Shown: positions 1-64,000 of the stretch, in pieces
How the letters are laid out: each line of letters opens with the position of its first letter
How positions within the stretch are numbered: position 1 is the first letter of the stretch
Assembly (NCBI GenBank): GCA_947568835.1
Contig: OX387612.1
Coordinates: 4,340,001 to 4,404,000, forward strand
Direction of reading: 5' to 3'
DNA length: 64,000 nt
Origin: Protonemura montana
Lineage: Eukaryota; Arthropoda; Insecta; Plecoptera; Nemouridae
Position numbers and translations under genes: made by a program
The notes under the pieces: model-generated
The model's database searches: none
The model's input: the letters and a program-made list of their open reading frames with translations, nothing else
What the model was told of the DNA's origin: nothing

Positions 1-187
1 AAGTTGGGTAGGTAACGTCTTAAAATTTTTCAAAATACCATAAAATACAGTAAAAATGAATGTGACCTTTCAACCAAGTCTAAGCCTAGTTTAGCTCAAT
101 GTTAGTGAACTCAGACATCATTGAGGTAAATATAACCGTGCGGCGGTCAGATAATCTAACCCGCGATGTCTTGCGATGTGTTTGCAG

Positions 188-15776
<15,589 letters not shown>

Positions 15777-18700
15777 CGCATGATGGGCGTATTCTCCGCC
15801 TGCGTACTCTAGGTGCACGGCGGGGGGGGGCGGTTCAGGGTCTCTCGGCTCGGCGGTTTGTTAATTTCCTCTCGGGAACATCTGTGCTTGGACTGGCAGG
15901 TTCTATTTCGTTGAATCGGAGGCGTCATTGCTACTAGGTTGAGGTGGAATCGTCGATCTAGGATGAGATTTCGGATGGCCAATGGTAATCTAAAGTCGCA
16001 AGTTTGCTACTTTCTGTAATTAAAAAAAAAAAGTGACTAAACTATAGAAAGTACCAAGCTAGCTGCTTAACAGCGCTGGCCAACTGACAGCTGAAATTTT
16101 TTTTTTTTTTGCAGTAAAGTCACTTACTGGATTTTGTATACTAAGTAATTCTTACAAAGCGGTACTGCGTATCTTTCAACGTCTTTTATTTATCATCGAC
16201 TGATGGTCGATTTCACCAGCGTGGTTTAAATCGTTCTTGAAGGTTAATTAGAAAGGATTTAAAACGACGCGTAGTGGTATTTTTTAGATGTAGGCAATGC
16301 AGGAAAAACAAGAAAATAATTTGTTTTTTAGTACTAAACCAAATATATTTGGTTGAATATTTAAATTTGGACTTCCTATGTCCGAGTTAACAGCCATATG
16401 GTTTAAAAGTTGAACCACCATCTTTCCAGGTTCAAATATGAAACGACTATTGCGGGGAAAAAAGTTACTTTTGAGTTTTAAAATTTACTTTGTTTCATAG
16501 ATCAGTGCCTTTTGGAATCACGACACAAATATTATTTTAATTTGTGTTTTTTTTAGATTATTATAACTGTTGTTTTGTGAATCTTTCAAAATGTCAGTGA
16601 ACCGTTTGAAATCGATGAGGTTTTATAAACCATACGCAAGTTCGGGACGAGCGATTTTAAACTGCGATTGTGAAATTGACTTCTTAACTTTTTTTCATTC
16701 AACTCGAGTATTTTTTTTTACCAAAATCGCTGGCACATCTGCAATATCTGCAAAACATGATCACGAGAGGAAACGAAACGATTGTCGAACTGAATTTGAG
16801 CGATAAACAAGACCCTGGACCGAGCCATGCAAAGGCCAACGACCCACGAATCCACTGGCCGTTGCGAGAAGTCGACCATTGAGTTTATCGGTTAATTTTG
16901 AAAGGTTTTATGTCAATCGTTAGCAAGCTATCTGGCGTTTTCAAGCTGGTATAGCCACATCGTTTAGCAAGCACAGGAAGCTTTAATTAAAGATTTAAAT
17001 CTGGTGGTCTTGTTAAAACCACGATGGTTTTTAGACTCATGTCTACTTGATTTTTCCTTAGCACTAGTTTTTGAAACCAGTTTGTCTATCAATTTCTTTC
17101 ATTTCTTGAGATGCATCTGAAAAAGTGTCTCGGAATGATTAGCTGTCTGATTTTTTTACATTATTTTGTATGATTCATTTGGGTTTAAACTTGTTGGGTT
17201 TACACAGTTGATATTTTTATTGGTAATCGAGAAATGATAAAAGTGTTGCATTCAGGCCTGGATCGTTCAAACTAGTGTTGAACCTAACCTAACTTTACTT
17301 AACCTATAAACTCAATGGTGTAAAAGAAAGATCTGCGGTTGCCATTTGCATTCTGGGACGTTCGTTCGGCCGTTCGTTGCAAATGTGTTTCTAGTCAAAA
17401 TAATCAAAAGGGTAGAGTGAAAAATAAATCAAACTGGGAGGAGGATATTTTTAAAAATAGCAATCAGTGGCAACGATTGAAACATTTCACGCGGTGCTCA
17501 TCGTTAATTAGATGCGATTTTACTCTCTAATTTTTCGTGCCAAGGACTCAAATTTACTCGGAACTTTCGACAAAACGAATTACCTTGTACTCGAGCTAAA
17601 CGTCGGCTTACGAACGGCTGCGTGTGCAGCTGTGTTGCTAGGCAATATATGATTTCCTGTGTGTTTTAACGCTGTACAAATACTCGTTGCATTAACTTGG
17701 CTTAGCCAGTCCAGTGTTAGAATGTCTTGCCTAGGAAAAGTGCGGTTATATTTGGACCCTAATGAAAACTCGATAAACCGGGCATTAATTACGATACTTT
17801 CGTGACAGGTTAGATTGCCAAACTTTGCCGTGCTGAAAATCACTGAAGCCTATCTTTAACTTTGTAAGCCAATATGGCCTAATGTGGAAAATTGAGATTA
17901 TTTGCAATATTTTAGACAAGCTCTGTCATATTTTACAGTACATTTTTTTTGGAAGTTGGTGCATGCCGTATCGTGTGAACATTAAAGTAATTAAGGCAAT
18001 AATTAAGCCTGGTTTTTTCACTAATCCAACACCGATGAAATGGTAGTTGCCACTCCTAGTCGCAGCGAAATTCAATCGATTCTTTACGTTGAAAACTTGA
18101 CTGGGAGTGTTCGAACTTGGTCAAATCAGGCATAAGCTAAACAAATAATACTCAGCGTGACTTGTGAATCATTGGGCAATAATTCTCTCAACTCACGTTC
18201 AGGTCATGCAGATTCCAAGACATTCTAACGACTGATTAAGTAGCTAAGCTTTCGTTAGTTTTTATTCGCTCTGCATCATTTAATACCGCAGCTCAGTTAC
18301 GTATTTGTAAATTATGTAGCATGCAGTAATTCTGCAGTGCAATACGCCTGTTAAAATTACTGACTTCACCGTTGCTCGTAAGGTCTGAAGTTGGGAAACA
18401 GCTGTGTTGTCAGCCATTTTAACTGGTGAAAATACTGTCAATGGTGTTGGGGTCTGCTGAATGAATTGGAAAAAATTGTGAGCATCTTGCAAATTGGTCA
18501 AGTTTTTAACAGTGGTATCTTTGAAAACTGTGTTGCTTTGGCATAGGCAATGAAGGTTATGATCACACACTCTGTTAAATCCTTAACCAATTTATAAATG
18601 ACGATGTCGTAGTTGTTTTCCCCGTTAAAATTGTCTTCATCGTTGTGTTAATGTTACGTTTTTCTCTAGTGGTGGCTAGTTTCTGCCTCTCTCTTTCTCT

Positions 18701-21700
18701 GTTATGTACATTTTTTACTGTAAAAATGCCTGATTAAGTATTGACTTCAAGTTCAAACACATTCTTTACGTTGACATGTTCTGTAACTATTTTTAAGTGC
18801 TCGAAATTAAGGGCGTGAGCAAACGTCGAATGTTTTTCATTTCGCCTAATTCAGCTGCTTTTGGAATGGCATTTTTTTTTTTTGGTTATTAACTTATTTG
18901 TCAGGGTTTTGTGCGTGATGTTTAAAGCTCTTGCTGCAAATGTTTCATGTTTTTACTAAATAAGATTTTTGTTCAAACAAGAACATTTAACCTAAAAGGA
19001 GTGATACCATTTTGGTGTTACGCTAAAAACTTGTACATTTTAATAGCGTAATATCTAAGGTTTGCGCACGCCCCTGACTCCGCTGCTTACGTTATTAGCT
19101 CGTGTCTGGAATTCTCTGTAATTCGACTTGGAATTGTTTCAAAAATCATTTGGTGCTTCCACTTTTACGCTGCTTTTATGACTGTCAAATCCGCTAACTA
19201 CGTTTTGATGCAAAATTCAAACATTCTGTGACCATAATTTCAAATCAGCATACAGCTTTCTTAAAGCACCATTCAAGATACAACTAAGACATTGAAAACA
19301 ACAATTATTTTGTGCTTGCTGCAATGGGACTGATTCCAAAGATTCTGTAAATGTTCAAACTGAACTGCATGTAAATTTTGGGAAGCAAATCTTTTGAATT
19401 GGCCTTGCAAAGATAGCCTTTCAATTGTAAACGATTGGCAACAATGACATTTGATGCCTTTTTGGCCTCCAGGCACGGAATCATGTGAACAAGGTCACAG
19501 AATTTTGACATCGCCTAGCTTTTTCTTTGGAAAGCGACGCTAGCGGTGGACAAAGCACGGAAAAATGTTGCCAAGCTGCGGAACCCTAACATTTCCAAGT
19601 CGAGCTTTTGTGGTCCGAACACTTGATGTACATCTGCTTTGTTCTCCTTTTTGCTGTTATGGTCTTTCTCTTTGTTCTGTTTCTTTTTTGACACCCCTGG
19701 CCCTTTTCTAACCTGCAAGTTGGTTTTGCATTCCCTTTTACAAAATCTCTATTGTTACTGACTAGCTACCGTCTCCCATGAGAAACGTACCATATTTAAG
19801 ACCTCTTAGAGCCATTTTTGGCATAAGAACCTTTGAATATAAAAATATACAAAGGGCTCTGATATGGCATCTTCTCTTATGGGCTAGACTGTTTGTTTTC
19901 GTTTAAAAAAAAATAGTTGGTAGCTTGTAGTGGTGAGAAAATACGAAGGACCGCCTCAAAAAATGGCCTTGAAACTCGATGACCCATTGGCCAGCTAAAT
20001 AAACGTTTGTTAACGGACCAGAGTGTAGAGATACTTGCTCGGAAAAAAAATGCGAGAAATCTTGGACCTCTTGGACTTCTTTTGTGGTCAGAGATCTTTG
20101 CAAACGCTTGGAAAGCGAACGGACCACTGCAATTGTTTCTGTTTGTTTCGATCCAGGAAGAAGATAATTTACGGAGAAGATTGACAAACGGACTGACATT
20201 CCTCGCGAAAATCTCGGCGGTTGAGATCGCACTTCGCCGGCGGACAAATTTCTCTCTAGAACCGACTCGGCACCAACCGATTTTATAGTATTTACACGCG
20301 TACCTTTTTACGTTTCCGTTTCTTTTTGGTACGACGAGGAATTTTCCAACTATTGTATTACTATATTATGAATATATATATATATATATATATATACTTT
20401 GTGATCTAAAAAAAAAAAATACTCAACGGTACATGTTATTATATAATGTATAGGTTATAATACCGTTATTACTTATTAATATTATTGAACTTGGCAAAAG
20501 GCCTAAAATGTATATTGTATAAATTGTATAAAATATTTAATAATTAAGTGAGGTTAATGCTGACATTGTATGATACTTGTGTATTTATGGCAAAGTGCAG
20601 AATAAGTAGTCGAGTTTTCTATGTAAATACCCGGGCGAAGAGCCGCGGAGAGCAATACGGACCGAAACATCGTTGTTACGAGGAATGATTCGATGTTATC
20701 TCTCTGTTCTAGTGACGGTGAATTCGCTCTTGCGAACGCCAATTTAACTTAAATTGTGCCAACCTTGTTTGAATAGTCGATGCATTTTGGTTGACGTCTG
20801 TGACAGATACGAAGGTAACCTGTTTTTATCGATAGAAATGGTGCGTATAGCGAACTTATATTATAGTGACACCTGTGTACCGAGATGAATTGAATACGAA
20901 AATATAATTCTGTGTACCTTATCGAATTTCTTGGATTTATTATTTACGAGCTGCTAATGATATCAACCTTTATGACAATACTACTTGGGAACATGATTTT
21001 AGACCGTACGTTCCTCAAGTGGTCTGCAGAGACAGAGACCACTTTGGAGGCAGGGATCGCTGTCAGGAAAATTAGAAAAATGGGGTCGAGGGATGGGAGT
21101 CGATTTAAAACCGTCTAATGTAACTTGCTTTTCTGCATTACTTATCCTGTTTTTGTTAATTATTTATTTTGACAACATTCTCACCCATGGCATGAGTTTT
21201 TCCAGCACCAGATCTTAAATTTAATTTAATTTTTGCCAACTTTATCAACTTTGTTTTATGGCTATAAAACATTTGATCTGTCATTTGTGTTTTTTCGTGA
21301 TTTTAAATTCTGCTGTAGGTGATGTGTCACGTGCCCTTTTTCTGGGTTTTTTATTAGTTTAGAGCAAAGACCGTTTAGAGCTTTGCTCATATCTTAACCC
21401 TATCTATGGTCTTTGATGGCAAGCATTCATGCAGGTGCTGCTGTCACTTTTCGTTTATTTGGCAGTTGGCACGTGGTTATTGGATATAAAGCATAATTAA
21501 GGTAAGAATTTACTTTAAATTAATTGATTAAACGCAATAACGTGTGTAGGTATTCCTTTAACCTTTTTTTATCTAGCTTTTCAGGATGCTGGAAACTACA
21601 TAACCTAAAATATTGAAGTAGTGGTTCTAGCAGCTATGCTAGCAGGTTCTAGCTCTGGTTCTAGCATAGAATTCTAGGTACAGGCATCAGGTAGTTCAAC

Positions 21701-22650
21701 TGGGTAGGACTGCATCGACTGTGTTGAATTGGATGTAGTAGATGATGGCAATGCATTTTACAGGACACAAAAATTGGTACTAAAAGCGTAAGCAGGTCAT
21801 TTCACAGCAGGTACCTCTGGTCGACCATGTAAGGGCATCGAATGAGCTATCGCTTGTTATCTTTTGCTCGGCCCAATTGAAGCTCAATTGTAACCAAAGA
21901 AGGTGTCAAGTTATAGTGCAATAAATTTTCTGGAAATTCTTACACAATCACCTTTATGATGGCAAATGTAGCTCGATTTCAAGCAATTATTGTCTGACTA
22001 TCACCAGCATGCAGCTTTGTTTGGAAGTAAAACTTCATAAAATAGAACAGCTAGTGAATAGGGTTTAGCACTTTGTCGGTGCCATTGGGTACATGACAAC
22101 TAAATTTACTTTTGGTTAAATGTTTCTTAGTTATAAAAGCCATTCATCTTGTTTTCTGCTTTCAGATATCTCCGACACAGAAAGAATTTCAAAATTTTTG
22201 TATTTTTGTTTCTACATGCTTTGACTGTTTGTTAAAACTCAGTAACCTAGCTGCAAATAAAACAGATTTAATTACCTACCTATCATTATCACCACTTATC
22301 ACTTTTCATCACTTATCACCTGCCATATCTGAATTTTCATGGTTTTTAACTAAAGGTATCCAGCCTAATATTTAATCATCCTTTTTCAGGATAAATCTTT
22401 GCAAACCGCTCTGCTAGATGCAGGATGCAAGCATAGCACATTCCGAATTGTATGATTCAAGGTTGTGCAATTTGCTTACACTTGTTTTGTCATTTCAGGG
22501 GTCACATATTCAACTGTCTGCTCATGATTATCATCAAGAAACTACTCTTCTGAAACTGAATTCCAAGGTTCGTCCACATTATATTTTAGAGTCTTAAACC
22601 AAAGTTAAATTCTTATAGAAAGGTAGCCTAAGATATCTGACAAAAGGTAA
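15777..22650. other. AT-rich, repeat-poor region downstream of EFA6; possible long 3' UTR or intergenic DNA
   Basis: No reading frame here resembles a known protein, and no minisatellite like those in the introns is present. Visible items are a T-tract near 16095, a foldback-family fragment at 17025-17085, a (TA)n run at 20368-20395, short CCTAA runs near 17281, and possible AATAAA-like signals near 21920. The stretch begins at the EFA6 stop codon on the same strand, so part of it may be a long 3' UTR. That is inference only. Confidence 0.45.
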
Positions 22651-22654
22651 GGCT

Positions 22655-23075
22655 TACCAAACGGGTTGGCCTGTTGGAAACACCAGTTCACATGAGATCA
22701 CTGAAGTTAAGCAACTATGTGCTGAGGCAGATATTGGATGGGTGACCATCATACACATGACCAGTCCTGTTTGGGAGAGAGGTTGGAGGGATGAAAGTTA
22801 GTACGGCAACTTCACTCGCCTTGCTTATCAACCTCTCAACAGCGTGGATTTGTGGAGGAATCCTGCTGTTCGAGCTGTACCTTCTTTTGGAGGGGGGTTA
22901 AGCCGGTGGTCCCCTTGGTGCTCTTCAGCAGGAGTAGGCTACGTGCCGGCACCGGGTTTCCCACCTCTGATAGGCTAGGTTAGGTTCATCCACTATTCAC
23001 CGACGCCTTTAGACCATGGTGCCACATGGCCCGTTGTCAAAACGGTGCGTCATTAAAAATAATAATAAAAGGTAT
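22655..23075 (+). mobile_element. 5S-derived SINE, near full length, one module
   Basis: The head resembles 5S rRNA from about nucleotide 30 onward (caccagttcacatgagatca, ctgaagttaagcaac, attggatgggtgaccat). Next come acatgaccagtcctgtttgg and a unique body (cgccttgcttatcaacctct, tggatttgtggaggaatcct, ccggtggtccccttggtgct). The 3' part is caccgacgcctttagaccat, cccgttgtcaaaacggtgcg and an A-rich end. The order head-module-body-tail was used to recognise the other copies. It is non-coding and probably moved by LINE machinery. Confidence 0.85.
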
Positions 23076-23255
23076 GGCTTGCACAACATCTGCCAAAACT
23101 TAAAACAATTTTTTTTATTCATATTTTTATTAATATCATTTAGTTCATGTTATGCTCGTTAGTTCTTTTAAATAATAACCAATTTGGGAACATTTTGGAA
23201 GCTAAGGGACATCCTCTTCAGCTTATTAGTACTTAGGTATGGAAATTCTACAGTG

Positions 23256-23261
23256 TTTATT
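23256..23261 (-). promoter_or_regulatory. Polyadenylation signal of the acid sphingomyelinase gene
   Basis: AATAAA on the minus strand lies about 10 bases after the TGA stop. If used, the 3' UTR would be very short. Confidence 0.5.
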
Positions 23262-23271
23262 CATTGGGAAA

Positions 23272-26200
23272 TCAAAGCAAGTCATTTCTCCCACGCTCTA
23301 GAGCAGATAAAATGAGATCACACTGCGTTGAATCGCCCCATTCAGCTGTCACGATGCCACAAAGCAGTTTGTCCTCACAATTAGCATCGCAGCCCTCCTC
23401 CAGTTTGGGATCTCCGTTGAGGTAGTAGAAACGGAAGTATTGCTGCATCAGCACGTTATCCGTCGCCATCGATTGGACGACACGGTCGATTTCGGTCGGC
23501 TCCATCGAAGCGACTCCGTACGATTCTTTGAACGAGTACATCTTCATCCAGGTGGGAGTAGCGTCTGGACTTAGGTTGGCTTCGGTCAGGTTGTAGATCC
23601 ACGTCTCGTGATCTTGGATAGTCTGTATAAACAGAATATGTTGACAGGTTAAATCAGAAACAAAATAGTTTTAAAATATCATAATTAGTCTTCTTTTCAT
23701 TAAGAACATGTGATAAGCCTTTAATTGAGAAATATATTGTAAGACCTAAGCATTTAAACTGAGAGGGGTTTCCATCATACACATGACCAGTTCTGTTCGG
23801 GAGAGAGGTTGGAGGGATGAAAGTTAAGCAACACTGCGCTGGGTCAGGTATTGGATGGGTGACCATCATACACATGACCAGTTCTGTTCAGGAGAGAGGT
23901 TGGGGGGATGAAAGTTAAGCAACACTGCGCTGAGTCAGGTATTGGATGGGTGACCATCATACACATGACCAGTTCTGTTCGGGAGAGAGGTTGGAGGGAT
24001 GAAAGTTAAGTAACACTGCGCTGGGTCAGGAATTGGATGGGTGACCATCATACACATGACCAGTTCTGTTTGTAAGAGAGGTTGGAGGGATGAAAGTTAA
24101 GTAACACTGCGCTGGGTCAGGAATTGGATGGGTGACCATCATACACATGACCAGTTCTGTTTGTAAGAGAGGTTGGAGGGATGAAAGTTAAGCAACACTG
24201 CGCTGGGTCAGGTATTGGATGGGTGACCATCATACACATGACCAGTTCTGTTCGGGAGAGAGGTTGGAGGGATGAAAGTTAAGTAACACTGCACTGGGTC
24301 AGGTATTGGATGGGTGACCATCATACACATGACCAGTTCTGTTCGGGAGAGAGGTTGGAGGGATGAAAGTTAAGTAACACTGCGCTGGGTCAGGAATTGG
24401 ATGGGTGACCATCATACACATGACCAGTTCTGTTTGGAAGAGAGGTTGGAGGGATGAAAGTTAAGCACCACTGCGCTGGGTCAGGTATTGGATGGGTGAC
24501 CATCATACACATGGCCAGTTCTGTTCGGGAGAGAGGTTGGAGGGATGAAAGTTAAGCAACACTGTGCTGGGTCAGGTATTGGATGGGTGACTATCATACA
24601 CATGACCAGTTCTGTTCGGTAGAGAGGTTGGAGGGATGAAAGTTAGTACAGCAACTTCACTCGCCTTGCTTATCAACCTCTTTAAGACTCGTGTCTACTT
24701 TATCTAACTGTAGCACTAGTATTGAAAAAAAAAACACTTAAACTTAGTTTTGAATGTCCTAACCACTAATTGTTTTCAAATGCGTACCAGATCGTCACCG
24801 TCAACGGTGTAGATCCTATAATTAGGATTCTTGTAGGAATAAGACGTTAGGCTTCCCGCCGTGTACACGATTCCGTTGGCTCGCGTTGGCTCGTCGATTG
24901 CGTAGAAAAGGTGGAACTCGTCGTTGTGCGTGTGTCCGCTGAACTGGCCGGTGATGGTGGCTTCAAACCTGGACACATAGGCTTTGACATTGTCACTGAT
25001 TTCTCAACGTTTACTGAGATGAACGCTTTCTCATTGTTTGTTTTTTTGACGTGACTACGTCTTAAAGCGCATTATATAGGGAGGCATGTACGGATTTGCT
25101 CTCCAAAATAGCCAATGTGTAACAAGCTCTACAGCCTACAGAAAGCTAAGTATAGAGTGCGACTTATTATCATTCAATAGTTCAGACAATTCTCTAAAAG
25201 TACTTTTTTTTTATTTTCGATAAAATAAATATTGGAGGCGTTAGAGGGGTTGGCGTTTTTAATGCTCTCCATAAGACCAATGTTAAATTACGCAAAATGG
25301 CAAATGTGTAACAACCTCTACAGCCTACAGGAAACAAAGGACAGAATGCGACTTATTATCATTCAATAGTTCAGACAATTTTCTAAAAGTACTTTTTTTT
25401 TATTTTCGATAAAATAAATATTGGAGGCGTTAGAGGGGTTGGCGTTTTTAATTCTCTCCATAAGACCAATGTTAAATTACGCAAAATGGCAAATGTGTAA
25501 CAACCCCTACAGCCTACAGGAAACAAAGGACAGAATGCGACTTATTATCATTCAATAGTTCAGACAATTTTCTAAAAGTACTTTTTTTTTATTTTCGATA
25601 AAATAAATATTGGAGGCGTTAGAGGGGTTGGCGTTTTTAATTCTCTCCATAAGACCAATGTTAAATTACGCAAAATGGCAAATGTGTAACAACCTCTACA
25701 GCCTACAGGAAACAAAGGACAGAATGCGACTTATTATCATTCAATAGTTCAGACAATTTTCTAAAAGTACTTTTTTTTTATTTTCGATAAAATAAATATT
25801 GGAGGCGTTAGAGGGGTTGGCGTTTTTAATTCTCTCCATAAGACCAATGTTAAATTACGCAAAATGGCAAATGTGTAACAACCCCTACAGCCTACTGGAA
25901 ACAAAGGACAGAATGCGACTTATTATCATTCAATAGTTCAGACAGTTCTCTAAAAGTACTTTTTTTTTATTTTCGATAAAATAAATATTGGAGGCGTTAG
26001 AGGGGTTGGCGTTTTTAATTCTCTCCATAAGACCAATGTTAAATTACGCAAAATGGCAAATGTGTAACAACCCCTACAGCCTACTGGAAACAAAGGACAG
26101 AATGCGACTTATTATCATTCAATAGTTCAGACAATTCTCTAAAAGAATTTTTTTTTTATTTTCGATAAAATAAATATTGGAGGCGTTAGAGGGGTTGGCG

Positions 26201-29200
26201 TTTTTAATTCTCTCCATAAGACCAATGTTAAATTACGCAAAATGGCAAATGTGTAACAACCCCTACAGCCTACTGGAAACAAAGGACAGAATGCGACTTA
26301 TTATCATTCAATAGTTCAGACAATTCTCTAAAAGTACTTTTTTTTTATTTTCGATAAAATAAATATTGGAGGCGGTAGAGGGGTTGGCGTTTTTAATGCT
26401 CTCCATAAGACCAATGTTAAATTACGCAAAATGGCAAATGTGTAACAACCCCTACAGCCTACAGGAAACAAAGGACAGAATGCGACTTATTATCATTCAA
26501 TAGTTCGGACAATTTTCTAAAAGTACTTTTTTTTTATTTTCGATAAAATAAATATTGGAGGCGTTAGAGGGGTTGGCGTTTTTAATTCTCTCCATAAGAC
26601 CAATGTTAAATTACGCAAAATGGCAAATGTGTAACAACCCCTACAGCCTACTGGAAACAAAGGACAGAATGCGACTTATTATCATTCAATAGTTCAGACA
26701 ATTTTCTAAAAGTACTTTTTTTCGATTTTCGATAAAATAAATATTAGAGGCGTTAGAGGGGTGGCGTTTTTAATGCTCTCCATAAGACCAATGTTAAATT
26801 ATGCAAAATGGCAAATGTGTAACAACCCCTACAGCCTACAGGAAACAAAGGACAGAATGCGACTTATTATCATTCAATAGTTCAGACAATTTTCTAAAAG
26901 TACTTTTTTTTTGATTTTCGATAAAATAAATATTGGAGGCGTTAGAGGGGTTGGCGTTTTTAATGCTCTCCATAAGACCAATGTTAAATTACGCAAAATG
27001 GCACATGTGTAACAACCCCTACAGCCTACAGAAAACAAAGGACAGAATGCGATTTATTATCATTCAATAGTTCAGACAATTCTCTAGAAGTACTTTTTTT
27101 GATTTTCGATAAAATAAATATTGGAGGCGTTAGAGGGGTTGGCGTTTTTAATGCTCTCGCCATTAGACTAATGGAACGAAAATTATATATATCGCAAGAT
27201 GACACTTCCATCCCAATCTGTAAAGTCCTTCAGCATGTAAATTAGATATGAAAACACAACTCAAATAAAGAGAGATGTAAAACTTGCAAGTGAAGTATGG
27301 TCAGTACTGTAGTTGACCTACGTGCCTACGCGGTAGTTGAACGTAGTCACGCTTAAATATCGGCCGTATCAATAAGATACAGCTACACCCGGTTTTTTTT
27401 TTCCAAAAGCTGTAGTGCATACGTTTTTTATATTTGGTTTACATTTATTTACATCATTTGGTGCATCAATTTTAGTGCACAAGTTTGCGCATCGATTTGT
27501 TAAGGATAGTAATGTTCCCAATAATAACCCCCCTTAAGGGGATCTCTTATCCCACCCGGAAAACTAAAATCTATGTGCCCGAATAGCTCAGTTAGTAGAG
27601 CTCGTGACCGGCAATTGGGAGGTCCTGCGTTCGTATCCCAATTCGTTCGCACATTTTTCCAGTCTATCTTCCTTTCCAGCCACGGATTGCTGGTTTCAGC
27701 CCCCTAGTGTTAACGCCAGAACAATTTAAAACCCCTGCAAAGACATTTTAACGTAGTCATCACCTGTCAATGATTCTGTGGAACTCGCGGCTGAAGATGC
27801 GGTAGCAGTCGGAGCTGCCGGGCGGAATGTGGTAGATCAAGTGGACTTTCTCGCCGGCCGTCTCTGCGTCTTGAAGCACAGTGATGAGCCACGCCAGCTG
27901 ACCGTCGGGGTCGTTGTGGTCCACGTACAGGAACCTGATGAGAGAGGAATCGATCAAGCGTCGGAATCTCAAAATATTGCACGGATATTGGCACGAAGAG
28001 AAATCATGACCGTGCTAGGCTTTCATTCGCACTAGTTGAAAAACAAATTATTATTAAAACAACTTATGCAACAAACTTATTAACAACAACTTCTTTTCCT
28101 GTCTTTTCACAACTTATGCCTGTTATTTTATCACATGTGAAAGCAGCTATTATGCTCAAAATGTGTATCCTTTGATAGCAATCGAGCATACAAGTTTATG
28201 TGTGGCCTACCAGTTGTAAACGTAGCATTGCATGTTGTTGAGAGCTACCACGCGGAATCCGGGCCTGACGAGTACCGTGTAGAATCCACCTCTGAGGATC
28301 GTTTCCCTCGTTTCCACCGGAAGCCACTGGCCCCAAAGGTCAGCCAGCGACTCGTACAGCCAAGCGGTCGAGATGGCTGGGTCCGTGATGGTGGCAGGAG
28401 CAAAACTACGGGCAAAAATGTAGAATTGATGTATTGGATCGTAAACTTGAATTTCATGTACAAGGCGTAGATTAACTATGGTCCGGTTTTACCTACATTA
28501 CGCTTCCTAGTTGAAGTGTTAGTTGAAACTATTGCCATGACAACTGCCAATCACATGCGGTGAAATTTAGATGTTTCTGTGAGCTAGAGATCCAACTTAT
28601 AGTTGAACATTTTGTTGAAACTATTGCCATGACGACTTCCAATCACATGCAGTGAAATTCAGATGTTTTTGTGAGTTAGAGATCCAACTTATAGTTGAAC
28701 ATTTTGTTGAAACTGTTGCCATGACGACTTCCAATCACATGCAATGAAATTCAGATGTTTCTGTGAGCTAGAGATCCAACTTATAGTTGAACATTTTGTT
28801 GAAACTGTTGCCATGACAACTTCCAATTACATGCAATGAAATTCAGATGTTTTTGTGAGCTAGAGATCCAACTTATAATTCAACATTTTGTTGAAACTGT
28901 TGCCATGACGACTTCCAATCACATGCAGTGAAATTCAGATGTTTCTGTGAGCTAGAGATCCAACTTATAGTTCAACATTTTTTTTAAACTGTTGCCATGA
29001 CGACTTCCAATCACATGCAGTGAAATTCAGATGTTTCTGTGCAGGGCGCTCAAAACAGACCTACATATGAATACTTTCTTTTTAACTCTATCTTTCCAAA
29101 GCTGAAATGTTGTTAATTTTTTTTTTTCCTTTTCTTAAGTTTTGAGAGCCATTAGTCGATACACTGTCTGCTCATTAACCAAGGGTTTGCAGTACTGTAA

Positions 29201-32200
29201 AGGACTTTTTTTCTTAAAAAACAACACCGTAAAACCACTTTTAAAGACACAAAAATCATTGTTTGCAGGATTCAACAGCACTAAGATATTATGCAACAAC
29301 TTTTTCCAGAAACTTCCAGTAATGAAGATTCTAGAACATTTCTGTACTACCCCTGTAGCTATATGCTCGTGTCACTCACACATTGAGTGGGTGTGGCTCG
29401 TGGTTGCCGAGGCAGGGGAACACGGGGATGTCTCCAAACGTTGTCTTTAGTTGGTCCAGCACTCGGATGAGAGTCTGGTTGTTGTGTAAGTAGCTCGTGT
29501 CCCACACGCCGTGGTCCACTAGGTCACCCGTCATGTAAACGTAGTCAACCTGGAACAACGAAGTTACTTTGAGTATTCACCGCCTTGTGGTGATTCGCTA
29601 GAATCATATATCCAATTAGCTCAATAGGGAAATCTACTTAAGATTATTATTTAATTATTATCATTGTGTTTAAATACGCGTTTAAAATAAAATCTGAAGT
29701 TTTTTTTCTTTTCATAATCCGATCATAACTTTTCTATTTATATTTGTTTTAAGAATGGCTAAAATAAGAATTCTCTTGGCGGGATGAAAACGGGCTGTGA
29801 TTAACTACACGTAGTTCTGACGTCATTATGTTGTATCCTTTGCGTTCGCTTCTGTTTCTTGACGTCATAATGACGTCAGATTTCACTTCATGTCTTAAAA
29901 AAGGCGACCCTCGTTTTCGTACGAGATCCAAACGCAAACATTTCAAACGGGTATATTTTATTCAAAATTTGATTTAGAAGAAAATAAACAAATACGTGTT
30001 CATTATTTTCTCACAAAAAAAAAATAGTTTCAAATTTAAAGAGATTTCCCTATTAGTTAGAGCAACACCCCTGACAGGTAGAGGTCGAGGTTTGATTCCC
30101 TGTTTAGGTTAATAATTAAAGAGTTGAAAACACACTTTTGTAAGACTGTCTGTTTTTCCTTGCCTAGGCTCAATTTTTACAAAAATCTAATTGCCAAATG
30201 GAAGGTTTGTTTGAAAAGGACAGCCATAAGCGCCATCGGGTGGTACTTACTGTTACCACGTATTGCCGGCCTCGTTTGCTCAGCGGAAAGTTTAACATCA
30301 AAGTTTTTTCTCCGACTTAAACGTACACACTCGAGCGTCCAACAAATAAATGCTGAGTCACAGCATACAACGTTCATGTTCTGGCTGAACTATTATAAGT
30401 AGCAGAGTCGCTACATATGTGGCAGAGTCGCTAAATATGTGGCAGAGTCGCTAAATATGTGGCAGAGTCGCTAAATATGTGGCAGAGTCGCTAAATATCC
30501 GCCAGGTGTGCCATACGGTTTGTTTGCAAACCTGATGGTTATCAGCGATGTGCGTGACCCCATCGACGACGACCTCCCACGGAATGTCGCAGACTCGGTA
30601 ATCGCCCCAACGTCCGGCGGTCGCGTTGGGAAACTCGGGGATTCCCTGGTCCGAGCGGCAGCACATCGGTTCTCCGCACTCTGCGTTCCCGCCCACCAAG
30701 TAGTTGGGGTCGAAGTGGACGTCGGTTATGTGGGCGACGGTAAACGGGTTGGCCTTGACCTCCTGGTAACATGAGAAACAATGCGTTGGCATTGCGTTGG
30801 CAAGGAAGCTAATGAAGCAGTTACGCCCATAGTAAACAATGCAACAAATGTAGTAATAGAAAATGTAGAAGTAGCAAATTTCCTAGGTCTTATTATAGAT
30901 AATAGATTAAAGTGGGGTTGCCACATTGATGCCCTGGCAACTAAATTAAGTAGGGCACTGTTCTCAGTAAGGTCAATACGAAGAATTTCGGATATCGATA
31001 CAACTAAGTTAGTTTATTACGCTAATATTGAATCTAGAATAAGGTATGGCCTTGAGTTTTGGGGTAGCACTCCAAAAAGCAGGAAAATTTTCGTACTTCA
31101 AAAGAAAGCTATAAGAATTATGCTTAACAAGGGAAACCGAGTTCATTGTAAGCCTCTTTTTCGAAAACTGAATATATTTACATTATATAGTTTATACATA
31201 TTACAAATAACAGTGCAAATTAAAATACAATATGACGGACTGCAGAAAGTTAAAGATAGTCATCAACATTTCACCCGAAATGGAGACAACTTGAATGTTA
31301 GTTTATGCAAAATGTCAGCTATGCAACTGTCACCTGAACAGATGGGAATCAAGATTTTTAACAAACTCCCAATAAATATTAAGCATGCAGCATCAACAAA
31401 TATGTTCAAAGAGAGAATAAAACTGTTATTGATGGATAAAGCATGCTACAGCGTCAAAGAGTTCATTGACTGCTTAGAATAAGTATTAGCTATACCTGAC
31501 GAGCTGTGCAAAAACTGTGACTATAGATTTAGATTTTTATATTTACAATTTTACAATTTTATGTCTACAATTTTATATTTACAATATTATTGCATTTAAT
31601 GTATGTCTGTAAACCAGCATCTTTGTATGTTTTATGGTAAAATGACAATAAACTACTACTACTACTACTACTATAGGGACACGGGTCTACGCGATATCAC
31701 CAGGGTTAAGCGACATTGCGCTGGGTCAGGTATTGGATGGGTGTCCATCGAACGTATTGGCGCGTCGGAAACACTGGTTCTTGTGAGATAATAACTGAAG
31801 TTGAGCAACACTACGCTGGGTAATGTATTGGTGACCATCATTCATATGACCAGTTCTGTTCAGGAGAGAGGTTGGAGTGATGTACAACAACTTCATTCGC
31901 CTTGCTTATCAACCTCTCGACAGCATGGATTTGTGGAGGAATCCTGTTGCTCGCGTTGTACCGTCCTTTGAAAGGGATGTTAAGCCGGTGGTCCCCTTGG
32001 TGCTCTTCGACAAAAGAAGACCACCTGCTGTAACCAGGTTTCCCCTCCTCCCTTCTAGTCTAGGCTAGGTTAGGTTCTTAAACAACTGTATTTTAACCTA
32101 TAAAATTATTTTTAAATATTTTCACAATTCCAGAATGAAATGGGAGTTATAACGATTGCAGTGGCGATTTACACTTGCAGTGAATTAGAGATGTTTCTGT

Positions 32201-34114
32201 CAGCTAGGAGCTCAACACAGAATCTAAAAGTTTTTTTTTTACTTGGCGCAAGCAATTCATCTGATCAAGTCCTAGCGGTTTTTATTATTATCAACACTAT
32301 AACCGTCTCAAAGGTTGATGTCCAAACAAGGACGTAAAGTTATAGTGTTGTAGTGGTAATGGTTATAGTGTTGATAGTAATAAAATACTCTGCGCATTGC
32401 AAGCGTTTGCAATTTAAATAAGATTTCATCTAAAAATACAACGAATCCAACGTCAAATTGGAGTTATTCGAGTTTGACAGGTTGTGACGTGATATAGCGT
32501 CACTAGAATCAAAGTGACTGTAAGCATTCACAGCCTCTTGCTTCTACTCCTTGGAGATCTGTCATTCTCATCAAATTCACTAAAATCGTCTCAAAAGTAG
32601 CTCAATTGGTTAGAGCAACACCCGCGATAGGTGGAGATCGGGGTTCGAGTCCCTGTTTGAACATCAATTTTTGAGACGGTTATAGTGTTGATAATAATAA
32701 AATACCCCGCGCAATGCAAGCGTTTGCAATTTAAAAAAGATTTCATCTAAGTCCTAACTTTCTACACAGCGTTCTAATCAACGTGCCTGCCATCCGAAAT
32801 CTACATCATTGCTTTCACCTTGCGTCCTTATTTTTAAATCTCGTGCGTACTCACATCCTTGGGTCCCGCCTTACGCTGGGGCTTGGGCGTCGTCCCGAGG
32901 TCCACGGTCCACTCCCGGCTTGGATCGTCACGACCGCATTCATCAGCCTGCATCAGCATTGAGCACATCCGAGGCGTGGTCAGGTTGCCGTTGGCCAGGA
33001 CATACTCCATCACATCCTACAGCATGGAATCGGCAGCAGTTTTATTTTCAGCGGAGCTTGGATGCCTATAAATGGATTGTCCATCGGGGCAGATTATGAA
33101 GCTATTCTAATCAGCATTATTGAATAAGTATAATAATGAATAATTTGAATAATAACTTGAATAATTTTTTTTACTTTGCCGTTTCTCCATAAAGGCAGTG
33201 TATCTGTCAAAGCTTTATCTGTGATAGTCTTTGCCTCATAAGGATGGAATATCTGTGCAAGCTTCATCTGTGGTTGCCTTTGCCTCATAAGGATGGAATA
33301 TCTGTGCAAGCTTTATCCGTGGCAGTCTTTGCCTCATAAGGATGGAATATCTGTGCAAGCTTTATCTGTGTTAGTCTTTGCCCCATAAGGATGGAATATC
33401 TGTGCAAGCTTTATCAGTGGTAGTCTTTGCCCCATAAGGATGGAATATCTGTGCAAGCTTTATCTGTGGTTGTCTTTGCCCCATAAGGATGGAACATCTG
33501 TGCAAGCTTTATCTGTCGTAGCTTTTGCCAGATAAGGATGGAATATCTGTGAATGTGGTAGCCTTTTTCGATAAAGATGGAGCACAATGAATATTATAAC
33601 CCTTAAAGAATACACAACGACAAAACCGTGACCCACCAAGTTAGCGATCACCGTTCCTTCGCAAACTCGATTTGTCGTCAAGCTCAGCGACTCGCACAGG
33701 TTTATCAAGATCTGTCCGATCTCTTCGGTCGAATTCCCTGCCGCGTGCGCGTTGAGTATCGTGTTAACGCCCAGCGTACACAGAGAACACGTGAGGATCG
33801 ACTTGCGTGGTCCAAATCGTCCGTTGTTCTGCCAGTTGGTGAAGCGTAGTTCGGAAGGCAAGGCGTACTTTTCCAGGGCTTCGGAGAGGAATGGGGTCTT
33901 GACGCCGGTCAGGTGGTAGTCGAGGAAGTCAACGGAGAATTCCTCAGCGAGCTCTTCGTCTGATGGGGAAAGAACGAATTAGACAAGAATTTTCTTGCTT
34001 CCTTGCTTACTAGCGTCCTTGCCAATCAAATAATTGCATCAACTTACAATCAAATGCATATCCGGTCCCCAGCAAACTAATCGTCAAACACGTAAACACA
34101 ATAAGCGAACGCAT
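23272..34114 (-). CDS. SMPD1-like: Acid sphingomyelinase (sphingomyelin phosphodiesterase), complete, 9 exons
   Basis: Exons in transcript order: 34114-34048, 33959-33637, 33016-32855, 30762-30532, 29549-29380, 28405-28211, 27934-27764, 24968-24788, 23622-23272. They sum to 1851 bp (616 aa plus TGA), close to vertebrate SMPD1 length. A signal peptide (MRSLIVFTCLTISLLGTGYA) is followed by a saposin-B domain (about residues 80-150, CSLC...NLC...RVC) and a calcineurin-like metallophosphatase domain. Zinc and catalytic residues are all present: D198 and H200 (TDVHFDPNY), D270 (TGDLVDH), N310 and H311 (GNHE), H418 (IYHIPPG), H452 and H454 (GHTH). The enzyme hydrolyses sphingomyelin to ceramide and phosphocholine in lysosomes or after secretion. 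AATAAA on the coding strand at 23256-23261 lies just after the stop. Most of its introns are packed with repeats. Confidence 0.96.
23770..24690 (+). mobile_element. 5S-derived SINE with about 10 tandem 91-bp modules (sphingomyelinase intron 8)
   Basis: Tandem 91-bp units each contain gagaggttggagggatgaaa, gttaagcaacactgcgctgg and gtattggatgggtgaccatc. The last unit runs into the SINE body (cagcaacttcactcgccttg, cttatcaacctctt), which is then truncated at a foldback fragment (agactcgtgtctacttt, about 24690). The junction shows that the array is the internal module of a SINE and not an independent satellite. Confidence 0.88.
25060..27165. repeat. 189-bp satellite array, about 11 copies (sphingomyelinase intron 7)
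   Basis: The phrase ggcgtttttaat recurs every 189 bp from 25252 to 27141. Units contain ggcaaatgtgtaacaacc, gcgacttattatcattcaat, a T8-T9 run, and attggaggcgttagaggggt. Copies differ at only a few positions and in T-run length, and the first unit is the most diverged. The array makes up most of this 2.8-kb intron. The family was not seen elsewhere in the window. Confidence 0.93.
27577..27655 (+). pseudogene. tRNA-like sequence (degenerate tRNA or SINE head)
   Basis: The A-box-like ATAGCTCAGTTAGTAGAGC gives a sound D-arm. The B-box-like gcgttcgtatcc is imperfect, and the outermost bases pair (gtgc with gcac) before a T-run terminator-like attttt. The anticodon arm does not pair and the acceptor stem has mismatches. 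It is called a tRNA-derived relic and not a working tRNA. It lies in sphingomyelinase intron 7. Confidence 0.45.
28510..29040. repeat. 92-bp satellite array, about 5.8 copies (sphingomyelinase intron 5)
   Basis: Units contain gttgaaactgttgccatgac, cttccaatcacatgcagtga and gagctagagatccaacttat. The phrase gccatgac recurs every 92 bp (28534, 28626, 28718). Not seen elsewhere in the window. Confidence 0.9.
30040..30390. repeat. tRNA-like SINE fragment and an interspersed repeat (sphingomyelinase intron 4)
   Basis: At 30050-30120, ttagttagagcaacacccct and gaggtttgattcc resemble the tRNA-derived family. At 30202-30310, a segment with gtacttactgttaccacgt, ttgccggcctcgtttgctcag is about 80-85% like 60540-60640, so it is a second-locus repeat of unknown class. 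Confidence 0.55.
30400..30500. repeat. 20-bp minisatellite, 5-6 copies, next to the sphingomyelinase exon 4 donor
   Basis: Exact 20-bp units tggcagagtcgctaaatatg end about 31 bp before the minus-strand donor of exon 4 (30531). Confidence 0.88.
30775..31680 (+). mobile_element. 5'-truncated LINE (jockey/CR1-type reverse transcriptase C-terminal part)
   Basis: An open frame at 30781-31482 encodes the region after the RT catalytic core: NFLGLIIDNRLKW, YYANIESRIRYGLEFWG, LQKKAIRIM, and a C-terminal IKIFNKLPINIKH. This is typical of jockey/CR1-clade LINE proteins. The 3' end is an AATAAA followed by a (TAC)n tail ending at about 31672. The frame is intact but truncated upstream of the catalytic motif. 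The insertion is in antisense orientation in sphingomyelinase intron 3, with its 5' end within about 10-30 bp of the exon 4 acceptor. Confidence 0.85.
31677..32085 (+). mobile_element. 5S-derived SINE copy directly after the LINE tail
   Basis: Shows gatatcaccagggttaagcg, attgcgctgggtcaggtatt and ggatgggtgtccatcgaacg, then a second partial module and the family body (cgccttgcttatcaacctct, tggatttgtggaggaatcct) with a gctaggttaggttc 3' region. It begins where the LINE (TAC)n tail ends. Confidence 0.8.
32275..32755 (+). mobile_element. tRNA-derived foldback element, composite (sphingomyelinase intron 3)
   Basis: A truncated copy ending in gcgcattgcaagcgtttgcaa (about 32385-32405) is followed by a fuller copy. 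That copy has leader gtgacgtgatatagcgtcac, a tRNA-like core (gtagctcaattggttagagc ... ggagatcggggttcgagtcc) and tail gagacggttatagtgttgat, ataataaaataccccgcgc. The A and B boxes look intact. Confidence 0.75.
33180..33565 (-). repeat. 49-bp satellite array, about 7.5 copies, inverted (sphingomyelinase intron 2)
   Basis: Units read gcctcataaggatggaatat and ctgtgcaagctttatctgtg on the plus strand, the reverse complement of the 4055-4420 array in EFA6 intron 5. Confidence 0.9.
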
Positions 34115-35813
34115 GATGCCGATTTTAACACTCCTCGGTGGAGTTATGTGATCCGGTCTTTAGGTATGATCAACAAAACCGTTCAACACTGACTGGCCGC
34201 TTTTTATTTCCGTTTCTTATTCTTATACCAAAGTCTGCAATCAGAGATAGCATCTGGAATGATGTTGTCTGATCTTCATTAATTACAGCGAATAATCTCG
34301 TATGAGATAATTGGTTTGCTTCATTCTATTACTTGCTCAATATCTTAAACATTTAGGTATTAATTTTTCATGATCAATCAAAGTTATTGATTGCCTTTAC
34401 TATAATAGATTACAAAAACCGCTAGTTATCAAGGCAACTGATCCGTGGGGATTAACAATGGATATAAACTTTTTTTTAATCAGGTGATGGATCGTTAGAT
34501 TAACCGATTGACTGGGTCATGAACACAATATAAAATACTTTATATCTTAATTCTTACGTCACTTCTTTATCTCGCCCACACCCACACCCATGAAAACACC
34601 TGGTTGGGTGGAAAAACTGTGGCACGCTTGCGCTATCACTTGCACTAGTTTTTCAAGACATAAATTTTAATTAAAAAAGACACTCTTCGGGTTGCTGTTC
34701 TGAGAAAAATCGGTTCTCGTGAGATCACCGAAGTTAAGCAACACTGAGCTGGGTCAGGTATTGGATGGTTGACCATCGTACACATGACCAGTTCTGTTTG
34801 GGAGAGAGGTTGGAGGGATGAAAGTTAGTACAGCAACTTCACGCGCCTTGCTTATCAACCTCTCGACAGCATGGATTTGTGGAGGAATCCTGTTGTTCAC
34901 GTTGTACTGTTCTTTTGGAAGGGTGCTGTTCGACAGGAATAGGTTATGTGCCGGCAACGGGTTTCCCCTCCTCCCTTTTAGACTAGGTTAGGTTAGACAG
35001 GGTATACTTCATTAGACCAGTGCGACAGGGTATGTTGTTAAAACACTGCGTTGTTCAACCCCAAAAATCAATCAATCTATTGGTTGTTTTTTTAAATCGC
35101 TTTTATTTTTCATCCATTTTTTACAACAGGTAGAAAATGTAATTTTCTTAATTTAATTTATACATTTGGCTCCGATATCCTTCTAATATATTAATCAGCG
35201 ATTAAAATGTCGTTAAATGTTTGCTAATTTGTCTTTAGTAAATTTGATGTGAAATTTACCAACTGCAAAGAAGAAGTTAATATTTTATGTAATGCACAAA
35301 TTTTATAACATTTTAAAATAGGTACGTAAAATGCTTGCAACCCATTTTCTTCTGTGGTTGGCAATATTTCTGTGTTCCAATTTTTTCCTTGTGTTTTCAT
35401 TCAAAAACCAACTCCTAGTAAATACAGCATATCATCGTTGAAGACCAACCTAATACAAACACAATTTATTAAACGTCAGTCAAAGATGGCGATCATAACC
35501 TCAAATTAACTTTTGGTCGCGTTTTTAAGTCAAAAAAAATAAAATGCAGATAGTATTTTAGGTTTTGATGCACTCAACATAAATTACTGTATGCCTTGCT
35601 CTGGGAGTGAAAATGACGATTAGAATATTTTGCTGTCTGCAAGACTTCGGCGAAGGCGGCAAAATATTGAGCCAACCTTGTTGCTGCAGCTGCAGTTGAA
35701 TGTAAAATGTGGCCAAATCGAGCCAGCTCATTGGCTGAAAAGACGGTGACTAGCCACGAGGCATTCAACGAAGATACAAGCCATTATTCTTTTGTTGCAG
35801 AACCGCTTTCACA
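34115..35813. other. Intergenic region between the divergent sphingomyelinase and ELP5 genes
   Basis: The two genes point away from each other, so their promoters must lie here. No convincing core promoter element was identified. The region contains a 5S-derived SINE (34690-35085) and otherwise AT-rich sequence. Confidence 0.5.
34690..35085 (+). mobile_element. 5S-derived SINE, single-module copy
   Basis: The head atcggttctcgtgagatcacc, gaagttaagcaacactgagc, tattggatggttgacc is the part most like 5S rRNA in the window. The family body follows (tggatttgtggaggaatcct, ggttatgtgccggcaacggg) and a 3' end near ttgttaaaacactgcgttgt with an (AATC)n-like tail. Confidence 0.85.
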
Positions 35814-38800
35814 ATGTTGAGCGCGTTGGTAAAAAACTCAGAGTCAAGTCCCAGCATCCTGATCCAGGATTCTCTTGACGCGCCAGGATCGTCACTGCTG
35901 CGAGCCGTGACGAGCATCTTATCTTCCAGACATCCTTCGATTCACATTGCTTGTCTCGATAACCGACCGGAACGCTTCAAGCCCCAGCTCAAACTCTCAC
36001 AAGGTCAGTAGAGTTTTGAACACACAATACCAAATAGCACAACTTGATAATGCCTACAAATTCTGGGTAGAGATCGTGTAACTTCTCCAATGGTGATCGG
36101 GACCGTTATCTTGGTAAATTCTAGGGTTAATAGCAGGAGTAGCAGGATTTGTAAATAACATTCTAGAAGCACGTGACAACCACAAACCAGCGATTGGAAT
36201 ATTTTATGACTTTAAAAAAGCTTTCGATTTAATCTCCCACAGGAGGCTGCTTTCAAAACTAGAAAGGCTTGGGATAGCTGGGATAGGAAACAAATGGATA
36301 GAATCATACTTAAAAAATAGAAGACAATCGGTACATATATACAGTAATGGAAGAACTTACATATCTCAAGAAACTACAACTAACATCGGAATCCCCCAGG
36401 GGTCGGTCTTATCGCCTTTGCTGTTCATTTTATTTACAAATGACCTTCCCGAAAGTGTAGAACAGGGAGAACTGATACTCTTCGCGGACGACACCACTCA
36501 CTTTCTATCTAACCCGGACCAGAGAATCTTAATAGAACAAGCAAACAAGGCAGTAAGCGCTCTAGATAATTGGTGCAACCAAAATGACATCTTCTTGAAT
36601 GACGCGAAAACAACTTGCATGAGATACACGGCTAAGGAAAAGACTGACACAAGCCCTTACATTAAACTACACGGGAAAAGTATCGCGCTACAAACGAATA
36701 CGAAGTTTCTTGGTCTTCACCTCGGTGACGGTACTGACTGGTGCACACACATCGACACAATAAGCAAACAAATTGCGTCAAGTTGCCTATTGCTAAAAAG
36801 ACTAATGGAGGTGGCCGGACTAGCAGCAAGTAAGCTAGTATACCATGCTTACATACAAGCAAAACTTAGTTACGGAATCATACTCTGGGGCAACCACTCA
36901 AAAACCCAAAGACTATTTAAACTGCAAAAAAGAGCTGTTCGGTATATGGCCAAAGCGAGCAGAAATCCAACAGCTGAGGTCTACATAAAAGATTCATGTA
37001 AGACTTTATTTCAACGTTTTAACATAATGACTTTAGCATGTATTTATATTTATCAGGTGATAATGTATGTTGTAAAAACAAATGCACACAAGGGGGAATT
37101 AACACACTCACATGACACAAGAACAAAACAAAACCCAAAAACAAAGATGCATAGGCATAAGTACTACACAAGGTCGCCACTGTACGCGGGTATAAAATTG
37201 TATAGTGCATTGCCCATCAATATTAAAAATAACACAACTAGTTTTAAACAAAACCTTGAATCTTTTCTTTTAGAAAAAAGCTTTTACAAGGTGGATGAAT
37301 TTTACAAGCTTTGACCTGTTGTGTTCAAACTGCACATTGTATTCATTGTATATTGTAAATATATTGCATTGTTTAACTGACGTATCCAATATCATGTATG
37401 TGATCAAAAAGGAAATAAAAACAAAAATACAAAATACAAAAAATACATTTTATTTAACGAGATCACGTTCATGATCTCTATTGAAATAGTTACATTATCG
37501 ATACCCAAATTCTTTACCAATGTAAATAAATGCTAAACCTCTTGTTTAGCCTCTAAACAGTTAAGTAGTTAAACAGTTAAGTTAAGCAACACTGTGCTAG
37601 GCCAGGTATCGCCTTGCTTATCAACCTCTCAACAGCATGGATTTGTGGAGGAATCCTGTTGTTCGCGTTGTACCGTCCTTTGGAAGGGACGTTAAGCCAG
37701 TGGTCTTTAACAGGAGTAGGCTCCGTGCCAACCCGAATTCCTCGCCACCCCGAATTCCTCGCCTCTCTTTTAGGTTAGTTTTATCATCATCCACTCATTC
37801 ACCGACGCCATTAGACCAGTGCCACATGGCTCGTTGTCAAAACAATGCGTCAATTAGCCTCACAAATCAATCAACCAACAATCACAATCTTCGTTTGCGT
37901 TCACCATCGCTACTCCAAGTTCCTATACGTTCCCTCCGTGAACGTCAACTCGAAAGCCACCTCCCTCCTCTGCGGATCCCCGTTCAGCTCCCGCTCCGCA
38001 CTCTTCCTCAGCAACCGCCAAAGCATCTTCGTCCGTGAATCAAACACAACGAACAGCAAACACAACATGGCGACAGGCGCCGGCGCAGTCACTTTAAACA
38101 ACCAATCGACAACCACCGTCTTCCTCCCGAGCTCGTAGACCAGCTCGAAGATCGTGGTGACGCCGAAGAAGAAGAACATCAGAATGACGGTCGCCAACTG
38201 TCCGATGGCGACCGCCTTGTCGTAACCGGCCGCCGAGACCTCGGGCTTGACGAGACCGAACAAATCGGTGATCTTCACGACGATGCTCGCCATCAGCGCA
38301 ACATTCGCTACGCAGATTCCGAACGCGGGCGTCAAGTACAAGACGTACTTGGCCGTGCGATCCGGCCAGAGAAAGTGCGCGCGTTGGTTCCACGCCGCGA
38401 GCGCGACCACCGGCAAGACGGGAACGACCCACGCGACCAGGTTGACTTTCTTCGAGACTTCCGGCGAGAACCAAGCGCCGGTCATTGCAACGACCATCGC
38501 GACCTGCCAGAAGTAGTGCGCCAGCCGGGTGTAGTTGAGCGCCACGTGGAGCAGGATCCAGCGCTGGCTCGAGTTGACGTTGGTGTCGTAGAGTTCGCGC
38601 AGCCAGAGCATGACGAGGTGGGCCGAAGCTGCGATCGTCAGGTGGATCAGAGTCTTGTTGCTCGCCGGTTGCCGCCACTGGGGCACGAAGACCGCGGTGA
38701 TGGCGATCATGGCAAAGCCGACCAATGAAAAGAGGCTGACGATGAGAAAAACGGCGTCTTGGGGACCGATTCCGCGCGGACCAATCGGCTGTACCGGCCG

Positions 38801-41800
38801 TTTCGGCTTGTCAAGGACTACATACTCGTACAGCATGACTCGGACGACTGCGGTGGACGTAAGGTTACACGAACACAAGGAATAGAAACTCGTTGCGTTC
38901 AGCGTGCAGGTTTTATCGCGCCATGAAGCTCGTTTTGAGTCCCAAGCGACGCAGGACTTTCGTTTGTTTAGATACGTTTTCACTGGACTCAGATGAAAGT
39001 AGAAGCTGATCGTCGCTGGTTTGTCGTCGGCCAGCTTTGTCAAGGTCGTCACGGAGAACACGTCGATCTGCCGCGATCTGAAGACGGTTCGGTTCGTTAC
39101 CGCGACGGGAAACGTCGATCTGCCGCGATCTGAAGACGGTTCGGTTCGTTACCGCGACGGGAAACGTCGATCTGTCGATCGGGTAGACAGCGAAGACGAA
39201 TCGCCGACGGCTCAGTGACGTCGCCGCGGGAAAAAAGCACCCGAACGCCAAGTTGGACGCGAGGATCCGCGATATGGTCAGCGAGTTGAAAAACTCGGCG
39301 TCTTCTATCGTATTTTTCACGGTCAGGGTAAAACCGCGAGGGTCTTCCGGCGAAGATCGCGGGAAAAAACCGAGGACTACGACGGAAATCGATGTTTTTG
39401 GATCGTCGCCGGTCTTGAATCGATCCGCGATCGATCGCGAGTCGTCGATCGCGTAACGCCTCACGATCTGCTCGACGCCGCGACAGACGGATACGATCGC
39501 GTCCGTGCCGTTTTTCAGAATAGCGACGGACACGCTCAGAATCTCGGCGTAGACGCGGAAGACGTCCGCGAAAACCTCGGCGGTCGCGGGCAGCGTCGAC
39601 ATCTTGTCGATCATCGTCGCGGAATCGTTCAACGCGGATTCCCGAGACTTGTTCGCGTCGCGGTCGACGATCGCGGCGAAGAGGCTCGCGTCCAACGCGA
39701 CGGTTTCGTACTCGTACGCGACGACGCTTGCCCGGCCGGTCTCTGACAAAACGCACTTGCAGCGGAACGGAATGTCATCAATGTGGCAGCCAATGCTAGA
39801 CCAGCCTTGCAGCTTAACGCTCCAAACTGCGCAGCCTCTCAGCTTGGTCGACGTCGGATTGAAGTAGACTTCAAATTCCTCCGCTTGCGACGGTTTCTTA
39901 GAGAGATATACGTCGACGCATCGAAACCGAGATATCGCTTGGTTGTCGATGACAACCGCATATAAGCATGCGCTCGGCGGGTAAACGACGATGATGTAAC
40001 GGTTGTCGGTTTTTTTGGCGCGGACGGCGACTGCAAACGGAGACGATTCCGGAACCGAATCAAGCAGGAATTTAAGAGTCTCTGAAGTCGAATTCGCGTT
40101 TTCGAGGTCGAGAGTGAATCCGATCGGCGTTGGAGTTTCGACGCCTTGAAAGAAGCGCAAGACTCCGATTTGCGTCGAATCATTGGAGCCGATCGTATGG
40201 TTTTCGGTCGGCGAATCGGAGATGAGCGCAAAGGCGGAGTTGATCTTCGAGAAGCGCTCGTGTATCGTCCAGACGGTGAAGAGGTTTCGTGCGAGGATGT
40301 CGCTGCCGAGATCCAGGACTTGGTGAAGTTCTGCGTACGCTTGGATCAACATCGTGCGGTTTGCCAAGGTTTCCGAGATGCGGTGGATTGCGGTGGCGTG
40401 GCGGAGAAGTTGGGACAGCGGAGACAGCGTTGAGTTTGGTGTGGTTGCGTTGGTAGGGAATGCGTCTTCCTGGAGGCTGGCCGACACGAACAGTGCTAGC
40501 GCCAACAACGGTACGGACAGTCTGGAAAATAATAATGATAATTATGTGAAATCTGATATAAATTGCAAACGCTTGCAACGCACGAGGTATTTTATTATTA
40601 GGAACACTATAACCCTCTCAAAAATCGATGTCAATAATTGGTGGTCAGGTTGTTTGTGTTCCTAATAATAAAATGCCCCCGCACATTGCAAGCATTTGCA
40701 ATTTAAATCAGATTTTGCATAATTTGCTCCATTCTTTTCTCTCCTATTTTTAAACTGTTCCATCCTAATTCCTTGATCTTCTTTTTCAATACTGATTTCT
40801 ATTCTTATGCTGATTCTTTCTCATTTTTTTCTTTATATGTTTTATACTTCATTAGCCTTGGTTGCTTGTTCTAAATACAGTAGCTGTTTATGTTCAATTG
40901 ATTTCCTATTATGTCATTATTTTAGCTTAAAAATCTGCTCCACATTTATTGTGGGGATTGCCAGATGCACACTTTTTTGTTTTGATGGAAGACACTTAAC
41001 TGAAGTTGTTCGTTAGTGAAGTTTGTAAAATTCTATTCGTCAGTGAGATTCCTTAAAGTTTAAAAGTTGTTACAGTTTCTTGAACATCTGAGACTTTAAA
41101 GAGTCTTAAGTTAAGGTCTTAAACCGTTCTCCTTCTCAAAATAATCAACAGTTAAACAAACTAAAACTTCTGCATATTCCTAAACTTAACAAAACAGTCA
41201 AAGATAGTTTTTAGACTCATTTCTACTTTATCTAAACTTAGCACTAGTTTTGACAAAAACTATTTGAACTGGGTTTTGAAAGCTAAGTGAAGAAAAACTA
41301 AATTTCTCTAACTAGTTGATCAATTAGTTGTTCTTCACTTAGCATTTAAAACCCAGTTCTAATAGTTTTTGTCAAGTCAAAGATTGCCGTACATCTTCAA
41401 ACAAAGATCCATCGGATGTAGATTCTTGAAACGATTCGCTTGATAATGTTTCAATGATGAACTCTACAATGAAATGCTACTGTGCTTAGCAACTCACATA
41501 GTACAACTATGGATATGACTTGACGGCTTTTCACCCAAGCTGTAAAATATGGGCCAAGTCCCCCTGATAACGCGAGGGTGATAGCGGCAAATTGTCGCCG
41601 TGTGTTCTGGCATTGAACTAATTAACAGTGATTAGATACCAGCTATTGAAAGCATTAATTATTGGGAGCTTTTGTTGGTATTTTTATTTTTTATTTGGTT
41701 TATGTCCTAAGTATGTTTTTATGGAAGTGAGCTGTTGAATTGGTAAACTTAATATTTTTTTTTTGACTATATTGAATAACTGTCGATTTGTTCCTCTCAT

Positions 41801-44641
41801 GCTAATTTTACTCTTTTTCATTACAATACGTTAGTATATACTTACAGATGGAGTTGTTTCAATTTGTCCATTTATTGGAATATTTCATTTCTTTAATAAA
41901 AACTTTCCTGATAAAATTGGACCCAAATTGAATTTACCTGTAAATTGTGTGTAGCTGTGGCACCTGTGTACCTCATTAATGATATTTTTTGTATTTGGGC
42001 GAATTTTATGCAAATTTAAGAACATTTGCTTTAACTTAGTCATTTTGCTAAATTTAAATGGTTGTTAACCAAGCGGCTGGAGCTTTGACTGTGGTGAAGA
42101 AGGAAAGAGAGAGAGATTGCTACTTACCGGAGATGAAAATTGGCGTCGCAAAACTTGTCTAAACTTGTCGAGAAAGTTCTAGAATTCCCGAGAATTTTAA
42201 CGTATTGGCGAGTTTCCTTTGTCGTTGTTAAAGATGTAAAAGTGATTTATTGTAGCATGCGGAAAATGTGGAAAACAAAATGTTTTTTATTATTAACAAC
42301 ACTATAACCGTCTCAAAAATTGATGCCCAAACGGGGACTCGGCCCCCGATCTCCACCTATCGCGGGTGTTGCTCTAAACCATTGAGCTACTTGGACACTG
42401 GCTTTTGAGACGATTTTAGTGTATTTTAGTTTATTTTAGTATTTCAGTGTAATAGTTTCTACTCCTTGGAGAACTGTCATTCTCATCAAATACACTAAAA
42501 TCGTCTAGAAAAGCCAGTGTCCAAGTAGCTCAATGGTTTAGAGCAACACCCGCGATAGGTGGAGATCGGGGTTCGAGTCACCGTTTGGACATCAATTTTT
42601 GAGACGGTTATAGTGTTGTTAATAATAAAATACCCCTCGCATTGCAAGCGTTTGCAATTGAAATAAGATTACATCCTAACAAAATGTTTATGTTTATGTA
42701 TTTGTTCATTTTTATTTGGGTTTTGAGATGTGTCAACCTATGGGTTATTTTGCGCCTTGAAAACAAAATAAAGAACGGAGTAAAGAAAGAGGTAACGTAA
42801 GGTAATGGTTTTTAGACTCATGTCTACTTGATTTATCCATAGCACTAGTTTTAACAAAAACTATTGGAAATTGGTTTTGAATGCTCAGTGAAGAACAACT
42901 AAATTTTCCAACGTTTTTTAACTTGTACCTATTACATAATCAAGGGTTAAAGCAGTCCTTAATTATAAACCTGCTTATAAAACTGCTTTTACCCTTGATA
43001 AAGTTACAGGTACAAGTTACAAAACATTGGAAAATTTTGTTGTTCTTCACTTAGCATTCAAAACCCTGTCCAAATATTTTTTGTCAGAGTTAGGTAACGT
43101 GAGGTATTGGCAATTTAAAGGTGTTACCAGAAATTGCAATGTTGTTTATGTTTTGGCCGGTGATTTCCTTATTTTGATCCAATCCAGACGTTCACTTTTT
43201 AACGGACATTTGGTCATGTGTTGACAGACTGTTCGGTGGCGTACCACGACTTCACCCGTGACCATCGTGGATGGAACGCTGCAGACAAAGTCCTAATCAC
43301 GGACTTGTCTCGACTTGACGTTTCCGGCAAAGTCGTCGTGATCGATTCGCTATCGACGCTGGTCTCAAGGGTCGGCTTCCTCAAGGCTTATCGACAGATT
43401 CACGGACTCGTCAGGTACGATCTCCTACTTGATTGTCTGGGCCAATTCTTTACTAACTCTTGAGTGCCTCTAAATCGATCAGAAAATTTAAGTTTCAGGC
43501 TTTTTTTTCTTAAAATTGTTGCAAAATGTATTTTTATGTATATATTTAAAACCAGGTCTTTGAATGCTATATAATAGCAACTCATTTTCATGACATTTTG
43601 CAACTTATGCATGTTTCTTCATCAAGCTACTGGACTGCTTTTACCTTGAAGAAGTAACGGGCATAAGTTACAAAACATCAGGAACATTTTTTTTTTTATA
43701 GCAAAACTAATTTTTCTTTCCATTGAAGGAAATTAAATTTTAAAAGATAAAGCAAAACTTAACAAAGACCATCAGCTCAACCTTTGCACTAGTTTTTATA
43801 AAACCTTTATGCTTGATAACTGTTAAGTAGAGTTCGTGAAAGGAATATGCGTTATTGTATGGGCTTATTATTTATTATGAATTATTGAAGTGGACTGATT
43901 CATTTTTTTTAAACATATACAATGTGTGTGCCCCAAACGGGAACTCAAACCCTGACCTCCACCTGTTGCGGGTGTTGCTCAAACCAATTGAGCTACTTAG
44001 TCATGTCGTTTTTGGGAGGATTTTAGTGCATTTGATGAGAATGACGGATCTCCGAGGTCTAGAACCAGAGTATCTACAAGTTTCTTCAAGGATTTAGTAA
44101 AATTTTTGACAGGATAGTGTCCATAATCATCCAAAAGACTTGTTTCTATGTCTTTATTTTCCTTTCCATACACGTATTCTTTATTTTTGCCAGGTCCAAC
44201 GTCACGATCGTCTGCCTGCTGCACGCAGACTGCCTCCCCGATTACGAGTCGAGTACAAAAAAGTTCCGTCAACTCTTCGCGACGTGCTTCAGCATCGAGA
44301 AGCCCTTCGATTCGGAAAGAGTCTCGCTGATTTGCCGCCACATCAAGAAAGGTGGTCGAGTGGTGCGATCCAAAGAGAACATCTCGATAGGCGACTCGAA
44401 CCAAATCGTTTTCCATGCTGTCGAAGTAATGAAAGACGTTAAAGACTTTGGTCCTGTGAAAGTCGAGGAGATTCCGAAAGAGCTGACGACTTTCAAAATC
44501 GACTTGGCGCCGAAAGAGAAAGAAGCTAGAGACCGCTTGGTTCTGCCGTACGTTAATGCCGGAAGCGGGAAAGTTTTCTACGAGCCGGACGATGCTGATG
44601 ACTGGGATGAGGAGGATCCCGATGAAGACTTAGAGATCTAG
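35814..44641 (+). CDS. ELP5: Elongator complex subunit 5, complete, 3 exons
   Basis: Exons 35814-36003, 43228-43414 and 44194-44641 join in phase (1, then 2) to 825 bp, encoding 274 aa plus TAG. Recognisable segments are SVAYHDFTRDHRGWN and KVVVIDSLSTLVSR in exon 2, and KEKEARDRLVLPYVN plus the acidic tail FYEPDDADDWDEEDPDEDLEI in exon 3 (the last read in two parts: FYEPDD, then ADDWDEEDPDEDLEI). This tail is typical of ELP5. ELP5 belongs to the RecA-like Elp4-5-6 ring of Elongator, which supports wobble-uridine modification of tRNAs in the cytoplasm. The 7.2-kb first intron contains a LINE and an antisense adhesion-GPCR-like gene. An AATAAA at 44708-44713 is the likely polyadenylation signal. 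Confidence 0.93.
36118..37450 (+). mobile_element. 5'-truncated LINE with RT core (ELP5 intron 1)
   Basis: The frame is open from about 36118 to 37314 and encodes a reverse transcriptase starting mid-domain: FYDFKKAFDLISHRRLL, GIPQGSVLSPLLF, LFADDTT (catalytic FADD box), NTKFLGLHLGD and a C-terminal YSALPINIKN. It is jockey-like and about 400 aa long, with no frameshift seen. The sequence ends in an A-rich tail (aaataaaaacaaaaatacaa) near 37430. It is in the sense orientation relative to ELP5 and starts about 115 bp after the exon 1 donor. It is related to but distinct from the LINE at 30775-31680. Confidence 0.88.
37575..37880 (+). mobile_element. 5S-derived SINE copy, head truncated
   Basis: Short 5S-like remnant (gttaagcaacactgtgctag), then body (cgccttgcttatcaacctct, tggatttgtggaggaatcct) and 3' end (caccgacgccattagaccag, ctcgttgtcaaaacaatgcg, cacaaatcaatcaacca). 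The (AATC)n-type tail is clear. The end lies about 30-50 bp beyond the stop codon of the antisense GPCR gene. Confidence 0.8.
37910..40521 (-). pseudogene. Adhesion-GPCR-like gene, frame broken by a 52-bp tandem duplication; first exon not found
   Basis: The gene is antisense inside ELP5 intron 1. An acceptor at 40522 opens a frame with a hydrophobic signal-like start (LSVPLLALALFVSAS) that lacks an ATG, so an upstream exon is missing. About 530 residues of ectodomain follow. They include a GPS-like Cys/Trp segment (GCAVWSVKLQGWSS ... RCKC) and a second domain of similar layout. A second frame (from about 39061 to the stop at 37910) has another GPS (CVAWD ... SWRDKTC ... CSCNLTST) and seven hydrophobic helices (about 38755-38025). 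The two frames meet at an exact 52-bp duplication (39061-39164). One copy alone would read through without a break (TVFRSRQIDVFSVTT). It may be a real pseudogene, an allele, an assembly error, or a gene repaired by splicing. The ligand is unknown. Confidence 0.75.
39061..39164 (-). repeat. 52-bp exact tandem duplication inside the GPCR coding region
   Basis: cgtcgatctgccgcgatctg recurs 52 bp later, and the whole unit is duplicated head to tail. Because 52 is not divisible by 3, it shifts the frame between the ectodomain and the transmembrane domain. Confidence 0.92.
40545..40715. mobile_element. tRNA-foldback family, short palindromic copy upstream of the GPCR exon
   Basis: The two ends are inverted copies of the family tail: ataaattgcaaacgcttgca ... 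attttattattaggaacact on the left, and gtgttcctaataataaaatg ... cattgcaagcatttgcaatt on the right. The tRNA-like centre is lost. It lies about 25 bp upstream of the GPCR acceptor (40522). Confidence 0.75.
41205..41375. mobile_element. Second foldback family, palindromic copy
   Basis: The left arm is tttttagactcatttctact, tagcactagttttgacaaaa, ctgggttttgaaagctaagt. The right arm is its inverse, cacttagcatttaaaaccca, gttctaatagtttttgtcaa. No coding capacity. Confidence 0.7.
42285..42670. mobile_element. tRNA-derived foldback element with two head-to-head tRNA-like arms
   Basis: The left arm (about 42290-42410) is a minus-strand tRNA-like sequence. The right arm (42529-42591) is a plus-strand one. 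In the right arm, GTCCAAG pairs with TTTGGAC as an acceptor stem, GCTC...GAGC forms the D-arm, and the T-arm (gggttcgagtc) carries the B box. A spacer of about 110 bp separates the arms. Both arms carry the tail gacggttatagtgttgttaa (or its inverse). The right side ends in gcattgcaagcgtttgcaa. The anticodon loop lacks the usual U33, so a functional tRNA is unlikely. Confidence 0.8.
42805..43085. mobile_element. Second foldback family, longest copy (about 280 bp)
   Basis: Arms tttttagactcatgtctact ... ttttgaatgctcagtgaaga and ttgttcttcacttagcattc ... tttttgtcag are inverted. The centre holds an inner inverted pair, caagggttaaagcag and ctgcttttacccttg. It lies in ELP5 intron 1, about 140 bp before exon 2. 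Confidence 0.75.
43600..44090. repeat. Foldback and tRNA-like fragments (ELP5 intron 2)
   Basis: At 43615-43690 there is a fragment of the second foldback family (ctgcttttaccttgaagaag, ataagttacaaaacatcagg). At 43930-44060 there is a minus-strand tRNA-like relic (cctccacctgttgcgggtgt, aaccaattgagctacttagt). Confidence 0.6.
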
Positions 44642-44707
44642 TTCAACAATAATAATTATTATTTAATGTTATTTTACCTCATATCAGCTCTTTTTCTTCA
44701 AAATACA

Positions 44708-44713
44708 AATAAA
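44708..44713 (+). promoter_or_regulatory. Polyadenylation signal of ELP5
   Basis: AATAAA about 67 bp after the ELP5 stop codon, in the expected position. Confidence 0.6.
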
Positions 44714-46192
44714 CGTTGAATTGAACAATCTAAGAATGAAACATGTTGGGCACCTGGTTCACCCTCCACTGCCTTGCAGGCTTGTTGCTGATCTTGTCCT
44801 TGTGTTGTGTCGGCTCTTGGCCGACACCTAGGAGGACCGAGTTCAGTGGTGCCAACAGATCAACCAGTCGTTGCGTATGCTTCGAGCCTGGATCAAGCGA
44901 CTTAAATGAATCGCACTTGCCTTTCTTTGTACCCTCTTTTCACAACCTAACCTAACCTAACCTAACCTTTACCTTATTGTTTACAGAACCTACAGAACAT
45001 GGATGTATTTCTTATATTATTATTACCGTTTTATTATGTGTAAATATGTGTTGCTGACAATAGTAAGATCAACGGTACGATTGATTAACAATTTGCTGCT
45101 AGTTTTGGAATTAACTTTAAATAAAGAAGTAATATTTACAATTTTACAAATATCTGTTTTACTGGTGAGTTATGATATGGTTGCAAGAATTGTATCAAAA
45201 TTCAGAACAAATGGGATATTCATATAGGATTCCTGAGGGGTGTCAACAGGGGTAGAATTTCAAGGGTAGATGAATGCAACCCCATGTTTTTGTCTCCGAT
45301 TTTATTTAAGGGAGTTATTCGTGTTTTAATGTTTAAAATCAATATAGCGGCGGAAGTATGATGCTTACGCAAAATCCAAATAGCCCATCGTGTTCGGGGT
45401 TGCAAACTACCCCTTAGACTACAGTATGAGCGAATCTTCAAAAATCAAGCAAAAACGTAAGGGAAAATTGATTGTATTATTTTTCAAACACAATGCAATG
45501 CACGCTTAATTGACATTGCATTGGTCAATCTGCACATCTTGCACATCTTGCAATCTTGCACAGGCCCTCTGGACCTGGGGCTTCAAGAATCGGTCCTCGT
45601 GAGCTTTAGACCTTTTACTGCTCGACAAGGCTCCAGCCCCAGTGCAGACTGTACTCAGTGCTTTTGGAAACAGCTGTCACAATATCGAACAATCATTTAA
45701 AATTACCAAGCTTAAAACTATACAGTCTAGACAAAGAGCAAACTTACAAAATAGGGAACGGAAAATTAAGGATTGTGTCGGAAGATAGATACGGCCAATT
45801 TGTCCGCAGAAACATAATTATTTGGAGACGAACTTATCGATTTTGTTGATTTTTTTTATTATCATTACCATATTTTCAGTATCAAATCTTTCAGTACGAG
45901 GTAATAGTTTTTAAGTAACCGTTATAATTACTCCAGGTACTTTCAGTAATTATCCTCTGCGTAATTACGCTATTATGACTGAAGAAATACCTCTTAAAAA
46001 CGTGTCGCATAAACTACAAGTGAAATTTACTAAAAAGTACAAATCTAGCAAATACAATGTCATACAAGTTGTGTACATATATAAAACTAAATTGATATCT
46101 ATATCTGTGAAAGCATGGGTTTGACTTGACAGCCTGGAGGAACTCGACTTGGCACGATGGTTTAGCTTGATAAATAGCCGGTGCTTTCTGCA
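44714..46192. other. Intergenic region between ELP5 and the zinc-finger gene (tail to tail)
   Basis: Contains a (CCTAA)n run at 44946-44967 and otherwise unrecognised AT-rich DNA. A small frame at 44743-44955 has a leader-like hydrophobic start but no homology I recognise. It is not called as a gene. Confidence 0.5.
44946..44967 (-). repeat. Interstitial (TTAGG)n telomere-like run
   Basis: Four tandem cctaa units plus a partial one. TTAGG is the usual arthropod telomere repeat. Shorter runs occur at 8046 and 17281. Confidence 0.7.
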
Positions 46193-48089
46193 CTAAGTTA
46201 CCAGGCGAAGAACTCGCTGTCTCGTGGATTTCTTGGATATCAGCGAAGCCAATTCTGCTTTAGACTTGCTGTGCACTTTCTTCAAGTGCTTCTTGTAGTA
46301 AGCCGAGATCCAGAAAACTTTTGGGCACAACGGGCAAGGAAGCTTTGTTCCCTGTTGATGGATGGCAGTGTGAGCAATCATGTTGGACTTGTCAGAAAAA
46401 GGTCTTCCACAAAGGTAACAAGGATACGGTTTCTCTCCGGTATGCGATCGAATGTGACTTTCTAGAGACCATTTGCGAGAGAAACTCTTCGAGCAGGCGG
46501 TGCACTTGTAAATCTTGAAATGAGTCATAATGTGCATTACAAATGCAGGTCGACTCACATATTTTTTGTGGCAAATGTCGCAAGTCTTTGCATATTTGGA
46601 GTTGGTACTGCGGTGAACTTGTTTGTGTCGTGAAAGGTTGGCAGAATTTGCATATTCCTTGAGGCACAGCGAGCACGAGAACTTCCTTGGGGCTTGAGAT
46701 CCTGGGAGAGATTTTTTCGGGACGTGCTCCTTGACTAAAGTCGTTTTGGTAACCAGGTCAAACTTTGGTACTTTGATTCCAGTTTTGCTCCCAGGTTGCC
46801 GGAATGATTTTTGCTTTTGGGAGAGTCTAGGCTTGACTTTGTCCTTGCTCGACGTAGGGATATCAGTGGATTGAAAATATTTCAAGTCATTCAGAAAGGT
46901 TCCGTTAGTACTTTTCACCCTTTTAAGAGGCAATGGGTCTAACAGCCACTCAGGGATTTCTGGAATTTCACCGCTACTGGGAAAATATCCAGAGCTGGAA
47001 TCTTCGGTGAGTTCGCTTTGACCTTCAGAATCGTGACCCCATTTCATCGGGAGTGCAAGTTCAAGCAAAGCTTCTGCAGCAGACATCTCTTGCTCGCTGC
47101 GGTCACTCGATGGGAATTCGTCAAGACAGGAGTAGAGTTCGATGACTGGATTCTTATCGTGCAGCGACGAGAAATCAGGGGGAGACGTGACGTCGATCCT
47201 GGGTATGCCTGGTTTCGCGATTACTGTAATTTCGAGTTTCATTGATGTTGGAGGGCTGATTTCGTTGGTCAGCTTTGGTGGCAATTGAGGACAGACTCGT
47301 TTTTCAAATTCCAATCGTCCTGAAACCACAAGAAATCACTGCTTAAGTGACAGGTTTCACCGAAATCTATCTGCCATAAGCCATGCGTTAGTTAACTTTG
47401 CTCTTTGGAGAATTTTCTTCACCTAAATGTATTTTCTTCATTTCGATCTAATTAGTTTGTCTTCCTTATCCCAATCGCTGAAGGACCGGCTCTCTTTTTA
47501 TGCAATCTAGGGACAAATTTTGAAATCTAGGGAAATTCTATTGATATGGTTGACTTGCAGAGTAGAGACCGGCTCGACAAAAAATAATTCGCAAGACATT
47601 ATTGTGATAATTATCAGTTGATTCACGGAACTGATATGTATTTATTATTTTCTCTTAAAATAAGTCCTCCAGTCATATTTACCGACTAAATGAAGCAATT
47701 GTCAAACTTTCTTGCATTGCTAAAAGTATCCACCATATTGTAAGCAATATAAAATCATAACTGTTCCCGAATTATTATTCTTTACATACCAGTCATGATG
47801 ACTTTATATGGACAAAGTATAATTAGAATTGCCCGTAGAATTAAGTAACTCTTTTGGTTTTTAGTTGGTAATGTAATTCAGCAATCGCGGTGATCGAGTG
47901 CACGGGTATTTGTTATACCAAATTCGTGCCATAGGTAGGTACATATCCATTTGCAGACTAAAGTGACGTTGAAAAACCACAGAACGAGGGAAGATCAATC
48001 ACAAAATATCAAGCAATAAAGGAAGAGAAAATCAACTCACCGATACCTCCCAATACATCATTGCCTTCCAAAATCAAAGTCTTCATCAT
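46193..48089 (-). CDS. Scratch/Snail-like C2H2 zinc-finger transcription factor, 2 exons
   Basis: Exon 1 is 48089-48041 (MMKTLILEGNDVLGGI, donor GTGAGT) and exon 2 is 47319-46193. The phase-1 join gives 1176 bp, 391 aa plus stop. The N-terminal 230 residues are acidic/Ser-Pro rich. They are followed by five C2H2 fingers at about residues 232-357. Finger 1 with its linker (NLSRHKQVHRSTNS) and finger 2 (CDICHKKYVSRPAFVMHIMTH) resemble Scratch proteins, and fingers 3-4 (HIRSHTGEKPYPC) keep the Snail-superfamily linker. The SNAG repression motif expected at the N-terminus (MPRSFLVK type) is absent, so this is a divergent member or a first exon is misassigned. It presumably binds E-box-like DNA in the nucleus. 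Intron 1 (about 720 bp) holds no recognised repeat. Confidence 0.8.
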
Positions 48090-49061
48090 TTTATAAATTA
48101 ATAAATTGTCTTGAAAGCTCCAGATGAACTAAATATCTTGCCCCCCTGCCTACTCACAAAGAAAGATCCGACAATGGGTCACTCCTGTCCCATTGTCGAG
48201 GTCGATCTTTGATTACATACTATATCTGGACCAAACAAACGTGCTTACCGAAATACAATAAAGTCGGCGATTTAAGAGGTTCATTGTTGTTTTTCGACTT
48301 ATGAAATCGAGGAATCGACATTGAAATTCCGATCATTACAAACTGGCGGACGATTTTTAAATGTGGCAGTGCAACTTTTCATCAAAAATACATATAAAAT
48401 AGCAACAATACGTTGATGGGACTTTTGGGTTTCAACGCCCTCAGCAATATATATTGTTTTCTTGATCATGATGTCTTTTCTTGTTCTCAACTTCTGCAAT
48501 TACTGCAATTTCTTGTAATTACTGCAATCATCTGCAATAAAATATTCAAACGAATTTCAACAGTTACGAACTAAGCATATATTCGAACGTTATGAGAGGT
48601 TGTGGGTGAGATGGATATGGAGGTGTTATATATAGCCAAAGGGTGTTATGCCAGCTGGTATATCTTCAAATATCACATTCTAAAGAAATCAGGGGTGGAC
48701 AAATTAGACAGGCTGGCTAATTAGAAAGAGAGTGGTTATTTTAGTCATTGACCATTTGCGATAAGATACTGAATAAGAGTACAAGTAATGATAATATAAT
48801 ATTTTTGTGCTAACTCACCGCCGTATGATTTTTCTCTTATCTTGTCGTTATACACAAATAGTTACTCTAAAGTTCACTTATTATTAGAATCAGTTTGCGA
48901 TTGCAACTGGTGCTACAAGGCTGCATTCTTCATGGCGAATATTTATCGGTGCTGCGAACAATATTTTGAATAAAAACTTTAGATTTAAATTTAAATTGTT
49001 TATGGCTAGCACTTTGCAGTAACATATTTACTTTCTTCGTGAATTTATATAAAGATTGAAG
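48090..49061. other. Divergent promoter region between the zinc-finger gene and the P450 gene
   Basis: About 970 bp of AT-rich DNA between two genes pointing apart. A strong hairpin lies at 48162-48210. Poly-pyrimidine/GCAA-type short repeats occur near 48490-48540 (attactgcaatttcttgtaa). No mobile element was recognised. Confidence 0.5.
48162..48210. promoter_or_regulatory. Inverted repeat upstream of the zinc-finger gene start
   Basis: cgacaatggg and cccattgtcg form a perfect 10-bp stem with a 10-nt loop, and an outer pair aaagatc / gatcttt extends it. It lies 75-120 bp upstream of the zinc-finger ATG, probably in its promoter or 5' UTR. The inner motif ACAATGG/CCATTGT resembles a SOX-type site, present twice in opposite orientation. 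The regulatory role is inferred. Confidence 0.45.
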
Positions 49062-52000
49062 ATGATCTTAATTCTCGTAGTCATATCTACTTTGGTATGG
49101 ATGGTTTACTCTTGGATGGTCAACGGTAGACCTAAAAACTTTCCACCAGGTAAATAGCTTTAGTTCAATTTCATTAAAAAATAAGGCTTTTGTTTTATTA
49201 AAAGCATCAATTTCAACGCCTTCGAGGTTGCAGTAGCTCTTATATAAAAATGTTCTAGATGGCTTTGAAATTGGTGGTAATTATAAAAGTTTACTGTCAG
49301 ATAGTGAAATAAAAGATATGATATAAACAATTGTGATTTCTGCTAGCAAACGCAGTTAAATTACTGTCGACAAGCCTGTAATAAAGTATACATGCGCTAT
49401 TATTGCTTCTCTTGGGGCATGCAATATTAAAAAAGGTGTCATTTTTGCAGAACAGAAACTACCTAGGTTTGAAATGTTATCTGTCACGGCAAATATGACG
49501 CTCAAATTGGCAATTTTACATTTCTTTTGAATTGATTTCTTGATTTGTGGTGTTTAACGACGCACTGTTTTGACAACGGGACCTGTGGCTCTGGTCTAAT
49601 AACGTCGGTTAGTGAGAGGGTGAAGATGATATCCCTAGTTAAGCTTATAAGGGAAGAGGGAAACCCCGGTGCCGGGACGAAGCCTACTTCTGTCAAAAAG
49701 CACCAAGGGGACCACCGGCTTAACGTCCCTTCTGAAGGACGGTACAACGCGAACAGCAGGATTCCTTCACAAATCCATGCTGTCGAGAGGTTGATAAGCA
49801 AGGCGAGTGCAGTTGCTGTACTAACTTTCATCTCTCCAACCTCTCCCCTGAACTGAACTGGTCATGTGTATGATGGTCACCCATCCAATACCTGACTCAG
49901 CGCAATGTTGCTTAACTTTCATCCCTCCAACCTCTCTCCCGAACAGAACTGGTCATGTGTATGATGGTTACCCATCCAATACCTGACTCAGCGCAGTGTT
50001 GCTTAACTTTCATCCCTCCAACCTCTCTCCCGAACAGAACTGGTCATGTGTATGATGGTCACCCATCCAATATCTGACTCAGCGCAGTGTTGCTTAACTT
50101 TCATCCCTCCAACCTCTCTCCCGAACAGAACTGGTCATGTGTATGATGGTCACCCATTCAATACCTGACCCAGCGCAGTGTTGCTTAACTTTCATCTCTC
50201 CAACCTCTCTCCCGAACAGAACTGGTCATGTGTATGATGGTCACCCATCCAATATCTGACTCAGCGCAGTGTTGCTTAACTTTCATCCCTCCAACCTCTC
50301 TCCCGAACAGAACTGGTCATGTGTATGATGGTCACCCATTCAATATCTGACCCAGCGCAGTGTTACTTAACTTTCATCCCTCCAACCTCTTTCCCGAACA
50401 GAACTGGTCATGTGTATGATGGTCACCCATTCAATACCTGACCCAGCGCAGTGTTGCTTAACTTAGTTTTTTTGAAAACCAAAGGATTGGTCAGAAAACA
50501 AATACATTGTTACAAAGGCCGCTGGCAAAAACCCCGTTTTTGGTTTCGAAATAAATTGAACTAATTTACCAGCAAGATAAGATCCCAACATATAAAAAAC
50601 GAACTAGACACGACAAATGTTTACGATCGAATCAAAATACTTTGAAACATTCCAGGACCACCGATAGTTCCATGGCTCGGTAGCATCCCCTTCATGACTG
50701 ACGCTGACGTCAACTTTCAATTCTACATGGAGAAATGGCGCAAGAAATACGGGCAAGTGGTCGGCTTCCAGCTGGGCTCTGAACCGTGCGTTGCCTTTGT
50801 GGGAGCCAGTGCCGTGGTGGAGGCGTTGAAACACGAAAATTTCCAAGGAAGGCCACATTCAGAAATAGTTCACGATCGCACGTTCGGCGAGTGCTTGGGT
50901 AGGTACAAGATTCAGTCAAAGACGCTCTGCAAGCAATTTCAGTTTTAGCACATAATTACATAGATATGGTGCTAAATTTATCAGCAAATTTTCACATAAC
51001 ACGTAAGACTCCCCGTATTTCTCACCTACCCGGATAAAAAAAAATTAAAATAATTTCCTGTTGAAGACTCATCTCCATGATCACTGCCAATCAGATACTT
51101 CCACTTGTAACTTCCGGTTGTACATTTAATTGGACAATGAAAACTGGCGGCAATCAATTTTCTCAAATGTACTATACAACTGTACTATGTACTATGTATG
51201 TACCTACTTATACTTTGTCCAAATCTAGTCAATGGAGCTTGAAAGTTCGAAAAAGCGAAATGAACAAGAAGAGATCAGAATATCGAACAGAGTTTAGATG
51301 ACTTTATTATTAGCAACACTGTCAAATTGGACGTCAACTCCAACCTGAAATCCAACGTCAAATTGGAGTTATTCGAGTTTGAGGTGTTGTGACGTGATAT
51401 AGCGTCACTAGAATCAGAGTGACTGTGAGTATTCACAGTCTTATGGTTCTACTCCTTGGAGATCTGTCATTCTCATCAAATACACTGAAATCGTCTCAAA
51501 AAGCCAGTGTCCAAATAGCTCAAATAGCAATACCCGCGATAGGTGGAGATCGGGGTTCGAGTCCGCGTTTGGGCATCAATTTTTGAGACGGTTATAGTGT
51601 TATTAATAATAAAATACCCCGCGCATTGCAAGCGTTTGCAATTTAAATAAGATATCATCCTAATATAGTTTAGATGAGTTTTCTCAAATTATTTAGAATC
51701 AGTTCGTTAGACAGAAATGGCATTACAGGGAAGTCTTGGTTTGAATTCATTAAATATATTTTATATTTGTTTATAGGAGTTTTCTTCTCGGACGGCCCAT
51801 ACTGGACCGAGCAGCGCAGATTCACTCTCCGTCATTTGAAGGACTTTGGCTTCGGCAGGAAGAGTATGGAAGGAATGATCCTGGAGGAGGCTGAAGACAC
51901 GGTGAAAGTGATCAAACAGTATGGCGGCAAGCCTATACAGGTAAACCGAGTCACATCATGATATCGATAAAAATGCTAACACACAAAACTAGTCAACAAG

Positions 52001-55000
52001 AAATTGGAAATCACACTATTTGTTTCTAGCATATGACCTGTGAGGGCATTTGTAATCTGTGAGAGACCTAATCATGACGTTGATTTCATATCTGGCCAAT
52101 TACAAACCAATTACAATGAGAATATTTTACATGCCAGTTACCACACACAGTTATTTGGAACAAAAATAAATACCGTTTAAATTTTGAACCATTTTGGACC
52201 AAGAAAAAATAAGAGTTATCGATTTGTGATGTTTAACGACGCACTGTTTTGACGACGGGGAGTGAAATGACGTCGGTATATGAGCAGATATGATGAACCT
52301 AGCCTAGACTAAAAGGGAGGACAAGAAACCCGGTGCCGGCACAAAGCCTACTCCTGTCAAATAGCACAAAGATGAACAAGCATTACGTTTCTTCCGAAGG
52401 ATGGTACAACTAAGGTACAACTACAACGTGAACAACAGGATTCCTCCACAAATCCATGCTGTCGAGAGGTTGATAAGCAAGACGAATGAAGTTGCTGTAC
52501 TAACTTTCATCCCTCCAACCTCTCTCCTGAACAGAACTGGTCATGTGTATATTAGTAACTCATCCAATACCTGAATCAGCGCCATGTTGCTTAACTTTCA
52601 TACCTACAACCTCTCTCTGGAACAGAACTGGGCATGTGAATGATGGTCACCCATCCAACACTTGACTCAGCGCAGTGTTGCTTAACTTTCATCTCTCCAA
52701 CCTCTCTCCCAAACAGAACTGGTCATGTGTATAATGGTCACCCATCCAATACCTGACCCAGCGCAGTGTTGCTTAACTTTCATCCCTCCAACCTCTCTCC
52801 CGAACAGAACTGGTTATGTGTATGATGGTCATCCATCCAATACCTGACCCAGCGCAGTGTTGCTTAACTTTCAACCCTCCAACCTCTCTCCCGAACAGAA
52901 CTGGTAATGTGTATGATGGTCACCCATCCTACACCTGACCCAGCGCAGTGTTGCTTAACTTTCAACCCTCCAACCTCTCTCCCGAACAGAACTGGTCATG
53001 TGTATGATGGTCACCCATCCAATACCTGACCCAGCGCAGTGTTGCTAAACTTTCAACCCTCCAACCTTTCTCCCGAACAGAACTAGTCATGTGTATGATA
53101 GTCACCCATCCAATACCTGACCCAGCGCAGTGTTGCTTAACTTTCAACACTCAAACCTCTCTCCCGAACAGAACTGGTCATGTGTATGATGGTCACCCAT
53201 CCAATACCTGACCCAGCGCAGTGTTGCTTAACTTTCAACCCTCCAACCTCTCTCCCGAACAGAACTGGTTATGTGTATGATGGTCACTCATCCAATACCT
53301 GACCCAGCGCAGTGTTGCTTAACTTTCAACCCTCCAACCTCTCTCCCGAACAGAACTGGTTATGTGTATGATGGTCACCCATCCAATACCTGACCCAGCG
53401 CAGTGTTGCTTAACTTTCAACCCTCCAACCTCTCTCCCGAACAGAACTGGTCGTGTGTTTGATGGTCACCCATCCAATACCTGACCCAGCGCAGTGTTGC
53501 TTAACTTTCAACCCTCCAACCTCTCTCCCGAACAGAACTGGTAATGTGTATGATGGTCACCCATCCTATACCTTACCCAGCGCAGTGTTGCTTAACTTTC
53601 ATCCCTCCAACCTCTCTCCCAAACAGAACTGGTCATGTGTATGATGGTCACCCATCCAATACCTGACCCAGCGCAGTGTTGCTTAACTTTCAACCCTCCA
53701 ACCTCTCTCCCGAACAGAACTGGTTATGTGTATGATAGTCACCCATCCAATACCTGACCCAGCGCAGTGTTGCTTAACTTTCAACCCTCCAACCTCTCCC
53801 CCGAACAGAACTGGTCATGTGTATGATGGTCACCCATCCAATACCTGACCTACCGCAGTGTTGCTTAACTTTCAACTTTCCAACCTCTCTCCCGAACAGA
53901 ACTGGTCATGTGTATGATGGTCACCCATCCAATACCTGACCCAGCGCAGTGTTGCTTAACTTTCAACCCTCCTACCTCTCTCCCGAACAGAACTGGTTAT
54001 ATGTATGATGGTCACCCATCCAATACCTGACCCAGCGCCGTGTTGCTTAACTTTCAACCCTCCAACCTCTCTCCCGCACAGAACTGGTCATGTGTATGAT
54101 GGTCATCCATCCAATACCTGACCCAGCGCAGTGTTGCTTAACTTTCAACCCTCCAACATCTCTCCCGAACAGAACTGGTCATGTGTATGATGGTCACCCA
54201 TCCAATACCTGACCCAGCGCAGTGTTGCTTGACTTTCAACCCTCCAACCTCTCTCCCGAACAGAACTGGTTATGTGTATGATGGTCACTCATCCAATACC
54301 TGACCCATCGCAGTGTTGCTTAACTTTCAACCCTCCAACCTCTCTCCCGAACAGAACTGGTTATGTGTATGATGGTCACCCATCCAATACCTTACCCCGC
54401 GCAGTGTTGCTTAACTTTCAACCCTCCAACCTCTCTCCCGAACAGAACTGTTCATGTGTTTGATGGTCACCCATCCAATACCTGACCCAACGCAGTGTTG
54501 CTTAACTTTCAACCCTCCAACCTCGCTCCCGAACAGAACTGGTAATGTGTATGATGGTCACCCATCCTACACCTGACCCAGCGCAGTGTTGCTTAACTTT
54601 CAACCCTCCAACCTCTCTCCCGAACAGAACTGGTTATGTGTATGATGGTCACTCATCCAATACCTGACCCAGCGCAGTGTTGCTTAACTTTCATCCCTCC
54701 AACCTCTCTCCCAAACAGAACTGGTCATGTGTATGATGGTCACCCATCCAATACCTGACCCAGCGCAGTGTTGCTTAACTTTCAACCCTCCAACCTCTCT
54801 CCTGAACTGAACTGGTCATGTGTATGATGGTCACCCATCCAATACCTGACCCAGCGCAGTGTTGCTTAACTTTCAACCCTCCAACCTCTCTCCCGAACAG
54901 AACTGGTTATGTGTATGATGGTCACTTATCCAATACCTGACCCAGCGCAGTGTTGCTTAACTTTCAACCCTCCAACCTCTCCCCCGAACAGAACTGGTCA

Positions 55001-58000
55001 TGTGTATAATGGTCACCCATCCAATACCTGACCTACCGCAGTGTTGCTTAACTTTCAACTTTCCAACCTCTCTCCCGAACAGAACTGGTCATGTGTATGA
55101 TGGTCACCCATCCAATACCTGACCCAGCGCAGTGTTGCTTAACTTTCAACCCTCCTACCTCTCTCCCGAACAGAACTGGTTATGTGTATGATGGTCACCC
55201 ATCCAATACCTGACCCAGCGCCGTGTTGCTTAACTTTCAACCCTCCAACCTCTCTCCCGCACAGAACTGGTCATGTGTATGATGGTCATCCATCCAATAC
55301 CTGACCCAGCGCAGTGTTGCTTAACTTTCAACCCTCCAACATCTCTCCCGAACAGAACTGGTCATGTGTATGATGGTCACCCATCCAATACCTGACCCAG
55401 CGCAGTGTTGCTTGACTTTCAACCCTCCAACCTCTCTCCCGAACAGAACTGGTTATGTGTATGATGGTCACTCATCCAATACCTGACCCATCGCAGTGTT
55501 GCTTAACTTTCAACCCTCCAACCTCTCTCCCGAACAGAACTGGTTATGTGTATGATGGTCACCCATCCAATACCTGACCCAGCGCAGTGTTGCTTAACTT
55601 TCAACCCTCCAACCTCGCTCCCGAACAGAACTGGTAATGTGTATGATGGTCACCCATCCTACACCTGACCCAGCGCAGTGTTGCTTAACTTTCAACCCTC
55701 CAACCTCTCTCCCGAACAGAACTGGTTATGTGTATGATGGTTACTCATCCAATACCTGACCCAGCGCAGTGTTGCTTAACTTTCATCCCTCCAACCTCTC
55801 TCCCAAACAGAACTGGTCATGTGTATGATGGTCACCCATCCAATACCTGACCCAGCGCAGTGTTGCTTAACTTTCAACCCTCCAACCTCTTTCCCGAACT
55901 GAACTGGTCATGTGTATGATGGTCACCCATCCAATACCTGACCCAGCGCAGTGTTGCTTAACTTTCAACCCTCCAACCTCTCTCCCGAACAGAACTGGTT
56001 ATGTGTATGATGGTCACTTATCCAATACCTGACCCAGCGCAGTGTTGCTTAACTTTCAACCCTCCAACCTCTCTCCCGAACAGAACTGGTCATGTGTTTG
56101 ATGGTCACCCATCCAATACCTGACCCAGCGCATTGTTGCTTAACTTTTAACCCTCCAACCTCTCTCCCGAACAGAACTGGTTATGTGTATGATGGTCACC
56201 CATCCAATACCTTACCCAGCGCAGTGTTGCTTAACTTTCAACCCTCCAACCTCTCTCCCGAACAGAACTGTTCATGTGTTTGATGGTCACCCATCCAATA
56301 CCTGACCCAGCGCAGTGTTGCTTAACTTTCAACCCTCCAACCTCGCTCCCGAACAGAACTGGTAATGTGTATGATGGTCACCCATCTTACACCTGACCCA
56401 GCGCAGTGTTGCTTAACTTTCAACCCTCCAACCTCTCTCCCGAACAGAACTGGTTATGTGTATGATGGTTACTCATCCAATACCTGACCCAGCGCAGTGT
56501 TGCTTAACTTTCATCCCTCCAACCTCTCTCCCAAACAGAACTGGTCATGTGTATGATGGTCACCCATCCAATACCTGACCCAGCGCAGTGTTGCTTAACT
56601 TTCAACCCTCCAACCTCTCTCCCGAACTGAACTGGTCATGTGTATGATGGTCACCCATCCAATACCTGACCCAGCGCAGTGTTGCTTAACTTTCAACCCT
56701 CCAACCTCTCTCTCGAACAGAACTGGTTATGTGTATGATGGTCACTTATCCAATACCTGACCCAGCGCAGTGTTGCTTAACTTTCAACCCTCCAACCTCT
56801 CTCCCGAACAGAACTGGTCATGTGTTTGATGGTCACCCATCCAATACCTGACCCAGCGCATTGTTGCTTAACTTTTAACCCTCCAACCTCTCTCCCGAAC
56901 AGAACTGGTAATGTGTATGATGGTCACCCATCCTATACCTGACCCAGCGCAGTGTTGCTTAACTTTCATCCCTCCAACCTCTCTCCCAAACAGAACTGGT
57001 CATGTGTATGATGGTCACTCATCCAATACCTGACCCAGCGCAGTGTTGCTTAGCTTTCATCCCTCCAACCTCTATCCCGAACAGAACTGGTCATGTGTAT
57101 GATGGTTACCCATCCAATACCTGACCTAGCGCAGTGTGACCTAAGGAAAACCGGTGTTTCCAACACGTCAAACCGTTTAGTAACAAATCGTAATTTTCTG
57201 TATCTACCAGGTCAGCATGTTCTTCACCATACCAGTAATCAACGTCCTTTGGGTGACGATGTCTGGAAAAAGACACGATCGGGACGACGTCGAGTTCCAA
57301 AACATCTTGGATGTTTTGTATCGTCACATGCGCACCGGTAAGCCCAGTGGCAACACGTGGTACACGATGCTTCCTTCTCTGAGAGGATGGTCATCCGAGT
57401 GGAGACAGTCGCTGAAGAACTTGGACGATCTGTACAACTTCATTGGCGTAAGTAAAAACTTTAGACGTTCACAGCAAACCTAAGCTGCGCAATATTTCCC
57501 ATTAGCAGCGATTGAAAGCATTGCTTGATATTTCTGTAAGAAAAGCTGGAAGGCACCGGATCTTTTCGACTTTTCACAATTGATTGATTGATTAGTGCAG
57601 TTTTGACAACGGGCTTTGTCCCACTGGTTGAATGGCGTCGGTGAATGAGTGGTTAAGGATGAGAATGAACCTAGCCTATTCTACAAGGGAATGAGAAGAC
57701 TCCTGGTGCTGACACGTAGCCTACTCTTGTAGAAGAGTACTAAGGGGACCATTGGCTTAATCAATTCTCCACAAATCTTTGTTGTCGAGAGGTTGATAAG
57801 CAAGGCAGGTGAAGGTGCTTTACTAACTTTCATTCCTCCAACCTCTCTCCCGAACAGAACTGGTCATGTGTATAATGGTCACCAATCCAATACCTGACCC
57901 AGCGCAGTGTTGCTTAACTTTCATCCCTCCAACCTCTCTCCCAAACAGAACTGGTCATGTGTATGATAGTCACCCATCCAATATCTGAACCAGCGCAGTG

Positions 58001-60282
58001 TTGATTATCGGTTATCTTATGAGAACCGGTGTTTCCAACACGCCGAACCGTTCGGCTCGTAAGAAATTGAATTCAAAACTTATACAGTATTATATCGTAT
58101 CTGTTTATGAACGACGTCCCTTATATTTAGGGTTGAGAAAGAAGCAAGACAGACATGAATGGGGACTGAAAATGAGTCAAGTCCCCAATCTCTAGGAATT
58201 CAGCTGGAGGATCAATTAATGGATGTTAGTAAAGTGAACTCTGCATTACGGAAATTTTTTTTTGCCATTCTATTTGACGGAGTTTAGGCGAATAAACAAT
58301 ACATAAGCATGTTCTATAATTTGCGTTTATATTTTAGAAAACCGCTCGAGAGCACGAGAAGACCCTCGATCCAACCAGTCCGCGAGATTTCATCGACGTC
58401 TACCTGCAAGAAATGCAAAAGGGAATTTCTGGCTCCACATTTCACGGTTTGTATTTAGTTCTCATAAAAATCATGCAGCTTGGAACGTGTGCCCCATTTC
58501 TCCATGTTTTAATGTAGTGCATAATTGTATAAGTTAGTGCCAGCGCTTTAAAGCACAAGCTCACTTTTTGATCTTGCACCAAAAATTGCCGAAAAGCTTA
58601 AAATAATTTTTGTAATCATCGTTCCGTTTAGAGAAAAGTTTGCTCGCCATCTGCGGAGACCTGTTCACTGCCGGAGGCGAATCGGTCAGCAACACCCTCG
58701 GCTTCTGCTTGCTGTACATGGTCAGCCACCCGGAAGTGCAGAAAAAAGTCCAAGCAGAGATCGACACCGTCGTTGGAAGGAACAGAAGAGTCACCCTAGA
58801 TGACCAGCATGAGTAAGAAGGGAACAGATTAATAGCTTACTTTTATAATTGTTTCATTGTGTTTCATTGTTGGGAAGTGTGGTTAGGTTGAAGATGATTG
58901 TTTGGTTAAACGGAGAGTCAGCTTGTCGACTAAGTAGTTGCTCCAAGGGTGGTTAGGATTAATTTCTATTTTGGCTCTATAGTTGAAAAATTCGTGAAAA
59001 TGATGAAAATTGCCCTTTGCAACGTATTTTAGAAATGTACGCTTAAGTAAGAACGAGACATCTAGTTTGAGATCAATTGAGTTCAATGTACTTTCATTAA
59101 CCTTGAAGTTCATTCATCTTGATTGATCTCAATTGATTTCAAAGTTCATTATGAAAAAGATATATACTTTCAAACCAAAGTGGAGTTTAACGACGCACTG
59201 TTTTGACAACGTGCTTCGTGGCACTGGTCTTATAACGCCCGTGAATGAGTGGGTGATGATTATAATAAAACTAACCTAGCCTAGGGTTAGGGAAACGAGG
59301 TGCTGGCACGTAGCCTACTTCTGTCGAAGAGCACAGAGGGGACTACCGGCGTAACGTCCCTTCCAAAGGACGGAACAATGCGAACAACAGGATTCCTGCA
59401 CAAATCCAAACAATTACCGACTAGGATTTGTTTGTTTTGCAGGTTGGTGTACTTGGAAGCAACGCTCCTGGAGGTCATGAGGTGCAACACAATCGCCCCC
59501 CTCGCCGTCCCACACCGAGTGACTAAAGACACCAATTTCAGGGGCTACGACCTCCCGAAGGTGAGGCACACGGCTAACAATCATTGCTCGTTTAGATTTG
59601 CTACTATCGGTTTTTGAAAAATGAAATCATATTCTGGATCATCAGAAGTTTGGAGACTTGGAAAAAGCACTTGGTTTCGTTATTAGGGCATGTGATCATA
59701 AAAATCTTTAAAACTTACAGTTTTGCAAGAAAAATCATTTTTTGCCAACTTCCGAGATCCGGTTATAGATAGCTCGGAGTTTAAAGATGATCGGCCTATC
59801 ACAGACGGTGTTTCCAGATTTTCAAGGGTTGTAACCATAGTGATAACAACTTTACCCACAAAGTTATCGTAGCTGAGCTTAAACTCGGCTTTGTTAAATC
59901 CGGCCCAGGGCTTGATTACAAAATTGATTTGAGGCTAGATTTTCATGGAAATTTCCAGAACACGATGGTCTTCCTGAGCCTCTGGAGCTGCGGCCAGGAC
60001 GAAGATCACTGGGGCGACGTGGATAATTTCCGCCCCGAACGGTTCATCGGCAAGGACGGCAAACTGATCAAAGACGAATACGCCATCACGTTCGGCATCG
60101 GTAAACGCGCTTGCCTCGGAGAGGTGCTGGCACGGAATTCGTTGTTCCTCTTTTTCGCTACGATGATGCAAGACGTGACGTTCAGCTTGCCTCCCGGCGC
60201 CGGCAAGCCGTCTACTCTTTGCTTGCCTGGCTTCACAGTAGCTCCGCAACCATTTGAAGTGATTGCTACCGAAAGAGCATAA
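49062..60282 (+). CDS. Cytochrome P450, CYP2-clan-like, complete, 8 exons
   Basis: Exons 49062-49149, 50656-50898, 51777-51940, 57211-57447, 58338-58446, 58632-58812, 59443-59560 and 59959-60282 sum to 1464 bp, encoding 487 aa plus TAA with consistent phases. An N-terminal membrane anchor (MILILVVISTLVWMVYSW) is followed by the proline hinge PPGPPIVPWLGS, helix C WTEQRRF (W120), the I-helix AGGESVS (residues 294-300), ExxR at EVMR (351-354), PERF (406-409) and the haem loop FGIGKRACLGE with ligand Cys432. The layout is that of a microsomal monooxygenase. Segment similarity (proline hinge, SLWSCGQDEDHWGDV) points to the CYP2 clan. The substrate is unknown. The I-helix has Ser where most P450s have the conserved Thr. 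Intron 3 (5.3 kb) is almost entirely a single expanded SINE. Confidence 0.95.
49535..50465 (-). mobile_element. 5S-derived SINE with about 7 modules (P450 intron 1)
   Basis: Minus-strand copy. The 3' end (tttaacgacgcactgttttg) and body lie at 49535-49850. About seven 91-bp 5S-bearing modules follow (gatggtcacccatccaatac, ctgactcagcgcagtgttgc, ttaactttcatccctccaac). The 5' head is missing. Confidence 0.88.
51315..51660 (+). mobile_element. tRNA-derived foldback-family copy (P450 intron 2)
   Basis: The leader gtgacgtgatatagcgtcac matches the copy at 32460. The tRNA-like core is damaged in the D-arm (tagctcaaatagcaa), but the B box ggggttcgagtcc and tail (gagacggttatagtgttatt, ataccccgcgcattgcaagc) are intact. 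It ends about 115 bp before the exon 3 acceptor. Confidence 0.75.
52215..57185 (-). mobile_element. Giant 5S-derived SINE with about 50 tandem 91-bp modules (P450 intron 3)
   Basis: The 3' end and body (tttaacgacgcactgttttg, attcctccacaaatccatgc, cgagaggttgataagcaaga) lie at 52215-52520. About 50 copies of the 91-bp module follow (52520-57130). The 5' head (ccggtgtttccaacacgtca, aaccgttt) is at 57145-57185. Head, modules and body are in normal SINE order, so the array is an internal expansion. Each module holds 5S-like sequence (complement of aagttaagcaacac...ttggatgggtgacc). Blocks of 13, 12 and 8 modules recur (markers taccgcag at 53851 and 55034; cctcgctccc at 54521, 55613 and 56341), which points to recent block duplication. 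Confidence 0.92.
57575..58065 (-). mobile_element. 5S-derived SINE, complete, two modules (P450 intron 4)
   Basis: The order on the plus strand is 3' end (gttttgacaacgggctttgt), body (gtcgagaggttgataagcaa), two 91-bp modules, then 5' head (gagaaccggtgtttccaaca, cgccgaaccgtt). It is a short-array counterpart of the 50-module copy about 400 bp upstream. Confidence 0.88.
59165..59425 (-). mobile_element. 5S-derived SINE, body only (P450 intron 6)
   Basis: The 3' end and body are present (tttaacgacgcactgttttg, cgtagcctacttctgtcgaa, gattcctgcacaaatcc). The 5S module and head are missing, as in a 5'-truncated retrotransposed copy. It lies about 20-30 bp before the exon 7 acceptor (59442). Confidence 0.8.
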
Positions 60283-62318
60283 AATGCATTACAATTTCTG
60301 ATTTATTAATGAGAGAAACATAAATAGCCTATCCCTTCCATATGGTAACTCCCTTGCAAGGCTTTGCAGCCATAATACTATCAATTTTACAGTTAGCATA
60401 AGCAGTTAACCATCTTCGTGAAAAATACTAACTGAAATACTCTAACGACAAAAATTGTAGCTGACCAGGAGTGGAATCACTATGATCTTTACTCGCAGAT
60501 TACTTCGCACTTGAAACTGGTTTGTGCTCAATTAATTGTAGAGGTTTGTGAAAAAGGATCATTGCAAGCGCCATCAGGTAGTACTTACTGTTACCACGTG
60601 TTGCCGCCTCGTTTGCTCAGCAGTAAGCTTAACATAATGCTGACTCTTAGCCCAACGAGAATACATTTCCAGCCTTGTTTATTCATCCGTACAACCGGAC
60701 AACCTTGTTCCATCAAGCTTAAAAAAAAATGGGGATGCTTAGAGCAAACGGTGGAATATAAACTGAGTCGTGACAAAAGGTCTTTAGAACTCTACAGAAT
60801 GGAGCTACAAAAAAAGACAAAGAAACTGGTAAATTTAACACTGGTCAGACCACAGCAAGAATACTGCCTAAGGAAGAAGAACCCCTTCACCAAAGAGGCC
60901 AAACAACGTCAAGTAGAGGTACCGAAGAGAGCTGGACAGCACGTTGGGAAGTCGTCCGGAATTTCTCTGGTTCTACGGAACTCGTAAAAACCCTCAACTG
61001 GGAGCCACTATCTGGGAAAATAGTACTAGCCAGGATTGTAGAAATATCCCAAGCCCACAGCTGGATGCCTTGCTCAAAAAACCCAACTACATTGGGAGAT
61101 GGGACAAATACATAAAAGATACAATTACTTTAACCTCAAAACGATGCTGCGAAATTCTCACTCGCAGAGAAAGGAATCTGGTTTGGAACAATCTTCCGAA
61201 TAAGGAAATGTTCCTACTACTTAAGAACAGCAGGGAGATAAAGGAACAGTTCAAAGGATTATTGTCATGGTTACTGGAACCAGCGGACATGTCTAAGCAT
61301 GAGGACAATGAACAAACAATTCACAATTAGGGCACATTGTACAGTGTTTAATGATAAAATGTCTTTGCATAAATCTCTTGACAAATAAAACATAAGATGT
61401 GTTACTAGCTCTTTTGAGATTCCGACAGATAACACATATTTAATACTAGACGGATGTTTATCGATAGATTCAATTAGGTTCTCCGAGATTACATTTTTAC
61501 AATATACATGAGCGACACCAAGTGATTTATCTACGACTCGATGAGGCAGGTAAAGTAAATTACACATTATACAAAAGGTCCGATGCGTGCTCTATTCAGT
61601 ATTCGACTCGAAATCGACGCCGAGACGGCTCGATCGAAACCGTGGCTCAGTCCTAGCCGATTTCAGCATGTTGAAAAGCAGTGCCTTTCGAGAGACCTTC
61701 GCCGAATCTCGATACCGCTCGTGAGAGCCGGGTAAACGAATGCCCTATCCATTATTTGAGTATTGATAATCATTCCTTTTTGCTAACAAAGCATTAATAT
61801 AAAAATATTGTTACTAGTCTCTGTGAAGCGATCAACGCGACACGGAGCTGAGAGATTCCTCGTCGATCCAGCGATCAGAACTCGGAACAGGAAGAGACAT
61901 CAAGTGCACGGACATAAATGTACGAGTTGAAACCGTGTCAGCTAAGTCGCTAATTGTTCGATAAAATGATAATATCAACGGAGGGCGCAATTCATCGGGA
62001 GGAAAAAAATTCGAGGGCCGTGCGGCCGTTTCACTACGTGGACGCGGCTGGCTTCGCTCGTAACTAAATAAAGATAATCTCTTCTCGCGGGGATACACCT
62101 AGTTTGTAAAAAATACGTTGCGTTTACGCAGCGACCGTGGGCTTTGTATAAAAACAAACGGAATCGAAGCGAACTATTTAAACAGACGGAGTGGATCGAA
62201 CGTATCGGGGCGATTCAGTCGCCCTCTTTGGTATGCAAAATAAACTTCGGGGCTGGCTTCGGACTCAGCTCCCCGTTGATTGAGGGAATGTTCGCCTGTG
62301 AGGCTTCGGGGATGAGAT
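60283..62318. other. Region between the P450 and RapGEF genes (tail to tail)
   Basis: Contains an interspersed repeat at 60540-60640 (shared with 30202-30310) and an unidentified coding-like stretch at about 60700-61330. The sequence from about 61350 to 62318 is probably partly RapGEF 3' UTR. No RNA gene was recognised. Confidence 0.5.
60700..61330 (+). pseudogene. Unidentified coding-like remnant, probably mobile-element derived
   Basis: Two overlapping frames (to about 60987, and 60944-61330) read Lys/Glu-rich, protein-like sequence such as NYIGRWDKYIKDTITLTSKR and RRERNLVWNNLPNKEMF. This looks like one protein split by a frameshift. It follows the 60540-60640 repeat. I do not recognise the family. 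The lack of introns, the frameshift and the repeat context suggest a decayed element. Confidence 0.35.
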
Positions 62319-64000
62319 TCAGACGGCAGACACCTGGGCATCTTCGTCATCTGAAAAAAAGATCGCAAATTAGACAACAAGAAAGATGCGACAGTTCATG
62401 ATATGTGTATTGTGTATGTTATAATGATTGTGGCAAAGTACACTAACACGGTCCCAAACGCTCTTAAACAACGTTTCGGAGCGATTTTAACCAATGTTTT
62501 TAACTTAAAAACAATGATTTTTCAATGACACTGTAAAACAAAAAGTTTAGACGTCAAACGAAGAACTAGAAAGGTGTTTTTAACAATGTGTTTGCTTCGA
62601 AACAGAATATTTTGTGCCTTAGGAAAATACAGAAATTGATGGAACTACTTTCTTCGACTTTCGTCTTTGAACTGCGGATAGGGCTGAGAGAAAATAGCGG
62701 AGGTTGCTAAATAAAATTTGTTTTATGTGACAGATTAAAAAAAGCCTTCCGAATTCACAAACAAATTCAAATTTAACTTTGCATCATACATACACTTTTT
62801 AAACCTTTCAAAATTTCGGCTTATCGGAGAAAATCAATCTGTCAGTAAAATCTATCGTTAAGGGCCAATTAAACAAGATTTGAACAGTGTTGCTAAAATC
62901 AGCCATTAGTGTGTCAATGAAATGGAGAAGGGAAGAAGTATTCTCTCTAACAAAGAGATAAATCTCGACTCACCATCTTCCTCGGGATCTGTCTGGTAGA
63001 AGGCGGTGCCCTCATGGGAATGCGCCCGGCCAAGGCGGTGAAGTCGTGCCATTTGCGCCGCAACGCTGTACGCTGGCGGCTGCCTGGCGCGCGCAGGGGG
63101 GCCCATAACGCAACCTGCGCAGGAAAAACGTACCACGTTATTAAGGTTCAGAGGCCCAAAACAACAAGCATAGGAGATTCAATGGTGCCATAGAGACGCT
63201 GAGATCGCCTGACAGCTTCTCAATTCTGCTATCTTGTGTTACCACGGGTATATCATGGCCTAGCATAGGAGATTCAATGGTAGATTCTACGTTTGGTAGC
63301 CATGGAGATGCTGAGATCGCCTGACAGAGCTTCTCAATTCTGCTATCTTATGTTACCATGGGTATATCATGGCCTAGCATAGGAGATTCAATGGTAGATT
63401 CTACGTTTGGTAGCCATGGAGATGCTGAGATCGCCTGACAGAGCTTCTCAATACTGCTATCTTATGTTACCACGGGTATATCATGGCCTAGCATAGGAGG
63501 TTCAATGGTAGATTCAACGTTTGGTAGCCATGGAGATGCTGAGATCGCCTGACAGAGCTTCTCAATTCTGCTATCTTATGTTACCACGGGTATATCATGG
63601 CCTAGCATAGGAGGTTCAATGGTAGATTCAACGTTTGGTAGCCATGGAGATGCTGAGATCGCCTGAGAGAGCTTCTCAAATTTTGTTTCTTACATAGGCA
63701 ATACATATCAACGCAGAAATTGGCGCGCTAAGTTAAATACAATTTGAATGTCAATATCCGTGGCACGAAATAAAACCAGGAAAAATTACTTTGGTACACA
63801 ACATGAAATTAAATTTTTTTTAGCGCAGCTATTCTTCCATACGGATGGAACATCTAAGTCTGCACGAACAAAGCGTTATCACTCATTAGAAAATGCCCGA
63901 GACCTTTTGAAAACATCCTTGGCAACATCGGAAGTCCTCGGCTCCTGCCTACCTTGCATGGCCGAATGTCGTCGTCCCTGCAACGGTGACAGGTTGCCGA
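62319..64000 (-). CDS. RAPGEF2/6-like: RapGEF2/6 (PDZ-GEF) C-terminal exons, partial
   Basis: Exons in transcript order: 64000 (window edge)-63953, 63114-62974, 62350-62319, all with AG/GT borders and phase 1. The joined tail contains QGRRHSAMQGCVMGPPARAR, QPPAYSVAAQMARLHR, YQTDPEEDDDEDAQVSAV, then TGA at 62321-62319. It matches the known layout of the vertebrate RAPGEF2 tail: a KPPDYNVALQ-like segment, then a short variable stretch, then an acidic run and the terminal QVSAV PDZ ligand. These proteins activate Rap1/Rap2 at junctions, and the C-terminal SAV binds PDZ scaffolds such as MAGI. The catalytic domains lie outside the window. The intron between the first two exons holds an inverted 114-bp array. 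Confidence 0.82.
63160..63680 (-). repeat. 114-bp satellite array, about 4.5 copies (RapGEF intron)
   Basis: Same unit and orientation as 14455-14845 (ggaggttcaatggtagattc, aacgtttggtagccatgg, gagatcgcctgacagagctt), and the inverse of 1041-1583. It lies about 49 kb from the nearest other copy. Confidence 0.9.

Follow-up and report, generated by a model that had tools for sequence, protein, structure and literature searches.

Satellites that arise from SINEs are known from reptiles, in which a survey of 56 squamate genomes described three of them, sSat1-3 (PMC10702118). In snakes, the satellite unit joins the box B end of the SINE head to a portion of the body and measures 67 nt; cobra arrays reach up to 320 units, and those of the glossy snake nearly 950 (PMC10702118). 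It is thus already known that a promoter-bearing SINE module can multiply into the tens or hundreds. SINEs with 5S rRNA-derived heads have been found in moths, a beetle, fish, fruit bats and the springhare (PMC8010984, PMC3272025). Insect elements of this type (SINE3), such as HaSE3 and PxSE4/5 of moths, combine a 5S head containing boxes A, IE and C with a body, a LINE-related tail and target-site duplications (TSDs) (PMC3272025, PMC8010984). An internal tandem array is absent from the descriptions given of these moth elements, and the available text of PMC8010984 has 0 occurrences of "tandem" (see also PMC3272025). The VNTR-composites SVA and LAVA are non-autonomous non-LTR elements with an internal variable tandem array that changes at the DNA level after insertion; this VNTR consists of GC-rich units of 30-50 bp, and almost every change involves at most three of them (PMC4432496). 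Cassandra, a 5S-bearing LTR element of plants, also forms tandem arrays, with the LTR plus the internal domain as the repeated unit (PMC7215508).

The element described here, in which 51 modules of 91 bp occupy an intron of a P450 gene, seems to be a 5S-type equivalent of the reptile SINE-derived satellites and not a new kind of system. As in sSat1-3, the unit is shorter than the SINE and bears promoter sequence (in snakes, from the end of the head and a portion of the body), the end units continue to the SINE terminus, sub-variants alternate, and the number of units differs from locus to locus, from a few to hundreds in the satellites; the reptile satellites differ from the 91-bp family in their tRNA heads and their hosts (PMC10702118). 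The 5S-derived head, the body and the TSDs are shared with the moth SINE3 elements, and the internal array with SVA and LAVA, but here the unit includes the element's own promoter region and the copied blocks comprise 8-13 units. Growth of a promoter-bearing module to this extent had been called unusual in a preliminary description, a reading that is weakened by the squamate satellites (PMC10702118). The literature matches listed, including PMC10886601, describe in the text available neither such an array inside a 5S-type SINE nor retroposed multimers.

The 51-module element in the P450 intron

In the window (the whole 64-kb stretch analysed, C15:4340001-4404000), Tandem Repeats Finder reports a repeat of period 91 at 52501-57137, with 51.0 copies, 94% matches, 0% indels and a score of 8224. 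Cut in phase, this array yields 51 ungapped units of 91 bp with a mean difference of 5.36 of 91 sites, the number of units being that of the assembly. Each module consists of the 5S box A/box C region and a spacer. The element lies on the minus strand (5S sense) and begins with a 5S-like head at about 57180-57138, followed by the array (57137-52501) and by the body and 3' tail, from 52500 to about 52215. The match of the head covers positions 4-45 of the family's head query, its outermost positions, 57178-57180, being inferred, and that of the body covers positions 1-283 of the body query and reaches 52218. Head and body thus flank the array, and the end units run on to the SINE termini, as they do in SINE-derived satellites. 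The claim that a single element holds about 50 copies of a 91-bp module between the family's own head and body is upheld by the 51 ungapped units and the matches at both ends. The head itself lacks box A, owing to a deletion that brings GGTCAC next to ACTGCGC. Most of the host intron (51941-57210, plus strand, GT...AG, exon borders by eye) is taken up by the element. Spliced by eye, the P450 finds its best matches, among the 120 of 998 listed, at 49-51% identity in cockroach, katydid and cricket, and most of these carry the name methyl farnesoate epoxidase, so that an insect is the most probable host.

The 5S origin of the head is most evident in other copies of the family. A full one-module copy (22657-23057, plus strand, with a 14-bp TSD containing one mismatch) matches the Rfam 5S model RF00001 over positions 1-120 at 53.7 bits, and this match spans the head and part of the module. 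In ten of 20 loci from C2 (100 kb covered), there are ten Rfam 5S matches, all on SINE heads, each over model positions 1-120 and at 38.4-71.2 bits; these ten loci hold 15 head-bearing copies, five of which fall below the gathering score, being truncated, diverged or cut by the locus end. In the 51-unit array itself, Rfam matches are absent at E values up to 1, because the module contains only the second half of the 5S sequence, from box A to box C, and the spacer. Boxes A and C are plain in the family sequence, with names and positions that we take to be those of 5S-type SINE promoters. This assignment agrees with the boxes given in PMC8010984 and PMC3272025. By eye, the tail ends in an ATCA-type simple repeat.

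Retroposition is indicated by TSDs, which exceed 95% of the null in five of 14 intact copies when mispaired flanks serve as controls; the five have 2, 2, 4, 1 and 4 modules, and four of them beat all 182 mispaired controls. By the same test, no TSD is detectable at the 51-module copy or at the eight other intact copies. A TSD is a sign of retroposition, not of the number of modules present at insertion. Terminal inverted repeats were considered, since CGATTTGT and ACAAATCG flank the 51-module copy, and dropped; by eye such repeats are absent at other copies, where long direct duplications are found instead. A Helitron with central repeats was also considered and dropped, since the 14-23-bp duplications, weighed against the insertion features of Helitrons, count against it.

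With a 5S rRNA-derived head recognized by Rfam and TSDs in some of its copies, the family has these two features of SINE3. The 51-module feature is probably a copy of such a 5S-derived SINE, with an internal variable-number tandem array that grew by the steps proposed below. The notion of a 5S-derived SINE with a varying number of promoter-bearing modules, 51 of them in the P450-intron copy, is accordingly supported.

Other copies in the genome

Copies were counted in 314 kb, made up of the 64-kb window and 250 kb of C2 and C5. This sample contains 38 loci with at least one module (partial modules counted), although two of the C2 loci duplicate two others: 16 loci have one module, seven have two, four have three, five have four, two have seven, and single loci have six, eight, ten and 51. 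The 16 copies with both head and body carry one (six copies), two (five), four (three), seven (one) or 51 modules (one). At least four modules, the number used to define SINE-derived satellites, are found in 11 of the 26 copies that contain more than one full module, with a maximum of 51. Members with one, two, about seven and about ten modules, as previously noted, were located within the window: 22657 and 34704-35075 (plus strand, truncated head) have one; 57600-58055 (minus strand, head and body, Rfam 5S 34.3 bits, below the gathering score) has two; 49540-50458 (minus strand, full body, beginning at the box A junction) has seven; and 23763-24681 (plus strand, cut inside a module at the 5' end and inside the body at the 3' end) has ten.

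Whether heads and bodies occur consistently with modules had been proposed as a way to refute the single-element reading. All 16 head-plus-body copies in the 314 kb have modules, but the association is not universal: body pieces without modules (e.g., C2:125627-125916 and 37585-37874 of the window, plus strand) and arrays without head and body (C2:64511-65004, C2:72066-72747) both exist. The module-less body pieces are as expected of 5'-truncated copies.

The window also holds irregular copies: two with a 5S head that appears doubled by eye (31709-32071, plus strand, with a truncated body, and 13786-14057, plus strand, with two full modules and no body), a body with a damaged module (3186-3550, minus strand) and a further body fragment (59180-59408, minus strand).

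Across the genome (258.5 Mb in 34 pieces), the box C 14-mer TTGGATGGGTGACC occurs 22,700 times (11405 + 11295), and its reversed control 0 times. Together with the fraction of modules that retain this word, the count gives an estimate of 44,000-48,000 modules; scaling by length gives 77,000-124,000, and the genome figure is therefore rough. Long arrays are also found beyond the 314 kb, with 22 modules at C1:62012-63979 and 13 at another locus (L008). These bear on the idea that the number 51 is partly an artefact of an assembly that collapsed or inflated the array. Nearly identical blocks of 8-13 modules, as found in this array, are a typical site of assembly error, but the assembly is in only 34 pieces, one of them 33.1 Mb long, and long arrays occur elsewhere, so that such an artefact is improbable.

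Dispersed minisatellites are abundant. Within the 314,000 bases sampled, 67 arrays with a period of at least 20 and at least three copies cover 48,162 bases, and 12 of the 67 belong to the 91-bp family. A test for shared adjacent flanks was applied to ten other recurring repeat families: seven lack a shared flank in any pair, and three show one in some pairs (the 41-bp family in 7/55 on the right, the 68-bp family in 1/21 on the right and the 46-bp family in 1/1 on the left). This abundance suggests that the genome is generally ready to expand tandem repeats, and that the SINE array is one case.

Multiplication of the modules

Modules are joined where body-derived GAAAGTTA meets AGCAAC, a junction that restores box A. 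The founder duplication may thus have occurred between two similar stretches, the box A region of the 5S part (GAAGTTA-AGCAAC) and the beginning of the body (GAAAGTTAGTACAGCAAC), so that box A would have been rebuilt at each module junction.

Whether modules were added before or after insertion was approached through private mutations that are shared between modules of one copy. Copies with two or three full modules share such mutations in 3/15 cases and share none in 12/15; the 12 contain 57 mutations in total, 1-8 per copy, so that there is little power for any single copy. Among copies with at least four modules, nine of 11 share private mutations beyond mixed controls (p 0.02 or less), and both four-module copies with TSDs share mutations as well. 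The two that do not pass are the 51-unit array (150 of 176, p 0.117), for which the control is saturated, and C2:64511 (p 0.393). Modules shorter than 70 nt were excluded here and from within-locus distances. L002, L004 and L006, which are the same places as L001, L003 and L005, were excluded from the distance, sharing, module-versus-body and TSD analyses; three C2 rows of a segmental duplicate were excluded from the module-versus-body comparison and kept in the module counts, the sharing test and the site-16 and estimate tally.

The 12 small copies that share no mutation look as if they had been inserted already multimeric. If, instead, every copy was inserted with one module and all arrays then grew in place, as in ordinary satellite birth, the in-place growth of the larger arrays and the three small copies that share mutations would be accounted for; the other 12, although each holds few mutations, would need to have duplicated their modules during insertion or shortly afterwards, and this history seems unlikely. 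A multimeric source and slippage during insertion would leave the same traces. Reverse transcriptase slipping on a one-module RNA template at the box A homology would account for like modules at insertion and for the constant junction. It would yield no mixture of module types, however, and at site 16 of the module A and G are mixed in 8/15 copies with two or three full modules, the same A/G polymorphism being found among one-module copies. Template slippage is accordingly given a low probability, about equal to that of insertion with one module. At site 16, each of the three copies that have three full modules reads A-G-G, a small sample. Module types specific to a position in the array were considered and rejected, since first and last modules are not set apart by any column (best p 0.056). 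The preferred reading is that elements with two or three modules were retroposed as multimers, as the lack of shared mutations would suggest.

For the larger arrays, growth in place is more directly visible. The nearest neighbour of 48/51 modules of the P450-intron array lies in the same array, and blocks have been duplicated within it: seven units at an offset of 13 (4 differences in 637 sites), six at an offset of 8 (3 in 546) and five at an offset of 12 (3 in 455). These blocks of 8, 12 and 13 modules, with less than 1% difference, indicate that the 51-unit array grew in place. Replication slippage in humans acts over about 200 bp (PMC4432496, section 14), and the blocks lie 728-1183 bp apart, which makes unequal exchange or break-induced copying more likely. 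After insertion, some copies would have grown through such copying of multi-module blocks, here to 51.

A subtelomeric preference and greater homogeneity of longer loci are further marks of SINE-derived satellites; in the 91-bp family, within-locus module distances are 0.059 (51 units), 0.050 (16), 0.043 (13), 0.048 (9) and 0.035-0.104 (7). In the 51-unit array, the two body-side modules depart from the family consensus at 10 and 9 sites, and the other 49 at 1-6. Between array consensuses and the family consensus there are 0-2 differences in 91 sites (ten arrays, leaving out C2:112117), a comparison that is partly circular since the family consensus leaves out the 51-unit array and takes in the others. 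Modules are less diverged than the body in 22/23 copies; by segment, the difference is significant only for the body beyond 80 bp (p 0.20 each for the head and for the first 80 bp of the body). That young modules had recently entered an old copy was considered and rejected as the cause, since a variety of body subfamilies suffices.

Promoter conservation and implications

Each module had been described as keeping 5S promoter sequence, and the array as a possible binding platform for TFIIIA and Pol III. In the 51-unit array, the exact box A 12-mer is found 46 times and the box C 14-mer 28 times, and 25/51 units have both. Box A is kept best, exceeding each of three spacer words (34, 35 and 19), which lends the platform idea some support; box C, with words found 28 and 33 times, is kept no better than the spacer. 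Divergence of the 5S part is 0.031 versus 0.034 for the spacer in this array, and 0.044 versus 0.031 in other arrays (0.042 versus 0.028 outside CpG, p for lower 0.92); in these comparisons the 38 nt that follow the junction are taken as the 5S part, and part of box A thus counts as spacer. Runs of four Ts are absent in the 5S sense against about 12 under mononucleotide shuffling, but this is a consequence of repeating one unit. The head of the element has also lost its box A. There is no clear sign in these sequence comparisons of selection for promoter function within arrays, and it is very improbable that the array is kept as a platform. The element would instead act both as a SINE and as a satellite seed, spreading and expanding, with no host function indicated.

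A further, tentative possibility is that of a multi-promoter SINE, in which the mobile unit would be the multimer and its RNAs would differ in how many 5S-type Pol III promoters they carry; promoter number would then be heritable and selectable, and the same junction would seed satellite arrays in genes. Since the genome contains modules on the order of tens of thousands, in copies with anything from one to fifty, a comparison of related species could test directly whether they were duplicated in the source, during insertion or afterwards. The 5S-type array would extend the link between SINEs and satellites known from squamate reptiles to a probable insect and to a different class of promoter.

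Tandem families and the SINE body

A dispersed 68-bp tandem family, which occurs in the sample of C2 (another contig of the same assembly; loci L009-L028) and in the window at 4789-5136, harbors a piece resembling positions 91-138 of the body of the 5S-headed SINE, with an alignment score of 44, where shuffled sequences reached 25 at most. SINE body matches are present in all six of the 68-bp arrays on C2, and none were found in the array in the window. The 41-bp tandem family comprises 11 loci of 5-47 copies each (window 5439-6004 and 9573-10551, and nine loci on C2), and a comparison of their flanks showed that common flanks are mostly absent. Flank comparison of the 114-bp tandem family revealed no flanks common to its four loci (window 1045-1585, 14457-14845 and 63183-63679; C2:62223-62930). 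The 189-bp tandem array at window 25104-27158, with 10.9 copies, occurs only once in the 314-kb sample.

Reverse-transcriptase-like frames

Two reading frames in the window resemble reverse transcriptase. The frame at 36118-37311 has many reverse transcriptase protein hits, with a top identity of 47%, and that at 30775-31479 was recognized by eye only.

5S heads and modules in other arrangements

At the start of two SINE copies (window 13786-13880 and 31675-31770), a second partial 5S appears by eye to be fused to the head, forming dimeric 5S heads. At C2:139583-140963 (L022-L023), an array of 70-bp units directly adjoins three diverged 5S modules, with no gap. By eye, these units resemble tRNA and contain a box B-like GGTTCGATCC; ARAGORN called no tRNA in L022 or L023. 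The 22-module array on contig C1 ends at C1:63979 (L034), where it meets what appears, on visual inspection, to be an LTR element. At C2:191800-198700 (L028), the same set of SINE fragments is present twice, at a spacing of ~3.95 kb, suggesting a direct duplication.
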